A program made the translations under genes and the position numbers. Shown here in pieces: positions 1 through 64,000 of a stretch of 64,000 bases of DNA. How positions within the stretch are numbered: position 1 is the stretch's first letter; the number at the start of each line of letters is the position of its first letter. Location: positions 62,001 to 126,000 of the forward strand of contig NZ_FQZX01000001.1 of the NCBI RefSeq assembly GCF_900142175.1, given 5' to 3'. Under the pieces are notes generated by a model. That model was not told the DNA's origin, ran no database searches, and saw nothing but the letters and a program-made list of their open reading frames with translations. The stretch is from Maribacter aquivivus. GTDB lineage: Bacteria > Bacteroidota > Bacteroidia > Flavobacteriales > Flavobacteriaceae.

Positions 1-1
1 T

Positions 2-718
2 TTTGCTGAAGTTAATGTTGTAGAAAGTGCACAAGCTCGAATTGAACAAAAAATCGAAAATGGTAGTTTAATAGTTCCGCAGGGTGTCAGTTATCGCTTT
101 ACCGGAACCTATGAGAATCAGATAAGGGCAGAGAAAACACTTTCAATCGTAGTGCCTATGGCGCTGTTAATTATTTTCTTGATATTATATTTTCAGTTTA
201 AATCGGTAGCCACATCATTAATGGTATTTACAGGAATCTCGGTTGCATTTGCTGGTGGCTTTATTATGATCTGGTTATATGGTCAAGATTGGTTTTTCAA
301 TTTTAGTTTATTCGGAGAAAATCTACGGACACTTTTTAATATGAAAACCATTAACCTAAGTGTAGCTGTCTGGGTTGGTTTTATTGCACTGTTCGGTATA
401 GCTACTGACGACGGTGTTGTTATGGCCACCTACCTGACCCAAACATTTGATAGAGAAAACCCTACTGATAAAAAAGGGATTAGACAAGCAACTTTAGAAG
501 CTGCAGGCAAGCGAATAAGACCTTGTTTAATGACAACCGTAACTACCATATTGGCACTACTGCCTGTATTAACATCTACAGGAAAGGGAAGTGATATTAT
601 GATACCGATGGCCATTCCCATATTTGGAGGAATGATCATAGATATAACTTCCTATTTTTTGGTTCCTGTTCTGTATAGCTGGAAAAAGGAGTATGAACTT
701 AAAAAAGTATACAAATGA
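2..718 (+). CDS. cusA: CusA/CzcA-family RND metal efflux pump, C-terminal part (5' end outside window)
   Basis: This is the C-terminal 238 residues of an inner-membrane RND pump, open from the window edge in frame 2 with no true start visible. The sequence shows a stretch before the last membrane bundle (PQGVSYRFTGTYENQ), then hydrophobic helices and the segment GIATDDGVVMATYL, the conserved region of heavy-metal RND pumps. It ends in basic residues (SWKKEYELKKVYK), as expected for a cytoplasmic tail. Family knowledge: with a CusB adaptor and a CusC channel it exports Cu(I)/Ag(I) from the periplasm by proton antiport. The outer-membrane channel gene follows with a 4-bp overlap. The matching adaptor is probably the one about 10 kb downstream (11070-12812). 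The exact metal is inferred from the copper neighbours. Confidence 0.93.
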   Translation, partial: FAEVNVVESAQARIEQKIENGSLIVPQGVSYRFTGTYENQIRAEKTLSIVVPMALLIIFLILYFQFKSVATSLMVFTGISVAFAGGFIMIWLYGQDWFFNFSLFGENLRTLFNMKTINLSVAVWVGFIALFGIATDDGVVMATYLTQTFDRENPTDKKGIRQATLEAAGKRIRPCLMTTVTTILALLPVLTSTGKGSDIMIPMAIPIFGGMIIDITSYFLVPVLYSWKKEYELKKVYK

Positions 719-1932
719 AACAGTTAAATCTAGTTATTTGCTTATTCCTTCTAACTGCATTTGTTAATGCCCAAGAATTACAGTCTTTTATACAGGAAGC
801 TAAAAGTAATAGTCCAGAGATACAAGCATACAATCTTCGCCATAACATAGCTGAAGAAAAAGTGAACGAAGCTAATTGGATTCCGAATACGGAATTTAGC
901 GCTGGCTATTTTGTAAGTGAGCCAGAAACTAGAACGGGAGCTCAACGAGCACGTTTTTCAGCAAAACAAATGCTGCCTTGGTTTGGTACTATCACAGCTA
1001 GAGAAAATTACGCGAGTTCAATAGCTAATGTCGAATATGTAGAAATCGTAATCGCCAAGCGTAAACTAGCACTTTCCGTCTCTCAGTCGTATTACAGCTT
1101 ATACACAATTAAGACAAAACAAAAAGTGCTTGACGAGAATATAGAGCTACTTAAGACCTATGAAAAATTGGCACTTACTTCCGTAGAAGTTGGCAAAGCT
1201 TCAGCGGTAGATGTGTTGCGATTGCAGATTAGACAAAACGAATTGCAGCAACAAAAAGAGGTGCTGGAGGAAACCTATTTGGGAGAGCAAACTTCCTTCA
1301 ACAAGTTGCTGAATCGAGATGGAAATACAGGTGTAACCATTCTCGAAGCATTGATGTTGCCCAGCGAAGACATCTTTTACGATGAAAATAACCTATCACT
1401 TAATCCAGAGTTGCTTAAATATGACAAACTCTATGAATCCATAGCACAATCAGAACTGTTGAATCAAGCCGAAAGCAATCCTATGATTGGTTTTGGATTG
1501 GATTATTTGCCAGTTTCTGAGCGTCCCGATATGAATTTTAGTGATAATGGGAAGGATATTTTAATGCCGATGGTTTCGGTCTCTATCCCCATTTTCAATA
1601 AGCAGTACGATTCTAGAAGCAAGCAAAACGAATTGAAACAGTTAGAAATCAACGCTCAAAAAGAGAATCGATTGAATGTTTTAGAATCCGCTTTCGCGAA
1701 AGCGCAATCGCAACGTAATCAATCCAGAATAGCATACAATACACAAGCTAAAAATTTAAAGCAAGCTAAAGATGCTGAGCAAATTCTTATTAAAAACTAT
1801 GAAACAGGCACTATCGATTTTAACGATGTACTGGATATACAGGAGCTTCAACTCAAATTTGAGTTGAATCAGGTGGAATCCATACAAATGTATTACATAC
1901 AATCTGCACTGATTAATTACCTAATTAACTAA
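715..1932 (+). CDS. cusC: TolC-family outer-membrane channel of the Cus-type efflux system
   Basis: A 405-residue protein with a clear signal peptide (MKQLNLVICLFLLTAFVNAQ). Two long alpha-helical repeats rich in Q, N, K and E follow, typical of the TolC/OEP fold. Its ATG overlaps the cusA stop (ATGA), which shows translational coupling. Family knowledge: trimeric TolC-like channels carry metal from the RND pump across the outer membrane. There is no N-terminal lipidation cysteine, unlike E. coli CusC, which is normal for Bacteroidota. Codons for AFAK at 1690-1704 form a perfect palindrome shared with other genes in this window (see the repeat entries). Confidence 0.9.
   Translation: MKQLNLVICLFLLTAFVNAQELQSFIQEAKSNSPEIQAYNLRHNIAEEKVNEANWIPNTEFSAGYFVSEPETRTGAQRARFSAKQMLPWFGTITARENYASSIANVEYVEIVIAKRKLALSVSQSYYSLYTIKTKQKVLDENIELLKTYEKLALTSVEVGKASAVDVLRLQIRQNELQQQKEVLEETYLGEQTSFNKLLNRDGNTGVTILEALMLPSEDIFYDENNLSLNPELLKYDKLYESIAQSELLNQAESNPMIGFGLDYLPVSERPDMNFSDNGKDILMPMVSVSIPIFNKQYDSRSKQNELKQLEINAQKENRLNVLESAFAKAQSQRNQSRIAYNTQAKNLKQAKDAEQILIKNYETGTIDFNDVLDIQELQLKFELNQVESIQMYYIQSALINYLIN
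1690..1704. repeat. Copy 1 of palindromic 13-mer TTTCGCGAAAGCG
   Basis: GCTTTCGCGAAAGCG inside cusC. With the flanking C at 1689 it forms a 16-bp perfect palindrome (CGCTTTCGCGAAAGCG). The same 13-mer occurs in three other unrelated genes of the window. Confidence 0.7.
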
Positions 1933-1935
1933 CCG

Positions 1936-2502
1936 ATGGAAAAGAAATTATTCATAAAAAATATGGTGTGTAATCGCTGTATTAAAGCAATTCAGAGGGA
2001 TGTTGAAATATTAGGTATTCAATTAAAGCATATTCAATTAGGCTCTATAATCTATGAAGAGAGATCTAAAGATGATTTTAATAATATAAAAACGATTTTA
2101 GAAAATAATGGTTTTGAAATTCTACTTGCTCAAGACCAGCAACTAGTAGAACAAATTAAAATTGAACTCATCAAGTTACTGCAAAAACTGCCTTTACAAT
2201 TGGAAAAAACTCTCTCTAAATATTTAGAAAGCACGATGAGTATCGAGTACTCAAAAATCAGTAAGATTTTTTCATTTAATGAAAGTATAACTATAGAAAA
2301 ATACTTTATCAAGTTAAAAATAGAAAAAGTAAAAGAGTTGATACAATTACAAGAAAACAACTTTACAGAAATTTCACAACTACTTGATTATAGCAATGTC
2401 AATCATTTAAGTAGGCTATTTAAGAATGAAACTGGTATGAGTTTAACGGAATATAAGAATAGTCAAAAAAGCATAAGAAACGCCTTAGACCAAATTAGGT
2501 AG
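1936..2502 (+). CDS. Metal-sensing-like AraC-family regulator with HMA-like N-terminus
   Basis: A 188-residue protein. Residues 1-70 resemble an HMA (heavy-metal-associated) domain (LFIKNMVCNRCIKAI, a CxxC motif like the GMTCxxC of copper chaperones). Residues 105-185 carry an AraC/XylS helix-turn-helix (ISQLLDYSNVNHLSRLF, then a GMSLTEYK end). The gene starts 3 bp after cusC within the copper operon. Inference: it binds Cu(I)/Ag(I) through the two cysteines and controls this operon as a one-component sensor. It is short for an AraC protein because the usual cupin-type sensing domain is replaced by the HMA-like part. Metal binding and target sites are not shown by the sequence. Confidence 0.8.
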   Translation: MEKKLFIKNMVCNRCIKAIQRDVEILGIQLKHIQLGSIIYEERSKDDFNNIKTILENNGFEILLAQDQQLVEQIKIELIKLLQKLPLQLEKTLSKYLESTMSIEYSKISKIFSFNESITIEKYFIKLKIEKVKELIQLQENNFTEISQLLDYSNVNHLSRLFKNETGMSLTEYKNSQKSIRNALDQIR

Positions 2503-2574
2503 ATAAGAACCATAATTGTGATACAAAAAGCTTTAATTCAAGAGTAATTTCGTGTCTACAAAATAAAAGCTAAA

Positions 2575-4977
2575 ATGAAAACTAAAATAATTTTGTTGTT
2601 TCTAATTGGGTTAACTACAGGTGTTTATGCACAAGACACACAAGGAAATATAGATAACCTTCCAGTAAGAGAACACACTATTACCTTGCGTGAGGCTACT
2701 GTGAATAAAGCAGGCAAAGATGTTGTGGGAATGACCGTTAACGGGACAATTCCCGGTCCAACTTTAGAGTTTACAGAAGGTGAATATGCAATAATATATG
2801 TAAAAAATGAAATGAGTGTAGAAACCTCAGTGCATTGGCACGGACTTTTACTTCCTAACTTTTACGATGGTGTACCGTACTTAAATACACCACCTATAGA
2901 ACCAGGACATACACAGAAATACGAATTTCCTATCAAACAATCTGGAACCTATTGGTACCATTCCCATACAATGTTACAAGAACAAAGCGGCGTATACGGT
3001 TCCATTGTTATTCAGCCTAAAGAAAAAGTGTTGGATTATGACAAAGAATTGGTGTTGGTCTTATCTGACTGGACGAATGAAAAGCCGATGAACGTTCTGC
3101 GTAATTTAAAGCGTGGGAATGAATGGTACAGTATTAAAAAAGGAACAGCTACACCTTTAAATCAAGTAATTGCGCGTGGCGCTTTTGGAGCACAACTCAA
3201 TTTTTGGAGGCAACGTATGGAAGGTGCAGATATAGCAGATGTATATTATCCTGCATTTTTAATTAATGGAGAAGAAAGCATTGACTATCCAGAATTTAAA
3301 GCTGGTGAAAAAATAAGACTGCGAATGATTAATGGAGGAGCTTCTACCTCTTTTTGGATGACGTTTGGAGGAGAGATACCTGTACTGGTTTCTTCAGATG
3401 GATTAGATGTGGTTCCTGTCGAAAGAAATAAAACTTTTATAGGAGTAGCCGAAACGTATGATTTTATTGTCACGGTACCAAAAGAAGGTAAGATGGAATT
3501 TAGAATTACTGCACAAGATGGTTCTGGTACAGCCTCTGCTTTTATAGGTAATGGTACAATTTTACCTGCAATGGATGTTGCTCGACCAGATAAAATCGGG
3601 ATGATGCAGAAAATGGCTAAAATGGATATGAAAATGGGTGCACACGCTTTAAAATTTCAGCCAGGTAAGGATGAGCGTTTTGAGATGAAAGAGGAATACG
3701 GGATGCAGATGGATAAAATGGAAGGAATGAAAATGGATGGAGAGATGAAAATGGATCATTCTAAAATGAAAGGTATGAAGATGGATCATTCAAAAATGTC
3801 TGGAATGGATATGAATAAGCCAAAAGATACTACAGAAATGGGTAAGATGGACCATTCTAATATGGCAGGAATGGATATGAAGAAAGACAAAACAATGTCT
3901 GGAATGAATATGAAGAAAGAGAATTCTATGCCAGGAATGAAGATGGAGGGAATGGATCTATTTGCCGAATACAATTATGATTATTTGAAGTCGCCCAGCA
4001 AAACAACATACGACAAAGATGTTCCCGTTAAGGAAATATTACTAAATCTTACTGGTAATATGAATCGTTACATCTGGAGTATGAATGGTGTACCACTATC
4101 TGAGGCTGATAATATCAAAATAAATAATAAGGAGGTAACGCGCATTACATTCAATAACCTGACGATGATGCACCACCCAATGCACTTACACGGTCACTTC
4201 TTTAGAGTACTTAATGAAAATGGAGAGTACTCGCCATTAAAGCACACGGTAAATGTGCCCCCAATGGAAGAAATGACTATCGAGTTTTATGGAAATAATG
4301 GCGATGAGGCTGGAGACTGGTTTTTCCATTGCCACATTTTATATCATATGATGGGTGGTATGGCAAGAGTAGTGTCTTATGATACGCCACGAGACCCAAG
4401 AATGGATGAATTTCCAGCTTCTAAAATTATTGAAGAAACCAACAAATGGTATTCTTGGGGACTGGTAGATGCAGCGTCGCATACTACTGGTTTTAATTTG
4501 ATGACCTCTAATATTAGAAATCAATTTAATGCTTCTTTTGAATATGGATGGAATGAAAATCTGGAAGGAGAATTCACGTATGAACGGTATCTACACGATT
4601 ATTTACGAGTTTTTGGTGGTGTAAACATTGAGAATTCAACACGTGATAGCTTAAATGAGTTTAGCACAACGGCAGTTGTTGGTGTTCGCTATTTAACGCC
4701 CTACTTATTCAATTTAGATGTGCGTGTTGATAATAAATTAAGACCAAGAATTGGTGTAGGTCGCAGTATAATGATTTTCCCAAAACTGTCTGTATTCGGT
4801 TATTATGAATACCAAATAGATTTAGGTTTCGTAGATGACCTACCTATGAATAAAGACTTTACTTCAGAAACAGTATGGAGTGCAGGAGCTGAATATATGC
4901 TATCAAGAAACTTTTCTCTTATGGCGAGTTACGATAACCGTTTTGGTGCCGGTGGAGGATTATCAGTAAGATTTTAA
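2575..4977 (+). CDS. Multicopper oxidase (CopA/CueO-like) fused to a CopB-like outer-membrane barrel
   Basis: An 800-residue protein with a signal peptide (ends VYAQ). The N-terminal cupredoxin pairs carry copper ligands HWHG (H87, H89) and WYHSH (H129, H131). The C-terminal cupredoxin carries HPMHLHGH (534-541) and HCHILYH (585-591). Between them, about 345-455, lies a Met-rich segment with repeated MDHSKM/GMDM units that should bind Cu(I). Residues from about 625 to the end change to amphipathic strands (FEYGWNENLEGEFTYERY and others, ending in LSVRF), matching CopB-type outer-membrane copper proteins. Family knowledge: CopA-type oxidases convert Cu(I) to Cu(II), and CopB binds copper at the outer membrane. 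The fusion suggests an oxidase tethered to the outer membrane. It lies 72 bp after the regulator gene. Confidence 0.9.
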   Translation: MKTKIILLFLIGLTTGVYAQDTQGNIDNLPVREHTITLREATVNKAGKDVVGMTVNGTIPGPTLEFTEGEYAIIYVKNEMSVETSVHWHGLLLPNFYDGVPYLNTPPIEPGHTQKYEFPIKQSGTYWYHSHTMLQEQSGVYGSIVIQPKEKVLDYDKELVLVLSDWTNEKPMNVLRNLKRGNEWYSIKKGTATPLNQVIARGAFGAQLNFWRQRMEGADIADVYYPAFLINGEESIDYPEFKAGEKIRLRMINGGASTSFWMTFGGEIPVLVSSDGLDVVPVERNKTFIGVAETYDFIVTVPKEGKMEFRITAQDGSGTASAFIGNGTILPAMDVARPDKIGMMQKMAKMDMKMGAHALKFQPGKDERFEMKEEYGMQMDKMEGMKMDGEMKMDHSKMKGMKMDHSKMSGMDMNKPKDTTEMGKMDHSNMAGMDMKKDKTMSGMNMKKENSMPGMKMEGMDLFAEYNYDYLKSPSKTTYDKDVPVKEILLNLTGNMNRYIWSMNGVPLSEADNIKINNKEVTRITFNNLTMMHHPMHLHGHFFRVLNENGEYSPLKHTVNVPPMEEMTIEFYGNNGDEAGDWFFHCHILYHMMGGMARVVSYDTPRDPRMDEFPASKIIEETNKWYSWGLVDAASHTTGFNLMTSNIRNQFNASFEYGWNENLEGEFTYERYLHDYLRVFGGVNIENSTRDSLNEFSTTAVVGVRYLTPYLFNLDVRVDNKLRPRIGVGRSIMIFPKLSVFGYYEYQIDLGFVDDLPMNKDFTSETVWSAGAEYMLSRNFSLMASYDNRFGAGGGLSVRF

Positions 4978-5008
4978 GTAAATAATATTAACAATAAAAC
5001 AAATAAAA

Positions 5009-5599
5009 ATGAAAACAATTAAAAGAAGTATTAGAACAGTAGCCTTAGTCGCTACAATGATTTTAACCGTGTCTTGTAAAGATGCTAATAAGAATGAAGC
5101 ACCTTCGTCTGCTAGCAATGAAGTAATGCAAGAAAATATGGATAGCTCAAAAAATATGGCAATGAATAATTCTCAAAACGCAATGGCAGAAGCTATTTTA
5201 AAAGATTATTTTAATCTTAAAGATGCGCTAGTAGGAGATGAAAATGACAAGGCTAAGATGCTCGGTGGAACACTTGCTAAATCACTTGGCAATCTTGACA
5301 AGTCAACATATTCTGAAAGTCAACAAAAGGAATTAACAGACATTATTGAAGATGCAACAGAACACGCAGAGCATATTTCTGAAAGCGATATCAAACACCA
5401 ACGTGAACATTTTAAAATTTTGAGCAAGGACATTACAGTTATGGTTTCCATAACAGGAACTGCGACAAAGTTGTACGAGCAATTTTGCCCAATGTACGAT
5501 GGTGGAACAGCCTGGTTAAGTACAAAGAAAGAAGTAAGAAACCCATATTACGGAAGCTCAATGTTGAAGTGCGGTAAAGTACAGCGAGAAATCAACTAA
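5009..5599 (+). CDS. DUF3347 lipoprotein of the copper operon
   Basis: A 196-residue protein with a lipoprotein signal (MILTVSC, lipobox cysteine near residue 23), a Met/Asn-rich linker and a DUF3347 domain from about 60 to the end. The domain shows the conserved tail CPMYDGGTAWLS followed by RNPYYG and a final LKCG. The same domain forms the C-terminus of the CusB-like adaptor at 11070-12812, with its own CPM, RNPYYG and LTCG. Family knowledge: DUF3347 occurs alone or fused to CusB-type adaptors and is thought to bind copper. Inference: a periplasm-facing copper-binding helper anchored to a membrane. Confidence 0.82.
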   Translation: MKTIKRSIRTVALVATMILTVSCKDANKNEAPSSASNEVMQENMDSSKNMAMNNSQNAMAEAILKDYFNLKDALVGDENDKAKMLGGTLAKSLGNLDKSTYSESQQKELTDIIEDATEHAEHISESDIKHQREHFKILSKDITVMVSITGTATKLYEQFCPMYDGGTAWLSTKKEVRNPYYGSSMLKCGKVQREIN

Positions 5600-6259
5600 A
5601 TGAAAATTGTAAAAATCATAGCTTGGGTAGCATTAATCGCCTTTGTGATTATTCAATTTTTTCCAACGGATAAAAATGAAAGGTACACAATACCTGAAAC
5701 TGATTTTATGATGTTTAACAAAGTACCGTCTAAAATCGAGAATCAGCTTAAGGTGTCTTGCTATGATTGTCACAGTAATAATACTGTATATCCTTGGTAT
5801 AGCAAAGTTCAGCCAGCAGCTTGGTTTTTAGAAGACCATATTAAAGAAGTAAAAGAAGATGAAATAACATTTCCTTTTAAAAATATTGCTTTCGTATCTG
5901 ACTTTAAAGAAGACATATCCAATGCATTCAAAAATGCAGAAGAAATCGCAAAAAAATGCAATGCAAAAATTCACTTGTTAAACATCAATACGACATCAGA
6001 TTTTAATAGTGTTGAAAATGGTTTACAACCAATAAAGGACTTCTTAACGCATTTTCCAAAATTGGAAAACTATCAGATGCACGTTTATAGTGAAACTAAT
6101 ATAGAAAGTGGTATTGAAAAATTTGAAGATTCTATTGATGTAGATTTAATAGTAATGTACACTCATAGTAGAAAGGGATTATCAAGCATATTTTCAAAGA
6201 GTATTACTGAAAGTATTACCAATCATTCAAAAAAACCAGTGATGACAGTTCATTTATAA
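5600..6259 (+). CDS. Chimera: truncated haem-binding domain joined in frame to a universal stress protein domain
   Basis: A 219-residue reading frame starting directly after the previous stop. Residues 1 to about 92 match a membrane-anchored haem-binding domain protein: one N-terminal membrane helix, the CYDCH haem motif, then NTVYPWYSKVQPAAWFL. The match stops at DHIKEVKED, where the family normally continues for about 60 residues. From about 97 the sequence becomes a UspA-like domain (PFKNIAFVSDFKEDIS to KKPVMTVHL), resembling the second half of tandem Usp proteins. I read this as the product of a deletion that removed the 3' part of one gene and the 5' part of another (junction about 5865-5890). 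The Usp part would be placed on the wrong side of the membrane, so function is doubtful. Confidence 0.75.
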   Translation: MKIVKIIAWVALIAFVIIQFFPTDKNERYTIPETDFMMFNKVPSKIENQLKVSCYDCHSNNTVYPWYSKVQPAAWFLEDHIKEVKEDEITFPFKNIAFVSDFKEDISNAFKNAEEIAKKCNAKIHLLNINTTSDFNSVENGLQPIKDFLTHFPKLENYQMHVYSETNIESGIEKFEDSIDVDLIVMYTHSRKGLSSIFSKSITESITNHSKKPVMTVHL

Positions 6260-6260
6260 T

Positions 6261-6554
6261 ATGGAAAATTACGATACCCTTTCAGAAGCAATAAGTAATC
6301 TACAGACAAGAGGCTATACCGTTGATTTCAATTTGAAAGAGAAACATCTGGAATGTAATGCCTTAAAGTTAAAGATACATCCAGAAGATTTTGATGTTGA
6401 TGAGATGCATCGTTTTGAAGGGATGAGCAGTACAGATGACAATAGTGTGCTTTATGCCATTTCATCCAAAAACGGAATTAAAGGCTTATTGGTGGATGCT
6501 TATGGAGTTTACGCCGAAAATATTTCAGAAGCAATGCGGAAAAAATTAAGATAA
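6261..6554 (+). CDS. Small conserved Bacteroidota protein (often labelled phosphoribosylpyrophosphate synthetase)
   Basis: A 97-residue soluble protein beginning MENYDTLSEAI with the motif HPEDFDVDEMHRFEGMSS. I recognise it as a small family common in Flavobacteriia that databases label phosphoribosylpyrophosphate synthetase. It is far too short and lacks the PRPP-binding motifs, so that label should not be taken as function. It begins 1 bp after the preceding stop and is in an operon with metal genes. Role unknown. Confidence 0.7.
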   Translation: MENYDTLSEAISNLQTRGYTVDFNLKEKHLECNALKLKIHPEDFDVDEMHRFEGMSSTDDNSVLYAISSKNGIKGLLVDAYGVYAENISEAMRKKLR

Positions 6555-6568
6555 ATACAGATTATTAA

Positions 6569-7924
6569 ATGAAACCCTTAAAAACAAATACCCAAAAACT
6601 GTCATTATTAGGCTCTGTATCATTAGGTACAGGTGTGATGATAGGTGCTGGTATTTTTGTATTAATGGGGCAAATAGCCGAATTGGTCGGCGATTTATTT
6701 CCTATTGCATTTGTGGTAGGAGCTTTTATCGTAGGATTTAGTTCGTATTCGTATGTAAAATTCTCAAACGCTTATCCGTCTTCTGGAGGGGTTGCAAAAT
6801 TTTTAACAGAGGCCTATCACCCAGGTACACTTGCGGGTTCATTTTCCTTGTTAATGTACGTTTCAATGGTTGTTGCCGAGAGTTTGGTGGCAGGTACTTT
6901 TGGGGCGTATGCATTACGACTGTTTCCGCAGGAGTATGCCGGCTACGCATCTGTATTGGGAGTCATACTTATTGGTATTGCATATATTGTCAATATTTCA
7001 GGTAATAAAATTATTGAACGTACCGCCACCTTTACTGCAATTATAAAAGTTGTTGGTATCGCTGTATTGGCCATTTCGGGATTGGTTATTTCTGGTTTAC
7101 CTACTATCACAGGTAGTTATAGTCCTGCAACTACCCAATCCTTTCCTGAGGGTTTTGGATTTGTTGCCGCATTAGCCTTATCGATTCTTGCTTATAAAGG
7201 ATTCACGACAATAACGAATCAAGGTGGCGACATAAAAAATCCTCATAAAAATGTTGGGCGTTCCATAATTATTTCAATTATCGTTTGTACAGTTATTTAT
7301 GTTGTTTTGGCGTTATCGGTTGCTGGCGGATTGAGCATTGAAGAAATTATAGTAGCAAAAGATTATGCTTTGGCAGCTTCCGCAAAACCACTATTTGGCG
7401 AATGGGGTTCCACTTTAACAATTTTACTTGCCATTGTAGCAACAGTTTCCGGTGTCATTGCCAGCGTGTATTCTGCTTCAAGAATGTTAGGAATGTTAAG
7501 CGATATGAAACAAGTTCCTAATTTGAATAGAATCAAGAAACTTAAAAACCCTTCGTTGATTCTTACCGTTTCATTAGCAATACTATTAACTATTTTGTTC
7601 GACTTAACTCGAATAGCGTCTATTGGAGCAATTTTCTATTTGATAATGGATATTGCCATTCATTGGGGACTTTTTAAACACCTTAAAAACAAGGTAAAAT
7701 TCAATCCAGTAATTCCCATAATTGCTTTAGTAATGGATATTGTTGTTTTGGCAGCATTTATCTATTTAAAATTTTTGACCGACCCATTTGTGCTTATTGT
7801 CGCAGCAATAGGTATTGCTCTCATTTTTCTTTCTCAATTTCTATTTATGAAATCACATACAGATAAGGACGGCAATATGAATATGGGAATGGAAATGAGT
7901 GAAGATGAAATGACCAAAATGTAA
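6569..7924 (+). CDS. APC-superfamily amino-acid permease-like transporter
   Basis: A 451-residue polytopic membrane protein with about 12 hydrophobic helices. It opens with the APC signature LGTGVMIGAGIFVLMG in TM1 and has YKGFTTITNQGGDIKNP in the TM6 region. APC permeases normally carry amino acids or amines with protons or sodium. The last 20 or so residues are Met/Asp-rich (NMNMGMEMSEDEMTKM), unlike ordinary permeases and similar to copper-binding tails. It sits between a small gene and the copper ATPase in one run of plus-strand genes, which suggests a copper-linked role. The substrate cannot be read from sequence. Confidence 0.85.
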   Translation: MKPLKTNTQKLSLLGSVSLGTGVMIGAGIFVLMGQIAELVGDLFPIAFVVGAFIVGFSSYSYVKFSNAYPSSGGVAKFLTEAYHPGTLAGSFSLLMYVSMVVAESLVAGTFGAYALRLFPQEYAGYASVLGVILIGIAYIVNISGNKIIERTATFTAIIKVVGIAVLAISGLVISGLPTITGSYSPATTQSFPEGFGFVAALALSILAYKGFTTITNQGGDIKNPHKNVGRSIIISIIVCTVIYVVLALSVAGGLSIEEIIVAKDYALAASAKPLFGEWGSTLTILLAIVATVSGVIASVYSASRMLGMLSDMKQVPNLNRIKKLKNPSLILTVSLAILLTILFDLTRIASIGAIFYLIMDIAIHWGLFKHLKNKVKFNPVIPIIALVMDIVVLAAFIYLKFLTDPFVLIVAAIGIALIFLSQFLFMKSHTDKDGNMNMGMEMSEDEMTKM

Positions 7925-7938
7925 AAAATTAAAATAAA

Positions 7939-10449
7939 ATGAAACACACCTATCACATACAAGGAATGACCTGCAACGGTTGTCGCAGTCACGTTGAGCA
8001 AACTTTATCTAAAGTTGATGGTGTGACAAACGCATCTGTTGATTTAAAAAAGCAGGAAGCAACAATTGAGATGAGTTCTCATATTTCTCTGGAAACTTTT
8101 CAGAAAAGCTTAAAGGATGATGGAGGGCGTTATTCCATCCACAACCTTGGCGAGCATCATCATAAGGAAGATTCGGCAAAAGAGAAAAAGCTAAAACAAA
8201 AAGGCAAAGGAACTGGCACTTTCTACTGCCCGATGCATTGCGAGGGCGACAAAACATACGACGAGCCAGGAGATTGTCCTGTTTGCGGTATGGATTTGGT
8301 TGAAGAAGTCAATCTTTCCGCAACCACTACAGAACAATGGACGTGTCCAATGCACCTAGAAGTCGTGAAAAACGAAGCTGGAGCTTGCCCTATTTGCGGA
8401 ATGGATTTAGTACCGATGGAAGCAGATAGTTCAGCAGAAGAAAAGAACTATAAAAAGCTGTTGAAAAAATTCTGGATAGCTGTTGGGTTCACGTTACCCA
8501 TTTTTATAATCGCAATGAGCGAGATGATTCCTAACAATCCGTTATACGATGTAATGGAGCAAAAATGGTGGAACTGGATTCAATTTGGCTTATCCATTCC
8601 AGTTGTGTTTTATGCCACGTGGATGTTTTTTGAACGTGCCTATCGCAGCATCAAAACTTGGAATCTCAATATGTTTACGCTAATAGGAATAGGTGCTGGT
8701 GTGGCGTGGCTATTTAGTGTTTTCGGAATGCTGTTTCCAGACTTTTTTCCAGAACAGTTTAAAACAGAGTCTGGTGCAGTACACGTTTATTTTGAAGCAG
8801 CAACCGTAATACTCACATTAGTTTTAATGGGTCAAGTTTTAGAAGCGCGTGCGCATAGCAAAACCAATTCCGCAGTTAAGGAATTATTGAAACTTGCACC
8901 CAACAAAGCCATTAAATTAGTTAATGGAAATGAAGAAGAAGTTTCCATTGACCAAATAGAAAAAGGAGATATTCTACGAGTGAAGCCTGGAGATAAAATT
9001 CCCGTCGATGGCAAAATTACCGAAGGCGAAACTACTGTAGATGAATCGATGATTTCGGGCGAACCTATACCAGTTAACAAAACTACAGATGATAAAGTAA
9101 GTAGTGGTACAATCAACGGCAATCAGTCTTTCTTGATGGAAGCTGAAAAAGTAGGTAGTGATACGCTGCTTTCCCAAATTATACATATGGTAAACGATGC
9201 CAGTCGTAGTCGTGCACCTATTCAGAAGTTGGCAGATACCGTTTCCGGGTATTTTGTACCTGTTGTAGTAATTATTTCGCTCATCACTTTTGCGGTATGG
9301 GCAATTTGGGGTCCAGAACCAGCTTATGTTTATGCCTTGGTCAATGCCATTGCCGTATTAATTATAGCCTGTCCTTGTGCTTTAGGATTGGCTACACCTA
9401 TGTCTGTGATGGTAGGAGTTGGCAAAGGTGCACAAAATGGTGTACTAATCAAGAATGCCGAAGCCCTTGAGAAAATGGATAAGGTGGATACCCTTATCGT
9501 GGACAAAACAGGAACCATTACGGAAGGGAAACCAACCGTTGAGAAAATAGGTATTTTTGGAGACCACTTTCGCGAAAGCGAGATTCTACATTTTATCGCA
9601 TCCCTAAACAGTTCCAGCGAGCATCCACTTGCCGAAGCTACCGTGAAATATGGAAAGGAACAGAAAACCGAAATATCCAAAACCGAAAACTTTAGCGCAG
9701 TAACAGGAAAAGGCGTAGAAGGAACAGTTGATGGCAAGAAGCTCGATTTAGGCAATGTCAAAATGATGGAGTACGCAAATGCTACGCTATCATCTGAAAT
9801 GGAAACCGAAGCACAATCCTTTCAGAAACAGGGAAAGACCGTTTCTTACTTATCCATTGATGGCGAAGTTTCAGGCTATGTGGTCATAGGCGATAAAATA
9901 AAAGAAACGAGTGCCAAGGCAATCAAAGAATTGCAAGACAAAGGCATCGAAGTAATAATGCTCACAGGAGATAATCACGACACCGCCCAGGCAGTAGCCA
10001 ACGAACTTAATCTCGCCGACTTCAAAGCGGGAATGTTACCAGAAAACAAACTGGACGAGGTTAAAAAGTTACAAGAACAAGGCAAAGTAGTGGCGATGGC
10101 TGGCGACGGTATAAACGATGCACCAGCATTAGCCAAAAGTGATGTAGGTATTGCAATGGGAACAGGAACGGATGTCGCTATTGAAAGTGCAATGATAACA
10201 TTAGTAAAAGGCGATTTACACGGCATCGTAAAAGCAAAGAATTTAAGTCATAAAGTAATGCGGAATATCCAGCAAAATTTATTTTTTGCCTTGATATACA
10301 ATACCCTCGGTGTACCCATTGCAGCGGGAGTTTTATTCCCATTTTTTGGAATACTCTTATCGCCAATGATTGCCGCGTTGGCAATGAGTTTCAGTTCGGT
10401 TTCGGTCATTGTAAATGCACTCAGACTTAAAACAAAATCAATTAATTAA
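7939..10449 (+). CDS. copA: Cu(I)/Ag(I) P1B-type ATPase with HMA and two heavy-metal-binding domains
   Basis: An 836-residue inner-membrane ATPase. In order: HMA domain (GMTCNGC, C12/C15), a His-rich linker, two CPM-H...CP-CGMDL heavy-metal-binding domains (about 95-121 and 134-158), the actuator region (ISGEPIPV), the CPC metal site in TM6 (478-480), the phosphorylation site D522 in DKTGT, SSEHPLAEA, TGDN and GDGINDAPALA. Family knowledge: CPC-type P1B-1 pumps export monovalent copper or silver from the cytoplasm using ATP. The two extra Cys-rich domains are also seen in the CusB-like protein of this operon, suggesting metal hand-over between components. It lies 14 bp after the permease gene. 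Confidence 0.95.
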   Translation: MKHTYHIQGMTCNGCRSHVEQTLSKVDGVTNASVDLKKQEATIEMSSHISLETFQKSLKDDGGRYSIHNLGEHHHKEDSAKEKKLKQKGKGTGTFYCPMHCEGDKTYDEPGDCPVCGMDLVEEVNLSATTTEQWTCPMHLEVVKNEAGACPICGMDLVPMEADSSAEEKNYKKLLKKFWIAVGFTLPIFIIAMSEMIPNNPLYDVMEQKWWNWIQFGLSIPVVFYATWMFFERAYRSIKTWNLNMFTLIGIGAGVAWLFSVFGMLFPDFFPEQFKTESGAVHVYFEAATVILTLVLMGQVLEARAHSKTNSAVKELLKLAPNKAIKLVNGNEEEVSIDQIEKGDILRVKPGDKIPVDGKITEGETTVDESMISGEPIPVNKTTDDKVSSGTINGNQSFLMEAEKVGSDTLLSQIIHMVNDASRSRAPIQKLADTVSGYFVPVVVIISLITFAVWAIWGPEPAYVYALVNAIAVLIIACPCALGLATPMSVMVGVGKGAQNGVLIKNAEALEKMDKVDTLIVDKTGTITEGKPTVEKIGIFGDHFRESEILHFIASLNSSSEHPLAEATVKYGKEQKTEISKTENFSAVTGKGVEGTVDGKKLDLGNVKMMEYANATLSSEMETEAQSFQKQGKTVSYLSIDGEVSGYVVIGDKIKETSAKAIKELQDKGIEVIMLTGDNHDTAQAVANELNLADFKAGMLPENKLDEVKKLQEQGKVVAMAGDGINDAPALAKSDVGIAMGTGTDVAIESAMITLVKGDLHGIVKAKNLSHKVMRNIQQNLFFALIYNTLGVPIAAGVLFPFFGILLSPMIAALAMSFSSVSVIVNALRLKTKSIN
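9567..9580. repeat. Copy 2 of palindromic 13-mer TTTCGCGAAAGCG
   Basis: CTTTCGCGAAAGCG inside copA, encoding part of HFRESE. This is a different reading phase and amino-acid sequence from the other copies, so protein constraint does not explain the shared DNA word. Confidence 0.7.
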
Positions 10450-10468
10450 AAACTAAAAGCCATTAGAA

Positions 10469-10960
10469 ATGAATTCAAAAGAGAACAATCACGGAGAAAT
10501 GAAAAAAGGAAATTACTCAAAATTTGTTGGTATGCTCGTGGCATCCTTTATAGCAATGTACATCACGATGTATCTAAACACCTATGCAATCGAACACGTA
10601 TATTTTAGCCTCACAAGGTTTTATATGAGCTGTTTAGGTATTGCAGCGATGGCCATAATAATGTTTGTGGCAATGCGAAATATGTATCAAAATAAAAAGA
10701 AAAATGTTGCCATAGTTTTAGGAAGTATTATTCTATTTGTTGGTGCGCTAGGACTGGTACGTGACCAAAAATCAACTGTGGGCGATGTACTCTGGATGAA
10801 AGCTATGATACCGCACCACTCGATAGCAATATTAACCAGTGAGCGTGCAAATATTCAAGACCCTGAAGTGAAAAAATTAGCCAATGATATCATTAAAGCT
10901 CAAAAGAAGGAGATAGAAGAAATGAAACAAATGATTGACCGATTGCAAAATCAGAAATAG
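10469..10960 (+). CDS. DUF305 family membrane protein
   Basis: A 163-residue protein with three predicted membrane helices (about 20-40, 48-70, 78-98). The DUF305 segment follows (WMKAMIPHHSIAI and a C-terminal helix KKEIEEMKQMIDRL). Family knowledge: DUF305 proteins are ferritin-like-fold, His/Met-containing and often next to copper exporters. A role in copper handling at the membrane is an inference from context. It follows copA by 19 bp. Confidence 0.85.
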   Translation: MNSKENNHGEMKKGNYSKFVGMLVASFIAMYITMYLNTYAIEHVYFSLTRFYMSCLGIAAMAIIMFVAMRNMYQNKKKNVAIVLGSIILFVGALGLVRDQKSTVGDVLWMKAMIPHHSIAILTSERANIQDPEVKKLANDIIKAQKKEIEEMKQMIDRLQNQK

Positions 10961-11069
10961 AGCATTCGAGCAGTCTTTTCGCTATATCTTTTGTTTGCAG
11001 AAATAGCAAAAAAAGGATGCCGCTACAATCCCTAACACCCATCGTGCTACACATTAAACAATTTTTATT

Positions 11070-12812
11070 ATGAACAAAAACATATTATATATAGCAGTCG
11101 CAGTAATAGTGGGATTATTTGCAGGCTGGCTCATTTTCGGAAATTCTGAGATTGATGTTGACGCAAGCAAGGATTCGTCTAATATGTCAGATTCCCACAA
11201 CCACTCTAGCGATACGGCAAACCAAATGTGGACTTGCTCAATGCACCCACAGATTATGCAACCAGAAGCAGGCGACTGTCCTATATGCGGGATGGACTTG
11301 ATACCTGCTGAGTCTGGCGCTGAAGGTCTCGCTTTGAATGAGATAAAAATGACAGATAACGCAATGGCGCTGGCCAATATTCAAACTACAGTTGTAGGTA
11401 GTGGTGCACCTTCTGATGAAGACGGAATGATCTCACTCTCAGGAAAGATTGCTACAAACGAAGAAAATAACGCTGTACAAGCAAGCTATTTTGATGGTCG
11501 TCTGGAAAAATTGAATGTAAGCTATGAAGGTCAAAAAGTAAATCGTGGTCAATTACTGGCTACTATTTATGCGCCTAATTTAGTAGCGGCACAACAAGAG
11601 CTTTTAACTACGACTGCTTTAAAAGAATCGCAACCTGCTTTGTATAAAGCTGTGCGAAACAAGTTGAAACTCTGGAAGCTTTCAGAAAGTCAAATTAATG
11701 CTATTGAAACTTCTGGGAAGGTTCGTGATAATTTCCCCATTTATGCTACTGTTTCAGGAACTGTCTCAGAAGTTGCGGCAAGAGAAGGAGACTATGTAAA
11801 ACAAGGTCAACCAATTTTAAAAGTGAGTAATTTGAATTCAGTTTGGGCAGAATTTGATGCCTACGAAAGTCAAATCTCTAATCTAAAAGTAGGTCAGAAA
11901 ATGATGATAGTAACCAATGCCTATGCCAATAAAGAATTTGACGCCACGATTTCTTTTATTGACCCTATGCTGAACAACGCAACGCGTACTGTTACCGTAA
12001 GAGCAACACTTAAAAATATAGATGCCCTATTTAAGCCAGGAATGTTTGTCACGGGCAAACTCAAAGGAGAATCCAAAATGAATGACGATTTAATTACCGT
12101 TCCTGCAAGTGCAGTGATGTGGACAGGAGAACGCTCATTGGTGTATATAAAGACCAATCCTAACGAACCAATTTTTGAAATGCGTGAAATTGTGATTGCG
12201 AATCGTAATGGAGAAAATTTTAGGGTAAAAGAAGGGCTTGAAAATGGCGATGAAATCGTGACAAATGGAACATTCTCAGTAGATGCCGCCGCACAATTAC
12301 AAGGAAAAAAATCGATGATGAACAAGAGCAAAAAGGAAACATCGGATATGTCATTGTCTCAAATGATAATAGACTTACCATCAAGTTTTCAGAAGGACTT
12401 TGAAAAAGTGCTCACATCCTATCTTCAAATGAAAGATGCATTTGTCTCAAACGATGCTAACCAAGTTGCCGCTTTTGCAAAAGAGACATCCAAGGCCTTA
12501 AAATCTATAGATATTAGTGGTTTAGGAAAGATGGAGCAAGCACACTTAAATAAAACTATTAAAATGTTTGACGCCATTGTAGAAAATGATAATCTGGAAA
12601 ATCAACGTGACCATTTTGTAATTCTGAATGAAAATTTAGTGCCCATTGCTATGAATATTGAGAATGTTGATCCCATACTATATTTGCAAAAATGTCCTAT
12701 GGCAAATAAAAATAAAGGTGCTTTTTGGCTAAGTAAAGATAAAGATATTCGAAATCCATATTATGGAGATGAAATGTTGACTTGTGGAAGTATCATTAAC
12801 ATAACTAAGTAA
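11070..12812 (+). CDS. cusB: CusB-type RND periplasmic adaptor with N-terminal heavy-metal-binding and C-terminal DUF3347 domains
   Basis: A 580-residue protein with an N-terminal membrane anchor, a His-rich linker, then a heavy-metal-binding domain (WTCSMHPQI...CPICGMDLIP, about 52-80). The membrane-fusion adaptor region follows (lipoyl/barrel-sandwich, long helices, beta-barrel; e.g. LKVGQKMMIV). A C-terminal DUF3347 domain (about 430-580; CPMANKNKGAFWLS, RNPYYG, LTCG) closes it. It is much longer than a plain adaptor because of the two extra domains. Family knowledge: it links the CusA pump to the CusC channel and delivers Cu(I)/Ag(I). It lies about 10 kb from cusA-cusC, an unusual split. 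It is the last recognisable copper gene of the block; the next gene starts after 145 bp. Confidence 0.92.
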   Translation: MNKNILYIAVAVIVGLFAGWLIFGNSEIDVDASKDSSNMSDSHNHSSDTANQMWTCSMHPQIMQPEAGDCPICGMDLIPAESGAEGLALNEIKMTDNAMALANIQTTVVGSGAPSDEDGMISLSGKIATNEENNAVQASYFDGRLEKLNVSYEGQKVNRGQLLATIYAPNLVAAQQELLTTTALKESQPALYKAVRNKLKLWKLSESQINAIETSGKVRDNFPIYATVSGTVSEVAAREGDYVKQGQPILKVSNLNSVWAEFDAYESQISNLKVGQKMMIVTNAYANKEFDATISFIDPMLNNATRTVTVRATLKNIDALFKPGMFVTGKLKGESKMNDDLITVPASAVMWTGERSLVYIKTNPNEPIFEMREIVIANRNGENFRVKEGLENGDEIVTNGTFSVDAAAQLQGKKSMMNKSKKETSDMSLSQMIIDLPSSFQKDFEKVLTSYLQMKDAFVSNDANQVAAFAKETSKALKSIDISGLGKMEQAHLNKTIKMFDAIVENDNLENQRDHFVILNENLVPIAMNIENVDPILYLQKCPMANKNKGAFWLSKDKDIRNPYYGDEMLTCGSIINITK

Positions 12813-12957
12813 ACTGTCAAAGAATAGAACACAAATTTTTCAAATAGTCCAGATTAAAATAGTTTAAGCTAAAACCTTAGAAAAGATAAATTTTTCTAGG
12901 ATATAAAAAGAACCAAACTATAGAATTAAAGAAATAAATGTTATAGCACACTAGCAA

Positions 12958-13788
12958 ATGAAAAAAATAATTAAAGAATTCATTGGAGCAATTTTGATTA
13001 AGTTACAACCCCAAAAAGTTGAAATATTAATAAAAAAAGGCATCAGTTTTAATGTCAAAAATGAACTCAGTTTAAGTGAGCGATTCATGCGTTCGGCACT
13101 TTTAAAAAATGCCGAAAAAAACCAAGACTTCGATTTGCTGGCAGATTATCATGAAAATTTTTGGAAAGAGACAGGTAGAAAATATTTTTCAGATAAAGAG
13201 AATGTATTGAAAGATTTTTTTTTTCCTAATTGTTTACCAGTATTTGAAAAGCTTCAGAATATTTTAAAAGATACATCACATGAATTTCACACCATTGTCG
13301 AGATTGGAACAGGCAATGGGGATGTTTTAGATTACTTGAGCGCTGAATTTTCACAAATTGAAAGATTTATAGGTATTGATTTAAGTGTTGAGCAAATTAA
13401 ATTTAATAAAAAACAGTATGTTGAGAATATTAAAATCGAATTTGTAGCCGCAGATGGATTTGATTGGATTAAAGAAAACGGAACCAATAATATGATAATC
13501 TTTACTTCAGGTGGTGTCCTAGAATATTTTTCAGAACAACGATTGCAAGAGTTCTTTTCTTACCTAAACAAATTAGGGACTTCAATATTTATTGCAATTG
13601 AGCCCATTGGAGCAAATATTGACTTTAGCAAGAATCCAAATTCTCAACCTTATGGTGTTGAGCGATCATTTTCTCATGATTATGCACGCCTTTTTAAAAA
13701 TGCAGGTTTTAATTTATGGCACGAGTCTAAGGCACCAGGCAAGATGCATGAAGATTATTTTGGGGTTTTTGGAGCAATAAATAAATGA
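12958..13788 (+). CDS. Class I SAM-dependent methyltransferase, target unknown
   Basis: A 276-residue soluble protein. Motif I is VEIGTGNGDVLDYL (about 115-128), followed by an acidic end of strand 2 (IGIDLSVEQIKF) and AADGFDW, typical for the Rossmann methyltransferase fold. The first about 100 residues are helical and not diagnostic. The acceptor cannot be predicted. The gene stands alone between the copper block and a CPBP-like gene, with about 150 bp gaps on both sides. The stretch before it (12880-12900) has a weak inverted repeat with a T run that may end the copper transcript. Confidence 0.72.
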   Translation: MKKIIKEFIGAILIKLQPQKVEILIKKGISFNVKNELSLSERFMRSALLKNAEKNQDFDLLADYHENFWKETGRKYFSDKENVLKDFFFPNCLPVFEKLQNILKDTSHEFHTIVEIGTGNGDVLDYLSAEFSQIERFIGIDLSVEQIKFNKKQYVENIKIEFVAADGFDWIKENGTNNMIIFTSGGVLEYFSEQRLQEFFSYLNKLGTSIFIAIEPIGANIDFSKNPNSQPYGVERSFSHDYARLFKNAGFNLWHESKAPGKMHEDYFGVFGAINK

Positions 13789-13953
13789 ATGTTATTCATT
13801 AATAATTACATAGAAATTGACGTTTAATCCAACATAACAGTTCGAATAACCAAAAGGTCTTGTATAAAAAAATGATAAGACTATCTTGGCAAACGATTTT
13901 TTTACAAAGAGATTAAATCAAAATAACACCAAACCATAACTAGAAATTTACTG

Positions 13954-14748
13954 ATGACCACAAAAATGATAGACTTTTTAAAGAGGTACGAAATATGGGT
14001 GTTTTTAACACTTGCACCAATGCTGAATTTTGTAATAACTTTTGCTAAAAGCAAAGGCGTAATAGAATTTTTCCCGTACACCAATGGTCGCTTTTACGCT
14101 TTAATGTTTTTGTTGTTATTTATTGTAAAAATTACAAAAGGTAATGAAGGTATAAAGAATTTATTTAGACCTATGCTAGTTTGGAAAGTACACCCAAAGT
14201 GGTATGTATTTAGCTTACTGTTCGCATTTACCATAGGTTTAATAACTTTAGTAATTGTAGCTTTTTATAATGGAGATATGTCCATTCTTGATTTCGAAAT
14301 TTATATACCTACCTTAAAATTCACTTTGTTTCTTTTGTCTTGGGCATTTCTAGGTGAAGTGGTATGGATAGGTTATGCATTTCGTGAACTTTCGAAAATT
14401 ACTAAACCATTTTACGCAACTCAGGTTATCGGCTTTGTATGGTCTTTATGGTGGCTACCTTCCGTTTATATAAATGTTGGTGTAATTGAAGACCTTCCTG
14501 TATGGCCGTTGTTTTTAAATATGATGGGAGCTGCTGGTATGTGTGCTATTGTATATTCAAAAACCAGAAGTGGAATATGTGTACTGGTAATACAATCGAT
14601 GTTAAATATGTCTCTTGTTTTGTTGCCGATTTCACCAGATGCGGGTGACCATACCTATACTATATTTGCGGTTCTTTACTTTATAATAATGTTGGTCTTT
14701 ATGTATTTTATGCCACCAAAGATAGATTCTAATTCATTGAAATTGTAG
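13954..14748 (+). CDS. CPBP-like (type II CAAX protease-related) membrane protein with degenerate active site
   Basis: A 264-residue protein with about 8 hydrophobic helices. The overall pattern resembles the CPBP/Abi family. Where that family has EExxxR the sequence reads GEVVWIGYAFRE (one Glu is lost and the spacing is changed). The second motif His is replaced in SLWWLPSVY. The third motif HxxxN reads QSMLN, losing the His. If the assignment is right, the protein is probably not an active intramembrane protease. Alternative: an unrelated membrane protein. Its neighbours give no clear role. Confidence 0.55.
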   Translation: MTTKMIDFLKRYEIWVFLTLAPMLNFVITFAKSKGVIEFFPYTNGRFYALMFLLLFIVKITKGNEGIKNLFRPMLVWKVHPKWYVFSLLFAFTIGLITLVIVAFYNGDMSILDFEIYIPTLKFTLFLLSWAFLGEVVWIGYAFRELSKITKPFYATQVIGFVWSLWWLPSVYINVGVIEDLPVWPLFLNMMGAAGMCAIVYSKTRSGICVLVIQSMLNMSLVLLPISPDAGDHTYTIFAVLYFIIMLVFMYFMPPKIDSNSLKL

Positions 14749-15674
14749 TCTTTCTTATTAATTAATTACTTTAAAAAATTTTAAATATTATCCGTCAGCA
14801 CATACCCCAACATTCCGCGAAGAGCTTCATTTCGGGAAAAGCGCTTCATTAAAGGTCTTAGACACAATCCCAAAGATTCCGATTTCCACTACGCTAATCC
14901 CGCCCAAAAGCAGGAAACGCTTCATTCCCAATCTACATATTTGAAATTTAGTCCGCTTTAAATTCTGCTAAAGAGGTTAATTCGTTTTCACAATCCGTTC
15001 AGCACATTCCCCTACATTCCTTAAAAAACTTCATTCCGTGAAAAGAGCTTCTCTACAAATGTCTTGGACACACCTATTGTTTTGCTTCCTTCATTACGTT
15101 AACCCGAACCGCTACGCTGGTTTGGGACACTTCATTTCGTTAGAAAAAATAGGTAAGTCCAACAAAACATCGGAAAGCCATCGACTCGATTTTCTTAACA
15201 GGATTTTCGGCGAAGTCTTCTTGAGCCTTCACTCGAAAATCCTTAAAAACCGAACCGCTGCCTTACACATTTTAAGGGGTTTATAATGGATAAAGCCTTT
15301 GTTGTTTTTCGGGGCGTCGAAAAACAGGCACGACATAACCAATTCTAATTTAATCACAGCTGCTTATCTCGCTTAACTGTCGGTACGCTCAAACGCAACT
15401 GCGCTTAAAAGAATTACTAATGCCCTTATGGAACTTGTCAAGACTATACAAGTTTTAGTGAAAAAGAAGGTTTCTACTTCCTTGAAAATCCAAGGATTTT
15501 ACTACGTCGCAAACACACCTGATTTGTTCCCGAAAAGTCTGGACAAAACCCACTCTATCCATTGTGCGGTGCACAGAAGAAAAGAACAAACACCCCTTAA
15601 AACTTAATTCAGTTTAAATCAAATAGGGGAAATATAAACCAGTCTGTAACAAAGCAGACACAAATCTTTTTATT
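14749..15674. other. 926-bp non-coding stretch before ssb
   Basis: No convincing gene on either strand; a short open frame at 15038-15286 has no recognisable features and overlaps a repeat. The stretch contains an imperfect direct repeat of about 76-79 bp (14791-14866 and 14994-15072), a 10-bp perfect inverted repeat (15200-15209 with 15234-15243) and a short stem just before ssb (15642-15659). It may hold a structured RNA, a regulatory leader, or the remains of deleted genes. Confidence 0.5.
14791..15072. repeat. Imperfect direct repeat, two units of about 77 bp
   Basis: Unit 1 is 14791-14866 and unit 2 is 14994-15072, start-to-start distance 203 bp. Both begin TCCGT(T)CAGCACAT and end TGGACACA or TAGACACA, and both contain a GAGCTTC/AACTTCATT word, with scattered differences in between. 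Confidence 0.65.
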
Positions 15675-16019
15675 ATGAGTACTATTAAAAATCACGTACA
15701 GTTAATTGGAAACGTTGGACAAGAACCAACTATTACGAACCTTGAAAGCGGAAAGAAAGTAGCCCGTTTTTCACTCGCCACAAATGAGTATTACAAAGAT
15801 GCCAAAGGCGAAAAACAAACTGACACTAATTGGCATACGGTAGTTGCTTGGGGCAAGACTGCCGAAATTGTAGAGAAGTATGTTGTTAAAGGCAAAGAAG
15901 TTGGAATATCGGGAAAACTTAAAACCCGAAGTTATACAAGTGATGATAACGAACAACGCTATGTTACGGAAGTTGTAGCCGATGAAATTCTATTACTTGG
16001 AAGCAAAGACGACAAGTAA
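15675..16019 (+). CDS. ssb: Single-stranded DNA-binding protein (element-encoded)
   Basis: A 114-residue OB-fold protein (MSTIKNHVQLIGNVGQEPTI..., WHTVVAWGKTAEIVEKYV, YVTEVVADEILLL). It binds and protects single-stranded DNA, here probably the strand made during conjugative transfer or element replication. It is shorter than chromosomal SSB and ends GSKDDK. The flexible tail and the acidic DDDIPF-type tip that recruits partner proteins are missing. It is followed by a strong hairpin terminator. Confidence 0.93.
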   Translation: MSTIKNHVQLIGNVGQEPTITNLESGKKVARFSLATNEYYKDAKGEKQTDTNWHTVVAWGKTAEIVEKYVVKGKEVGISGKLKTRSYTSDDNEQRYVTEVVADEILLLGSKDDK

Positions 16020-16030
16020 ATCTTAAAATG

Positions 16031-16068
16031 AAAGAGGGCGTAACCGTCGAAAGATGCGCCCTCTTTTT
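16031..16068 (+). terminator. Rho-independent terminator after ssb
   Basis: AAAGAGGGCG at 16031-16040 pairs with CGCCCTCTTT at 16057-16066 and is followed by T residues, 11 bp after the ssb stop. Confidence 0.85.
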
Positions 16069-16097
16069 CATTATTCACACTTTAAATAATATGTACA

Positions 16098-16478
16098 ATG
16101 AAAGCACAAGTTAACGAAATCAAAGAAGGATTGCAACATTTTCACGGAACGGAAATGTTCTATCAAATCCCATTATTAAAAACACGTTTTACAGACGGTC
16201 TAAAATACCTTGCTAACGTGGCAGATTGTTTTTGGCTCATTACAGATACATCCGTAATCGCAAAAAGTTTGATGAACCGAAGCGAATTTGTAACCATAGA
16301 CTTCAAAAGATTGTCCGAAGAAAAACAGGATTTTACAGGTTATGAAGCTGAAATTATTTATACAGATGGCAACGATACTATTTTAGAAAAACACAGCTAT
16401 CGTGTAACCGATTTTCCACTCGACGAACTGCGGTTATTTTTTGTAAATAATACGCTGATGTTACCTAGCGAATATTAG
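16098..16478 (+). CDS. DUF6876 family protein
   Basis: A 126-residue soluble protein (MKAQVNEIKEGLQHFHGTEMFYQIP..., DCFWLITD, FPLDELRLFFVNNTLMLPSEY) that I recognise as the DUF6876 family, frequent in conjugative elements of Bacteroidota. There is no known activity and no catalytic motif or membrane segment. It begins a two-gene unit with the next small gene, between the ssb terminator and a second terminator at 16709-16737. Confidence 0.7.
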   Translation: MKAQVNEIKEGLQHFHGTEMFYQIPLLKTRFTDGLKYLANVADCFWLITDTSVIAKSLMNRSEFVTIDFKRLSEEKQDFTGYEAEIIYTDGNDTILEKHSYRVTDFPLDELRLFFVNNTLMLPSEY

Positions 16479-16490
16479 AATTTTGAAGCT

Positions 16491-16688
16491 ATGATTTACA
16501 TAAAATTTCAGGATTTGAGCGAGGAAAAACAAGAGGACCTTTTACAGGTTTCGAGAGAGCACGTAACACATCTTTATGGGGAATCCATAAAAAAATATGT
16601 GGAAGAAACTGGTGCAGATTATGAAAACTTGATTGACGAGGAAATGATTAAAAACTTATACACCTATAATTTCGTTTTCAATATTTAG
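16491..16688 (+). CDS. Small acidic protein, unknown
   Basis: A 65-residue acidic protein (MIYIKFQDLSEEKQEDLL...). It starts 12 bp after the DUF6876 gene and is followed 20 bp later by a terminator, so it is likely co-transcribed. I do not recognise a domain. The size and position are like accessory genes of Bacteroidota transfer elements. Confidence 0.55.
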   Translation: MIYIKFQDLSEEKQEDLLQVSREHVTHLYGESIKKYVEETGADYENLIDEEMIKNLYTYNFVFNI

Positions 16689-16708
16689 CACTATTATATA
16701 GAGCAACG

Positions 16709-16737
16709 AACACCTCTAAAATTTTAGAGGTGTTTTT
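16709..16737 (+). terminator. Rho-independent terminator
   Basis: Near-perfect hairpin ACACCTCTAAAA / TTTTAGAGGTGT followed by TTTT, directly after the small gene at 16491-16688. Confidence 0.88.
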
Positions 16738-16813
16738 CTATGCAATTAATATATAGTCAAGAAAAAAACGTATCTTTATTTCGCTGAAATTCAGCATTCA
16801 AATTTAAGTAGGG

Positions 16814-16998
16814 TTATCCACTTTTCGACTTTCGCCGATAACCGTACACATCGAAAAATAACATATCGGAAAATCATTTTCCCTGAAAATGGCAATCGGC
16901 TTTTTAGCCGGATTGTATGGATTTTTGTCACGCTTGCGCGTGACGAAAAGGAATAGCAAGAGGGTAACACGCTGCGCGATGTTTCGGATTCCTTTTCG
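16814..16998. other. Hairpin-rich region upstream of the mobilization genes, candidate oriT
   Basis: Within the 383-bp gene-free stretch 16738-17120 there are four inverted repeats: GGAAAAT/ATTTTCC (16868-16882), CAATCGGCT/AGCCGGATTG with one bulge (16893-16915), GTCACGC/GCGTGAC (16927-16944), and a long-range 11-bp pair CGAAAAGGAAT (16944-16954) with ATTCCTTTTCG (16988-16998). A DnaA-box-like word TTATCCACT lies at 16814-16822. Origins of transfer typically sit just upstream of mob genes and consist of such hairpins. The nick site cannot be placed by eye. Confidence 0.5.
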
Positions 16999-17120
16999 TT
17001 TTCAAATAGCTGATTGCCAGCGATTTGAAGGTGTTTTAATTTCCTGACAATCAGAGATTTGCGACAAACGAGCTGTAAACGCCCATTTTTAGGGAAGATT
17101 TTGCGACAAATAGGCGAAAT

Positions 17121-17501
17121 ATGGACTCATTTATTGGAATTAGATTTAAAAAGGAAACTGCAAAACGCTTCCAAAGTTTCTCACGCACTTACTTCAAATC
17201 GCACACCGAAGCAATGGCTACGATGCTCGATTTTTTCTTCTACAATGAAATCTCGCCAAAGGAAAAATTGGGTCCGACGGGGCGAACCATCGAAGCCAAA
17301 TTACTTAAAAGAATCAATGCTGTAATTGCCATAATGAGGGATGTGGAAAAGACACAAACCAAACCTACGGTAGCGATGATTCAATCACTTTTTGAAACAG
17401 AAGAACCAACCAAAAAACCGTTGATTGTAGAAAAGAAATATGCCGAACAAAAACCTAAAGTGAGATTTCAGGAAAAACAAAATCAGAATAACGAACTCTA
17501 A
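17121..17501 (+). CDS. BfmA/BtgA-like mobilization accessory protein
   Basis: A 126-residue basic protein. The N-terminus (MDSFIGIRFKKETAKRFQSF...) looks like a ribbon-helix-helix or short DNA-binding fold, followed by a helical part and a charged tail. I recognise it as the BfmA/BtgA family, the small partners of Bacteroidota relaxases that bind oriT. It begins 20 bp before a charged open frame in another phase that I reject, and lies 10 bp upstream of the relaxase gene. Likely role: relaxosome assembly. Confidence 0.75.
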   Translation: MDSFIGIRFKKETAKRFQSFSRTYFKSHTEAMATMLDFFFYNEISPKEKLGPTGRTIEAKLLKRINAVIAIMRDVEKTQTKPTVAMIQSLFETEEPTKKPLIVEKKYAEQKPKVRFQEKQNQNNEL

Positions 17502-17511
17502 TTTTTGAACT

Positions 17512-18543
17512 ATGTACATCACAATAACACCCCAAAAATTAGGTGGCACTTATGGTCAAAGTTCGGCGGATTTTGTAGGCTATTTAGAGAAAGAAAACGA
17601 AGGTTTAGAACAACGAGATATGGAACACTTTTTCAACCAATATGGCGACGAGATTCCCGCTGAAGAAGTGGTCAAAGAAATTGATGGAAATACCGCAAAA
17701 TTAAAAAAGAAAGAACCCAAGTTTTATTCGATTACGGTCAGTCCTTCAAAGTATGAATTACGAAAACTAAAGAACAATAGCCAAGATTTAAAAAATTACA
17801 CTCATGAGCTGATGAAGGATTATGTCGCCAGTTTCAATCGGGAAATAAATGGACGACCTATATCAATCAATGACATAAAGTACTATGCTAAAATTGAACA
17901 TCAAAGAACATTCAAGGGTACAGATTTTCAGATTAAAGAGAACCAACCTTACGCTTCAAAAATTCTTCAACTAAAAACTGAAATCCGAAATATTCAAGAT
18001 GGACGAGCAAAAGGGAATATTAAAAAGATGAACAGGGAAATTGCCAAACTGGAACGCCAAGCACCGCATCAACAAAATGGAAAACGCATTGTCCAAGGAA
18101 TGTCAAAAGATGGAAACCAAAGTCATATCCATATTATCGTAAGCAGAAAGGATGCTTCCAATTCGGTAAGTCTTTCGCCTGGTAGTAAACACAAAGCTTC
18201 TGAAGTAGAGATGCACGGCAAAAAGGTAAAGCGAGGTTTTGATAGGGATGCCTTTTTCGTTAAAGCGGAAAAGACGTTTGACAAAACTTTTGGATATAAA
18301 CGCAATTTTGCCGAGACCTATAAAGCAAGAAAAGATTTTGTTAAAAACCCTAACCTCTATTTTGCTGCCTTGATGAAACTACCAGCTAACGAAAAGGCAT
18401 TGGCTTTTAAAATGATTACAAAAACAGGCTTGCCAGTAATACCTAGTATTCCTTTAAGCCAAGCACAAATTGCGCTTCGGGTTTTCAAACGGTTAAGACG
18501 TGGTGCAGAAATAGCAATTAAATCAAGTTCCATCGGAATATAA
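17512..18543 (+). CDS. Relaxase/mobilization protein (MobB-like, DUF5712 family)
   Basis: A 343-residue protein. Its first part contains MYITITPQKLGGTYGQSSADFVGYL, and the metal-binding motif HIHIIVSR is near residues 205-212, as in rolling-circle relaxases where the histidines hold the metal. The candidate catalytic tyrosine is not obvious (Y3 or Y14 are possible). It should nick oriT and stay covalently bound to the transferred strand. It sits between the accessory protein gene and the coupling-protein gene, 5 bp before the latter, giving a complete mobilization operon. Confidence 0.82.
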   Translation: MYITITPQKLGGTYGQSSADFVGYLEKENEGLEQRDMEHFFNQYGDEIPAEEVVKEIDGNTAKLKKKEPKFYSITVSPSKYELRKLKNNSQDLKNYTHELMKDYVASFNREINGRPISINDIKYYAKIEHQRTFKGTDFQIKENQPYASKILQLKTEIRNIQDGRAKGNIKKMNREIAKLERQAPHQQNGKRIVQGMSKDGNQSHIHIIVSRKDASNSVSLSPGSKHKASEVEMHGKKVKRGFDRDAFFVKAEKTFDKTFGYKRNFAETYKARKDFVKNPNLYFAALMKLPANEKALAFKMITKTGLPVIPSIPLSQAQIALRVFKRLRRGAEIAIKSSSIGI

Positions 18544-18548
18544 GTAGT

Positions 18549-20147
18549 ATGCAGATAGATAATATCATAACGACACTTTCAATTATTGGTTTTACCAGTA
18601 CTGTTTTCTATGCGATGTTTCGGCTAAGTAAGTTTGCGTTTCTTTTGAATATCGCAATACTGTCATTTTTCGTATTCTATGTTGCTGCTGGAAATGAATT
18701 AACATTCATTTTGTTGTATCTAGTTTGTCCGCTACTATTAATTAATACAGGACTATACGTTTTTCTGCATAAAACTGAAAATTCGCAAAATGGCGATAGT
18801 AAATACCAAGTCAACTTTGCTACGAGCAAAGGGAATTTTAAATTGGATAATATTAAACGTGGCGCATCCGTCATCGGATCCGCTGGAAGCGGAAAAACCG
18901 AAAGTGTCGTTTACGGATTTCTTAAACACTTCCAAAAAGAAGGCTTTTGCGGAATCATTCACGATTACAAAGATTTTGAATTGACCGAAATGGCATATCC
19001 ACTTTTCAAGGATAGCGATATTCCATTTAAGGTCATTTCCTTCGATAAAATCATCCATAGGGTAAATCCTATTGCGCCACGCTATTTAGAGAACGAGGAA
19101 AGCGTCAATGAGGTGTCAAGGGTGTTAATCGAAAACCTTTTAGAGCAAAGAGAAAGCGGAACAACTGGCACGACAAAATTCTTTAACGATGCTGCAGAGG
19201 GGTTGATTGGTGGTTTGATTTGGAAACTGAAAACGGAATATCCAAAATACTGTACGTTACCCCATTTGATAGCTGTTTATCAATTCCTTGATACAAAAAG
19301 CCTAATCCAGTTTCTGGAAACCAACACCACCTCAAGGGCGATGGCAGATGCTTTTATTAGTGGCAAAGATTCTGAAAGACAGACTGCTGGTGTAAAAAGC
19401 ACCTTGGCCAATGCGCTCAAACGAATTAGTACCCAACGTATTTTTATGGCATTGTCCGCAGACGAAGTGCCATTGAATATTAATAGCGAGGAAAATCCAT
19501 CAGTAATTTCAATAGTGAACAACCCAAAATTTGAAACCTCCTATTCGCCCGTCATTGCTACCATCATTCATACTATCACCAAGCAAATGAGCGTGCGGAA
19601 TTCTAAACCGTCGTTCTTGCTGATGGAAGAAGCACCGACCATACGTTTGTTGAATATGCATCGTATTCCAGCAACCTTACGTAGTTACAACATCTCAACT
19701 ATTTACGTGATGCAAGACAAGATTCAGAATGATATGATGTATGGCGATAAAGCAAGTAAAGCGATTTTGAGCAATTTATCCTATCAATTCTTCGGTAAGG
19801 TCAATGACCCGGACACCGCCAAATATTACGAACGCTTTTTTGAAATTATTAAAGACCCGACCAAGAGTATCAGTCGAGGACATAACCTTGATTTTGATAC
19901 GCGTATTACTACGGGCGAAAAGGAAATTCCAAAGATTAGAGCTGATGTTTTCTTCAGGTTGAAACAAGGCGAATTTATTACTTACGCGGATGGAAAGGAT
20001 AAGAAAATTCAATTTAAATTGGATGATATTCAAAGAGAATTACCAAAGGAATCGAAACAGTTTGCACAGGCTGATTTAGCAGCTAATTTTGAACGGGTTT
20101 ATGATGAGGCGCGTTCGATATTTGAAAAGCGACTGTATGTGAGTTAA
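18549..20147 (+). CDS. Type IV coupling protein (VirD4/TraG-like)
   Basis: A 532-residue protein with N-terminal membrane helices (about 5-75), Walker A GSAGSGKTES (about 110-120) and Walker B FLLMEEAP (about 355-365). Later come the typical MQDK and SNLSYQFFGKVND segments. Family knowledge: the hexameric ATPase at the inner membrane passes the relaxase-DNA complex into the type IV secretion channel. It is the last gene of the plus-strand mobilization unit and converges on the metal ATPase gene. Confidence 0.9.
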   Translation: MQIDNIITTLSIIGFTSTVFYAMFRLSKFAFLLNIAILSFFVFYVAAGNELTFILLYLVCPLLLINTGLYVFLHKTENSQNGDSKYQVNFATSKGNFKLDNIKRGASVIGSAGSGKTESVVYGFLKHFQKEGFCGIIHDYKDFELTEMAYPLFKDSDIPFKVISFDKIIHRVNPIAPRYLENEESVNEVSRVLIENLLEQRESGTTGTTKFFNDAAEGLIGGLIWKLKTEYPKYCTLPHLIAVYQFLDTKSLIQFLETNTTSRAMADAFISGKDSERQTAGVKSTLANALKRISTQRIFMALSADEVPLNINSEENPSVISIVNNPKFETSYSPVIATIIHTITKQMSVRNSKPSFLLMEEAPTIRLLNMHRIPATLRSYNISTIYVMQDKIQNDMMYGDKASKAILSNLSYQFFGKVNDPDTAKYYERFFEIIKDPTKSISRGHNLDFDTRITTGEKEIPKIRADVFFRLKQGEFITYADGKDKKIQFKLDDIQRELPKESKQFAQADLAANFERVYDEARSIFEKRLYVS

Positions 20148-20162
20148 AGTAGCGACGTTCTT

Positions 20163-20277
20163 TGTACTCTTAGCAAAAAGCGGATTTTGTAAAGAGTGTG
20201 GCATTTTTGAAGCATACTTTAATGAGTTTGACTGCAATAACGAAACGAAGCACAACAAGTATAATGTTAAGAGTACA
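20163..20277. repeat. Inverted repeat TGTACTCTTA / TAAGAGTACA, 95 bp apart
   Basis: Ten-bp perfect arms at 20163-20172 and 20268-20277 in the gap between convergent genes. The arms could be ends of a small non-coding insertion or a long-range stem. No gene lies between them. Confidence 0.5.
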
Positions 20278-20299
20278 TTTAAACAATCGTTTAATTATA

Positions 20300-20344
20300 C
20301 TTTTTTAGTTCCGTAAAAGGTGAATTACCGGAACTACTAAAAAG
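20300..20344. terminator. Probable bidirectional terminator between convergent genes
   Basis: CTTTTTTAG-TTCCG-TAA pairs with TTACCGGAACTACTAAAAAAG, leaving T runs on both strands. It separates the coupling-protein gene (plus) from the P-type ATPase gene (minus). Confidence 0.6.
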
Positions 20345-20398
20345 AACGACAAATTGAACTGGAAGCGAATATGTTAGCAACATTTTCAAGTCATTTTG

Positions 20399-20414
20399 TA
20401 AAACGGCCGTTTTA
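20399..20414. repeat. 16-bp perfect palindrome TAAAACGGCCGTTTTA
   Basis: It lies 32 bp beyond the stop of the minus-strand metal ATPase gene. It could be a transcription end signal for the operon or a protein-binding site; there is no other context. Confidence 0.5.
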
Positions 20415-20446
20415 AGGAACTAAAATCTATGTATTTTATTTCTTTA

Positions 20447-22414
20447 CTAACTCCACTTCATCTTCTGCAATCGCACCGCATTCAATATAGCTAGCAACGC
20501 CACCCCCACATCCGCAAAAACGGCTTCCCACATTGTGGCAAGTCCACCAGCACCAAGAATAAGAACTATAATCTTTACACCAAATGCCAAACCAATATTT
20601 TGCCAAACAATTTTTCGGGTAGAACGCCCAATTTTAATTGCTCTTGCGATTTTTGAAGGTTGGTCCGTCTGGATAATGACATCCGCCGTTTCAATGGCAA
20701 CATCGCTACCCAAACCGCCCATCGCGATACCTACATCACTTGCTGCCAATACCGGTGCATCGTTGATACCGTCGCCTATGAAGGCAACCTTCAAATCTGG
20801 TTGTGCTTTGAGCTTTTCGACTTCGTTCAATTTATCTTCCGGTAATAGACCGCCCTTAGCCCAATCTATGCCCAATTCTTTTGCGACCTGTTGAGTTATG
20901 GAATCCTTATCGCCCGAAAGCATAATGATTTTGGAAATCCCAGAATCCCTAATTTGCTTTATGGCTTGGTGCGCATCTTCCTTTAGTTCATCGGCAATGG
21001 TCACATAGCCCGCAAATTTTCCATCAATGGCGACCATGACGATGGATTCCACAATGTCATTGGTTGCAGATGGAGCTTCGATGTTATTTGAGGTCATCAA
21101 AGCCTTATTCCCTACCAGAACAGTCTTACCATTAACCGTTCCCAATAAGCCTTTTCCAGCCACCTCAGAAACATTCGTGGCATCTAAATCTGCACCTTCA
21201 GCTTTATATTCCAGAATTGCTTTTGCAATAGGATGGGTAGATTGTTCTTCCATTGCCATCAAGTATTTCATAAATACCGCTTCCGAGAAATTGGAACTGT
21301 TTATTACTTCCTTAATCTTGAAAACACCTTTGGTCACGGTTCCCGTTTTGTCCATTACCACAGTAGTCACTTTGGTCATTGCATCCAAAAATGAAGCTCC
21401 TTTAAATAGTATACCGTTGTGCGAGGCTGCACCCAGACCACCGAAATAGCCGAGAGGAATCGAGATGACCAATGCACAAGGACACGAAATCACGAGAAAT
21501 ATTAAAGCTCTGTACAGCCAATCACGAAACACATAATCATCCACGAAAAAGTAAGGCAAGAATGTCAGACCGATAGCGAGAAAAACAACGATAGGCGTAT
21601 AAATCCTTGCGAACTTCCTTATAAATAATTCCGTCTTTGATTTTCTTGCAGTCGCATTCTGTACCATATCAAGAATTCGTGCAATGGAACTATCTTTAAA
21701 CTCTTTTGTGGTCTCGATTTCGATTACACCATCGAGATTTATGCTTCCGGCAAAAACACTATCTCCTTTGGCGATAGTATCGGGTTTGCTTTCGCCTGTT
21801 AAAGCTGCGGTATTAAATGAACCTTTATCAGAAAGCAGAATACCATCGAGTGGTACTTTTTCGCCCACACGCACCTGAATCTTTTCGCCTATCTGAACAG
21901 TCTCGGGATTGACCGAAATGAAATCGCCATCACGGTTTACCAAGGCTTCATTAGGGCGCACGTCCAATAATGCTTTTATATTTCTTTTAGCACGGTTAAC
22001 AGCAGCATTCTGAAACAGTTCTCCAACGGCATAGAAAAGCATTACCGCAACACCCTCGGGATATTCGCCTATGGCAAATGCGCCCAAGGTTGCAATGGAC
22101 ATTAGAAAAAATTCTGTAAAGAAATCGCCATTCTTGATACTGTTCCATCCTTCTTTTATGACTGGAAATCCAACTGGAATATAGGCTACCGTATACCAGA
22201 CAACACGAATCCAACCCTTAAAAAATGGAAAAGCATCGAAATAATCAATGGCGATTCCTGCTATCAACATTACAAAGCTAAAAATCGCTGGTAAATAAGT
22301 TCTGAAATTGGAGGCTTCTTCTGGACTGCCGTGATTGTGTCCGTCATCGTGATTGTGCCCGCCTTGGTGTTCCTTTGGGTCTAAATCCCGTAAGTTTACT
22401 TTTTTCTTTTTCAT
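20447..22414 (-). CDS. Zn/Cd/Pb-type P1B ATPase (ZntA/CadA-like)
   Basis: A 655-residue inner-membrane ATPase with a short His-rich N-terminus (GGHNHDDGHNHG) instead of an HMA domain. Its features are the CPC metal site at 311-313, DKTGTVTKG, STHPIAKAI, the SGDK hinge and GDGINDAPVLAASDVGIAMGG. A divalent-metal (zinc-like) specificity is inferred from ISCPCALVISIPLGYFGG and the His-rich start. It pumps Zn(II)/Cd(II) from cytoplasm to periplasm, where the CzcABC genes upstream in the same operon would take over. It begins 41 bp after the Fur gene. Confidence 0.9.
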   Translation of the reverse strand: MKKKKVNLRDLDPKEHQGGHNHDDGHNHGSPEEASNFRTYLPAIFSFVMLIAGIAIDYFDAFPFFKGWIRVVWYTVAYIPVGFPVIKEGWNSIKNGDFFTEFFLMSIATLGAFAIGEYPEGVAVMLFYAVGELFQNAAVNRAKRNIKALLDVRPNEALVNRDGDFISVNPETVQIGEKIQVRVGEKVPLDGILLSDKGSFNTAALTGESKPDTIAKGDSVFAGSINLDGVIEIETTKEFKDSSIARILDMVQNATARKSKTELFIRKFARIYTPIVVFLAIGLTFLPYFFVDDYVFRDWLYRALIFLVISCPCALVISIPLGYFGGLGAASHNGILFKGASFLDAMTKVTTVVMDKTGTVTKGVFKIKEVINSSNFSEAVFMKYLMAMEEQSTHPIAKAILEYKAEGADLDATNVSEVAGKGLLGTVNGKTVLVGNKALMTSNNIEAPSATNDIVESIVMVAIDGKFAGYVTIADELKEDAHQAIKQIRDSGISKIIMLSGDKDSITQQVAKELGIDWAKGGLLPEDKLNEVEKLKAQPDLKVAFIGDGINDAPVLAASDVGIAMGGLGSDVAIETADVIIQTDQPSKIARAIKIGRSTRKIVWQNIGLAFGVKIIVLILGAGGLATMWEAVFADVGVALLAILNAVRLQKMKWS

Positions 22415-22455
22415 GAGTGTAATTTCCTAATTATTTTGATGCAACAGAAGTGCAT

Positions 22456-22872
22456 TTATTGCCTGCTGCATTTGTCACAGATTCCCTTCAAAACCAAATT
22501 TGCGTCTTCGGCAACGTAACCGTCCGGGAGGTTGATATGTGGAATCTTATGTTCAGTCAGACAGACCGTCTCATTGCAGTTGCTGCAATGAAAATGAAGG
22601 TGTAAATCCTGTTCAATCTCACAGTTACAACCGGGCTCACATAAGGCATACTTGGTTGTGCTAGTGCCATCGTCTATCTGGTGTACGATTCCTTTTTCCT
22701 CAAAGGTTTTCAGCGTTCGGTATAACGTAGTCCTGTCAGATTTCGCGAAAGCGTTCTCAATATCCGTAAGGGCGACCGCAATTTCCTTTTCGGCCATATA
22801 TTTATAGATCAAGATGCGCATTGCCGTAGGACGCACATTTTTATTTTCCAATGTTTTTTCTATTTCCTTCAT
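22456..22872 (-). CDS. Fur-family transcriptional regulator (metal-sensing)
   Basis: A 138-residue winged-helix repressor. The helix region reads VRPTAMRILIYKYMAEKEI then DRTTLYRTLKTFEEKGIVH. The C-terminal half has the His/Cys metal region LHLHFHCSNCNETVCL and GICDKCSRQ, with CxxC pairs for a structural zinc. It resembles the second Fur protein of this window (38929-39339) closely enough to be a paralogue. Inference: it represses this czc operon through the operator at about 28908-28923, using zinc or a similar metal as co-repressor. It lies 9 bp after czcB and upstream of the ATPase gene. Confidence 0.88.
   Translation of the reverse strand: MKEIEKTLENKNVRPTAMRILIYKYMAEKEIAVALTDIENAFAKSDRTTLYRTLKTFEEKGIVHQIDDGTSTTKYALCEPGCNCEIEQDLHLHFHCSNCNETVCLTEHKIPHINLPDGYVAEDANLVLKGICDKCSRQ
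22741..22753. repeat. Copy 3 of palindromic 13-mer TTTCGCGAAAGCG
   Basis: It lies inside the Fur gene. On the gene strand the codons read AFAK. It has the same plus-strand orientation as the other copies although the gene is on the minus strand. Confidence 0.7.
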
Positions 22873-22881
22873 GCTTTATTA

Positions 22882-24066
22882 TTAATGGCCGTGACCTCCT
22901 TCTTCTTCGCTATTCTTTGCTTTTGCCAAAAGGGTAAAAGAATCCTTTAAAACAATTTCCATAGAAGTAATGTCCTGCGTTTCATCGACAAATTCGAACG
23001 CAACAAAACCTTCTTCCTCGTTACCTTTTGTGATTTCGAGCATTTCAAAATCATTCATCGGGTTTTCACCTTCTCTCCGTTTTCCGAGGGATTTAAAAAT
23101 ATACTGTTTTGCTTCAAATCGAACTATGGCTTCTTCTGGAACGGCATATCGTTCCTGCGCTTCCACTTCAATAGCTGCATTGACGAACATTCCTGGCAAT
23201 AAGTCTTCATTTTTTTCCTTTAAATGACCGTGAATCGTAATAGACCTATCGTCACGCACGTTGCTTCCAATGAGAAATACTTCGGCTTCCATCCATTCTT
23301 CCGGTGCATTTGCCAGTCTAAAGCGAATGCGTTGCCCATTACGAATCAAGGGAATATCATCTTCATATACCTTAAGTTCTACATGTAAATCTGTTGCATC
23401 GGTAATATCCATTATTACATCTTGGGGATTGAAATATTTTCCTGTGTTGATATAAACATCCCGAACCACACCATTTATGGGCGAATACACATTCACGACA
23501 GTTGATAGATTACCATTTTTTACACTTGTTGGGTTTATACCTATCAATCGAAGTTTACTTTCAAGCGACTTGATGTTTGCCTGATTGGTCAAATACATAC
23601 TTTTCGCCTTTTGGAATACTTTTGTTGATGTTACATTTTCATCGTTCAAGGTTTGCTGACGGTCAAAATCTGCTTTGAGATAATCATTATTTGCCAGAGC
23701 TTCCAAATATTCCCTTTGGAACTCGATAAATTCTGGATTTTCCACACTTGCTATTACCTGACCCTTTTTAATTCTGCTACCAGGAAGCATTTCGGTATAT
23801 TTCAAAAATCCCCCGTACAGTACTGTAACTGAAATATTGCCCTGTGGTGGCACATCAATCATTCCGTTTACCGAGATTTCGTGTCCTATTTTTCGTTTTT
23901 CAACCTTACCAATGACAATGTTGGTCTGTTCCATTTGCGCATCGGTCAGTTCAACTTGATTTTCTTCTCCTTTGTGGTCATCTTCAACCATTGGTTGTGC
24001 ATTATCCTTACAACCTGTTGACATTAAAGCGACGATAAAAAAGATTGTTATATATATATTCTTCAT
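22882..24066 (-). CDS. CzcB-type RND periplasmic adaptor lipoprotein
   Basis: A 394-residue protein with a lipoprotein signal (FFIVALMSTGC, lipobox Cys about 19). The membrane-fusion domains follow (HEISVNGMIDVPPQG, ENPEFIEFQREYLEAL helices, VYSPINGVVRDVYINTGKYF) and a His-containing C-terminus (EEGGHGH). It bridges the CzcA pump and the TolC-like domain in the metal efflux complex. It starts 1 bp after the stop of the CzcA-CzcC fusion (translational coupling). His-rich ends are common for Zn/Co/Cd adaptors, but specificity is not proven. Confidence 0.88.
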   Translation of the reverse strand: MKNIYITIFFIVALMSTGCKDNAQPMVEDDHKGEENQVELTDAQMEQTNIVIGKVEKRKIGHEISVNGMIDVPPQGNISVTVLYGGFLKYTEMLPGSRIKKGQVIASVENPEFIEFQREYLEALANNDYLKADFDRQQTLNDENVTSTKVFQKAKSMYLTNQANIKSLESKLRLIGINPTSVKNGNLSTVVNVYSPINGVVRDVYINTGKYFNPQDVIMDITDATDLHVELKVYEDDIPLIRNGQRIRFRLANAPEEWMEAEVFLIGSNVRDDRSITIHGHLKEKNEDLLPGMFVNAAIEVEAQERYAVPEEAIVRFEAKQYIFKSLGKRREGENPMNDFEMLEITKGNEEEGFVAFEFVDETQDITSMEIVLKDSFTLLAKAKNSEEEGGHGH

Positions 24067-24067
24067 T

Positions 24068-27000
24068 TTATTGATTATTAGCGATGAGTTCTTCGATTTT
24101 TATGAGTGTTTGATTGTACTGGTTTACAAAATCCAAATATTTCACTTGAATAGTCATTGCCCTGTTAAGCCCTTGGATGTATTCGATATACCCAACTTCC
24201 CCTTCCTGAAATCCACGTTGGGAATTTTTCAACAGCAATTCCGCTTGCGGCAAAGCATTGTTTTTGTACGATTCCAGATTTGTTTGCTCCGTTTGAAGCG
24301 TTTCCCATAAGGTATCAAACTGGGTCTGCGCTCTGTTTTTTATAGCTTCCAATTGTGCTTCGTTCTCCATTTTTTGGATTTTGGCAGCTTTGATTTTCGC
24401 TGTGTGTGGTTTTAACCAAATTGGGATACTCAAACCCAATTGCACACCTGTAAATCTATCTCCAGAATCGAATACTGTTGGTGTTCCGTTTGCGGTTTCG
24501 CCATTGCCTATAAAGGATTGATTGAAATAACCCAATGTGATATCTGGTAATAGTTTTGAAACAGCCACGGATTTTTCATTTTCGGCAAGTTCGATTTGCT
24601 TTTGGTAAAAAGCGAGCGTTGGATTATTTGAGATTGCTGTGGAATCCTTCAACTGGGGTAACATTTCAGTTTTTACTTCTAAATTTCCTACATTGATATC
24701 AACCAAACTATCTGTATTCATCAGATTTTGCAATTGTAGTTGATGGTTTTTAAGGACAGAAGCGTTATCCAAAATCATAATCTGAATATCTGCCAGTTCC
24801 ACATTGGCTGTTGCCTGCTCCAATGCATTGCTTTCGCCTGTTTTATAACGCAAGTTCGCGGCGTAGGCAAACCGTTCATAAATGCTGTCCTGTTTTTGCA
24901 GTACCATTTGTTTGCTCTTGATATACCACAATTCGTAATACGTGGATTTAACTTGGGCAATCAAATCATTTTTTAGAACCGCTTCATTCAGTTCGCTTGC
25001 CTCAATTTTGGTTTTTACCAATTTATTTTGGCTTCCATAAAGTGTTGGGAACGCAAACTTTTGACTAACGCTAAAACGTGTATCATTATCTGCAATGCTA
25101 TTGATTTGTCCATATTCCAAACCAAAATCAGTTTTAGGTAAATCGAAACTACTGCCTTTCAATGCCTGCTGCTGTTCTGTCTCCAAACGTGACACCTTGA
25201 TATTGGGATTGTTTTTTAATGCTGTTTCAATTACTTCATCAATATTTTGATAGACTTTTACTTGAGAAGTTGTCTGCGCATTTATGGAAAAGGCACTTCC
25301 GAATAATGCCATCAGCATAACAAGAGCTGTCTTATTAGGTTTCATCTTTAATTTTTTTTCAGAATAATAATAGAGGATTGGCAATACCACGAGCGTTAAA
25401 AAGGTTGCTGTAATCAAACCACCAATCACTACGGTTGCCAAAGGTCGCTGTACTTCTGCGCCAGAAGTTTGGGAAATTGCCATTGGCAAAAACCCTAGAG
25501 AGGCTACGGAAGCGGTCAAAATTACAGGACGTAAACGGGTCTTTGTGCCTTGATAGATGCGTTGGAAAATATCTGAAATTCCGTCTTTTTTAAGTCGGTT
25601 AAATTCCGCAATTAAAACGATACCATTTAGGACCGCTACACCAAACAAAGCAATAAATCCAACTCCTGCAGAAATACTAAATGGCATATCTCGAAGCCAA
25701 AGTGCAAACACACCCCCAATGGCTGATAATGGAATTGCCGTAAAAATGAGCACACCTTGTTTGATTGACCCAAACGTAAAGTATAACAGAATAAAAATGA
25801 GCAACAATGCGAGTGGAACTGCAATTGCCAAACGTTCTCGTGCTTCCACAAGATTTTCAAACTGCCCTCCATACGAAATAGTATAGCCTGGTTTCAGATT
25901 GATTTGTGAATCGATTTTTGAACTTATTTCATCAACAACGCTTTCCACATCCCGATTACGCACATTGAAGGCTACGATTATTCGTCGTCGTGTATCATCT
26001 CGTTGAATTTGGTAAGGTCCATCTTTTATGGAAACATTTGCTACCTGTTGCAAGGGAATCTGTTGGCCATTGGCACCATTGAGATACAGATTCTGGACAT
26101 CGTGAAGGTCTGTTCTGTTTTTATTTTCCAAACGTACTACCAAGTCAAACTGCTTTTCGCCTTCATACACCAAGCCTGTGGAAGCTCCAGCGAATGCAGC
26201 TTGAATCGTATTGTTTACCGATTTTATATCCAATCCGTATTTTGCAAGTTGTCCACGATTGTAGTTGATGACTATTTGTGGCACTCCCGTGACCTCCTCC
26301 GTATAGACATCCACAGCACCTTCCACCGTTCCTGCCAATTTTCCGATTTGGCTTGCATAGGTAGAAAGTTGATTTAAATCTTCGCCATAAATCTTGATGG
26401 CGACATCTTGACGCACACCTGTCATCAACTCATTAAAACGCATTTGAATCGGTTGTTGAAAACCAAAGGTAACACCAGGAATAACTTCAAGTGCTTCAGC
26501 CATTTTATTTGCCAAATCTTCCCTGTTGGATGCCGAAACCCATTCTGATTTATCTTTAAGAATTATCATTAAATCGGCAGCCTCAATCGGCATCGGATCT
26601 GTTGGGATTTCTCCCGAACCAATTTTAGATACGACTTGTTCCACCTCTGGAAAATTATCCAAGAGGATTTTTTCAGCTTTGGTAGTCGCTTTTATTGTAT
26701 TTGAAAGGGAACTTCCCGTAATAACTCGTGTTTCTACCGCAAAATCGCCTTCTTCAAGTGTTGGAATAAATTCGCCACCCAAGCTTTGGAACACTAAAAA
26801 AGCGGTGACGAAAAGTGCAATGGTACTACCAACTACAATAATTCTTGTACGCATTGCCCAATGTATGATTGGTTCGTAAATGCAATAAAAGAAGTCCATT
26901 ATTTTATCGGAAATATTCCGCTTGTGTTCTGTTTTTTTGCTCAAGACCAATGCCGACATCATTGGAATGTAAGTCAGCGACAATAAGAATGCTCCCAAAA

Positions 27001-28453
27001 TAGCGAAACTTACCGTTTGCGCCATCGGTCCGAACATTTTGCCTTCCGTTCCCACCAAGGCTAAAATAGGTAGATATACAATTAGGATGATGATTTCTCC
27101 GAAAGCTGCTGAATTTCGAATTTTACTTGCAGATTGATACACTTCTTCATCCATTTCAGCCTGCGTCAATTTTCTGGAAATTTTTAACGCCCCTAAATGG
27201 AATAGGGTCGCTTCCACAATAATGACCGCACCATCCACAATTAAACCAAAATCAACTGCTCCCAAACTCATCAGGTTTGCCGAAACACCAAAAATATGCA
27301 TCATACTAAACGCAAATAGTAAAGCGAGAGGAATAACGGATGCTGTAATCAAACCAGCACGCCAATTGCCCAACAATAAAAGTAAAATGAAAATCACGAT
27401 AAGCGCACCTTCCACAAGATTGGTGGTAACTGTACCAATGGCATTGTCCACCAATTTAGTTCTATCCAGAAAGGGTTCGATAACCACACCTTCGGGCAAG
27501 GTTTTGCTAATGGTTTCAATTCTATCTTTTACATCCTTTATTACTTTGGCGGAGTTAGCGCCTTTCAACATCATAACAATCGCACTAACCACTTCGCCTT
27601 CGCCATTTCGGGTTGTTGCGCCATAACGAATCGCCTTTCCTGTTTGAACTGTTGCAACATCACTTATCAAAATAGGAATGCCACTTTCTGTCTGCTTTAC
27701 AAGAATATTCTTGATATCTTCTATCGAACCAACAAGGCCTTCGCTTCTAATAAAAAGTGCTTTGTCATTTTTTTCAATATAAGCACCGCCAGTATTTTGA
27801 TTGTTATTTTCGAGTGCGCTGAAAAGGTCGGAAATGGAAACACCCATACCGTTCAAGCGTTCTGGACGAACTGCAATTTCATATTGTTTTAGATAGCCAC
27901 CAAAACTACTGACGTCTGCAACGCCTTTCGTTCCCAATAGCTGGCGTTTAATGACCCAATCTTGTATCGTCCGAAGCTCTGTTGCTGTGTATTTGTCCTC
28001 ATAACCAGGCTTTGTAGCAATGACATATTGATAAATTTCACCAAGTCCCGTAGTCAATGGTGCGATTCCTGGCTTACCGATGCCCTCTGGAATTTGGGAT
28101 TGAGCATCCGCCAGACGTTCGTTTACCTGTTGTCTTGCCCAATACACATCTACATTCTCCTCAAAAACAATGGTTACAACCGATAATCCAAAACGTGAAA
28201 AAGAACGAATTTCATCGATTTGGGGAATGGTTGTCATTGTGAGTTCAATGGGAAAAGTGATTAATCGCTCAACCTCTTGGGCTGCAAGTGTTGGCGAGGT
28301 CGTAATGACCTGTACTTGATTATTGGTAATATCCGGAACGGCATCTACAGGAAGCTGTTGCAATGAATAAGCACCCGTGATAATCAAGGCTAGAGTGAGT
28401 AAACCAATAACCAGCTTATGGGTTATGGAATACCTAATAATTTTATTAAGCAT
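24068..28453 (-). CDS. CzcA-type RND pump fused to a TolC/CzcC-type channel
   Basis: A 1461-residue fusion. Residues 1 to about 1030 are a complete heavy-metal RND pump (ITHKLVIGLLTLALII at TM1; DFGLIVDGAVIIVEATLFHLG in TM4 with the proton-relay Asp; FIALFGVAVLNGIVLI near the end). At residue 1037 (base 25345) a Met begins a normal signal peptide (MKPNKTALVMLMALFG...INAQ). A TolC-like outer-membrane channel domain runs to the end. Fused CzcA-CzcC proteins are known in Bacteroidota. The intact signal sequence at the junction suggests cleavage or an internal start could release the channel. Metals are probably Zn/Co/Cd, judging from neighbours. Confidence 0.9.
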   Translation of the reverse strand: MLNKIIRYSITHKLVIGLLTLALIITGAYSLQQLPVDAVPDITNNQVQVITTSPTLAAQEVERLITFPIELTMTTIPQIDEIRSFSRFGLSVVTIVFEENVDVYWARQQVNERLADAQSQIPEGIGKPGIAPLTTGLGEIYQYVIATKPGYEDKYTATELRTIQDWVIKRQLLGTKGVADVSSFGGYLKQYEIAVRPERLNGMGVSISDLFSALENNNQNTGGAYIEKNDKALFIRSEGLVGSIEDIKNILVKQTESGIPILISDVATVQTGKAIRYGATTRNGEGEVVSAIVMMLKGANSAKVIKDVKDRIETISKTLPEGVVIEPFLDRTKLVDNAIGTVTTNLVEGALIVIFILLLLLGNWRAGLITASVIPLALLFAFSMMHIFGVSANLMSLGAVDFGLIVDGAVIIVEATLFHLGALKISRKLTQAEMDEEVYQSASKIRNSAAFGEIIILIVYLPILALVGTEGKMFGPMAQTVSFAILGAFLLSLTYIPMMSALVLSKKTEHKRNISDKIMDFFYCIYEPIIHWAMRTRIIVVGSTIALFVTAFLVFQSLGGEFIPTLEEGDFAVETRVITGSSLSNTIKATTKAEKILLDNFPEVEQVVSKIGSGEIPTDPMPIEAADLMIILKDKSEWVSASNREDLANKMAEALEVIPGVTFGFQQPIQMRFNELMTGVRQDVAIKIYGEDLNQLSTYASQIGKLAGTVEGAVDVYTEEVTGVPQIVINYNRGQLAKYGLDIKSVNNTIQAAFAGASTGLVYEGEKQFDLVVRLENKNRTDLHDVQNLYLNGANGQQIPLQQVANVSIKDGPYQIQRDDTRRRIIVAFNVRNRDVESVVDEISSKIDSQINLKPGYTISYGGQFENLVEARERLAIAVPLALLLIFILLYFTFGSIKQGVLIFTAIPLSAIGGVFALWLRDMPFSISAGVGFIALFGVAVLNGIVLIAEFNRLKKDGISDIFQRIYQGTKTRLRPVILTASVASLGFLPMAISQTSGAEVQRPLATVVIGGLITATFLTLVVLPILYYYSEKKLKMKPNKTALVMLMALFGSAFSINAQTTSQVKVYQNIDEVIETALKNNPNIKVSRLETEQQQALKGSSFDLPKTDFGLEYGQINSIADNDTRFSVSQKFAFPTLYGSQNKLVKTKIEASELNEAVLKNDLIAQVKSTYYELWYIKSKQMVLQKQDSIYERFAYAANLRYKTGESNALEQATANVELADIQIMILDNASVLKNHQLQLQNLMNTDSLVDINVGNLEVKTEMLPQLKDSTAISNNPTLAFYQKQIELAENEKSVAVSKLLPDITLGYFNQSFIGNGETANGTPTVFDSGDRFTGVQLGLSIPIWLKPHTAKIKAAKIQKMENEAQLEAIKNRAQTQFDTLWETLQTEQTNLESYKNNALPQAELLLKNSQRGFQEGEVGYIEYIQGLNRAMTIQVKYLDFVNQYNQTLIKIEELIANNQ

Positions 28454-28571
28454 AGAAAGAATTTAATACAGTTAAACATCACGGAATTATGCCAAAAAAT
28501 TGCAATTGTCCGCAGCGGAGTGTGACCTTTCTCGGTCAAAATCGGATATAGTTATCCTAGTGTAAAACTGA

Positions 28572-28883
28572 CTATGCCTTTGGAGGCTGGAAAAGAGAGT
28601 GTGAAATGTCATTGCCGAAGCTATCGAAATGCGCAAATTTTTCCTTGAAATTCATAAGAATCAAGGGTTCGAACGAAATAATGTTGGATTCGATGGTATG
28701 GATATGGCAGCAATGGCAATTGCAAAATGGGGAACACAGGTCGGTTGCGCCATGGTCATGATTTCCATCCATCGCGATTACATTTTCGATTTCCGCATCA
28801 TCACTTGACATCTTCCCATCATTACACGGAATGAAATTGAGTGCCAAAAAATATAGCGATAATATGATTGCGATTGATTTCAC
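28572..28883 (-). CDS. Cys/His-rich secreted protein (DUF6660-like), first gene of the czc operon
   Basis: A 103-residue protein starting with GTG, with a signal peptide (SIAIILSLYFLALNFIPC), then HDHG and a dense metal-ligand cluster LCSPFCNCHCCHIH. It resembles the DUF6660 family found before metal efflux operons in Bacteroidota. Inference: a periplasmic or membrane-bound metal scavenger or sensor. The start lies only 4 bp downstream of a TATCTTTG -7 box, so the mRNA is probably leaderless or nearly so. The pump gene follows after 118 bp, in which a palindrome AATTGCAATT (28499-28508) lies. Confidence 0.7.
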   Translation of the reverse strand: MKSIAIILSLYFLALNFIPCNDGKMSSDDAEIENVIAMDGNHDHGATDLCSPFCNCHCCHIHTIESNIISFEPLILMNFKEKFAHFDSFGNDISHSLFQPPKA

Positions 28884-29254
28884 TTTCCAAAGATAACAAG
28901 AAATTCATGCAACTGTATTGCAAAGCTTTACTATGCTATGAGTTCCTAAAAAAAGAAAGTTGTACGGGACTGCATTTAATTTCTAAAGTTCAAATAAGGG
29001 TATTTCCATAGAATTTAACTAGTACGTTTAAACCCACCTTTATTTAGACTTTCAAAATTGCAGATTTAGTCTACTTATAACGACCGTTTAAATGGACCTT
29101 TCTCAACATTATTTAGTAACTATTTACAAATAGCACTTTTAATAGAAAGTTTTTGCATAGAGGACTATTACATAAAAGGTGCAAATAGTGAAGTAATCTC
29201 TTCTAGATAAAATTAACGATAAAATCTATTTTAGACAGAGTTCAGTTTACACCA
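28884..29254. other. 371-bp gap between the tra and czc units
   Basis: It holds the czc promoter and operator next to its left end (28888-28926, minus strand). In the rest I see AT-rich DNA with a weak CGTTTAAA-containing repeat (about 29027-29097) and no gene or clear terminator. Confidence 0.55.
28888..28926 (-). promoter_or_regulatory. Promoter and candidate Fur-family operator of the czc operon
   Basis: Read on the minus strand: TTTGCAATACAGTTGCAT (operator; palindromic core TGCAA-N5-TTGCA at 28908-28922), then 14 bases from the end of AGTTGC to the -7 box TATCTTTG (28895-28888), then GTG at 28883. The promoter of the TonB gene at 39407 has the same operator word and the same distance to its -7 box. 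Confidence 0.65.
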
Positions 29255-29515
29255 TCATTCATGGACTAACCGATTGTAATAGGATACAAATTCCACAACA
29301 TCCTCATCGCTGATTTCATCCGAAATTTGTTTAGATGAGATGACCATATCTTTGATATTAATTTTCAAAATATCGTTGAGTTCTATTAAGTCTGATTGGT
29401 TATGACCAAAAGCGGTATAGGCTTCAATTTTACCTTTTATAATACTCTTGAAAATATCCAGCGCTATAAACGCGGTATCAGGGATATTATTGTTATGGAC
29501 CTGTTCATTATCCAT
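29255..29515 (-). CDS. Small acidic protein at the end of the tra operon, unknown
   Basis: An 86-residue acidic, helical protein (MDNEQVHNNNIPDTAFIALDIFKSI...). It begins 3 bp after the lipoprotein gene upstream, so it is likely the last gene of the transfer operon. I see no known motif, signal peptide or membrane segment. A cytoplasmic transfer-operon accessory or regulator is possible but not shown. Confidence 0.6.
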   Translation of the reverse strand: MDNEQVHNNNIPDTAFIALDIFKSIIKGKIEAYTAFGHNQSDLIELNDILKINIKDMVISSKQISDEISDEDVVEFVSYYNRLVHE

Positions 29516-29518
29516 AGC

Positions 29519-29881
29519 TTAAAAAGGCCCTTTTTCCCTCGGTCTTTTACTGGTAACTTTCCATTGACCGTTTTCTCTAACCAACTTGAAAATTCCAGTT
29601 TTCCCATCGTAGGTGCTGCTGTATTTTATCCAGGCAATTTCGCCATCAACAGCTTCATCTAAAATTTCCACTTCGATGTTTTTATCAGAATCCGGTATCA
29701 TATTCTGTACAGTAATCAAACTGGCATAGCCTTCTGTAGTAGTATGTTTTTTTAAAGCTGATTCATCTTTTGAAAAAAAACTTCCCGCAACTGCCTTGGC
29801 AGTTTCAGAAGGGGATTTTGTTGTGCTTTCTGAACAAGAAAGGAACAACAGTACAAGCGAGCAAATGACGATTTTTTTCAT
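29519..29881 (-). CDS. DUF4878-like lipoprotein in the tra operon
   Basis: A 120-residue lipoprotein (MKKIVICSLVLLFLSCSES, lipobox Cys about 16). The SnoaL/NTF2-like pattern of DUF4878 follows (SPSETAKAVAGSFFSKDES..., ending KLVRENGQWKVTSK). It lies 7 bp after traN. Function unknown. As a lipoprotein within a transfer operon it could support the outer-membrane part of the channel or surface exclusion, but nothing in the sequence decides this. Confidence 0.7.
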   Translation of the reverse strand: MKKIVICSLVLLFLSCSESTTKSPSETAKAVAGSFFSKDESALKKHTTTEGYASLITVQNMIPDSDKNIEVEILDEAVDGEIAWIKYSSTYDGKTGIFKLVRENGQWKVTSKRPREKGPF

Positions 29882-29888
29882 AACAATT

Positions 29889-30722
29889 TTAATTTGGGTT
29901 ATTGATATACTTATGCGATACCTTCAATTTTAAATCCCTTTCCCCATTTTTCTCATTCAGCTCAACCACTAATCTACGGTCATTAATTATTGAAAATTTA
30001 GGCATTACATAAACTAATTTTACAACTTCGCCCTCAGCTATTCTGGACGGTACGTTGTGCTTAAAAATGGGTTCTTGAAGCAGCTTTTGTAACGATTTTC
30101 TTTTGCCTTTTTGTCTTGTTTCTAGCGAGAGATTTAAGAAATTTAAGTCGTAATCCAAACTCGATTTATTCTCAATCTGGATAACAAAGTAGAGTTCTTC
30201 CTTATCAAAAACTATATTCTCAACACTCAAAACGATGCTTTCATTTCGTTTTTGTATCGTACCTATTCGTTGCTTTCTTTCAAGAAGATAAGAAGAGAAT
30301 TTTGTGTAGTAAAATCTGCTGTTATCTACTAAATTCTCAACTTCAGTTACTTCGGTAGTGTCAATGATGATAGGTTTTTCATTGCCTATACTACTTGATT
30401 GTGACACGAAATAATTGAGCTTCGATAGCTGCTTTCTATATCTTATAATATACGAAAAAATCGCCCCATTTCTATTGATTATCAATAAATTACTTTCTTT
30501 TCCAGGGGTTGCCTGAAGCAATCCAAAGTACTGTTCTTTTTCACGATTGTAGGTAAAGACAAAATTATCCGAACCAGTTACACCTTGCCTAATAGGTTCT
30601 GGAAAGAACAGCGCAACGTTTTTGGTGTCGTTGGCATAAATGGTGTCGAGAACTTTGGTTGTTTGTGCTTTCGCGAAAGCGGAAATACATATGACTGCTA
30701 TTATTAAGACTGAATTTTTCAT
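29889..30722 (-). CDS. traN: Conjugative transposon protein TraN (DUF4138)
   Basis: A 277-residue protein with a signal peptide ending AFAKAQ, then DTIYANDTKNVALFFPEPIRQGVTG and FVFTYN, the DUF4138 TraN pattern of CTnDOT-type elements. It is VirB9-like in role: a periplasmic/outer-membrane core part of the transfer channel. It follows traM by 32 bp. The signal-peptide end contains copy 4 of the palindromic 13-mer. Confidence 0.87.
   Translation of the reverse strand: MKNSVLIIAVICISAFAKAQTTKVLDTIYANDTKNVALFFPEPIRQGVTGSDNFVFTYNREKEQYFGLLQATPGKESNLLIINRNGAIFSYIIRYRKQLSKLNYFVSQSSSIGNEKPIIIDTTEVTEVENLVDNSRFYYTKFSSYLLERKQRIGTIQKRNESIVLSVENIVFDKEELYFVIQIENKSSLDYDLNFLNLSLETRQKGKRKSLQKLLQEPIFKHNVPSRIAEGEVVKLVYVMPKFSIINDRRLVVELNEKNGERDLKLKVSHKYINNPN
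30667..30681. repeat. Copy 4 of palindromic 13-mer TTTCGCGAAAGCG
   Basis: GCTTTCGCGAAAGCG in the signal-peptide codons of traN (reads SAFAKA on the gene strand). It has the same plus-strand orientation as the other three copies. Confidence 0.7.
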
Positions 30723-30754
30723 AAGAGTGCGTTTTTAAATACCCATTATAGGCC

Positions 30755-31684
30755 TCATAATTTTGGTTTTAAGATTAATTTGTAATTGTTCAAAACCGTA
30801 ACTTTTACGTTACGATTACTACGTCTAAGAACTTTTGTAATTCCACCTACTTGCGGAACGGCAGGTATGTTGATGTCGCCAATAATGTCGTCAAGAACTT
30901 CGGTGGTGGCTTCTGCTCTAAAGTTATTCTCAACATAAATACCTTCGCTTCCATCTTGCAAATCGAATGCTTTGAGCTTTGTAGGATGATGACTAATATT
31001 TTCAATTTCAATCAGCGCGCGATTGGGTTGAAAACTAATAAACCCAAAAACTGGTGTATTCTTTGGCATCAGCTTACCATTGATAGTTGCCGATTTAGTA
31101 AGGCGCATTCTTAATCTTGTATTTGCCATTACGATTTGGCTGCCATCAACGATGACATAGATACTGTCATCTGTATTTCCAATACTAGAAAAGGCATTGG
31201 GTTTAGGCGAAGCAGCAAAAAACAATTGATGTTCTAGACCCAATTCTTTAGCTTGAATTTTTTGTTCTCTTTTAATATCGGCTGAGTCAATTTGCTGGAT
31301 ATTCTTTTGAGCGACTTTCCTTTGTCCAAAATTTTGATATCGTTTTTCAGAATATTGAATTTTACCAGCATTATAAATACTATCCACAATACGTTCTTTT
31401 TCACGTTCCGGAAGGTCTTGGTCATAAAATCCCAAGGAATCAATTAGTTTTTCATCGTAGATACTAGGCGCATTATTTTCTCGCACTTCCTTTAGGTCGT
31501 TAATAGCATCCAATTTAGAATCATACTCTTTTTGGTTTTCGTCCAAATCGGGTATCAAGGTCTGTTCAAGGTTTTCAGTTTCACTTTCATCATCGCCCAT
31601 AACCATTACAGAATAGGAAATCAGGAATATGAAAATCACAGCCAATACAGCTGCAAAGACAATTTTATTTTTCTCTACTTTCAT
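30755..31684 (-). CDS. traM: Conjugative transposon protein TraM (VirB10-like)
   Basis: About 309 residues from the ATG at 31684 (MKVEKNKIVF...); an upstream TTG at 31711 in frame is less likely. It has one N-terminal membrane helix (VFAAVLAVIFIFLISYSVMV), a long charged helical linker (RENNAPSIYDEKLIDSL onward) and a C-terminal beta domain (KNTPVFGFISFQPNRALIEIENI). This is the pattern of TraM in Bacteroidota conjugative transposons, where it spans the envelope as a core subunit. It overlaps the end of traK by 20 bp; the small traL usually between them is absent. Confidence 0.85.
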   Translation of the reverse strand: MKVEKNKIVFAAVLAVIFIFLISYSVMVMGDDESETENLEQTLIPDLDENQKEYDSKLDAINDLKEVRENNAPSIYDEKLIDSLGFYDQDLPEREKERIVDSIYNAGKIQYSEKRYQNFGQRKVAQKNIQQIDSADIKREQKIQAKELGLEHQLFFAASPKPNAFSSIGNTDDSIYVIVDGSQIVMANTRLRMRLTKSATINGKLMPKNTPVFGFISFQPNRALIEIENISHHPTKLKAFDLQDGSEGIYVENNFRAEATTEVLDDIIGDINIPAVPQVGGITKVLRRSNRNVKVTVLNNYKLILKPKL

Positions 31685-32288
31685 CAGATAATTTTTTAAG
31701 TGTGTTTTCAAAGTATTCCGTAATCAAAAGACCGTGCGGATTGTTTGGAAAGTTTCTATCAACTGGAATTAAGTTTCCACTAGAAACGAGTTCGTAGGTA
31801 TCTATTATTGAACCTCTATTAATTTCAAAGACGCTAACCGTTCTAAATACGTATGTTCCATTTTGTTCTTCGATTTGTGAGTCTATACTCAGTACTTTTT
31901 GAACTAGCGAATATTGTAGCAATCGGTTATAGACACCATCTGCTTTTTTCTGACGGTACAAATTATCCACAGAACTATTACCCAACCAAAGCGCCTTTTC
32001 CAGATTCCGTTCATAATTGCTAGCATCAATGTTATAGAAGTACTTATGGAACAGGTCTAAATGGGCTAAAGCTTCAACCTGAAAATTTTCTTTTTGGGTA
32101 ACGAGTTTAAGCGGAATAATACTGCCATCGGTATTAATGGCGAAAGCGCTATTGAGTGCTTTTTTATTCGTTTTAAAAGCCATCCAAAGTGAAAAGGTGC
32201 TGGACAGCATTGCAAAAATGACAACTGCCAACACGATAAATCTGTTTAATTTTAAGACCTTGTATATGTTCTTGTATGGTGTTTTCAT
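31665..32288 (-). CDS. traK: Conjugative transposon protein TraK (VirB8-like)
   Basis: A 207-residue protein with one N-terminal membrane helix (FIVLAVVIFAMLSSTFSLWMAF) and a periplasmic NTF2-like part (LHKYFYNIDASNYERNLEKALWLG). This is typical for TraK of CTnDOT-type elements and comparable to VirB8. It is an inner-membrane assembly factor of the channel. It follows traJ after 20 bp, in the canonical order J-K. Confidence 0.87.
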   Translation of the reverse strand: MKTPYKNIYKVLKLNRFIVLAVVIFAMLSSTFSLWMAFKTNKKALNSAFAINTDGSIIPLKLVTQKENFQVEALAHLDLFHKYFYNIDASNYERNLEKALWLGNSSVDNLYRQKKADGVYNRLLQYSLVQKVLSIDSQIEEQNGTYVFRTVSVFEINRGSIIDTYELVSSGNLIPVDRNFPNNPHGLLITEYFENTLKKLSDESREK

Positions 32289-32308
32289 ATTTCTATTTTT
32301 AATCTGCC

Positions 32309-33133
32309 TTAGGCAGTAAACAATCTGAGCGTAAAAGATGTGGCGCGTTTATATAATTTGAACTTTAGAAAAAGAATGAAACCAACAGACCCAAGCTGAA
32401 CGACAGGTGCAAAAAAGCCCTGGCCAACATCTGTCCCAAAAAGGTTTGTCCAAAAATTTGTATTGATTTCAGTATAGAGAGCGTTTACAAATACATTGAC
32501 CAAAAAGAAGGCTGGCACCAACATATAGACCGCAGCGTACAACTTGAAAAATGTATAAGCAAGCGAACGGAATTTTCCAAAAACTGCTAAACTTATAACC
32601 AAGGGGAAGAAGGCTTGCATTATGCCCAATAAAAAATAACGTTCTGAAAGGAATAACGGATAGATGAACAAATCCAAAATCCAGAGGAAAAGGCTAATAA
32701 TAAATGCAAGTATTTTGAACCCGTAAAGTGGTGTCACCAATGCTTCATATAGCAGCGTCATTGCTGCTGTTGCGACCTCGATAATATTGACATCTTCTTC
32801 AATGGGAATATCCTGCATCTGCAAAGGCAATAAAGCTGGTGCTGTACCACGATACTGCCCTTCAATGGAAACTAGGATGCTATCGAAAAAACCTAGTACT
32901 TGTGTAGAGAAAATCACCAGAAGAACAACTGCAAAATTCTTTGTGAGTTCCGAAGGACTTAGCCCCCAGGTATAACCATCTTTATCCGCAACCCCTTCAT
33001 TATATTTTTTTAGGATATTGACCAAAAAGAATAGTACAGCAAGCGTTTTCATTCCAGCAATGGTGTATTGCGAAAAATCACTTGCCTTTATCGTTTGAAA
33101 GACTGCATCTACATATTCAAGCCCAAAACTCAT
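32309..33133 (-). CDS. traJ: Conjugative transposon protein TraJ (VirB6-like)
   Basis: A 274-residue polytopic protein with about 6 membrane helices (e.g. KTLAVLFFLVNIL, LWILDLFIYPLFLSERYFLLG) and the TraJ-type opening SFGLEYVDAVFQTI. It is the inner-membrane channel component. Its ATG overlaps the traI stop by one base. It matches TraJ in order (after traI, before traK), but is somewhat shorter than the CTnDOT protein. Confidence 0.85.
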   Translation of the reverse strand: MSFGLEYVDAVFQTIKASDFSQYTIAGMKTLAVLFFLVNILKKYNEGVADKDGYTWGLSPSELTKNFAVVLLVIFSTQVLGFFDSILVSIEGQYRGTAPALLPLQMQDIPIEEDVNIIEVATAAMTLLYEALVTPLYGFKILAFIISLFLWILDLFIYPLFLSERYFLLGIMQAFFPLVISLAVFGKFRSLAYTFFKLYAAVYMLVPAFFLVNVFVNALYTEINTNFWTNLFGTDVGQGFFAPVVQLGSVGFILFLKFKLYKRATSFTLRLFTA

Positions 33134-33720
33134 TAGTAATCTGTTTCGCGGTTATTGACTTTATCCTGCATTTTTCTAAAGGAAATAATATCCCTGTAGC
33201 GTTTCGTTTTTGTCTCAATATTGGAAACCATTTGTTTAGATTCTAGTTCTTTTTCCTTTAAAACTTCAGCACGTTCAGCATCCGACATTTTTAGGTTATC
33301 GCTTGATAAAATTTCACCCATAAAATCAACCGTATCTAATGAGTTTTGGACTATGGCATCAAATGATTCCGCAACCCGTGTTACTTCCTCGGGCTTGATG
33401 TAAGGCGAGTTTAAAATATCCTGTAAGTCGTTTTGCATTACATTAATAAGGCGTTGATTGTTTTGTGCAATTTGCTCAACTGCTCTAAGTTGTTGTACCA
33501 CACTCGATACTTTCTCAATGCTTTCTTTTGCATCTTTCAAGAACTGTACGGACTTAATCATTTGAGCTGTCTGCTTTCCAGATTCTACCAGTTGTTTTAC
33601 TAAACTGATAAAATTGGTATTGTCGTAAGTGGGCATTCCTTGGGCAGTAGCACCGCCAGGCAATAAAATGGCTACCGTGAAGATTAGTCCGAACAAGATT
33701 GTTTTGATTTTTGTGTTCAT
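33133..33720 (-). CDS. traI: Conjugative transposon protein TraI (VirB5-like, DUF4141 type)
   Basis: 195 residues from the ATG at 33720, the start I prefer because it gives a clean signal peptide (MNTKIKTILFGLIFTVAILL...ATAQ) and begins 4 bp after the traG stop. An upstream TTG at 33747 would overlap traG. The mature part is a long helical coiled region (VKQLVESGKQTAQMI, SVVQQLRAVEQIAQ). Position and shape fit the VirB5-like periplasmic pilus-tip component TraI of Bacteroidota transposons. This TraI is not the relaxase TraI of F plasmid. Confidence 0.8.
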   Translation of the reverse strand: MNTKIKTILFGLIFTVAILLPGGATAQGMPTYDNTNFISLVKQLVESGKQTAQMIKSVQFLKDAKESIEKVSSVVQQLRAVEQIAQNNQRLINVMQNDLQDILNSPYIKPEEVTRVAESFDAIVQNSLDTVDFMGEILSSDNLKMSDAERAEVLKEKELESKQMVSNIETKTKRYRDIISFRKMQDKVNNRETDY

Positions 33721-33724
33721 AATA

Positions 33725-36127
33725 TTATGTTTTATATGTGAATTCAATTATTGCTTTTTCCATATCGTGATGCTCATCGTAGAGCTTCATTATTTCCTCG
33801 TTTTCTTGTCCATCCGTTAAGTAAGCTGCATACACTTCTTTGGGAACTTCTAACCTGAAAATGTTGCTTTCCTTGCCTATTTTGATGAACATTTCGGTGT
33901 ATTTCCGTGGACCAGAAAGATTGTTTTTGATGGATTTTAATTGGTTTAAATCGTGGCTGGATAGGTTGAGTCTTTTGACCAATTCGTCATAACCCTTTTC
34001 ATTGTTCAGGCTATAAATGACTTGTGTGTTTTCAAGTATGCTTGCCGATGTTGCATTATTTGGAAGCTGATTTATCGACTGAAGAATAATACCAATAGCA
34101 CCATTTTGTTTACGGATGGCTTGGTAATAGAATTCCACACTTTCCAGTACATTATCAAACTTCAGTTGCTTTGCAAACTCATCGAAAAGGATGATGCCTT
34201 TTTCAGCACGATTTTTCCATATCGTTCTTTGAATGGCTGACTTTATCAACTTCAACATTACGGACAAGATTTCTTTATTGTCCTTGACTTCATCCAGTTC
34301 AAACACAATCAAGCGTTTGTCTTCAATTTTATAGGTTTGGTCTTCACTAACTTCAAACAGGAAGCTATATAGACCATCGCCGACATATTCGGACATTACG
34401 TGCAAGAAGCTTGTAATATTGAAGTAGTCGGGATGGATTTTTAAGGTGTCCAGAAGATCTTTCTGATTCCTCTCTATAAAGTTGTAGAAACCATCTAAGG
34501 AATGATTTTCTGAAGTATTATTGTAATAATGGCGTAGTATCTTTTTAACCGAAACCGATTGTGCTTTGGTAACTTTTAAATCTGAGGCGAAAAGTTCAAA
34601 CAAGAAAACGGACAAGTCTTCCAAACGTTCTGGTGTTAGGTCATTTTTATCACTTATATAAAAAGGATTGATGCCTAAATTTTTGCCACTTTCATAGCGA
34701 AGCACAGTATATTTTTCGGGATAGAGTTTGGCAAATTTGGTGTAGGATCCACCAAGGTCAATTATGACCAGGCGGACACCACTTTCAAAATACTGGCGCA
34801 GAATGTTATTTGCCAAAAAGGACTTGCCTTCGCCAGTAGGTGCAAAAATGGCAAAGTTTCTTGCCTTAATGCGCTTCTTGCGTTCGTCCCAAACATCTTT
34901 AAGAACAGGCACATTATGTTCCCTATCATTAAAGATGATTCCGGTAGTATCAGAATTATAATTGGTGTTATTGATGAACAGGCATAAAGCGTGTTTTAAA
35001 TCGGTAACATATAAATCGTTATTTGAAAAGTTTGAAGAAAAACAGCAGTAACTATTTAGGATATAATTCTTTCGTTCCTCACCTCTAGGATAGTAAGGAA
35101 TAATGTCTAGTTCCTTAAACTCGGTCTTTATTTTTGAACCGATTCGACTTAAATTTTCTGGGTTCTTGTCCCAATAGATGATGTTTAAATGACCTCGAAT
35201 AATACGTGCATTATCATCAGCGTTGATTTGGTCAAGGATATGCTGAATTTTACCGAGGACTACTTTATTCTGCGAACCGAAGTTGGAACTTTTATTAAGT
35301 TCTTCAACTTTCTTATCCAGTAGCTTGCGCCACTTCTGTTTGTCATCCAGATAAAGGATTTGATTGACAATATGATTTTCATTAAGCGTGAGCCCTAAGC
35401 CATCAATAAACCCTTGATGAAACACAAAATCGTCAGAAGTGAATTTCTCATTGGTCTTGCTACTCTGTACACTTTCGCCAAAGCACAGTTCGCTATTGAT
35501 AGCCAGGGCATCAAAATGGTTTTCGCCAATATTGACGCTTTTTTTATCTAATATGATATCGGTGTCAAACCCTTCATTAAAACCATTGAAATATCCATTC
35601 GTTAACTGCTGAATATCTTTCGCTTTAAGCGAAGCAAATTTCATTTTTCGACTATTGTTTATGAAGGAAACAGAATCACTAACAGAACCGACAAAGCTCT
35701 TAACGTTGTCATCCAATTGTTGTGTAATCCCTTTGGAAACTTTACGGAAAGGGTTGACATATTTTGAATTGTTCAGCGCTTTATTCTTAGTGAGCGTAAA
35801 GAACAAAAAGCAACGATGTTCCATATAATCACGTCCTTTGAAGTGGTCGTGTGTTGCTTTTTCCAAAAACGTTGTATTTGGAAGCGCTTCTGAAGTGTAT
35901 GTTTTTTTAAGATATATGTCCTGTTTTTGCACTACAGTACCAATAGGTAATGATTTCAAAGCCTGAAACCAAGCACCGTGTATATCTTCAAAGTCTTTTT
36001 CGGACAATGAATAAATCTCTGGTAACGTACCTTCATAGCACAGGACAACATTACCATTGTTGGCAAATATGATATTGTCTTGAATATCTACAATAGGTTG
36101 ATATGCTGAAAGATTAATCTTGTTCAT
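33725..36127 (-). CDS. traG: Conjugation system ATPase TraG (VirB4-like)
   Basis: An 800-residue cytoplasmic ATPase with Walker A in FAPTGEGKSFLANN (about 427-437) and Walker B in GIILFDEFAKQL (about 640-650), followed by GAIGIILQSINQL. The N-terminal half has the TraG/VirB4 fold (LSAYQPIVDIQDNIIFANNG...). It powers assembly of the type IV transfer channel. It overlaps traF by 14 bp. Not to be confused with the VirD4-type coupling protein at 18549-20147. Confidence 0.93.
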   Translation of the reverse strand: MNKINLSAYQPIVDIQDNIIFANNGNVVLCYEGTLPEIYSLSEKDFEDIHGAWFQALKSLPIGTVVQKQDIYLKKTYTSEALPNTTFLEKATHDHFKGRDYMEHRCFLFFTLTKNKALNNSKYVNPFRKVSKGITQQLDDNVKSFVGSVSDSVSFINNSRKMKFASLKAKDIQQLTNGYFNGFNEGFDTDIILDKKSVNIGENHFDALAINSELCFGESVQSSKTNEKFTSDDFVFHQGFIDGLGLTLNENHIVNQILYLDDKQKWRKLLDKKVEELNKSSNFGSQNKVVLGKIQHILDQINADDNARIIRGHLNIIYWDKNPENLSRIGSKIKTEFKELDIIPYYPRGEERKNYILNSYCCFSSNFSNNDLYVTDLKHALCLFINNTNYNSDTTGIIFNDREHNVPVLKDVWDERKKRIKARNFAIFAPTGEGKSFLANNILRQYFESGVRLVIIDLGGSYTKFAKLYPEKYTVLRYESGKNLGINPFYISDKNDLTPERLEDLSVFLFELFASDLKVTKAQSVSVKKILRHYYNNTSENHSLDGFYNFIERNQKDLLDTLKIHPDYFNITSFLHVMSEYVGDGLYSFLFEVSEDQTYKIEDKRLIVFELDEVKDNKEILSVMLKLIKSAIQRTIWKNRAEKGIILFDEFAKQLKFDNVLESVEFYYQAIRKQNGAIGIILQSINQLPNNATSASILENTQVIYSLNNEKGYDELVKRLNLSSHDLNQLKSIKNNLSGPRKYTEMFIKIGKESNIFRLEVPKEVYAAYLTDGQENEEIMKLYDEHHDMEKAIIEFTYKT

Positions 36128-36398
36128 AGTTGAAGCCAGAGTTTCTTTTGTTACTTATTATTCTCGGAAAAGCATTAGCCATCTGAAAAATTTGTGGGTT
36201 ATGTGTTATTCTCGTTAAGGCTACGTACAAGGCAGCATTAAAAACGAGTATTCCAATTATTATCCCGAAGCTGAAAGAGAAGATTATGATGAGCAGCGAA
36301 GCCAAAATGGAAACCATCATTAACGCAAACAGGGAAATAGGCAGCCCAAAAATGACCGCCCGTTTCCTAATGTTTTTATAGACCTCGAAGCGTTTCAT
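36114..36398 (-). CDS. traF: Conjugative transposon protein TraF (VirB3-like, DUF4133)
   Basis: A 94-residue protein with two adjacent membrane helices (about 18-60; SILASLLIIIFSFSFGIIIG), a charged N-terminus MKRFEVYKNIRKRAVIFGLP and a polar tail. It is the DUF4133/TraF pattern, similar in role to VirB3 of type IV secretion. It begins directly after the traE stop and overlaps traG. Confidence 0.85.
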   Translation of the reverse strand: MKRFEVYKNIRKRAVIFGLPISLFALMMVSILASLLIIIFSFSFGIIIGILVFNAALYVALTRITHNPQIFQMANAFPRIISNKRNSGFNYEQD

Positions 36399-36686
36399 CT
36401 ATACTACGATTCCTATTAGGTATGTGAAGATGCCGACAACTGCGCCAGCAATCAAAACAAACACTAGCACTCTGGTAATCCCTTTTTTAAGGTCTGCATT
36501 TTCCCCAAAGAAATGCCCTGCATTAAACAGGAAACCAACTAAAAAAATGACACCAAGTAAAATTGGAAAGATGGTACGTATGGTATCGCCCACATCATTA
36601 ACGGAATCTTCAATGCCACCAATTTGTGCAAAAAGTGATGTTGAGAGCAACGATAAAAAAGTTGCTAAATAGATTGATTTTTTCAT
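36399..36686 (-). CDS. traE: Conjugative transposon protein TraE (VirB2-like pilin, DUF4134)
   Basis: About 95 residues from the ATG at 36686, which opens a good signal peptide (MKKSIYLATFLSLLSTSLFAQ). An ATG at 36713, preceded by a purine-rich GAAAGAGA, is a possible alternative, and a TTG further up is unlikely. The mature protein has two hydrophobic helices (IRTIFPILLGVIFLVGFLFN and VLVFVLIAGAVVGIFTYL) as in the DUF4134 family. Likely the pilin-type subunit. It is the first gene of the visible tra operon; traA-traD type genes are not found. Confidence 0.82.
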   Translation of the reverse strand: MKKSIYLATFLSLLSTSLFAQIGGIEDSVNDVGDTIRTIFPILLGVIFLVGFLFNAGHFFGENADLKKGITRVLVFVLIAGAVVGIFTYLIGIVV

Positions 36687-36874
36687 AATAAAACTGTTTA
36701 AATTTTTATTCATTTTCTCTTTCTGAAATTTACATATATTTGTACATAAATAACTGATAATCAAATATTTGTGAAAAAAATATTATTTGAAATCCATTGA
36801 ATTTAATTACTATTATTTGGCATCAAATTCTATGATTTTTTGAATGGAAATTGTTGATAACCTAAAAACTGAAA

Positions 36875-37504
36875 ATGAAAAAAGTGCTCAAAAACGTCAG
36901 TTTTGTCTTTTTGCTTCTAAAAATGTGTATCGTTTTGGGACAAGAGACAAGTACTAAAAAACGAATTATAATTGATGTTGGACACGGTGGAAAAGATACC
37001 GGTGCGATAGGCATAAATAAAATCCAAGAAAAGGATGTTGTATTGGATATAGCGAATGCCATTTTGAAGCTGAATAATAAATTAGATACCCCTTTGGATA
37101 TTTATTTAACCAGGTATACTGATACACTCATTTCGTTATCGGATAGAGCAAAACTGGCCAAAGCTCTAAAAGCCGATTTGTTTGTGTCGCTGCATTGCAA
37201 TCATTCAGATAATCCAGATGCAAGAGGGATAGAAGTTTATGCTTCACAAAAGGGAACAAATAATTCCAAAGAATCTATTTATACAGGTTATCAAATTGAA
37301 AAAGCACTTTGCAAAGCCATAGGATATAAAAGTAGAGGAGTGAAGTTTGCAAATTTTCAGGTACTACGTGAAACTATTGACTATTGTACTTCGGTTCTTT
37401 TGGAACTGGGTTTTTTGAGTAATAGGGATGAAAGCAGTTATATTTCTGCTTCTAAGAATATCAAATTAATTGCCTTAGCCATTTTATTATCTATTAAAAA
37501 CTAA
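36875..37504 (+). CDS. N-acetylmuramoyl-L-alanine amidase (Amidase_3)
   Basis: A 209-residue protein with a signal peptide (MKKVLKNVSFVFLLLKMCIVLGQ). The zinc-amidase set is present: IDVGHGGKDTGA (first His), the Glu of IQEKDVVLDIANAI, SLHCNHSD (second His) and LLELGFLSN (catalytic Glu). It cuts the amide link between MurNAc and the peptide stem. In a transfer element it likely opens the peptidoglycan for the channel. It lies divergently from traE with a 110-bp AT-rich gap that should hold both promoters. Confidence 0.88.
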   Translation: MKKVLKNVSFVFLLLKMCIVLGQETSTKKRIIIDVGHGGKDTGAIGINKIQEKDVVLDIANAILKLNNKLDTPLDIYLTRYTDTLISLSDRAKLAKALKADLFVSLHCNHSDNPDARGIEVYASQKGTNNSKESIYTGYQIEKALCKAIGYKSRGVKFANFQVLRETIDYCTSVLLELGFLSNRDESSYISASKNIKLIALAILLSIKN

Positions 37505-37511
37505 TACTATT

Positions 37512-37610
37512 ATGAAAGATATATTTTTAGAGTTGACAAAAAGTTTAAAAGCTATTGTACTACAATTTATTGCAGAAGTAGTTTTATTATATAAGTCTTT
37601 TAGAAACTAG
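37512..37610 (+). CDS. Possible 32-residue hydrophobic peptide
   Basis: A short frame ATG (37512) to TAG (37610), 7 bp after the amidase stop, encoding MKDIFLELTKSL then a hydrophobic part (AIVLQFIAEVVLLY) and KSFRN. The composition fits a single membrane helix. There is no homology I know. It may be real because of the tight spacing, or chance. Confidence 0.3.
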   Translation: MKDIFLELTKSLKAIVLQFIAEVVLLYKSFRN

Positions 37611-37671
37611 ACTACTGCCATTTGTTTCTAGCAGTTCTATTAATCAAATAATTGCTATATTAAATATTATA

Positions 37672-37712
37672 TATTTAAGTGTTTGCTTAAATAATAAAAT
37701 AATGTAACTTTG
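37672..37712 (+). promoter_or_regulatory. arsR promoter with overlapping palindromic operator
   Basis: The palindrome TATTTAAG-N6-CTTAAATA (37672-37693) contains the -33 box TTTG (37682-37685). After 19 bases comes the -7 box TAACTTTG (37705-37712), a full match to the Bacteroidota consensus. The ATG of arsR is 4 bp further, so the transcript is likely leaderless. Binding of ArsR to the palindrome would block the -33 box. Confidence 0.75.
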
Positions 37713-37716
37713 CTTT

Positions 37717-38091
37717 ATGGACAATAATTCTTGCATAAGACAACAAGCCGATTTAGAACAAATTAATCGTTGCAAAGACACGGTTTCGGAATTAAACGAA
37801 TCGTTCGACTATTTGGCGAATGGACTTTCATTAGTTGGGAATAGCGTAAGACTTAAAGTACTATACCTACTCTTTGAAGAAGATAGGCTTTGCGTTTGTG
37901 ATTTAAGTGATATTCTTGGAATGAATATTTCGGCCATTTCCCAGCATTTGAGAAAAATGAAAGACCGAAATCTATTAGAAACCGATAGAGAAGCCCAAAC
38001 GATTTATTACTCATTGACCGCTGAATATGAAAAACTACTCAATCCGTTTTTCGCAATACTTGATAAGAACAAAGTTTTAGAAGCAATATGA
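37717..38091 (+). CDS. ArsR/SmtB-family metal-responsive repressor
   Basis: A 124-residue winged-helix protein with the ArsR metal motif in the recognition region (RLCVCDLSDILGMNISAISQHL), HLRKMKDRNLLETDREAQTIYYSL as wing, and further cysteines at the N-terminus (NNSCIRQ, INRCKD). It should release its operator when As/Hg/Cd-type metal binds the cysteines. It overlaps merTP by 4 bp (ATGA) and is preceded by its own operator/promoter, so it probably represses the cluster 37717-38893 and perhaps more. Confidence 0.88.
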   Translation: MDNNSCIRQQADLEQINRCKDTVSELNESFDYLANGLSLVGNSVRLKVLYLLFEEDRLCVCDLSDILGMNISAISQHLRKMKDRNLLETDREAQTIYYSLTAEYEKLLNPFFAILDKNKVLEAI

Positions 38092-38687
38092 AAAGTGAAA
38101 ATAAATTAATTGGAGCAGGCTTGCTAACTGCAATTACAGCTTCCTTATGCTGTATTACGCCTGTTTTGGCTCTTATCGCAGGAACAAGTGGGATTGCTTC
38201 AACATTCTCTTGGATAGAACCTTTTAGACCTTACCTAATCGGGCTTACAATTTTAGTTCTTTGTTTTGCCTGGTATCAAATGCTAAAGCCTAAAAAGGAA
38301 ATCGATTGTGAATGTGAGACAGACGAAAAACCAAAATTCACACAGTCCAAAACTTTTTTAGGAATTATAACTGTATTTGCAATAGTAATGTTGGCATTTC
38401 CATACTATTCAGGAATTTTTTACCCAGACACGGCAAAACACATTATCGTAGTAGATAAATCGGATATTAAAACAACTGAATTTAAAATTAGTGGAATGAC
38501 CTGTGCGGGTTGTGAGGAACACGTAAACCACGAAGTAAATAAACTCAGCGGAATCGTGAGCTCAAAAGCATCATACGAAAGTGGAAATGCAATCATTGAA
38601 TTTGATAAAACCAAGACCAATGAAGCGGAAATTGAGAAAGCAATTAATTCTACAGGTTATAACGTGACCGACAAAAAAGAAAAATAA
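38088..38687 (+). CDS. merTP: Mercuric transport protein MerTP (MerT-MerP fusion)
   Basis: A 199-residue protein. Residues 1-115 are MerT-like with three membrane helices and the CC pair in TM1 (TASLCCITPVLALI). Residues 125-199 are a MerP/HMA domain (ISGMTCAGCEEHV). Family knowledge: MerT/MerP bring Hg(II) into the cytoplasm for reduction by MerA. No merA is in this window, so the transported metal or direction may differ. Its stop overlaps the next gene (TAATG). Confidence 0.88.
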   Translation: MKSENKLIGAGLLTAITASLCCITPVLALIAGTSGIASTFSWIEPFRPYLIGLTILVLCFAWYQMLKPKKEIDCECETDEKPKFTQSKTFLGIITVFAIVMLAFPYYSGIFYPDTAKHIIVVDKSDIKTTEFKISGMTCAGCEEHVNHEVNKLSGIVSSKASYESGNAIIEFDKTKTNEAEIEKAINSTGYNVTDKKEK

Positions 38688-38893
38688 TGGAAACTATATT
38701 GACATCTGAAATAACTTGCCCAAACTGCGGACATAAAAAAGTAGAAGAAATGCCAACGGAATCTTGTCAATTCTTTTATGAATGTGAGAGTTGCAAAACG
38801 GTTCTAAAACCAAATGAAGGAGATTGTTGTGTTTATTGTTCTTACGGAACTGTGCCTTGTCCGCCGATTCAAGAAAACAAAAGTTGCTGCTGA
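38687..38893 (+). CDS. GDCCVxC-domain small protein
   Basis: A 68-residue Cys-rich protein with CPNCGHKK, YECESCKTVLKP, EGDCCVYCSYGTVPCPP and ENKSCC. The GDCCVxC family typically accompanies mercury or related metal genes in Bacteroidota. It has eleven cysteines, so it likely binds metal. It starts one base into the merTP stop, which shows coupling. Confidence 0.85.
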   Translation: METILTSEITCPNCGHKKVEEMPTESCQFFYECESCKTVLKPNEGDCCVYCSYGTVPCPPIQENKSCC

Positions 38894-38928
38894 AAAGACA
38901 ATACTCTAAAAAATGATATATTAGGAAA

Positions 38929-39339
38929 ATGCAAACGGAAGAAGAAATCCTAAAAATAAAAAAAGTAAAAAACACCGCAGTACGAATGGTTGTTCTGCGC
39001 CATCTTTTAAGCCTAGAAAAAGCTCAATCATTAAAGGATATTGAAAATGCGCTGCCCTATACGGATAGAAGTTCTATTTTCAGAACACTAAAAACATTTG
39101 AGGAAAACAAAGTTATCCACAGCATTGAAGATGGCTCTGGAATGACCAAATATGCAGTTTGTGCGGAAGGCTGTAACTGCGACCCAAAAGATTTGCACTA
39201 TCATTTTTATTGTACTAACTGCGACAAAACGTTTTGTCTTTTCGACGTTCCTATTCCCAATATTCAACTTCCAAAAAATTTCAAGTTGCAACAAGCAAAT
39301 ATGGTCGTGAAAGGCCTGTGCGACAACTGCAACAGATAA
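38929..39339 (+). CDS. Fur-family transcriptional regulator, paralogue of the one at 22456-22872
   Basis: A 136-residue winged-helix protein. The DNA-binding region reads YTDRSSIFRTLKTFEENKVIH. The metal region reads LHYHFYCTNCDKTFCL and GLCDNCNR. Compared by eye with the other Fur protein it shares the same order of motifs (TLKTFEE, GCNC, FxCxNC, KGxCDxC). Inference: it controls the TonB receptor/CDF genes through the operator at 39342-39378. It lies 35 bp after the GDCCVxC gene. Confidence 0.86.
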   Translation: MQTEEEILKIKKVKNTAVRMVVLRHLLSLEKAQSLKDIENALPYTDRSSIFRTLKTFEENKVIHSIEDGSGMTKYAVCAEGCNCDPKDLHYHFYCTNCDKTFCLFDVPIPNIQLPKNFKLQQANMVVKGLCDNCNR

Positions 39340-39341
39340 TC

Positions 39342-39378
39342 TTTGCAATCGAGTTGCGGTAAATGCTAAATACATTTG
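39342..39378 (+). promoter_or_regulatory. Promoter and candidate Fur-family operator of the TonB receptor gene
   Basis: TTTGCAATCGAGTTGCGG starts at 39342. A -7 box TACATTTG lies at 39371-39378 and the ATG at 39407. Operator word, strand sense and distance (14 bases from AGTTGC to the box) match the czc promoter exactly. Confidence 0.62.
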
Positions 39379-39406
39379 CAATATTCTTAAAAACCAGAAT
39401 AAGCAA

Positions 39407-41590
39407 ATGAAAAAAGTATTTTTAAACACATTATTTTTAATGTTATCAATTATATCATTCGCACAAACGAGTGATATTTCCATTTCTGTGAGCGATGCCG
39501 AAACAGATGGGCCATTATTGGGAGCGACTGTATATTTTGAAGAATTAGAGAAAGGAGCAGTAACAGATTTTGACGGAATTACCACATTTACAGAAATCCC
39601 AAATGGAAACCAAACCGTAAAAATTTCATATGTAGGTTTTAAAACCATTGAAACCACTATTGAGGTTGGCACAAAAAAAGAGTTCTCTTTCAAGCTCGAA
39701 TCGGGAGGAAATGAATTGGATGAAGTCGTAATACAATCTTCAAGAAGTACACGAACTGTTAGAAAAATACCTACGAGAATAGAATTTATAGGTGCGGAAG
39801 AATTAGGCGAAAAAGCAGTAATGAATCCGACTAATATTTCAATGGTGCTTCGTGAAAGTACCGGAATACAAATGCAACAAACCTCGTTAAGTAGTGGAAA
39901 CACCAATATTAGAATTCAAGGTCTCGATGGACGTTATACACAACTTTTAAGAGACGGATTTCCTTTGTATGGTGGATTTTCAAGTGGTTTGAGTATTTTA
40001 CAAATTCCGCCTCTAGACCTACAACAATTTGAGATAATAAAAGGAAGTTCTTCTACACTTTATGGAGGAGGGGCTATTGCGGGTTTAATAAATATGGTAT
40101 CAAAAACACCTGATGAAGAACCATCTTTGGATATTATGCTAACTCAAACACAAGCGTTGGGTAGTACAGCAAATGTCTTTTATAGTAAGCGAAATGAAAA
40201 ATTTGGAGTTTCATTATACAGTTCTGGTCATTACCAAAAAGCGTATGACCCAGAAGATGATGGTTTCAGCAATCTACCAAAAACAACTTCGTTATCTTTT
40301 AACCCCAAATTCTTTTATTATCCTTCAGAAAAAACAACTTTTTGGATAGGTTTAAATGGAACTTATGACGACAGAATTGGTGGAGACATTACAAAAATTG
40401 AAAGTGGCGAAAATGGGATTCATCAATATACCGAAGAAAATCTTTCTAAAAGATTGACCAGTCAGGCTGTTTACGAAACACAGATAGATTCGGTCAGTTC
40501 ATTGAACATCAAGAATAGCATCTCATTTTTCGATAGAAAACTATCTATTACCGATTTCAGTTTTGACGGCAAACAAACCAATACATTCACAGAAATCAAC
40601 TATCAAAAGGCATCCAAAAAAACCGATTGGATTTTTGGTGCAAATTTATACACATCTAATTTTGATGAAAATGATAATGCGACATTACAACGAGACCAAT
40701 CAGACGTTACTTATGGAGCATTTGTAAACAACATTTACGACGTTTCAGATAGTTGGATTTTAGAAACAGGATTAAGAGCAGACTACAATACAGATTTCGG
40801 TTTTTTTCCACTTCCAAGAGTTTCCTTGCTTTACAAGAACGACAGCGGATTTTCGAGCAGAATTGGTGGTGGATTAGGTTATAAAATTCCAGATATTTTC
40901 ACCGAAGAGGCGGAATATATCAGTTTTGAAAATGTACTTGCTATAGATAAATCTGCTTTAAAGGCAGAACGTTCCTATGGTGTCAATTTTGATGTGAATT
41001 ACCAAACAAGGTTATTCGATGTGGTAGGTTTTAGTGTTAACCAACTCTTCTACGTTTCAGCTATTAACAACGGGCTATTATTAAACTCAACAGACGATGG
41101 ATTTTTTATGTTTGAAAATGCAACCGATAAAATAATAAGCAAGGGAGCGGAAACCAATATTAAATTTACGTACAAGGATTTTAGATGGTTTTTAAACTAT
41201 GCACTCATTGATACAAAGCTGAACTATTTGGCAGGAAATCCGCAAAAACCGCTCACAGCAAAACATAATGCAGGTAGCGTTTTAATGTACGAATCTGATA
41301 AATGGCGCATAGGTTATGAAACTTTTTACACAGGAAAGCAGTTTTTGTCTAATGGCACAGAAACCACGGATTTTATAACTATGGGATTGCTTTTAATGCG
41401 CAATTTCAAATGGGGAACAACCTTTGTAAATTTTGAAAACTTTACAGACAGAAGACAAAGTAGGTTTTCACCTTTGGTTTTGCCACCACACGACAATCCA
41501 GAATTTCCAGAAATTTATGCGCCTACGGACGGTTTTATTTTTAGTGTAGGAGTAATTATTAAACCTTTTGGAAACGAAGATGAAGACTAA
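39407..41590 (+). CDS. TonB-dependent outer-membrane receptor in the metal cluster
   Basis: A 727-residue protein. Signal peptide (ends SFAQ), a carboxypeptidase-like regulatory domain (about 25-105; GPLLGATVYFEELEKGAVTDFDG), plug (KIPTRIEFIGAEELGE..., GLDGRYTQLLRDGFPLYGG) and a 22-strand barrel. It imports a ligand across the outer membrane using TonB. Position after a Fur-family gene and before a CDF transporter suggests a metal or metal complex as ligand. No SusD-like partner is present. The next gene overlaps its end. Confidence 0.88.
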   Translation: MKKVFLNTLFLMLSIISFAQTSDISISVSDAETDGPLLGATVYFEELEKGAVTDFDGITTFTEIPNGNQTVKISYVGFKTIETTIEVGTKKEFSFKLESGGNELDEVVIQSSRSTRTVRKIPTRIEFIGAEELGEKAVMNPTNISMVLRESTGIQMQQTSLSSGNTNIRIQGLDGRYTQLLRDGFPLYGGFSSGLSILQIPPLDLQQFEIIKGSSSTLYGGGAIAGLINMVSKTPDEEPSLDIMLTQTQALGSTANVFYSKRNEKFGVSLYSSGHYQKAYDPEDDGFSNLPKTTSLSFNPKFFYYPSEKTTFWIGLNGTYDDRIGGDITKIESGENGIHQYTEENLSKRLTSQAVYETQIDSVSSLNIKNSISFFDRKLSITDFSFDGKQTNTFTEINYQKASKKTDWIFGANLYTSNFDENDNATLQRDQSDVTYGAFVNNIYDVSDSWILETGLRADYNTDFGFFPLPRVSLLYKNDSGFSSRIGGGLGYKIPDIFTEEAEYISFENVLAIDKSALKAERSYGVNFDVNYQTRLFDVVGFSVNQLFYVSAINNGLLLNSTDDGFFMFENATDKIISKGAETNIKFTYKDFRWFLNYALIDTKLNYLAGNPQKPLTAKHNAGSVLMYESDKWRIGYETFYTGKQFLSNGTETTDFITMGLLLMRNFKWGTTFVNFENFTDRRQSRFSPLVLPPHDNPEFPEIYAPTDGFIFSVGVIIKPFGNEDED

Positions 41591-42386
41591 AATGAACAAA
41601 ACGGTATTTGAAATTAGCAAGATGGATTGTCCTTCCGAGGAAAACCTAATCCGAATGAAACTGGACGGAATTCCAGAAGTTAAAAACCTTGACTTAGACA
41701 TCGCTAAACGAAAACTGACCGTTTTTCACAACGGACAGGCAGACCAAATTGAAAAGTCGATTGACGAATTGAAATTAGGAGGAAAGAAAATTTCAACAGA
41801 ACAAACCCACGAAACGGATTTTGATGAAAAAACAAGCCAAAAAAGGTTACTTTGGATTGTTCTTGCAATTAATTTCGCCTTCTTCATTATTGAAATGACG
41901 ACAGGACTGATTTCAAAATCAATGGGATTAGTTGCGGATAGTTTGGATATGCTTGCGGATAGTTTTGTTTATGGAATTAGCTTGTTTGCGGTTGGAGGAA
42001 CGTTGATTAAGAAAAAACGCATTGCAAAATTAGCTGGATATTTTCAAATAACACTTGCAATTATTGGATTTGTGGAAGTGTTGAGAAGATTTTTCGGAGC
42101 CGATAGGCTTCCCGATTTTTCGACAATGATTATCGTTTCAATTTTTGCACTTATTGCGAACGGCTTGTGCCTTTATATTTTGCAAAAGTCCAAAAGCAAA
42201 GAAGAGGCACATATGAAAGCGAGTATGATTTTTACTTCTAATGATGTCATTATTAATTTAGGGGTTATAACCGCAGGAGTTTTGGTCAATTGGCTAAATT
42301 CTAATAAACCTGATTTGATTATCGGAACAATCGTATTTGTCTTGGTAATTCAAGGTGCTTTTAGAATTTTAAAACTTGGTAAGTAA
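41580..42386 (+). CDS. Cation diffusion facilitator with HMA-like N-terminus
   Basis: About 268 residues from the ATG at 41580 (overlapping the TonB gene by 11 bp); an ATG at 41592 is an alternative. Residues 1-70 look like an HMA fold with FEISKMDCPSEENLIRMKL, where the usual CxxC has become CPSE. A CDF-type membrane part follows (SMGLVADSLDMLADSFVYG and FTSNDVIINLGVI with acidic metal-site residues). CDF proteins export divalent metals (Zn, Co, Cd) by proton exchange. Metal specificity is not readable. Confidence 0.83.
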   Translation: MKTKMNKTVFEISKMDCPSEENLIRMKLDGIPEVKNLDLDIAKRKLTVFHNGQADQIEKSIDELKLGGKKISTEQTHETDFDEKTSQKRLLWIVLAINFAFFIIEMTTGLISKSMGLVADSLDMLADSFVYGISLFAVGGTLIKKKRIAKLAGYFQITLAIIGFVEVLRRFFGADRLPDFSTMIIVSIFALIANGLCLYILQKSKSKEEAHMKASMIFTSNDVIINLGVITAGVLVNWLNSNKPDLIIGTIVFVLVIQGAFRILKLGK

Positions 42387-42392
42387 TTTATT

Positions 42393-43055
42393 CTACTTTC
42401 TCTTATCCCCAGCCCGCTTGTCAAAAGCAATCAAATTAAACAGTTCTCGCATTCTGCTACGAACGCGATTACCATAGCGTTCTTCTAGTTCCTCGGCATT
42501 CAGATTAGTTGTAGCGTGGGTTTTCATTTTATGTTTGGTCTCAAGGTAAAGTTCGTATCGGGAAAGTAATACTTCGCCCATCACGTTTAAATCTTTACCA
42601 TAAAATCTTCCTGCAGGTTCAATACCCAAATCATCAAAGCAATAGAATTTGGTACTGCCATAATCTTCAATAGTCTTAAAGCCTAGGTGGTTAAAGCTAA
42701 AAGCAACATTCCTGCACGGAATCATTTCGTACGGTCGTTGTAGCGGTACGATGTGTCGCAATAATTTCATTAAACTTGTTTTTCCACAGCCTACGGGTCC
42801 AGAAAGCAAAATGCCTTTGTCAATGTCTATTCCATACTTTTCACAATTGTCCTTATCCTTGATAAAATAGTGGCAGAGCTTTCGGATGATTGTGATATCT
42901 TCATCGTAAATTCTGAAATTTTTTCCGAATAATTGTCGGCCTTTGGCATTCAAGTAAATCAAGATTTTATCAAAATCGTAGAGAACACTTTTGCCATCAA
43001 ATTTTCCTAGCGAATATTCCACGCCACCTTCGTTAATTTTAGAGGGGTTGTCCAT
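42393..43055 (-). CDS. P-loop ATPase of the DnaC/IstB type, likely helicase loader of the element
   Basis: A 220-residue AAA+-type ATPase with Walker A LLSGPVGCGKTSLMKLL (about 95-107), Walker B FYCFDDLG (about 140-147) and ATTNLNAEELEERYGNRVRSRMREL, which matches sensor-I and arginine-finger regions of DnaC. It overlaps the replication-type gene upstream by 17 bp, so the pair resembles the lambda O/P or DnaD/DnaC arrangement. Role: probably loads the replicative helicase for plasmid-like replication of the excised element. Confidence 0.78.
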   Translation of the reverse strand: MDNPSKINEGGVEYSLGKFDGKSVLYDFDKILIYLNAKGRQLFGKNFRIYDEDITIIRKLCHYFIKDKDNCEKYGIDIDKGILLSGPVGCGKTSLMKLLRHIVPLQRPYEMIPCRNVAFSFNHLGFKTIEDYGSTKFYCFDDLGIEPAGRFYGKDLNVMGEVLLSRYELYLETKHKMKTHATTNLNAEELEERYGNRVRSRMRELFNLIAFDKRAGDKRK

Positions 43056-43791
43056 AGTCTTTGTTTTTAGTGGTTCGCAAGTTGTCCTTGATTTGGGACG
43101 CCTCTTTAAAGTTTGGTTTGTTTTCCTCAGCGAAAAGTTCGGTTCTATCCATCCAATTTGTAGCTACTGCGCGCCAATCTCTAATCGCTTTTCCGTCGCT
43201 AGTTTGCCAATTACGAGTTTCATAGTGTTTATAGAATTTTTTTCCTTCATCAGCATTAATACCTTTTTCAATAAAAAAATCAATAATGGCCTGCCAGCCC
43301 TTTGGTTGTTTTATATTGTTTACTTGTTTGGTATTGTTTATAGTAGATACTAATGCTTGTCCACCTATGGGAGGGTGCAAGTCCACAGCTTGTCCGTTTA
43401 TGGGATGGTGCTGTCCCGTAAGCGGTACACCATTGGGACGGTACTGTTCCGCAACCTGTTCTAATATGGGACTGTACCGTCCCATATCCGGTTCATCACT
43501 TGTCCCGATAATGGACATCTTGATTTTACTGCCCTTATATGGATTGTTGGAAGGAAAGTAGCTTAGATAGTCCCAAGCATTTAAATCGGTCACACATCTG
43601 TGGTATGTGGATTTTGAGCCTATTTTAGACGCAAGCATCAAATCCCTGCGGTTCACGTAAAATTCATCCGCAAATCTAGAGCTGTTCCATTCTTGGAACA
43701 GCGCCATATACAAACTGATATGTGTAGGATTGAGCCGGTCATCAAAAAAGAACTTTTCAAAAGCCGCATTGAGTAGCTTTATATAGTTCAT
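43039..43791 (-). CDS. Replication-initiator-like HTH protein with internal 33-bp repeats
   Basis: A 250-residue protein. The N-terminus (FFFDDRLNPTHISLYMALFQEWNSS..., KIGSKSTYHRCVTDL) looks like a winged-helix domain used by RepO/DnaD-type initiators. The middle (about 102-145) is made of four 11-residue repeats with P and GQ (YRPNGVPLTGQ, HHPINGQAVDL, HPPIGGQALVS). The C-terminus has the DnaD-like pattern KFYKHYETRNWQTSDGK and DWRAVATNW. Inference: it binds iterons within its own gene, as lambda O does, and recruits the ATPase encoded next. Confidence 0.72.
   Translation of the reverse strand: MNYIKLLNAAFEKFFFDDRLNPTHISLYMALFQEWNSSRFADEFYVNRRDLMLASKIGSKSTYHRCVTDLNAWDYLSYFPSNNPYKGSKIKMSIIGTSDEPDMGRYSPILEQVAEQYRPNGVPLTGQHHPINGQAVDLHPPIGGQALVSTINNTKQVNNIKQPKGWQAIIDFFIEKGINADEGKKFYKHYETRNWQTSDGKAIRDWRAVATNWMDRTELFAEENKPNFKEASQIKDNLRTTKNKDYGQPL
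43358..43489. repeat. Four tandem 33-bp units (iteron-like) inside the replication gene
   Basis: The units start at 43358, 43391, 43424 and 43457, each with (A/T)TGGGA at its tenth base, exactly 33 bp apart. Within unit 4, ATATGGGAC (43464-43472) pairs with GTCCCATAT (43479-43487). The repeats are in frame and produce the 11-residue protein repeats. Confidence 0.72.
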
Positions 43792-43794
43792 CGC

Positions 43795-44079
43795 CTAAGA
43801 ATTAAGACCGTGCTGCACTCGGTTGGCGGTCATTATCGTTTGAATTTCTTCAGAATCATAGTAAATGATTCCCCCAACTTTGGTGTAAGGCAATGTACCA
43901 TTGATACGTAGGTTTTGTAAGGTGCCTGGACTTACTTGTAATAAATCCATAACCTCGGAAGATTTGAGGTATTTCTTGAGCTTTCCCTTGGCCTGATTGG
44001 TCAATAGTTTTTTAATGTCATCGAGTAATTCTAGTTTGAATTCCCGAAGGTCGTCTGTGGTAATAATACTTGTCGGCAT
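43795..44079 (-). CDS. Helix-turn-helix protein (excisionase/DUF-type, MerR-like fold)
   Basis: A 94-residue protein with a C-terminal winged-helix of the excisionase type (YLKSSEVMDLLQVSPGTLQNLRINGTLPYTKVGGIIYYDSEEI) and a helical N-terminus. It lies 3 bp upstream of the replication gene, so the three genes 42393-44079 form an operon. Roles as recombination directionality factor or repressor are both possible. The repeated CCGTAGTACGG sites lie just upstream of it. Confidence 0.75.
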   Translation of the reverse strand: MPTSIITTDDLREFKLELLDDIKKLLTNQAKGKLKKYLKSSEVMDLLQVSPGTLQNLRINGTLPYTKVGGIIYYDSEEIQTIMTANRVQHGLNS

Positions 44080-44399
44080 AATAAAACGGGTTTAATGGTG
44101 AGGGACTATCTGAGTTTGAACTTTTAATTGATAGCCCCTGACCTGATTTGACTTTCGTTCTACAAATTTGAATAGGTTTATCGGATTTTATTCCCCAGTA
44201 CGACCGTAGTACGGGCAAAATTTAACATATTGAAATTTGATATGTTCTGTAGTGTTTTGAAGGTCATAAAATAGAAATCACACGCCAAATCATAGTAAAA
44301 TAAATGAAAAAAGTTTTCAAAATCGAAAGACCGTAGGTCTACCGTAGTACGGTCTTATTTTAACATTTTAAAATTGAGTTTAAGGAAATCATTAAAGGC
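44080..44399. promoter_or_regulatory. 320-bp gene-free region with repeated CCGTAGTACGG palindromes
   Basis: It contains ACCGTAGTACGG at 44203-44214 and again at 44341-44352. Each is followed by an ATTTTAACAT-like word, making a direct repeat of about 38 bp at a distance of 138 bp. GACCGTA (44329-44335) with TACGGTC (44348-44354) also forms a stem. Probable protein-binding sites for an element regulator or recombinase, and promoter region of the operon 42393-44079. Confidence 0.6.
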
Positions 44400-45236
44400 T
44401 TATTCTTCGCTCTTTTTTATTTCGATTTGAAGTGCTATCGAAAGGTCGTCAAGAAAAAGAGTTCTACTATTTTTCCGATTTTTAATGTCCTGAAAAGTTT
44501 TGTAAATGTCTTTTGGCTCAAAATCGAATACCTGCTGCAATCGCTTAGAAACTTTCATTATACTTTGATTATCCTGCTTGCCTAAACCTTTTGCACAAAG
44601 GGCATAGACCAATTCTACCCAATCCGTATTAGAAAACGGCCACCGGATTTTTTGAAAAGATGTAGCTGAAGTTAAAGGGACATTTGAACCATTCTGAATT
44701 CGAGTTTTTTTTTCATCCAGATAAATTATCAGAGAATTGAACGCCTTGAACTTTCCTAAAAGCATATCTCTTGGTGTGCAAAATTCTGGGTCTTGAAAAT
44801 AGAATTTTGAGGTAATAATGCGAAAAGTGTTCATATGGTCTCTTGTATAATACTCTTTATCAAAATGAACTGCTTCAGAATTAATATAACGCCCAAAATC
44901 GATATTATACAAGAAGAAACGATTGAGTTTGTTGATTTTCTTTTTGATATATTTTAACTGATTATTTTTACCCGCCTTCGGGAACTGTGTTTCAAAAGAA
45001 TGTATCTCTGAAAAATAAATTAGTGCTGTTAGCGGAATTTGCTTGGTTTCCTTAAAGAATGTTATTTCGTCCTTGATGGTATTAAATCCTTCTCTAAGAA
45101 TTTCTTTCTTAAAGGTGCTGAGTAAACTGCTGCATAGTGCGATGGATTGATACGCCCTTTCCAAGATGTCATCATTTTGAATTCTAACATCATCCAAATC
45201 TTTTATCAGCTTTTTTGATAATAATTGTAAATTCAT
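44400..45236 (-). CDS. RteC-like regulator
   Basis: A 278-residue helical protein (ALIYFSEIHSFETQFPKAG..., KINKLNRFFLYNIDFGRYI, KIRWPFSNTDWVELVYALCAKG, LFLDDLSIAL). I recognise the RteC family; in CTnDOT, RteC activates excision genes. The second half matches the conserved WPFSxTDWVELVYAL pattern. Function here: likely control of excision or transfer. No recognised metal or ligand site. Upstream (45237-45507) lies another group of palindromes. Confidence 0.82.
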   Translation of the reverse strand: MNLQLLSKKLIKDLDDVRIQNDDILERAYQSIALCSSLLSTFKKEILREGFNTIKDEITFFKETKQIPLTALIYFSEIHSFETQFPKAGKNNQLKYIKKKINKLNRFFLYNIDFGRYINSEAVHFDKEYYTRDHMNTFRIITSKFYFQDPEFCTPRDMLLGKFKAFNSLIIYLDEKKTRIQNGSNVPLTSATSFQKIRWPFSNTDWVELVYALCAKGLGKQDNQSIMKVSKRLQQVFDFEPKDIYKTFQDIKNRKNSRTLFLDDLSIALQIEIKKSEE

Positions 45237-45431
45237 AAGAAGGCGTATTAAAAGTGTAAAACATATTAACGTGTTTTAATTAAAGGTTTCAAAAAGGATA
45301 TTTTTGTGATTTAAACTAGATTAAATCGCACCCATATTCTAAAAAAATCAAGTTTTGCAAGGGTTGTAATGGAATTCTTGTTAATTTACTTTTTTAGTAA
45401 AATAAAGTCAAGAAAATGTGACGTACTTAAT

Positions 45432-45478
45432 TACGGAATATACCGTATTTTTCTACGGAACTACAGTCATTTACTGTA
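45432..45478. promoter_or_regulatory. Palindrome cluster upstream of the RteC-like gene
   Basis: TACGG-N6-CCGTA (45432-45447), a single TACGG (45454-45458) and TACAGT-N5-ACTGTA (45462-45478). The TACGG/CCGTA half-sites are the same as in the 44.2-44.35 kb region. They may be operators or recombination-associated sites, or end signals for the gene 45508-46422. Confidence 0.5.
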
Positions 45479-45507
45479 AACACTAGGTTTGAAGTCTTTG
45501 GTAGCTA

Positions 45508-46422
45508 TTACTTTTTCTTCCGGAATCGTTTTAAAAATTCAGTTCTATTTTTCACGCCACTCTTTTTAAAAATATTGGAAGCGTGTTTTGATACTGTACT
45601 TTCAGCGATGAATAAATCTTTAGCGATATTTTTGTAGCTCAAGTTACTTAAAATGGAAACTGCAACCTCGATTTCACGCCGGGTCAAATCTTCATAGATA
45701 ATCTTATTCTTTATTAATTCGGTTCTATGCTTTTTCTTCAACGCAAAAACCTGATACATCCTGTTCTTGTTTTCGATAAAATAAAGATACCTGTCGATTT
45801 CTATGGTCGTAATGGCGTAAAATGCAATATTCATTACGCTAAATGTAAGCCATTGATAATCGCCTATCAGCGTGCAAACGGGAAGCAATGCAATACTTGA
45901 TGCGCCAATTAATGAAAGTTTGTTCCTTCTCAAGATAACAGGCTTAGGATTATTTGGTATTGATATTCGACGATAGAAAATGGCTAGAAAAACGAAGGCA
46001 ATTATCGAAATCGGAATTGAAAAAAAAAGTCTTGCCGAATTAAGATTGTCCGTTAGTGAATAAGGAATTATAAATAATATTAAAAAACAGACTGCTACCA
46101 TTATAGCAACATTCCGAACAGATGATTTAAAGGATAGAACTACTATATCGTATTCTTTATATAAGTGGTATATAATGAAAACGCAAAGGGCAATGGCCAC
46201 GCTATAGGTAACGATATATTGAAGAATAATTGGACCTGGTAAGCTATCTACAGGAAGTAAACCGCCTGTAATATTGTATGTAATAAAAAGTAAGCCTAGA
46301 CTGATAAAACGTTCAAGGCTCCTACAGTTCTGTTTTCTAGAAGCGTAAATTGCAAACAATACAATAAACGTATCTAGCAATAGATAGAAAAACGTTGTCC
46401 AATGTATAGATGTACCAAACAT
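45508..46422 (-). CDS. Membrane-anchored LuxR-type transcriptional regulator
   Basis: A 304-residue protein. Residues 1 to about 215 contain about 7 hydrophobic helices (TTFFYLLLDTFIVLFAIYA, YIVTYSVAIALCVFIIYHLY and others). Residues about 240-304 are a LuxR/FixJ helix-turn-helix (DLTRREIEVAVSILSNLSYKN followed by STVSKHASNIFKKSG). This is a rare topology: a membrane sensor with a cytoplasmic DNA-binding domain and no kinase. It is 11 bp after the asparaginase-like gene and probably co-transcribed with it. Ligand unknown. Confidence 0.78.
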   Translation of the reverse strand: MFGTSIHWTTFFYLLLDTFIVLFAIYASRKQNCRSLERFISLGLLFITYNITGGLLPVDSLPGPIILQYIVTYSVAIALCVFIIYHLYKEYDIVVLSFKSSVRNVAIMVAVCFLILFIIPYSLTDNLNSARLFFSIPISIIAFVFLAIFYRRISIPNNPKPVILRRNKLSLIGASSIALLPVCTLIGDYQWLTFSVMNIAFYAITTIEIDRYLYFIENKNRMYQVFALKKKHRTELIKNKIIYEDLTRREIEVAVSILSNLSYKNIAKDLFIAESTVSKHASNIFKKSGVKNRTEFLKRFRKKK

Positions 46423-46433
46423 TTATAATGTTA

Positions 46434-46919
46434 CTATTCATTATGCTCAAATTTGTTGGTTTCTAAGTTTTTTGAAACATTGTTCCAATGAAATACTTTT
46501 CCGTTCATAGCAATATAAACATCTGGCTTTAGAAATTGTAGTGAGCTAATTGCATACCCTAAATTAAATGGGGCATCCGTATTAGCAGACGACCCTAAAA
46601 TGAAAGACCCAACTAAAACTATAGTTTTGCCAATATTGAGCTTTCCTATATAGTTTGCGGTAGCTTCCATCGTGAAAGTACCGTGTGTAATTAATACTTT
46701 GGTCGCATTAGTTCCAATTATCTTACTGACAAGCAATTCAAGGTCATTTTCAGTAATAGCTCGACTATCCTTTTTAAAGATACTTTCGATGGTATATTCA
46801 AAGTCAACATTTGCACTATCTAAAAAGTCTTTAATTGTTATATTAGTTTCTGTAACACCTTGGTCATTTTCATAATCCAAACCTTCGATTGTGCCGCCCG
46901 TTGTGAATATATGTATCAT
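46434..46919 (-). CDS. Asparaginase N-terminal domain protein lacking the full active site
   Basis: A 161-residue protein matching only the N-terminal domain of type I/II L-asparaginases (IFTTGGTIEG and VLITHGTFTMEAT). The second conserved motif in active enzymes is HGTDTM; here the Asp is Phe, and the C-terminal domain is missing. The first Thr of TGGTIEG remains. Inference: no longer a standard asparaginase; perhaps a ligand-binding or regulatory partner of the membrane LuxR-type protein encoded next. Confidence 0.72.
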   Translation of the reverse strand: MIHIFTTGGTIEGLDYENDQGVTETNITIKDFLDSANVDFEYTIESIFKKDSRAITENDLELLVSKIIGTNATKVLITHGTFTMEATANYIGKLNIGKTIVLVGSFILGSSANTDAPFNLGYAISSLQFLKPDVYIAMNGKVFHWNNVSKNLETNKFEHNE

Positions 46920-47023
46920 AATTAATTGTCATTGTAATACTTTTAAAGTTAACCGAAATATTTTATAATGGTTTTGAGGGGATTTAATGTAGATAAATTT
47001 TAAGATTAAACATACAAGTATGA

Positions 47024-48229
47024 TTAGAAATTAATGACACTATCAAGCGCATCATCAGTATCTTTATTGATGAAGTTTGCTTGGTAGCGTATTGTTGTGG
47101 TCACCGAAGAATGACGATATAATTTTTGTAACATTTGAATTGGTATTTTATCCCCAGAAATATTTCCGAAACTATGTCGAGCTATATGCATACTTATGTT
47201 TTTAGTTATGCCTAGTTGCTTTGCTGCAATTTTTAGCCTTCTGTTTAGGTTTCTGGTAATGGATTGTGTCCTTTTTGAAACTTCCTCGGTATTATTTAGG
47301 TCTATATGATTTAATTGAGGAAACACCAATCCGTTGCTTTCTGATTCATCCTTATAATTTTCGATTATTTCAATTGCTTTTTCAGGAACCTTTAGAGAAA
47401 CCAGTTTGCTATTTTTATTCATTCTATAAAGTAGCCTACCATCATTAAAATCCGACCATTTTAGTTGAAGTACATCCCCAACTCGTATGCCAGCGAAATA
47501 AAAACTAATAAGCCAAATATGAATTGCCTTTTGTTGGGCTTCCGTTATACCTTGCGCATTTTCAAGTTTTTGTATTTCATCGGCGGTAAACCCTATTTTT
47601 TGAGATTCAGGAATTCTAATGGTCATCTTACCTTTCCCAAAAGGATACAACCCTCTATCTACAATAGATTCTGAAATAGCTAAATTATAAATGGTTCTTA
47701 TAAGAATCAGATAATTCACAACAGTTCTAGGCGATAGGTTTTTGCGATGTAATAAGTGTGTTTCAAACTTCTTTAGGATTGTAACGTCCAGCTTGTTAAA
47801 AGGAAGTGAATCCTTACCTAGAAACTCTTTAAACTTTTTCAATCGACCAAATTCCGTATCGTACTGATGGTGTTTGTTTCTGTTCTTAAGATTTTGAAGA
47901 TGCATATCTGCAACCGTAAAAAAGTCTAAACCCTTCTTCTTAATTATTTTATTTCTTATTTCTGAAACAGTTTCATACTCAGATTTCATTTCCGATTTGA
48001 GAACCTTGTCATTTGCTTCGGCTAGCTTACCTGTTATAAAATTGTTGAGGACTTTGGAGTTAGGGTGGGATTTTCTAACATTACGATTCCTTTCATCCCA
48101 AAACTTTTCATCGATGTATTGACCCGTATTTAGAAAGGTGCTTTTACGGTCTTTTGTGATTCGAATAGCAATAGGAAGCTGTCCAGCTTTGTTTTTTTTC
48201 TTTCTCGTAACTGCTCTAATTGTTGCCAT
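47024..48229 (-). CDS. int: Tyrosine recombinase (integrase of the ICE)
   Basis: A 401-residue protein. An N-terminal Arm-binding domain (ITKDRKSTFLNTGQYIDEKFWDERN), core-binding SAM-like domain (LGKDSLPFNKLDVTILKKFETHL), then the catalytic domain with AGIRVGDVLQLKW (first Arg, about 245), HIARHSFG (His-x-x-Arg-His, about 345) and HSSVTTTIRYQ (His and nucleophile Tyr, about 375). It catalyses integration and excision at the tRNA-Met 3' half, 168 bp upstream of its start. Its transcription runs away from the att site. Confidence 0.92.
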   Translation of the reverse strand: MATIRAVTRKKKNKAGQLPIAIRITKDRKSTFLNTGQYIDEKFWDERNRNVRKSHPNSKVLNNFITGKLAEANDKVLKSEMKSEYETVSEIRNKIIKKKGLDFFTVADMHLQNLKNRNKHHQYDTEFGRLKKFKEFLGKDSLPFNKLDVTILKKFETHLLHRKNLSPRTVVNYLILIRTIYNLAISESIVDRGLYPFGKGKMTIRIPESQKIGFTADEIQKLENAQGITEAQQKAIHIWLISFYFAGIRVGDVLQLKWSDFNDGRLLYRMNKNSKLVSLKVPEKAIEIIENYKDESESNGLVFPQLNHIDLNNTEEVSKRTQSITRNLNRRLKIAAKQLGITKNISMHIARHSFGNISGDKIPIQMLQKLYRHSSVTTTIRYQANFINKDTDDALDSVINF

Positions 48230-48396
48230 ATCGAATTTATTAAATCTTCAGTATAAAGGTAATCATTTTGGGTACAACATAGGTACAACATTTGTTGATT
48301 TCGTTTGATATTATTTGATACCAAATTATATTAATTTTTAATTAAATAATTGAATATCAGTATGTTTATATTATTATGATGCATTAGTATCAAAAA

Positions 48397-48438
48397 CTCA
48401 TAACCCGAAGGTCGCTGGTTCGAGTCCAGTCCCCGCTA
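48397..48438 (+). other. tRNA-Met(CAU) 3' half, attachment site at the ICE right end
   Basis: The anticodon loop CTCATAA is followed by the 3' anticodon stem, variable loop, T arm (GCTGG-TTCGAGT-CCAGT) and acceptor strand CCCCGCT plus discriminator A. The upstream DNA cannot form the 5' half, so this is a partial copy, as made when an element integrates in a tRNA gene. Both integrases flank it. The complete tRNA should lie beyond the left end of the window. Confidence 0.82.
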
Positions 48439-48461
48439 CTAAGTTTAAAGTATTTAAAAAC

Positions 48462-48492
48462 AACGGTTTAGTTTTCGCTAAACCGTTTTTTT
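48462..48492 (+). terminator. tRNA terminator
   Basis: AACGGTTTAG (48462-48471), loop, CTAAACCGTT (48478-48487), then TTTTT. It follows the tRNA end by 23 bp, and the integrase gene on the right begins at the very end of its T tract. Confidence 0.88.
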
Positions 48493-49812
48493 ATGCCTAA
48501 TTTCAAGGAGTTAGTTACCTTTGAATACGAAAATGAATACGAAAGTGCATACGATTTGTCTGTAAAAAGAACCTTTTCCTCACCTAAAATATATTCTGCA
48601 AACGGCGATTTAAAAAAACGCTGGTATGTCTATTTTTCTTTTCGGGAACCTAAAAGTGGAAAATTAAAGCGTCAAACTCCTTTCTACGGGGACGCAAATA
48701 AATATAAGACCAAAGAAGATAGAATGTCCGTTTTGGTCATCTATAGAAAAGTTTTATTAAGACTACTGAACCAAGGTTATAATCCTTATTCCGATAACTT
48801 AGAATTACACCAAAGTTTACATCGCAAAAACAATGTTGCAGTTCCTGCCGATCTAACCAATAATAATTTAGAGAAATCCATTCCACTGCCAGGGAAAACA
48901 TCGATGACAGTAAAGGAAGCTTTTGATTTTGGAATGAAGCTAAAAGAAAAATTGGTAAGCACTAGTACCAAAAGAGATTATGAAAGCAAAATAAAGAACC
49001 TTTTGGAATGGCTTTCAGTAAATCACCCTGAAATACGATTCATACCTGAGCTTAACAAAAAGCTTGTTGTAGGATTCTTAAACGATGTGTTACACAGAAA
49101 TAGTGCTCGTACAAGAAATAATTACAAGACCGACCTAAGTAGCATTACCCAAGTATTGGTAGACAATGAAATTATAGAACAAAATTTCATAAAGAAAATA
49201 CCTAACTTAAAATCCATACCAGAACGGAATAAAACATATTCCCAGAATATTCAAGAAAAGATTTTTGAATACCTAGAAGTTCACGACCCGATTTTATTAC
49301 TCTACATTAAATTTATTGCCTATAACTTTTTACGCCCTATAGAAGTCTGTCGACTTAAAGTAAAAGATATTGATATCGAAAACAAAAGAGTTCAATTCAA
49401 AGCTAAGAACAGTCCATTAAAGACCAAAATAATACCAGAGCTATTGTGGATGGATTTGCCAGACCTTACGAAACTGGATAAAGAAGCCGTCTTATTTACA
49501 CCGGAAAAAATTGGCGGCGAATGGGACACCCTTGTAGATAATAGGCGAGACTATTTCAGTAAACGCTTTAGAAAAGTCGTTAAAGAGCATTTTAAATTAG
49601 GAATAAATTATGGGCTATATAGCTTTAGACACACCTACATAACTAAGGTTTATAGAGCTTTAATGAAGGACTCCTCCCCTTTTGAGGCTAAAAGTAAGTT
49701 GATGTTGATCACAGGACATTCTTCCATGACGGCCTTAGAAAAATATTTAAGGGATATAGATGCCGAACTTCCCGAAGATTACTCAACAATGTTAAAAAAT
49801 GTACATGAATAA
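48493..49812 (+). CDS. Second tyrosine recombinase, right of the tRNA fragment
   Basis: A 439-residue protein. The N-terminal part is unlike the first integrase (MPNFKELVTFEYENEYESAYDL...), with a core-binding domain (VKEAFDFGMKLKEKL onward). The catalytic domain has NFLRPIEVCRLKVKD (Arg), YSFRHTYIT (Arg-His; the preceding His is Tyr), and GHSSMTALEKYLRD (His and Tyr). The ATG follows directly on the tRNA terminator T run, with no room for a promoter or ribosome site between. It is probably the integrase of another island using the same tRNA from the other side. The next gene overlaps its end by 14 bp. Confidence 0.88.
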   Translation: MPNFKELVTFEYENEYESAYDLSVKRTFSSPKIYSANGDLKKRWYVYFSFREPKSGKLKRQTPFYGDANKYKTKEDRMSVLVIYRKVLLRLLNQGYNPYSDNLELHQSLHRKNNVAVPADLTNNNLEKSIPLPGKTSMTVKEAFDFGMKLKEKLVSTSTKRDYESKIKNLLEWLSVNHPEIRFIPELNKKLVVGFLNDVLHRNSARTRNNYKTDLSSITQVLVDNEIIEQNFIKKIPNLKSIPERNKTYSQNIQEKIFEYLEVHDPILLLYIKFIAYNFLRPIEVCRLKVKDIDIENKRVQFKAKNSPLKTKIIPELLWMDLPDLTKLDKEAVLFTPEKIGGEWDTLVDNRRDYFSKRFRKVVKEHFKLGINYGLYSFRHTYITKVYRALMKDSSPFEAKSKLMLITGHSSMTALEKYLRDIDAELPEDYSTMLKNVHE

Positions 49813-50548
49813 AACCTCTTTGGAACTATTGTACAAGAACCTGATCTCAAAGCTGTGGGAAGAACTATTATTTTTCATCCCTGATAATGAAGTTTCAAAT
49901 GAATTCTTAGAAAACCATAAAGAAATAGAATTCGAAAAACTTCGTAATAAAATATTAGTGATAGATTATTATAAGGGGCCTACACGCTACGAAACAGGTA
50001 GGGACAATTACATGATAATACTTAAAGACAGCACATTAAAAAAAAGTACACGTCAATTATTAAATGCAAAAGCAAATTCCAATGCACAGGAATTTAATTA
50101 CATTCTAGAATTATATTTCGAGCAGGTTGAGTGCTTACATTTTATTACAAATTGGCTGAATAAAAATATAACCCAAGTACTACCTCAAGAGGACACTATT
50201 CTAGGTTTGTTTAAACTCCAATATAATTTTCACAAGTCACATTTTGAAACAATTCTTAAACAGTTTTATCCCGATATGCAATCTTTGCCGAAAGGTAATT
50301 TTAATATCGGAAAATCGGTAGAGTCATCTTTGCCTCATGTATCCAAACTTTTTTATACTAGGGATATACAAAATGTAATACCTGGAGTTTCAAATTTACA
50401 AGAAGAGCTGCATGAAAACCTTCCCACTTCTACAGATAAGAAAACACAGCGCAGCAAAAATAAAAAACTACCTCTTATTTCCGATTCTGAGGCAGAAGCG
50501 ATTTTATTAAAACGTATTTTCAATATTGATTCAAAAGTACTTAAATAA
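49799..50548 (+). CDS. Unknown protein coupled to the second integrase
   Basis: A 249-residue soluble, acidic and helical protein (MYMNKTSLELLYKNLISKLWEELL..., ECLHFITNWLNKNI) with no motif I recognise. The C-terminal part is basic (TDKKTQRSKNKKLPLI). It overlaps the integrase gene by 14 bp, so the two are co-translated. The role may be in recombination control of the second island, but this is a guess from position. Confidence 0.6.
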   Translation: MYMNKTSLELLYKNLISKLWEELLFFIPDNEVSNEFLENHKEIEFEKLRNKILVIDYYKGPTRYETGRDNYMIILKDSTLKKSTRQLLNAKANSNAQEFNYILELYFEQVECLHFITNWLNKNITQVLPQEDTILGLFKLQYNFHKSHFETILKQFYPDMQSLPKGNFNIGKSVESSLPHVSKLFYTRDIQNVIPGVSNLQEELHENLPTSTDKKTQRSKNKKLPLISDSEAEAILLKRIFNIDSKVLK

Positions 50549-50585
50549 ATTATACGTAAATTAAACGTTTAATTTACGTATAATT
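50548..50585. promoter_or_regulatory. 38-bp perfect palindrome touching a start codon
   Basis: Left arm AATTATACGTAAATTAAAC (50548-50566) and its exact reverse complement (50567-50585). The palindrome begins in the stop codon of the previous gene and ends at the base before the ATG at 50586. It contains two TACGTA words. It may be an operator or an RNA hairpin masking the start. Confidence 0.78.
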
Positions 50586-51014
50586 ATGACAAAAACTGAA
50601 ATTTGCAAGTATTGTGGTGGTGACTATGTTCCAAAAAGAAGAGGTGCGCAAAAGTTCTGTAGCAACTCTTGCCGTAGTTTAAACTGGAAAAACAACCAAC
50701 AGATTAAAGAATTGAAGGTACCAGATGTAAACACTATAGATGAGAAACCTGTTTTAGTACAAAAGCCGAGCTTTCATGAAAAAATGTCTTTAGCAGGAAT
50801 TGCAAATGCTGCCGCAGGAGCTGCTGTTACAGAAATAGCAAAGGATTTTGTAACACCTTATGCTAACAAACCTGCTACTAAAAAAGATATTGAAGATTTA
50901 AAAGCATTTCTTAAATCTCGTTATTTACCTATCTACAATTTAGGCAAAGATGTATATGATAGAATCCCATATTATGATGTCAAAACATGTAACATTATTT
51001 ACTTGAAGAGTTAA
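50586..51014 (+). CDS. Zinc-finger-like protein, unknown function
   Basis: A 142-residue protein with an N-terminal metal knuckle ICKYCGG...KFCSNSCRSLNWK (CxxC and CxxxC), resembling small Cys4 zinc fingers. The middle contains an Ala-rich stretch (LAGIANAAAGAAVTEIA). The end is charged, with no membrane helix clear enough to call. It follows a 38-bp palindrome directly. Inference: DNA- or RNA-binding protein of the second island. Confidence 0.6.
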   Translation: MTKTEICKYCGGDYVPKRRGAQKFCSNSCRSLNWKNNQQIKELKVPDVNTIDEKPVLVQKPSFHEKMSLAGIANAAAGAAVTEIAKDFVTPYANKPATKKDIEDLKAFLKSRYLPIYNLGKDVYDRIPYYDVKTCNIIYLKS

Positions 51015-51941
51015 AATAGAACAGACAAACTTCACTCATAAATATTTAAAAGCTTAAAAATACCAGAATTTTAAATCTCTATTTGCTGGTTAATGTTCCT
51101 ATATCTTGCTCTATGGTGTTCCGGATTTTTGGCATTCTACTCTCGGTAATTTTAAAAAAAAGCATACTTAAAAATAATATACTATTCTATAGAAACTTTG
51201 GAATTAAATTACAAATTAACATTCTCCGCACAAATTTAAAGCAGTTTTATAAGTATAGGTGGGGCATTAAAATATTGCGAAAAGCGCCATTAACATAGTT
51301 ATAGTTTTGCGAAAATAAAGTTCGAGCGAAACCGGTCGTTGCTGCACTTGAGTAAAAAAAATAATGAACCAGAAGAATCCTGTAGTATTTTATAAATGAT
51401 ACGTCTTAATTTTGAGGGTTTGATATGATTTAATAATACTGATTTTGATTTGAACCCTGTTTAAGTTTTTCATTTATGCTTTATTTTTTGATTTAAGACA
51501 AGGGAAGTATGAATTTGTTGATCTGTAAGTTTCGTTTAAAATATTTCGGAGCAATTCTCCTATTATCAAACTATAAATAATCTTCTTTATAGGAACTGAT
51601 AGAATAATTTTCTCAAATTCTCAAATGAATCAATGTGATGGTAAAGCGTATGACGCCATTAAAAAATACGCGATGCCTTAATATTCCGAAATTAGTTTAG
51701 AAATATTCAATAAAGGTACACTCTAAATGTGATGATTAAAATCAACGAAATAGGAAATACGGGCTTCAACCTTGCAATTGCACCTAAAAAGGATAGTTAT
51801 CTTATACTAAATGAAACGTTTCAACAAGGAAATCAGCTAAACTTATTTTAAATATACTATTACATTCTAGAATATGCTTTTAAATAAATGAAGCTAACTT
51901 AAGTAAATCGAATCCACGAATCAAACAGAAAATTTACAAAT
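51015..51941. other. 927-bp stretch with no convincing gene
   Basis: Only short frames occur. A 39-residue frame at 51732-51851 (MIKINEIGNTGFNLAIAPKK...) and an 18-residue minus-strand tail around 51065-51120 look like gene remnants. AT-rich throughout. I read it as decayed island DNA or an intergenic border between the island and the catabolic locus. Confidence 0.5.
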
Positions 51942-52901
51942 TTAAACGACTTTATTCCTCAACACCCCAATCCCCTCAATCTCTAATTCAACCTCGTCCC
52001 CAGGTTCTAATGGTCTATGAACCGAAAAGTTATTTTCAATAAGACTTCCCCATCCAACGGTACCACTACCTAAAATGTCACCAGGCATTAACTGAACATT
52101 ATTTTCTGAAGCTCTTTTTATCATTTGCGGAAAGGTCCAATACACGGTTTTATAATTGCCTTCACAGATGGTTTTTCCGTTTATTCGTGCAATCATTTTT
52201 AAATCGAAACGGCCATCAGTTGTTTGAGGCATTTGCAAATGCTCTGGATGCATTTCTCTTGAAATCGTACACCTATATTTCTCGAATTCATCTTTGGTAA
52301 CAATGCAAGGCCCAATGGCATTTGCAAAATCTTTGCCTTTATGCGGTCCAAGAGGCACGGTCATTTCCTGTCTTTGAATAGCTCTAGCGGTCCAATCATT
52401 AAATATGGTGTATCCAAAAATATAGTCATCGACATTTTCGACCTGAATATCTTTACCTTTCTTACCCATGATAACAGCCAGCTCTAACTCAATATCAAAC
52501 TTGGATTCCTTTTCTGGGCGCTTTATTTCAGCTTCTGGCCCATAAATCGCCTGATGATTGGTAAAGTAAAAGATAGGAATGTTATACCATTCTGGGCTAA
52601 CGGTATGTCCAAAAGACTTTGAAGCATTTAACATGTGCTCCTCAAAAGCAACATAATCTCTAAAACTTCTTGGATTCGTTAGTGGAGCCAATAGTTTTAC
52701 TTCTGATAATTGATAATGAGGTGCTAGGTTTTCTAAATTATTATCCTTTATTATTTTGAAATACGTTTCATGGTCATCAATAAAGCTTAACATATCATTT
52801 GGTAAACTGGCGTCCGCTTTTTGCATAGCAATTACACCATTGCCTTTTAACCAGCCAATTTTAACAGCTCCTATATTATTTTGAAAAGTAACTAATTTCA
52901 T
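51942..52901 (-). CDS. Fumarylacetoacetate hydrolase (FAH) family protein
   Basis: A 319-residue enzyme with the FAH fold: RDYVAFEEHMLNA, WYNIPIFYFTNHQAIYGP, the metal ligands in FDIELELAVIMG (Glu, Glu) and the Asp in YTIFNDWTARA, then NAIGPCIVT. FAH-family enzymes hydrolyse, decarboxylate or hydrate ring-cleavage products of aromatic degradation using Mg or Ca. It is the last gene of the minus-strand catabolic operon and would act on the product of the hydrolase/dioxygenase. The exact reaction is not deducible. Confidence 0.88.
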   Translation of the reverse strand: MKLVTFQNNIGAVKIGWLKGNGVIAMQKADASLPNDMLSFIDDHETYFKIIKDNNLENLAPHYQLSEVKLLAPLTNPRSFRDYVAFEEHMLNASKSFGHTVSPEWYNIPIFYFTNHQAIYGPEAEIKRPEKESKFDIELELAVIMGKKGKDIQVENVDDYIFGYTIFNDWTARAIQRQEMTVPLGPHKGKDFANAIGPCIVTKDEFEKYRCTISREMHPEHLQMPQTTDGRFDLKMIARINGKTICEGNYKTVYWTFPQMIKRASENNVQLMPGDILGSGTVGWGSLIENNFSVHRPLEPGDEVELEIEGIGVLRNKVV

Positions 52902-52916
52902 AACATTACTATTTTA

Positions 52917-54056
52917 TTAATGTGGTGCCATTAAAGTACCAACAGCCTTACCAATGACTTGACCAATATTTGCTCCTTCAGGAAGCGGTTTTCCTTCAAA
53001 CTCCAATAATTCCCATTCTGCGAGGGTTTCTGATGCATCTACAATCGCCATACATCGTTGGTGACGTCTTTTCATAAAGGCTGTGAAAGCTTTTTCAACA
53101 GTATCTGCCTTATCCAATTCCTCTGCTAAAACTACACCATCTTCAAGCGCCAATGCGGCTCCGGAGCCTAATTGCGGAACGGTTGCATGGGCACCATCAC
53201 CTATAACAATAGCTCTGTTTTTAAACCAAGGTTCTGGTAAATGACTTGCTTCTATTGGACGATAATTGACCAAATCTGGTTCTGTAATTTGAGGGATGAT
53301 GTCTTGGGCAATCTTAGCTGGAAATTCAGATAAATAATCTTTTAACATAGGCACATAGGCAGATTTCTCAATCCATGGGTTATCGGCTCCTTCAGCAGAC
53401 ACCAAGAACATATACATACTGTCATCAGACATTGGTATAAATCCAATTTTACTACGCTTTCCATAATACATATATGCTGTATCTAGGTCCTCATGCTTTT
53501 TAAAGGCATACCGCCAAACTGAAACACCCATATACTTTGGTTTAAAATCACCAAAAATCAATTTACGCATATCAGAATTTATACCATCTGAAGCGATTAA
53601 GATATCATAGGTTTTTTTAGTGTTATCCGTAAATGTTACGGTAACGTCATCTTTGTTGTTTTCGATATGGGTAACCGTAGTTCCCATTTTATAGTGAACA
53701 CCAAGTTTGATAGCCTTATCATACATGATTTCATGTAAGGTACGTCTTGAAATACCATTATGGCTAGGGTACTTCCCTATTGGTGGTGCTCCTGCAAGAC
53801 CAATAAAATGCCCTGTAGAAGTGTACATTTTTAATTGTCCGTAAGGATAACCTTGCTTCATGGTTTCATCAGCTAAGTCTAATTCATCCAATGCTCGAAG
53901 GGCATTCATTTGTTGAATAATTCCTACTCCATATACATTATACACATCTAGTCTTTCTGCTATTTCAACTTCAACACCCTTTTGGGCTAAAGCAATTGCA
54001 ACAGACTGACCTCCAATACCACCACCAACTACGAGTACCTTTTTTACTGCTGACAT
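52917..54056 (-). CDS. FAD-dependent aromatic monooxygenase (PHBH family)
   Basis: A 379-residue flavoprotein with the dinucleotide motif VLVVGGGIGGQSVAIALAQ (about 7-25), the DG motif DGINSDMRKLIFG (about 165-177) and the second FAD motif VIGDGAHATVPQLGSGAALALED (about 287-310). Group A flavin monooxygenases use NAD(P)H and O2 to hydroxylate aromatic rings, often with loss of a carboxyl. It lies 15 bp upstream of the FAH gene. It probably makes the dihydroxylated ring that the dioxygenase opens. Confidence 0.9.
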   Translation of the reverse strand: MSAVKKVLVVGGGIGGQSVAIALAQKGVEVEIAERLDVYNVYGVGIIQQMNALRALDELDLADETMKQGYPYGQLKMYTSTGHFIGLAGAPPIGKYPSHNGISRRTLHEIMYDKAIKLGVHYKMGTTVTHIENNKDDVTVTFTDNTKKTYDILIASDGINSDMRKLIFGDFKPKYMGVSVWRYAFKKHEDLDTAYMYYGKRSKIGFIPMSDDSMYMFLVSAEGADNPWIEKSAYVPMLKDYLSEFPAKIAQDIIPQITEPDLVNYRPIEASHLPEPWFKNRAIVIGDGAHATVPQLGSGAALALEDGVVLAEELDKADTVEKAFTAFMKRRHQRCMAIVDASETLAEWELLEFEGKPLPEGANIGQVIGKAVGTLMAPH

Positions 54057-54096
54057 TTTTAGAACTTTTAAAATTATTAACTATAGAAATAGACTA

Positions 54097-55212
54097 TTAG
54101 GCGTGAATTTTCTCTGCAATCCAATCGAACATGTCTAATGCAGGCATAAAATTGTCTACTTGACAATGCTGAGACCCACTTTCACCTTCTGGTACAATTT
54201 TCATTTTATGTTCACACGTTAGATGCTTTTCTAATGTTATTGCGTGTTCCACAAAATTCTGTTTATCACCACCACCATGCATAATGAATGTTGGCATAGA
54301 GATTTTTTCGGCAACACCGTTCTCTAAGGTGAAGCCTTCTAATTTTTTAAGAACAGCTTCATAACTATCAACACCCATAATATGTTGTACAATTTCAGCT
54401 AAAGGATGTTTCCCACTTCTACCTGCCCAAACAGAATAGTAAGACCAGACAGCCCCAAATACCATACATACTTTAAAACGAGGCTCAAATGCTGCACAAC
54501 GTGCTGCCATGTAACCTCCCATAGATACCCCTGCAATACCAACACTAGTAGTGTCAACTTCATCTTTCAAGTTTTCTAAAACCCAATCCAAAACAGCTGT
54601 ACCAGCAACATTATAATCATGTCTAGAGTGAATATGGTTTAAACGTAAAGCAGCTCCTTGACCTGGTCCGTCCATAGCTAACAAGGCAACACCTCTTTCC
54701 ATTAAATGGTCACCTATTCCAAAATAAAGTTCTTCAGCTAAACTATCTAAACCACCAAACATGACCATTACTGGTGGATTTTTCACGCCTTTTGGCTTAA
54801 AAAGATATCCTGGTAAAAAAGAACCTTCAAAAGGAACTTCCACCTGAATTGGTTTTTCTTCAAAATATTTGGTCGCCTTTATAAAAGCCTCTCTTGCTTT
54901 AAGGTAGGTCGGTATTTTTCGGTCATCTTGTAGATTCATAAAAAATTCCGCCGTGCGTAAATAATTAAATGCTCTTAAATAGGTTCGCCTAGCAGATACA
55001 AAAGCATTGTTCTTTTCATAATCTTCTGCCCAACCATAAACCTCATTACCTTTATTTAGCCAAGCTATATTAAAGGTTTCTCTATTATCTGGGTCAATAT
55101 TGCCCGCTGCTTCTAATATTTCTGCAAACTCGCCACCACCATAATGTGCTTGGGTCAATGCTCTATTAACTTGATAAGAAGGCATGTATTTGCCTGGAAA
55201 AAAATGCCACAT
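54097..55212 (-). CDS. Alpha/beta hydrolase (FrsA/DHPON-hydrolase-like, C-C or ester hydrolase)
   Basis: A 371-residue enzyme with an N-terminal helical domain (about 1-120) and an alpha/beta core: MVMFGGLDSLAEE, LLAMDGPGQGAA, the nucleophile elbow GVSMGGY, and FIMHGGGD with the acid; the catalytic His is likely in SQHCQVDNF. This layout resembles 2,6-dihydroxypseudooxynicotine hydrolase and FrsA-like esterases. In this operon it should cleave the ring-opened product or an ester. It starts 48 bp after the dioxygenase stop. Confidence 0.85.
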   Translation of the reverse strand: MWHFFPGKYMPSYQVNRALTQAHYGGGEFAEILEAAGNIDPDNRETFNIAWLNKGNEVYGWAEDYEKNNAFVSARRTYLRAFNYLRTAEFFMNLQDDRKIPTYLKAREAFIKATKYFEEKPIQVEVPFEGSFLPGYLFKPKGVKNPPVMVMFGGLDSLAEELYFGIGDHLMERGVALLAMDGPGQGAALRLNHIHSRHDYNVAGTAVLDWVLENLKDEVDTTSVGIAGVSMGGYMAARCAAFEPRFKVCMVFGAVWSYYSVWAGRSGKHPLAEIVQHIMGVDSYEAVLKKLEGFTLENGVAEKISMPTFIMHGGGDKQNFVEHAITLEKHLTCEHKMKIVPEGESGSQHCQVDNFMPALDMFDWIAEKIHA

Positions 55213-55260
55213 AATACGTGTGTGTTTTAAAAATTGTTATTGCTACTTAAATCAAGTAGC

Positions 55261-56253
55261 CTAAATATCTACAGGTTTCACTGTACCATCATCAGAAAGT
55301 CCAAGTTTTTTACCTTTCGCCATTTCTGCAAACGGATTTACAGAGCCCCATGCATCATTTGGATTATCTTTTAAATAATGAACATCTAAATGATCTGGTG
55401 CAAACACTAATCTAGCACAAGCATAGAATTCAAATAAAATTCCACTTCCAGGATCAACAATGTAGATAAAGAAACCTTCATCTGCCTTGTGCCTTGTTGG
55501 TGCACCCATAACACTCTTATACCCCTTTTCTATAAAATAGTCTAAAGCTAAAAGTACCTCTTCACGACTATCTACATTCCAACAAATATGATTTAAAACT
55601 GCTTGATTTGGTTCTATATTCGGGTCTGTAAAGATGGCAATGTCATGTGATAAGTTTGCAAGGGTATGTAAACCTCCAATTGGGGGTATTTCATCTGAAA
55701 TACGAATTTCATCTGGATTTTTGAATCCTAAAGCTTTCCAAAATGCTTTTTCAGCAGGGTAAGCACCTTTTGATACCATATATGTTACGTGGTCAAATCT
55801 TCTTGGATTAGCACCTTGTAAACGATTGCTAGCATATCGATCGGCATACACACTACCACGTTCCCCTTCTTCACGAAGCCATTGTACATCCCAAAAAACC
55901 TCATGCATATGGCCTTCAGGAGATTGAAATTTAAAAGCTTTACCATGACCTAGGTCACCATCATACCAACCTCTGCCTGCACCAATACTTTCCAAATATT
56001 CAACAGCTTCTTCTAAAGCCTCTGGGCTATCCGCTCTCCACCCAATATGTCCAAGTCCAGACTTGTCGCTTTGCGTTAATTTTAAGGTATGATGAAAATA
56101 ATCTCCCCAAGCTCTTAAATAAACCGAACCTTCTTCTCTTCCTGTTATATCCATTCCAACGATATCACCAAAAAAATGTACCGATTTCTCAAGGTCTTTG
56201 GTTAAGACCTCAACATGGGCCATTTGCGAAAAATAATGTGGGTTTTTTGCCAT
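55261..56253 (-). CDS. Extradiol ring-cleavage dioxygenase (two-domain VOC, type I)
   Basis: A 330-residue enzyme with two VOC modules. The first (about 10-125; HVEVLTKDLEKSVHFFG, GLGHIGWRAD) and the second (about 152-285) both look intact. The second has the metal triad: H155 in FDHVTYMV, H222 in LNHICWNV and E275 in LFEFYA, as in catechol 2,3-dioxygenases that use Fe(II) or Mn(II). It opens a catechol-type ring next to the hydroxyls. It is the first gene of the operon ending with FAH; a direct repeat lies upstream. Confidence 0.9.
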   Translation of the reverse strand: MAKNPHYFSQMAHVEVLTKDLEKSVHFFGDIVGMDITGREEGSVYLRAWGDYFHHTLKLTQSDKSGLGHIGWRADSPEALEEAVEYLESIGAGRGWYDGDLGHGKAFKFQSPEGHMHEVFWDVQWLREEGERGSVYADRYASNRLQGANPRRFDHVTYMVSKGAYPAEKAFWKALGFKNPDEIRISDEIPPIGGLHTLANLSHDIAIFTDPNIEPNQAVLNHICWNVDSREEVLLALDYFIEKGYKSVMGAPTRHKADEGFFIYIVDPGSGILFEFYACARLVFAPDHLDVHYLKDNPNDAWGSVNPFAEMAKGKKLGLSDDGTVKPVDI

Positions 56254-56410
56254 TTCTATAAATTTTATTATTCTTTCTTTAGTATTACAAATTTACTTTA
56301 TACTTACTCAAATTCTGAATCATTAAGAGGGATGTACTATTCTAAATCAATTATATTTATATTTATTACAAGGTTTATTTGGTTTAAATTATTCATTTTA
56401 AGCTAAAATC

Positions 56411-56449
56411 TGCTTAAGACAAGAAGGTTACTGATTTAGTGCTTAAGAC
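56411..56449 (-). promoter_or_regulatory. Direct repeat TGCTTAAGAC, possible AraC-type operator
   Basis: Two copies at 56411-56420 and 56440-56449, 29 bp start to start, so on the same face of the helix. They lie 158-196 bp before the dioxygenase gene, in the gap 56254-56535. Direct repeats are the typical target form of AraC-family proteins. Confidence 0.5.
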
Positions 56450-56535
56450 TAATTTTACATATTAGGTCTCAATTACACTGAACTATTATCAATTATCTAT
56501 TTATGCTTTTCGATAATTAAACCTTTTCGTAAAAC

Positions 56536-57168
56536 CTATTTTATTTGCTCGTATTGACTCAATTCCATTCCACTTCCAATAGGCAATAATACTGAAGAGA
56601 AAACTCCTGTATTACGTATTCGGTTTTGATAGCGTTTTGTTTCTTCAATTGATTGTGTCGGGAATATCATATTATCTGCAACCACCCAAGCCTTATTTTT
56701 TAATTTAGGATAAAATAATTCAAAGCAAGGCAGGTATAATTCTTTCCAAACATCTACTAAAACAAAATCAAAAGTCTCTTTTGCTTCTTTCATAAGCGTT
56801 AAAGCATCACCCACTCTAAAATCAACATATTTCGAAAGACCCGCTTCGTATAATCTATGTTTAGCGTATGTTACTTTGGTTTCATCGGCCTCTAACGTAA
56901 TTACAATGCCGTCATTTTCTCTTGCTGCTTCTGCCAACCATAGGGTAGAATAGCCATAAGATGTTCCTATTTCTAATATCGTTTTCGATTTAGCTGATTT
57001 TAATAAGGTATTCATAAAAACGGCAGCATCTTCACCTACCGATAACAAAAACTCATCACGCCGTTTCATACCTTCAACAACAGGCAAAGACTTCATAATC
57101 TCATCCTCTGACTGCATGCGCTCATCATAAGCCGCTAAAACTTGAAGAAATTTCGAATCCTTTGTCAT
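56536..57168 (-). CDS. SAM-dependent O-methyltransferase (family 3, CCoAOMT-like)
   Basis: A 210-residue Rossmann methyltransferase with ILEIGTSYGYSTLWLA (motif I), VITLEADETKVTYA, VGDALTLM, FVLVDVWKELY (Asp, metal site) and VVADNMIF (Asp-Asn). This is the cation-dependent catechol O-methyltransferase type. It could methylate catechol intermediates, or remove excess of them. It lies 6 bp after the DUF3861 gene stop. Confidence 0.82.
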   Translation of the reverse strand: MTKDSKFLQVLAAYDERMQSEDEIMKSLPVVEGMKRRDEFLLSVGEDAAVFMNTLLKSAKSKTILEIGTSYGYSTLWLAEAARENDGIVITLEADETKVTYAKHRLYEAGLSKYVDFRVGDALTLMKEAKETFDFVLVDVWKELYLPCFELFYPKLKNKAWVVADNMIFPTQSIEETKRYQNRIRNTGVFSSVLLPIGSGMELSQYEQIK

Positions 57169-57174
57169 TCCTTT

Positions 57175-57471
57175 TTATTCCTCGGATTTTAATTTTTTCA
57201 TCATAGCACCAAAAGCTGGTCTGAAATCTTCAAATAGTGGATTGTCTTTGTTCTTTAACATAACTTCACTAAAAAGTTTAAGTCCAATTGCAAATTCTAC
57301 CGAATCTTGTTCCGTTTTAAAACGGTTTCGTTTTTTCATACGTTCGATAATATTGAATATATTATCATGGTTGCCAAATTCAAATTCAATAGGTTCATAG
57401 ATTTTGTGATCTGGTCTTAGTAATTCTAAAAGCTCTAGTTTTAATTTATATTTATTTGCTTTCTTTTCCAT
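57175..57471 (-). CDS. DUF3861 family protein
   Basis: A 98-residue basic protein (YKLKLELLELLRPDHKIYEPIEFEFGNHDNIFNIIERM, ending FEDFRPAFGAMMKKLKS), which fits the DUF3861 family. No known function. The gene is between the MFS gene and the O-methyltransferase on the same strand, so it should be co-transcribed. Confidence 0.72.
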   Translation of the reverse strand: MEKKANKYKLKLELLELLRPDHKIYEPIEFEFGNHDNIFNIIERMKKRNRFKTEQDSVEFAIGLKLFSEVMLKNKDNPLFEDFRPAFGAMMKKLKSEE

Positions 57472-57570
57472 AATCTATGTGTTTCAGAACTAATTGATTT
57501 TTTTGCATTTACGAACAGTTTCTCTCTTAACTAAAATGCCTAGGCAGCTAATATTTCATAAACTATTTAT

Positions 57571-58782
57571 CTACTTGCTTACGCTCTCAACAAACACTTT
57601 TCCCTTGGTTTCCTCTAATTTGGATAAGAAAAATAAGGCCAATACTGCCAATGCTGCAGCAACCCATAAAAATGCTGATTCATCAAAAATATCTGAAAGT
57701 GCTCCAGATACGGCAGGAATAATTACACCACCAACAATTTCTGCAACCGCAGTTACAAAACCAATTGCTTTTGCTTTTAAATGATTAGGAACGGCTTCAG
57801 AAGGCACTATAGCAGCAACTAGAGGTATTGCACCTACCATAGCGTAACTTAAAAACATTGCTGGTAAATGAATACCAGACCCATTTAGAAAATATACTGC
57901 AAAAGGATAGAATATACCCAGACCAACAGCGATATAAAGTGCTTTTTTTCTTCCAATCTTGTCAGAGATACCTGGAAAAAATAAAGATGAAATAAGCATC
58001 GCAACACCTAATAGACCCATGGTTTTTTGCATATCACCAGCAGACATTCCTTGTACATCAGTAAAGTATTTGGTAATGAAAGGTATGGTAGCAAACCACC
58101 AACCAAAGACGCAGCAAGCTAAAGCAGTTCCCCATTTTATATTCTTGTAAGCCCAAATTTCTTTTAGTGCAAAACCAGTATTGTTTTCAGCGCCCCTACT
58201 TTCTGTAGTTGATTTTTTAAGATAGAAAGCCGCAATTAGCCCTAGTGCCAAACCAGGAACACCAGCAATATAAAAGGCTGTGCGCCAACCCATATTTTCA
58301 GCTATTTGAATCAAAATTACGGGTGCTAAAATAGAACCAAATAAAGCTCCACCAACAGCTTGTAAAATGCCTACATTAAGACCAAGTCTACTAGGTGTAG
58401 ATTCTCGTTCCACAAAGACTTGCGCCAATGGAATTACCGGACCTTCTGCCAAACCCATAATTAAACGAGCCACCAATAAGGTCCCAAAACCAATAGCCAT
58501 ACCTGAACCAAATGAACAGACAGAAAAAATAACGATGGCAATTAGAAACGTGATTTTGTTTTTGTTTTTAGACTCTGACCATGCTGTAGTATAATAACTT
58601 GAAAAAGCCCAAGCCAAAGACAATACTCCTGCTAAGAGTCCTATTTGAGTATTATTTAAATTAAGGTCTTTGGCTACGAAGGGAACTAAATAATTTAGCG
58701 CTAACCTGTCAAAAAATAGTACTCCAAAGGTCAAGGCCATTAAGCTAACTATTCCATTTTCGTAAGAGAAAAATTTTTTCAT
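57571..58782 (-). CDS. Major facilitator transporter (ACS/AAHS-like)
   Basis: A 403-residue protein with 12 hydrophobic helices. It opens FLYFDRLALNYLVPF-like (FGVLFFDRLALNYLVPFVAKD), then NLNNTQIGLLAGVLSLAWAF, RLIMGLAEGPVIPLAQ (the loop/TM4 signature) and GISDKIGRKKALYIA between the halves. MFS of this type often transport aromatic acids or other organic anions. It likely brings the desulfated aromatic compound across the inner membrane. It lies 12 bp after the sulfatase gene. Confidence 0.87.
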   Translation of the reverse strand: MKKFFSYENGIVSLMALTFGVLFFDRLALNYLVPFVAKDLNLNNTQIGLLAGVLSLAWAFSSYYTTAWSESKNKNKITFLIAIVIFSVCSFGSGMAIGFGTLLVARLIMGLAEGPVIPLAQVFVERESTPSRLGLNVGILQAVGGALFGSILAPVILIQIAENMGWRTAFYIAGVPGLALGLIAAFYLKKSTTESRGAENNTGFALKEIWAYKNIKWGTALACCVFGWWFATIPFITKYFTDVQGMSAGDMQKTMGLLGVAMLISSLFFPGISDKIGRKKALYIAVGLGIFYPFAVYFLNGSGIHLPAMFLSYAMVGAIPLVAAIVPSEAVPNHLKAKAIGFVTAVAEIVGGVIIPAVSGALSDIFDESAFLWVAAALAVLALFFLSKLEETKGKVFVESVSK

Positions 58783-58794
58783 TGCTACAATAAT

Positions 58795-60420
58795 TTAATG
58801 TGGTGATTTTCTAAACTGTGTTTTTTTACTCATTTCCTCAGACCATGGAATAACTCCATTATTTTTTGCCCATTCATTGTAAATAGCATCCATTTTTGCG
58901 ATGGTTTCAGGTTGTGTAGCTGCTATATCGTTTGATTCGGTTCTATCGGTGGAAAGGTCATACAATTCCCACTCTTTGTTGTATTGATGAACACCTTTTA
59001 AATCGCCAAGCCATACCGCGCGATCACCAAACCACTCAAAACATATAGGTTGATCTCTAGTCCAATCTTCGCCTTGTAATAGAGGTAAAAAACTTTCACC
59101 AACAAGAGGGTTAGGTGTTACACCATTATAGCTTTCAGGATATTCAATATCGGCAATATCTAATAATGTTGGCATGATATCTACAAGATGCGAACCTCCC
59201 TTTAAAATCTTACCAGATACTTTTTGGCCTGGATAACGTATGATAAATGGAGTTGCTGTACCACCTTCATAAGGAGATGATTTGTAACTTCTAAGTGGAC
59301 TATTTGAAACTTGAGCCCAGTTTTTTGAATATGCCTCCATTGAACCGGCAGTACCTACAGGGCCTTCGTTTCGTTTAACGGTAAAAGGCATTTTACCAAC
59401 ATCCATATTTTCAGCACCATTATCGGATAGGAAGATTATTACGGTATTATTCAACTGTCCTGTTGTGCCTAAATAGTTTAATAGTTTCCCTATATTTTGG
59501 TCTAGGTTATCTACCATGGCGGCATAAACTTCCATTTTCAAAGTCCACTCGCTTTTTTCTTCTGCGTTCAGGCTATCCCATGCTGGTAATGATTTGTCCT
59601 TAAATGGATTCCATTCCTCTTCTGCCAAACCTAGTTTTTTAACATTTTCAAAACGTAGCTTGCGAAGCTCATCCCAACCTGCATCATATTTACCTTTATA
59701 TTTTGCAATGTCTTCTGGCTTTGCATGTAAAGGCCAATGTGGTGCGTTATAGGCCATGTATAAAAAGAATGGTTTTTCTTTTTCTTTGTTGGTAACAAAA
59801 TCAATGGCCCTGTTAGTCAATTCATCCGTTAGGTAAAAGTCTTCTTTATCAATATTGTAAACCTCGTTGCCTTCATATAAAAATGCTGTAGAAGGCGGGC
59901 CCTTCAAAAGTGGCTTGGTATCAAAATAACTTTCCCCACCATCTAAAAATCCAAAAAAGTTATCAAAACCACGTTGTATTGGCCAATGTGGTTTATCGTT
60001 CCCAACATGCCATTTTCCCGTCATATAGGTAGAATAGCCCCCATTTTTAAATACTTCGCCTAAGGTTAAAGATTCTTTATTAAGATAGCCTTCATAGCCA
60101 GGCAGACCAAAGTCTTCATTAAAAAAGCCTATACCTGCTTTGTGCGGATATTGACCTGTGAGTAGACTTGAACGTGAAGGGGCGCAAATAGTATTTGTGT
60201 AAAATCTTTCTAACCGTGTTCCTTCAGATGCAAGACGGTCAAGACTGGGAGTGTTTATTTCCGATCCGTAATTGCCCAGGTCTGAAAAGCCCATATCATC
60301 GGCCATAATTAAAACAACGTTTGGCTTTTGATCGGTTTGAACAATTTCTTTCTTATCTATAGCACCATGTTTGCAGCTCAAAAAGAAAAGCGTCATAATA
60401 CCTAAAACTAGTATTCTCAT
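58795..60420 (-). CDS. Sulfatase lipoprotein (arylsulfatase-like, S1 family)
   Basis: A 541-residue protein. Lipoprotein signal with Cys 16 (LFFLSC). The metal site is MADDMGFSDLGNYG (D41, D42), and the formylglycine motif is ICAPSRSSLLTGQYP (Cys 79, to be converted by an anaerobic-independent FGE-type enzyme not seen in this window). Then GKWHVGN, IIFLSDNGAE and CFEWFGDRA. Family knowledge: type I sulfatases hydrolyse sulfate esters of aromatic or sugar substrates. The surrounding aromatic genes favour an aryl sulfate, though algal sugar sulfates cannot be ruled out. Probably anchored to a membrane. Confidence 0.9.
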   Translation of the reverse strand: MRILVLGIMTLFFLSCKHGAIDKKEIVQTDQKPNVVLIMADDMGFSDLGNYGSEINTPSLDRLASEGTRLERFYTNTICAPSRSSLLTGQYPHKAGIGFFNEDFGLPGYEGYLNKESLTLGEVFKNGGYSTYMTGKWHVGNDKPHWPIQRGFDNFFGFLDGGESYFDTKPLLKGPPSTAFLYEGNEVYNIDKEDFYLTDELTNRAIDFVTNKEKEKPFFLYMAYNAPHWPLHAKPEDIAKYKGKYDAGWDELRKLRFENVKKLGLAEEEWNPFKDKSLPAWDSLNAEEKSEWTLKMEVYAAMVDNLDQNIGKLLNYLGTTGQLNNTVIIFLSDNGAENMDVGKMPFTVKRNEGPVGTAGSMEAYSKNWAQVSNSPLRSYKSSPYEGGTATPFIIRYPGQKVSGKILKGGSHLVDIMPTLLDIADIEYPESYNGVTPNPLVGESFLPLLQGEDWTRDQPICFEWFGDRAVWLGDLKGVHQYNKEWELYDLSTDRTESNDIAATQPETIAKMDAIYNEWAKNNGVIPWSEEMSKKTQFRKSPH

Positions 60421-60554
60421 AATGTATTTTTTAATTTTTAAAATATATAACAGCCTTAAGTATATTCAGATGTTTTAAGTGACCAGAGATACTGAATCAT
60501 AAGAAATCCTGTATCTCTAGTTTAAAACACTTACTTAAAAAGCTAAAACAAAAC

Positions 60555-63428
60555 TTAGAATCTATAGGTCGCTGTCAAGAAATAAGCTCTTGGCATACTT
60601 CCTTGGGTCGAAAATATAGCATTAGGATTGTTGGCGATAAAATCTGGCGGAAAACCATCTCTGTTTAGTGCAGCAGGGAAACCTCCAGGTCCTTGCCATC
60701 CTAAAATCCCATATTTATCCAAGACGTTGTTAATGTTCAATTGTAAACCGAATTTTTTAGAAAAATCATAACCGAAGGCTAAATCTACACTACCGAATGC
60801 AGGTAATAGAAATGAATTGGGCACGTTAGCCTGTCTTGCTCCCATATAACTATAGTTTAAAGAACTATAGAATTTTTCACCGTTGTAAATTGGGTTAATA
60901 TTGAATATTACGTTTGCACTGTTATCTGCTTCGTTGCCCGAGTATTCAATAATGGTATCGTCTGCTGGCCCATCTCTTCCTTCATTCCAAGTCGTGTATT
61001 TGTCGGCTTTAGCATATTGAATTACCGCATTACTTCTTACCATCCATTTATCGGTTAAATTAATGGTTGTTTCTAACTCAAAACCAAGAGTTGTATACTC
61101 GGCAAATTGAAAAGGAGGTGAATACCTCGTACCATCTTCATTTGAAAATGTTTGAATATTAGGAACATTATTCAGGTTGCTGTAAAAAGGTGTTGCTACC
61201 AATTGTAGTTTCTCGGTATTTACTTTATAACCTATTTCAAATTGTGTTATTTCTTCCAGTAATGCCGGTGTATTTTCTACCAGTGCATCATCATTTAAAT
61301 CAAGGTAGAAGAAAGTCGATGGTGCTTTATTACCCCGAGCAAATCTGGCATAAATTGCTTGCTGGTCACTGAATTTATAGTTAAGACCTGCGGTATAAGA
61401 AAAACTATTTAATTTATAATCGTAATTAACAGGGGCGCCTGCGGTACCACCACCGTTATCCCAAAGGGTTAGCGGATTTCCATCAAGCCCACCAAAAGAT
61501 GGATCATTTTGTCGTGGATTTGGAACACCGATAGAATTAAAACCTTTAGAGGTTACATCCTCATATCGCATTCCATAATCTAATGTAAGTTTTTCTGTAA
61601 TCTTCCAATTATGACCAAAGAAGAGCGCAAAAATACCTTGTGTGGTTTCACCATCATCAGAACCAGTCCATCCAACATTCATAAAACCTTCTGGACTAGT
61701 AACATCATAGGTTTGACCATTGTCTGCGTCTAACGTAATTTGGGCAGGTACCGGTTGGTTTTGAATTAAACCACCGCTTAGCCCCATACCTTTGCTCCAG
61801 TTGGTAATATCTAATTTAGAACGACTATAAAAACTACCTAAATTAAAACTACTTTTCTCTGTTTTTTTAGTAAACACCAATTGATTGGCAATTTCATTTC
61901 TGTCAATATCTTGATAGAACAATGGCATAAACAAAAGCGAATTTGGTTGAATGTTTGATCCAGGAAAATTATTGTTAGGCCCTGGTGTAAGAATTGCTGG
62001 AGGTCCAGGGACGGCATTTGGACCTACATTTGGCGCTAAATTAACAGTACCAAATTCCTGTCCTGTTCTCGGATCTGCAAAACGATATGTTCCTGTTCTG
62101 GCAGGGTTTGGACCAGCAAACAAACCTGGTATCGCATAAAAAAGAAAACTGGTAGTGCTTATTGGCGTAACCACTGCTGTAGCGTTTCTTTCATCATCTT
62201 TTCTTGAATATTTAAAATCGTTCTTTAAAGAAAAACCATTGCCTAAATCCTGTTTCCAATTAAAACCAATTGAACGGTCTATGTTGTGTAATAAATCTGT
62301 AGAATTGATGGTTCTTGTACCCGCTTCATTAAAAGGTACTTCCATTGAGAAATCATATAAAGCATAAGAATCGTATTTAGAAAAGCCATCTGCAATTTGT
62401 GGGTCTTGCCAATTGGTAGATGGTATAAACGCCATTCTATCATTCTTATCATTTAGATATTTTAAATTCAATTGAAAGAATCCTGTTTTATATTTTTTTA
62501 CCAAGTTAGCTCTTATCTGACCACCTTTGTTTACAGGATATCCACGATCTCTTGCGCCGTCCGATTGGCGGAAGAAACCTCCAACATTATAAGTCCAACC
62601 ATTACTCATTGGTCCGCCAATATTAAAGTCAGCCCTGTAATATGGGTTTTTTCCATTGCCTTCTAGACCATACTTAGCACGTACTTCACCAGCAAATTTA
62701 TCACCTCCGGTTTTAGAAACGTAATTGAAAATTCCGCCTGGGGCGTTTGCACCAAGAATAGATGCGGTACCACCTCTAACAGCTTCTACTCTTGCCGTCA
62801 TAGCATCAGCTCTCAAAAATAAATCTGGAAATAATTCCACATTTGTAACAGGTAAACCATCCTCTTGCAAGGATACATATCTATACCCATTAATATTATC
62901 AATTGAGTTTGCCGAAAGTCCTCTTGAATAAACCGAGTTCCAAATTTCTCCCCGTGCTTGGTTTACAAATACCCCCGGTATATTTTTCAATAAATCCGCT
63001 GAACTCGTAGGTGCAACTCTTGCCAATTGTTTGGCACCGATAGTTGTAATCGCCACAGATGCATCCATACGACTACGTGAATCAAAAACACCAGTGACAA
63101 TAACATCATCTAATTGTGTGGCATCTTCAGATAACATAACGGACAATGGTTGGGATTGAGGTACGGATACCGTAATTTTTTGTCTTGAAAATCCAACGTA
63201 GGAAACAATTAATTGATATTCTCCAGAATCCAAACCACTAAGGGTAAATTTTCCGTCAAAATCTGTCATTGTGCCATTTTTTGTGCCTTCAATCAAAACA
63301 GAGGCACCAGGTAGAACGGCACCAGCTTCGTCTTGTACTTGACCAGAAATTTCACCCGTTTGTGCCTGGGTAAAACCAATCAATAAGAAGCCTAAACAAG
63401 TTAAAAGTAGTCTAGCGTGATTTTTCAT
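60555..63428 (-). CDS. TonB-dependent receptor of the catabolic locus
   Basis: A 957-residue outer-membrane receptor. Signal peptide (ends FTQAQ), carboxypeptidase-like domain (about 25-105; GAVLPGASVLIEGTKNGTMTDFDG), plug (RSRMDASVAITTIGAKQLARVAP..., VYSRGLSANSIDNINGYRY) and barrel ending FLTATYRF. It resembles catecholate/hydroxamate siderophore-type or small-molecule receptors more than SusC, since no SusD gene follows. It likely takes up the sulfated substrate. Its promoter region (63429-63718) has an operator-like palindrome and a direct repeat. Confidence 0.9.
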   Translation of the reverse strand: MKNHARLLLTCLGFLLIGFTQAQTGEISGQVQDEAGAVLPGASVLIEGTKNGTMTDFDGKFTLSGLDSGEYQLIVSYVGFSRQKITVSVPQSQPLSVMLSEDATQLDDVIVTGVFDSRSRMDASVAITTIGAKQLARVAPTSSADLLKNIPGVFVNQARGEIWNSVYSRGLSANSIDNINGYRYVSLQEDGLPVTNVELFPDLFLRADAMTARVEAVRGGTASILGANAPGGIFNYVSKTGGDKFAGEVRAKYGLEGNGKNPYYRADFNIGGPMSNGWTYNVGGFFRQSDGARDRGYPVNKGGQIRANLVKKYKTGFFQLNLKYLNDKNDRMAFIPSTNWQDPQIADGFSKYDSYALYDFSMEVPFNEAGTRTINSTDLLHNIDRSIGFNWKQDLGNGFSLKNDFKYSRKDDERNATAVVTPISTTSFLFYAIPGLFAGPNPARTGTYRFADPRTGQEFGTVNLAPNVGPNAVPGPPAILTPGPNNNFPGSNIQPNSLLFMPLFYQDIDRNEIANQLVFTKKTEKSSFNLGSFYSRSKLDITNWSKGMGLSGGLIQNQPVPAQITLDADNGQTYDVTSPEGFMNVGWTGSDDGETTQGIFALFFGHNWKITEKLTLDYGMRYEDVTSKGFNSIGVPNPRQNDPSFGGLDGNPLTLWDNGGGTAGAPVNYDYKLNSFSYTAGLNYKFSDQQAIYARFARGNKAPSTFFYLDLNDDALVENTPALLEEITQFEIGYKVNTEKLQLVATPFYSNLNNVPNIQTFSNEDGTRYSPPFQFAEYTTLGFELETTINLTDKWMVRSNAVIQYAKADKYTTWNEGRDGPADDTIIEYSGNEADNSANVIFNINPIYNGEKFYSSLNYSYMGARQANVPNSFLLPAFGSVDLAFGYDFSKKFGLQLNINNVLDKYGILGWQGPGGFPAALNRDGFPPDFIANNPNAIFSTQGSMPRAYFLTATYRF

Positions 63429-63451
63429 TTTAGTTAGTTTAAGTTGGATAA

Positions 63452-63471
63452 AAAATGATATTTATCATTTT
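63452..63471 (-). promoter_or_regulatory. 20-bp perfect palindrome upstream of the TonB receptor gene
   Basis: AAAATGATA-TT-TATCATTTT at 63452-63471, 24 bp before the start at 63428. It looks like a repressor operator (partly like a Fur box, ATGATA/TATCAT) or a short leader hairpin. Confidence 0.6.
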
Positions 63472-63672
63472 AATATTTAAATTTTATTAATATATCAAAA
63501 ATGATGTCTACAAATTTCTAATATAATAATGGTATTTGTGAATCAAAAAAAGAACTATACTATTCAAAATCAAATCTTTTTGATGATTTTTTAATTTAGA
63601 TTTTGTTTAAACACAATCCAAATAGATATAATTTTTCTACAAAATCATTTAGCAGAATCGATACCGGAAAGT

Positions 63673-63712
63673 GGCAAAATTTAAAATGGGAATAAAGGGC
63701 AATTTAAAATGG
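63673..63712 (-). promoter_or_regulatory. Direct repeat next to the AraC gene, possible AraC-type operator
   Basis: GGCAA(AA)TTTAAAATGG occurs at 63673-63689 and 63698-63712; the core TTTAAAATGG copies are 23 bp apart. The site is 245 bp before the TonB receptor start and directly after the stop of the AraC-type gene. Confidence 0.5.
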
Positions 63713-63718
63713 AATACA

Positions 63719-64000
63719 CTAGTTGGTTTGTGCGTATTCTTTTGGAGAAAGTCCGGTTTGTTTTTTAAAAAAACGCGCAAAATTACTTGGGGTCTGATTA
63801 CAAAGTTTCACGGCGATTTCCGAGATGTTAAGTTCAGAATGTTTGATTAATGTTTTTGCTTCTAAGATGAGCATTTCTTTAAGAAGATCCTGTGCGGTTT
63901 TATCAATTGCGGTTTTAACACATTTATTAAGGTAGTTTGGTGTAACATTCAATAAATCTGCATAGTCGGTTATATTTTGATAATCATAAATATGTTTTGC
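63719..64000 (-). CDS. AraC-family transcriptional regulator, C-terminal part (5' end beyond window)
   Basis: The last 93 residues are visible, open to the window edge. They form the two helix-turn-helix units of AraC/XylS: first YADLLNVTPNYLNKCVK, second ISEIAVKLCNQTPSNFARFFKKQTGLSPKEYAQTN with the GLSPKEY signature. The frame continues upstream (AKHIYDYQNI...), so the gene is not short. It lies just before the receptor gene on the same strand and is probably the activator of the catabolic locus, sensing its substrate through a missing N-terminal domain. Confidence 0.85.
   Translation of the reverse strand, partial: AKHIYDYQNITDYADLLNVTPNYLNKCVKTAIDKTAQDLLKEMLILEAKTLIKHSELNISEIAVKLCNQTPSNFARFFKKQTGLSPKEYAQTN

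Follow-up and report, generated by a model that had tools for sequence, protein, structure and literature searches.

A run of catabolic genes in Maribacter aquivivus probably constitutes a cassette for the utilisation of sulfated flavonoids, as judged from sequence comparison of its genes and their relatives. The run lies at one end of a 64,000-nucleotide stretch of DNA that we analysed as a whole (hereafter the window). Its core (an extradiol dioxygenase, an alpha/beta hydrolase, an FAD monooxygenase, an FAH hydrolase and a cyclase) resembles a flavonoid-type A-ring pathway, making sulfated flavonoids the best substrate candidate; flavone 7-sulfates of the seagrass type are our best guess. 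In the available parts of the sources, Zostera is described as containing sulfated flavones whose B-ring is free or 4'-/3'-methoxylated (PMC6389981, PMC7916139), and sulfated flavonoids on the eelgrass leaf surface are discussed as an antimicrobial defence (PMC6389981).

In the scheme that we infer, which takes in the substrate, the order and regiochemistry of every reaction, the direction of transport and a seagrass source, the TonB receptor would import the sulfated compound, a periplasmic sulfatase of the S1_4 kind would remove the sulfate, and the aglycone would be taken up by the MFS protein. The FAD monooxygenase would hydroxylate the A-ring at C8, next to the freed 7-OH, after which the extradiol dioxygenase would break the ring open at the C8-C8a bond. 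Cleavage of the acyl C-C bond (C4a-C5) by the alpha/beta hydrolase would follow, yielding oxaloacetate and a 4-hydroxy-6-aryl-2-pyranone. A cyclase-family hydrolase would open the pyranone, and the FAH hydrolase, proposed to cleave 3,5-dioxo-5-arylpentanoate to an aryl acid and acetoacetate, would convert the opened product into acetoacetate and a benzoate derived from the B-ring. This benzoate (4-hydroxybenzoate, protocatechuate or methoxylated forms) would be finished by VanAB, PobA and Pca enzymes encoded nearby. The outline from receptor through periplasmic sulfatase and MFS transporter to hydroxylation, ring opening and hydrolysis had been put forward in an earlier note on this DNA, and the conserved gene order, the metal triad of the dioxygenase and the sulfatase tree lend it support.

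If correct, this reading would provide a first set of candidate genes for bacterial use of eelgrass sulfated flavonoids, genes that could serve as markers of such use in marine flavobacteria; among the matches listed in our literature search, no title or abstract was found to describe genes for bacterial use of sulfated flavonoids. It would account for the presence of vanillate and protocatechuate enzymes alongside a sulfatase in such strains, predict 8-hydroxyflavone, an aryl-pyranone, oxaloacetate and acetoacetate as intermediates, and imply that a sulfatase adjoining a TonB receptor does not necessarily signify a polysaccharide.

Gene content and conservation of the locus

Every gene named in the earlier note is present on the minus strand between 51942 and 64000 with its frame open, and the Pfam families agree with the one-strand gene set described there, from which the DUF3861 gene was absent (Table 1). 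Spacing inside the run is 6-290 bp. The AraC gene is truncated by the window end; its whole frame encodes 303 aa (L003:18719-19630). The cyclase, VanAB and protocatechuate pathway genes lie directly outside the window, with VanA, VanB, Pca genes and PobA 1.6-18 kb past its right end.

Table 1. Features of the catabolic gene run and its flank (window positions)
Feature	Position	Strand	Length	Family and remarks
Flank with tyrosine-recombinase-like gene	48397..51941	.	3,545 bp	Abuts catabolic genes; proposed mobile border
FAH-family C-C hydrolase	51942..52901	-	319 aa	PF01557, E 3.7e-54
Group A FAD monooxygenase	52917..54056	-	379 aa	PF01494; proposed aglycone A-ring hydroxylase
Alpha/beta hydrolase, 2,6-dihydroxypseudooxynicotine (DHPON) hydrolase type	54097..55212	-	371 aa	FrsA-like PF06500; proposed C-C acyl hydrolase
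Type I (VOC) extradiol ring-cleavage dioxygenase	55261..56253	-	330 aa	PF00903, 2 stretches
Class I (COMT-like) O-methyltransferase	56536..57168	-	210 aa	PF01596, E 1.4e-19
DUF3861 protein	57175..57471	-	98 aa	PF12977, E 2e-29
MFS transporter	57571..58782	-	403 aa	PF07690; proposed aglycone uptake
Formylglycine-type sulfatase, S1_4 kind	58795..60420	-	541 aa	PF00884; lipoprotein-like N-terminus
TonB-dependent receptor	60555..63428	-	957 aa	PF00593 + PF07715
AraC-type regulator	63719..64000, continues to 64630	-		PF12833, E 4.8e-15

Comparison between genomes shows the gene families and their conserved order, the invariant metal triad, one core that adjoins a sulfatase in some loci and deglycosylating enzymes in others, the setting among pca and van genes, and horizontal spread. 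The order cyclase, AraC, TonB receptor, sulfatase, MFS, DUF3861, O-methyltransferase, dioxygenase, alpha/beta hydrolase, monooxygenase, FAH is complete in seven genomes (our own and L016, L017, L018, L019, L020 and L026), with a cupin inserted in L018 and L019. L050 and G227 have the full order minus the O-methyltransferase only, G227 with a VanA-like gene inserted; L030 keeps the order as far as its contig end, also with a VanA-like insertion; and L023 and G061 deviate more. The genes are thus kept together across genera. The O-methyltransferase occupies the same position in seven of the nine named sulfatase loci (L016-L020, L026, L030) and is absent from L050, L023 and G227. VanAB and pca genes also occur in G075, G227 and G061, PobA in the first two. 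Within the family the dioxygenase was found at E <= 1e-30 in only 4 of the 299 genomes searched (our own counted), which marks the locus as accessory. Maribacter stanieri (L016) has the 3,545-bp flank at 99.9% identity and Zobellia russellii (L018) at 98.1%; the Pfam integrase matches in this flank score under the curated cut-offs. Several cassettes have been transferred horizontally between marine genera.

The dioxygenase has the two VOC domains and the 2-His-1-Glu metal triad of type I extradiol enzymes. Its ligands H155, H222 and E275, already named in the earlier note, are unchanged in 27 of 27 rows of an alignment of the window protein with 26 relatives hand-chosen out of 120 listed; on the evidence of this invariant triad we discarded a non-catalytic VOC protein. 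Its score of 212.5 bits against the catechol 2,3-dioxygenase equivalog TIGR03211 falls short of the curated cut-off (320.2). The monooxygenase scores 394 bits against NCBIfam PRK06847 (cut-off 372), a broad subfamily. The top solved structure for the alpha/beta hydrolase is 2jbw (E 3e-24, residues 47-367), and the closest solved relatives of the FAH hydrolase are the unnamed hydrolase 4qku and fumarylacetoacetases. The cyclase is closest to isatin hydrolases (E 1.3e-7), enzymes of hydrolytic ring opening.

The core beside other uncapping enzymes

The core is also found in loci free of sulfatase that have genes for GH106, GH1, GH3, GH43 or C-glycoside deglycosidase, a repertoire for uncapping flavonoid-type glycosides. 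Both C-glycoside deglycosidase subunits occur in 10 of 78 named core loci, and a glycosidase match occurs in 35 at an identity of at least 30% (26 at 50% or more), measured against chosen representatives of which one per cluster was confirmed by Pfam (GH106, GH1, GH3, GH43, GH2, GH35/42 and PF19906). Of the 78, 28 have none of the front-end gene types sought, 10 of these being shorter than 18 kb. In a separate draw, PF19906 occurs in only 2 of 296 Bacteroidota genomes, both among the four with the dioxygenase (our own included). Deinococcus aetherius (L097) and Neobacillus (L087) have the same five core families as the window, with a C-deglycosidase where the window locus has its sulfatase. 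The full core was not seen in Rhizobium SL42 (L099) or Variovorax RA8 (L096), and Rhodococcus (L101) has by blast only the hydrolase; Paraburkholderia (L100) was read by blast only, Roseomonas (L105), whose monooxygenase frame is short, was excluded from the argument, and L093, L094 (Armatimonadota) and L095 (Thermus) yielded no core neighbourhood.

The transport genes have homologues in such loci. MFS homologues with 62-69% identity are found in 13 loci without sulfatase, all 13 of which have a glycosidase match (12 at an identity of at least 50%), a degree of conservation expected if the transporter carries a common aglycone; no second MFS match at E<=1e-10 was found in our own genome. The receptor is 52% identical over 954 positions to one adjoining a GH1/GH43 core locus (L106). 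Sulfatase and glycosidases also meet in single genomes, and we dropped a strict mutual exclusion of the two, since G061 and G227 carry both: one 40-kb stretch of G061 holds sulfatase, GH106, GH1, GH43, the core, pcaHGB and vanAB, and G227 has a sulfatase and, located after its pca genes, a GH3 (59% over 762 residues) of which our own genome retains a remnant. These three, with G075, are the four sulfatase genomes covered for at least 35-40 kb; G075 has no glycosidase in the part of the wider locus covered, and the other 8 of the 12 are covered for at most +/-10 kb.

A broader possibility, which we advance tentatively, is that the locus belongs to a class of modular loci for polyphenol use that spans several phyla and has gone unrecognised. 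One ring-opening core would have been joined repeatedly to varied uncapping modules: marine flavobacteria would use a sulfatase and other Bacteroidota O-glycosidases, and a C-glycoside deglycosidase would serve some Bacteroidota as well as Bacillota and Deinococcota. A flavone would be mineralised to oxaloacetate, acetoacetate and a benzoate. On this reading the O-methyltransferase and VanAB may act together as a shield, the B-ring catechol being methylated while the A-ring is cleaved and the benzoate demethylated afterwards.

The sulfatase front end and alternative substrates

The CAPSR motif and LSC lipobox of the sulfatase were assigned by eye. Among solved structures the enzyme matches 7all (E 3.7e-106) and 1hdh (E 9.6e-99), and in a tree that included the genome's 13 other sulfatases, with AtsA entered as the 4cxs variant chain, it fell into one clade with P. 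aeruginosa AtsA (1hdh) and BT4683 (7all) at support 1.000. It thus groups with an arylsulfatase and a galactose-3-sulfatase, apart from the 13 others, and this grouping places it in S1_4. We know of no ring-cleavage locus that contains AtsA or BT4683, its companions in the S1_4 clade. The class is named after SulfAtlas, following the accessible text of PMC5066984 and PMC10154612.

In another reading a carbohydrate sulfatase would act on the sugar of a flavonoid glycoside (a glucoside 2''-sulfate, for instance), with glycosidases in the surrounding locus or elsewhere completing the uncapping. A sulfated glycoside is conceivable because 7all, the top PDB match, is a 3S-galactose sulfatase of S1_4 and because glycosidases occur in wider sulfatase loci, as with GH106, GH1 and GH43 in G061 and the GH3 after the pca genes of G227. 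We nevertheless consider it quite improbable: eight of the nine named sulfatase loci have no glycosidase match of at least 30% within +/-10 kb (the ninth, L023, has a 32% GH3 match, and L020 a 29% GH1 match), the GH3 of our own genome is a remnant in the stretch covered, and a long WAQ-containing loop, absent from 7all, is common to AtsA and the window enzyme. The residue immediately ahead of the catalytic Cys is Ile in the window enzyme and Arg in 7all, this Arg being a candidate sugar-binding residue. Far less probable still is a sulfated-polysaccharide locus adjoining aromatic genes by chance, or a sulfate-scavenging sulfatase. Flavobacteriia are rich in polysaccharide sulfatases, and our own genome has 14 sulfatase matches (13 above cut-off); however, 11 of the 14 cluster at C1:1.93-2.03 Mb, far from the window enzyme, which lies 12 bp from the MFS gene and accompanies the core across genera, and sulfate is abundant in the sea. 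No SusD was found beside the receptor or among the nine window proteins scanned by Pfam, and the receptor scores 110.6 bits against the SusC family TIGR04056, far under the cut-off of 368.25. The earlier note had held that this is not a standard polysaccharide locus, a view that the receptor score and missing SusD uphold; the polysaccharide reading was set aside on the absent SusD and the distance from the sulfatase-rich region.

That the same enzymes handle a sulfated phenol with a non-flavonoid aglycone (zosteric acid, a sulfate of a coumarin, xanthone, phlorotannin or bromophenol) strikes us as unlikely. It would suit a dioxygenase whose relationship to catechol 2,3-dioxygenase is a general one, and host strains that are known mostly from algae, sea urchins and sediment rather than from seagrass; zosteric acid breakdown, however, requires no A-ring module. 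C-deglycosylation enzymes also take xanthone and anthraquinone glycosides, according to the part of PMC8563793 available, yet the core neighbours both GH106 rhamnosidase and C-deglycosidase genes and has four families in common with fde-like operons, which points to flavonoids. We retain sulfated flavonoids as the probable substrates.

Relation to known flavonoid pathways

Both fde and ifc are known flavonoid A-ring pathways, and Jeffrey et al. (1972) reportedly obtained oxaloacetate and a lactone as products. Pseudomonadota operons with VOC and Rieske genes, on the plasmids L102, L103, L104 and L107, contain homologues of four core families, namely the hydrolase, the monooxygenase, FAH and the cyclase, out of five. 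We call these operons fde-like, after the naringenin operon of Herbaspirillum seropedicae, on the basis of their architecture and one JGI name: the L102 monooxygenase (P0360) shares 67% identity with a protein that JGI calls FdeE. The DHPON-type alpha/beta hydrolase, FAH hydrolase and cyclase are co-located in the window locus as they are in the fde-like operons. The monooxygenases of L102 (535 bits) and the window both score above the cut-off of the broad subfamily PRK06847; in comparison with the proteins of fde-like loci the window enzyme is only 33-36% identical. The fde operon is connected to the pca operon in the available part of PMC11303751.

The ifc cluster of Variovorax V35, as far as the accessible text of PMC11069340 describes it, resembles the core in its monooxygenase, glyoxalase-type dioxygenase and DHPON-hydrolase-like protein; it forms an aryl-hydroxypyranone, X3, the isoflavone counterpart of the pyranone intermediate proposed here. 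That text reports that degradation of daidzein was unaffected by deletion of the DHPON-hydrolase-like gene, describes IfcA as isoflavone-specific with homologues found only in Proteobacteria, and mentions no sulfatase. The ifc cluster also has cupins (PMC11069340), unlike the window locus; a cupin matching the fde-like one at 33-36% is present in 13 of 80 core loci.

The dioxygenase, in contrast, belongs to another VOC subfamily than that of the fde-like operons. It has no blastp match to their VOC protein at 1e-8, and profile comparison aligns the two in the C-terminal half only (probability 96.5, with the H-H-E metal ligands aligned); we therefore rejected an FdeC-like orthologue. The L102 and L104 Rieske proteins match 6 of 93 records, all Pseudomonadota plasmids, and the Rieske partner has no tblastn match in our own 39-kb stretch (L003/L004). 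The locus is best read as a putative variant of the flavonoid A-ring pathway that differs from fde in its dioxygenase and in the lack of a Rieske partner within that stretch, and that is set apart from fde by a front end of TonB receptor and sulfatase.

The proposed ring-opening core and its distribution

Ten genes lie on the minus strand in the transcription order AraC, TonB receptor, sulfatase, MFS transporter, DUF3861, O-methyltransferase (OMT), extradiol dioxygenase (XDO), alpha/beta hydrolase (ABH), FAD monooxygenase (FMO) and FAH hydrolase (FAH), with intergenic gaps of 290, 134, 12, 99, 6, 282, 48, 40 and 15 bp; this confirms the one-strand gene set described in the earlier note. In the own genome (4.58 Mb, 11 contigs), a cyclase-family hydrolase (CYC, PF04199) precedes AraC by 24 bp, outside the window, and divergent from it, also outside, runs a gene for a VanA-type Rieske oxygenase (PF19112) that matches no NCBIfam model at 1e-40, together with genes for a reductase and an MFS protein. 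A further stretch encodes a second AraC-like protein, PcaH, PcaG, PcaB, a PcaD-PcaC fusion, 4-hydroxybenzoate 3-monooxygenase, 3-oxoacid CoA-transferase and PcaF. PcaH, PcaG, PcaB, PcaDC and PcaF score above curated equivalog or exception cut-offs, and PobA above its subfamily but below its equivalog cut-off. The best other receptor match to the TonB receptor in the own genome is 36% identical over 331 residues.

Coordinates of the cassette, its border and related features
Feature	Record	Coordinates	Remark
Window	own-genome contig C1	62001-126000	
Cassette compared with L017, L018 and L020	own-genome contig C1	113942-125428	
OMT and DUF3861 genes	window	56536-57471	
Stretch adjoining FAH	window	48397-51941	3,545 bp
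Same stretch, Maribacter stanieri	L016	14313-17857	99.9% identical
Same stretch, Zobellia russellii	L018	14302-17846	98.1% identical
Second integrase-like gene	window	47024-48229	401 aa, opposite strand
Second AraC-like gene to pcaF	L004 (own genome)	8.6-17.2 kb	
GH3 remnant behind pcaF	L004 (own genome)	17313-17966	pieces of 49 and 173 residues
Full-length GH3 after PcaF	L133 (genome G227)	1336-3597	59% over 762 residues

A scan of genome contigs that started from the dioxygenase alignment yielded 96 confirmed relatives and 80 loci, 78 of which contain XDO or ABH. Of these 78 core loci, 18 are shorter than 18 kb. Within the DNA examined, 36 of the 78 hold all five ring-opening families (XDO, ABH, FMO, FAH and CYC), and another 22 hold all except CYC. 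A sulfatase is present in nine: Maribacter stanieri, Arenibacter echinorum, Zobellia russellii, Maribacter sedimenticola, Aurantibacter crassamenti, Muricauda sp., Winogradskyella echinorum, Polaribacter sp. and Pseudozobellia sp. Adding the own genome, G227 and G061, and counting G075 and the M. sedimenticola record L019 as one, gives 12 genomes of several genera in which sulfatase and core occur together; a search for a shared gene order in other Flavobacteriia had been proposed in the earlier note. OMT and DUF3861 are companions of the sulfatase cassettes with no evident role in breakdown; DUF3861 is also found in glycosidase loci of Flavobacterium and one Flavobacteriales MAG (L028, L038, L048, L077).

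Putative uncapping genes and their exchange

To describe what else accompanies the core, we clustered unassigned neighbour genes and checked one representative per cluster by Pfam, naming the SDR by eye. The non-glycosidase clusters were SDR (40 loci), histidinol-dehydrogenase-like (28), cupin (13) and GMC oxidoreductase (4); the glycosidases were GH3 (two clusters, 18 and 3), GH106 alpha-L-rhamnosidase (9), GH43 (9), GH1 (6), GH35/42 (6) and GH2 (4). Glycosidase matches of at least 30% identity occur in 35 of 78 core loci, and of at least 50% in 26. The C-glycoside deglycosidase beta subunit PF19906 and its TIM-barrel partner share the same 10 loci; both subunits accompany 10/78 cores, and 28 core loci, 10 of them below 18 kb, are without deglycosidase, glycosidase or sulfatase. 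Among 296 Bacteroidota genomes drawn independently, two have PF19906, and both belong to the four (own genome included) that carry the dioxygenase; the two genes are 4.4 kb apart in G334 and on separate contigs in G487.

C-glycoside-deglycosidase-like genes were found in Bacteroidota and Deinococcota (L021, L049, L057, L069, L090, L097); a passage of a 2021 survey names these enzymes from Actinobacteria, Proteobacteria and Firmicutes (PMC8563793). Deinococcus aetherius carries, in a single run, an isomerase and a DUF6379 gene, both of the deglycosidase kind, with GMC oxidoreductase, VOC (37% identical to the window XDO), cyclase, FAH, a hydrolase (64% identical to its counterpart in a Burkholderia fde-like operon) and FAD oxidoreductases. 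The histidinol-dehydrogenase-like enzyme, usually with an SDR (e.g. L037, L044; also L098), possibly serves flavanols or dihydroflavonols; among sulfatase loci it was seen in none except G061.

Sulfatase and glycosidases also meet in single loci. One 40-kb stretch of G061, from the same family, reads GH106 (59% identical to its cluster representative), FAH, FMO, ABH, XDO, SDR, OMT, esterase-like, cupin, DUF3861, MFS, TonB receptor, AraC, sulfatase (58%), GH43, GH1, CYC, SDR, HisD-like, AraC, PcaH, PcaG, PcaB, VanA, VanB and PcaDC. G227 joins a sulfatase cassette and van/pca genes to a full-length GH3, of which the own genome keeps a remnant with the middle absent. Between the window and 13 loci with a glycosidase match but no sulfatase, the MFS proteins share 62-69% identity. 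The receptor matches that of Hymenobacter monticola (L106) at 52% identity along its full length; in that species the core leads directly into pcaH, G, B, D, C and 4-hydroxybenzoate 3-monooxygenase. Given the co-occurrence in G061 and G227, sulfatase and glycosidases seem to serve one aglycone pathway as uncapping tools, either in place of each other or jointly. The site between MFS and DUF3861, occupied by a cupin in L018 and L019, holds in G227 and L030 a second Rieske oxygenase of VanA-like type (31-33% to VanA); the site has the appearance of an optional slot for genes that trim the aglycone.

When front-end labels were mapped on a maximum-likelihood XDO tree (77 rows, 500 label shuffles), the sulfatase label required two changes, compared with a mean of 8.4 in the shuffles (as low in 0/500), the glycosidase label nine (0/500) and the C-deglycosidase label eight; as 79/500 shuffles were equally low, the last is not clustered. 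On this tree the sulfatase loci have few origins, and the other front ends were switched more often.

The earlier note had asked whether the sulfatase groups with sugar sulfatases only. It does not: the window and other core-linked sulfatases form one clade (support 1.000) with P. aeruginosa AtsA, an S1_4 arylsulfatase (PMC5066984), and BT4683, an S1_4 3S-galactose sulfatase (PMC10154612; PDB 7ALL according to PMC12421950); the other 13 sulfatases of the own genome fall outside. The node that would decide which of the two is nearer has a support of only 0.506. By score 7all is slightly nearer to the window sulfatase than AtsA (1hdh), but a long loop with motif WAQ is common to the window sulfatase and AtsA and absent from 7all. 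The own genome has four FGE-family matches. Two papers report sulfates of luteolin, apigenin, diosmetin and chrysoeriol from Zostera marina (PMC6389981, PMC7916139).

Probable transfer and a possible mobile border

Compared with M. stanieri, the individual cassette genes are 96.6-100% identical at the nucleotide level, against 91.9% for rpoB. Towards Arenibacter (rpoB 82.0%), XDO, OMT, MFS, FMO and DUF3861 reach 97.2-97.9%, unlike sulfatase (82.9%) and ABH (85.2%), and Aurantibacter and Zobellia show a similar patchwork. Such a mosaic, with some genes 93-98% identical between genera and their neighbours 78-85%, fits horizontal transfer of the cassette with later recombination. In contrast, all eight genes in L023 and most genes in G061, L050 and G227 fall below rpoB, so these carry no sign of recent whole-cassette transfer. 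The stretch adjoining FAH holds a tyrosine-recombinase-like gene (Pfam matches below cut-off) and two further genes of 249 and 142 aa, and seems to contain a palindrome, because a 38-bp piece matches in reverse too; it may be a mobile element that carries the cassette. Beside it is a second integrase-like gene, named by eye.

Proposed chemistry and known flavonoid pathways

ABH, VOC, Rieske, FMO, cyclase and FAH all occur together in fde-like plasmid records of Burkholderia anthina (L102), Diaphorobacter (L103), Azospirillum (L104) and Roseinatronobacter (L107). Identities to the window are 32% for ABH, 33-36% for FMO, 40-44% for CYC and 25-27% for FAH, and the L102 FMO is 67% identical over its whole length to a protein labelled at JGI as naringenin degradation protein FdeE. 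According to the literature, the Rieske carrier FdeD is the partner of FdeE (PMC8552027) and fde products feed protocatechuate and pca (PMC11303751). For the isoflavone pathway ifc, PMC11069340 states that IfcA hydroxylates C8, that the glyoxalase-type IfcB is 65.8% identical to FdeC, that deleting a DHPON-hydrolase-like gene left daidzein degradation unaffected and that its authors found homologues of IfcA only in Proteobacteria. However, the fde-like VOC and the window XDO belong to different VOC subfamilies, and the own-genome stretch around the cassette yielded no Rieske partner. These two points, the deletion result and the reported distribution of IfcA homologues weaken a simple transfer of the fde/ifc scheme. 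A 1972 study reportedly described a Pseudomonas that opens the A-ring of dihydrogossypetin oxidatively, with oxaloacetate and a lactone as products.

The stable ifc intermediate X3, 2-hydroxy-5-(4-hydroxyphenyl)-4H-pyran-4-one according to PMC11069340, retains C2, C3, C4, C4a, C8a and the B-ring, and the ifc cuts therefore appear to be C8-C8a and C4a-C5. By analogy, the same cuts on a 5,7-dihydroxyflavone would give a 4-hydroxy-6-aryl-2-pyranone and, because C5 carries oxygen, an oxaloacetate unit ketone-linked to the heteroaromatic ring. ABH, whose closest solved relative is 2,6-dihydroxypseudooxynicotine hydrolase (2jbw), would cleave this ketone-linked bond, of the type that enzyme handles. 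Two further steps could follow: opening of the pyranone, for which CYC (closest to isatin hydrolases) is a candidate, and splitting of the diketo acid into acetoacetate and a B-ring benzoate, for which FAH, a protein near fumarylacetoacetases, is the candidate. 4-Hydroxybenzoate, protocatechuate and vanillate/isovanillate would pass to PobA, PcaGH and VanAB, and acetoacetate to CoA-transferase and thiolase. We infer this whole scheme from ring cleavage to benzoate.

Comparison thus supports the general scheme that the earlier note proposed for a sulfated aromatic compound, and the substrate is, on balance, probably a sulfated flavonoid. At the level of sequence, receptor and sulfatase would be one among several front ends of a core that occurs in several phyla. 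The locus is a putative flavonoid A-ring meta-cleavage pathway, and what is new relative to the known ones is its different dioxygenase and its receptor-sulfatase front end.
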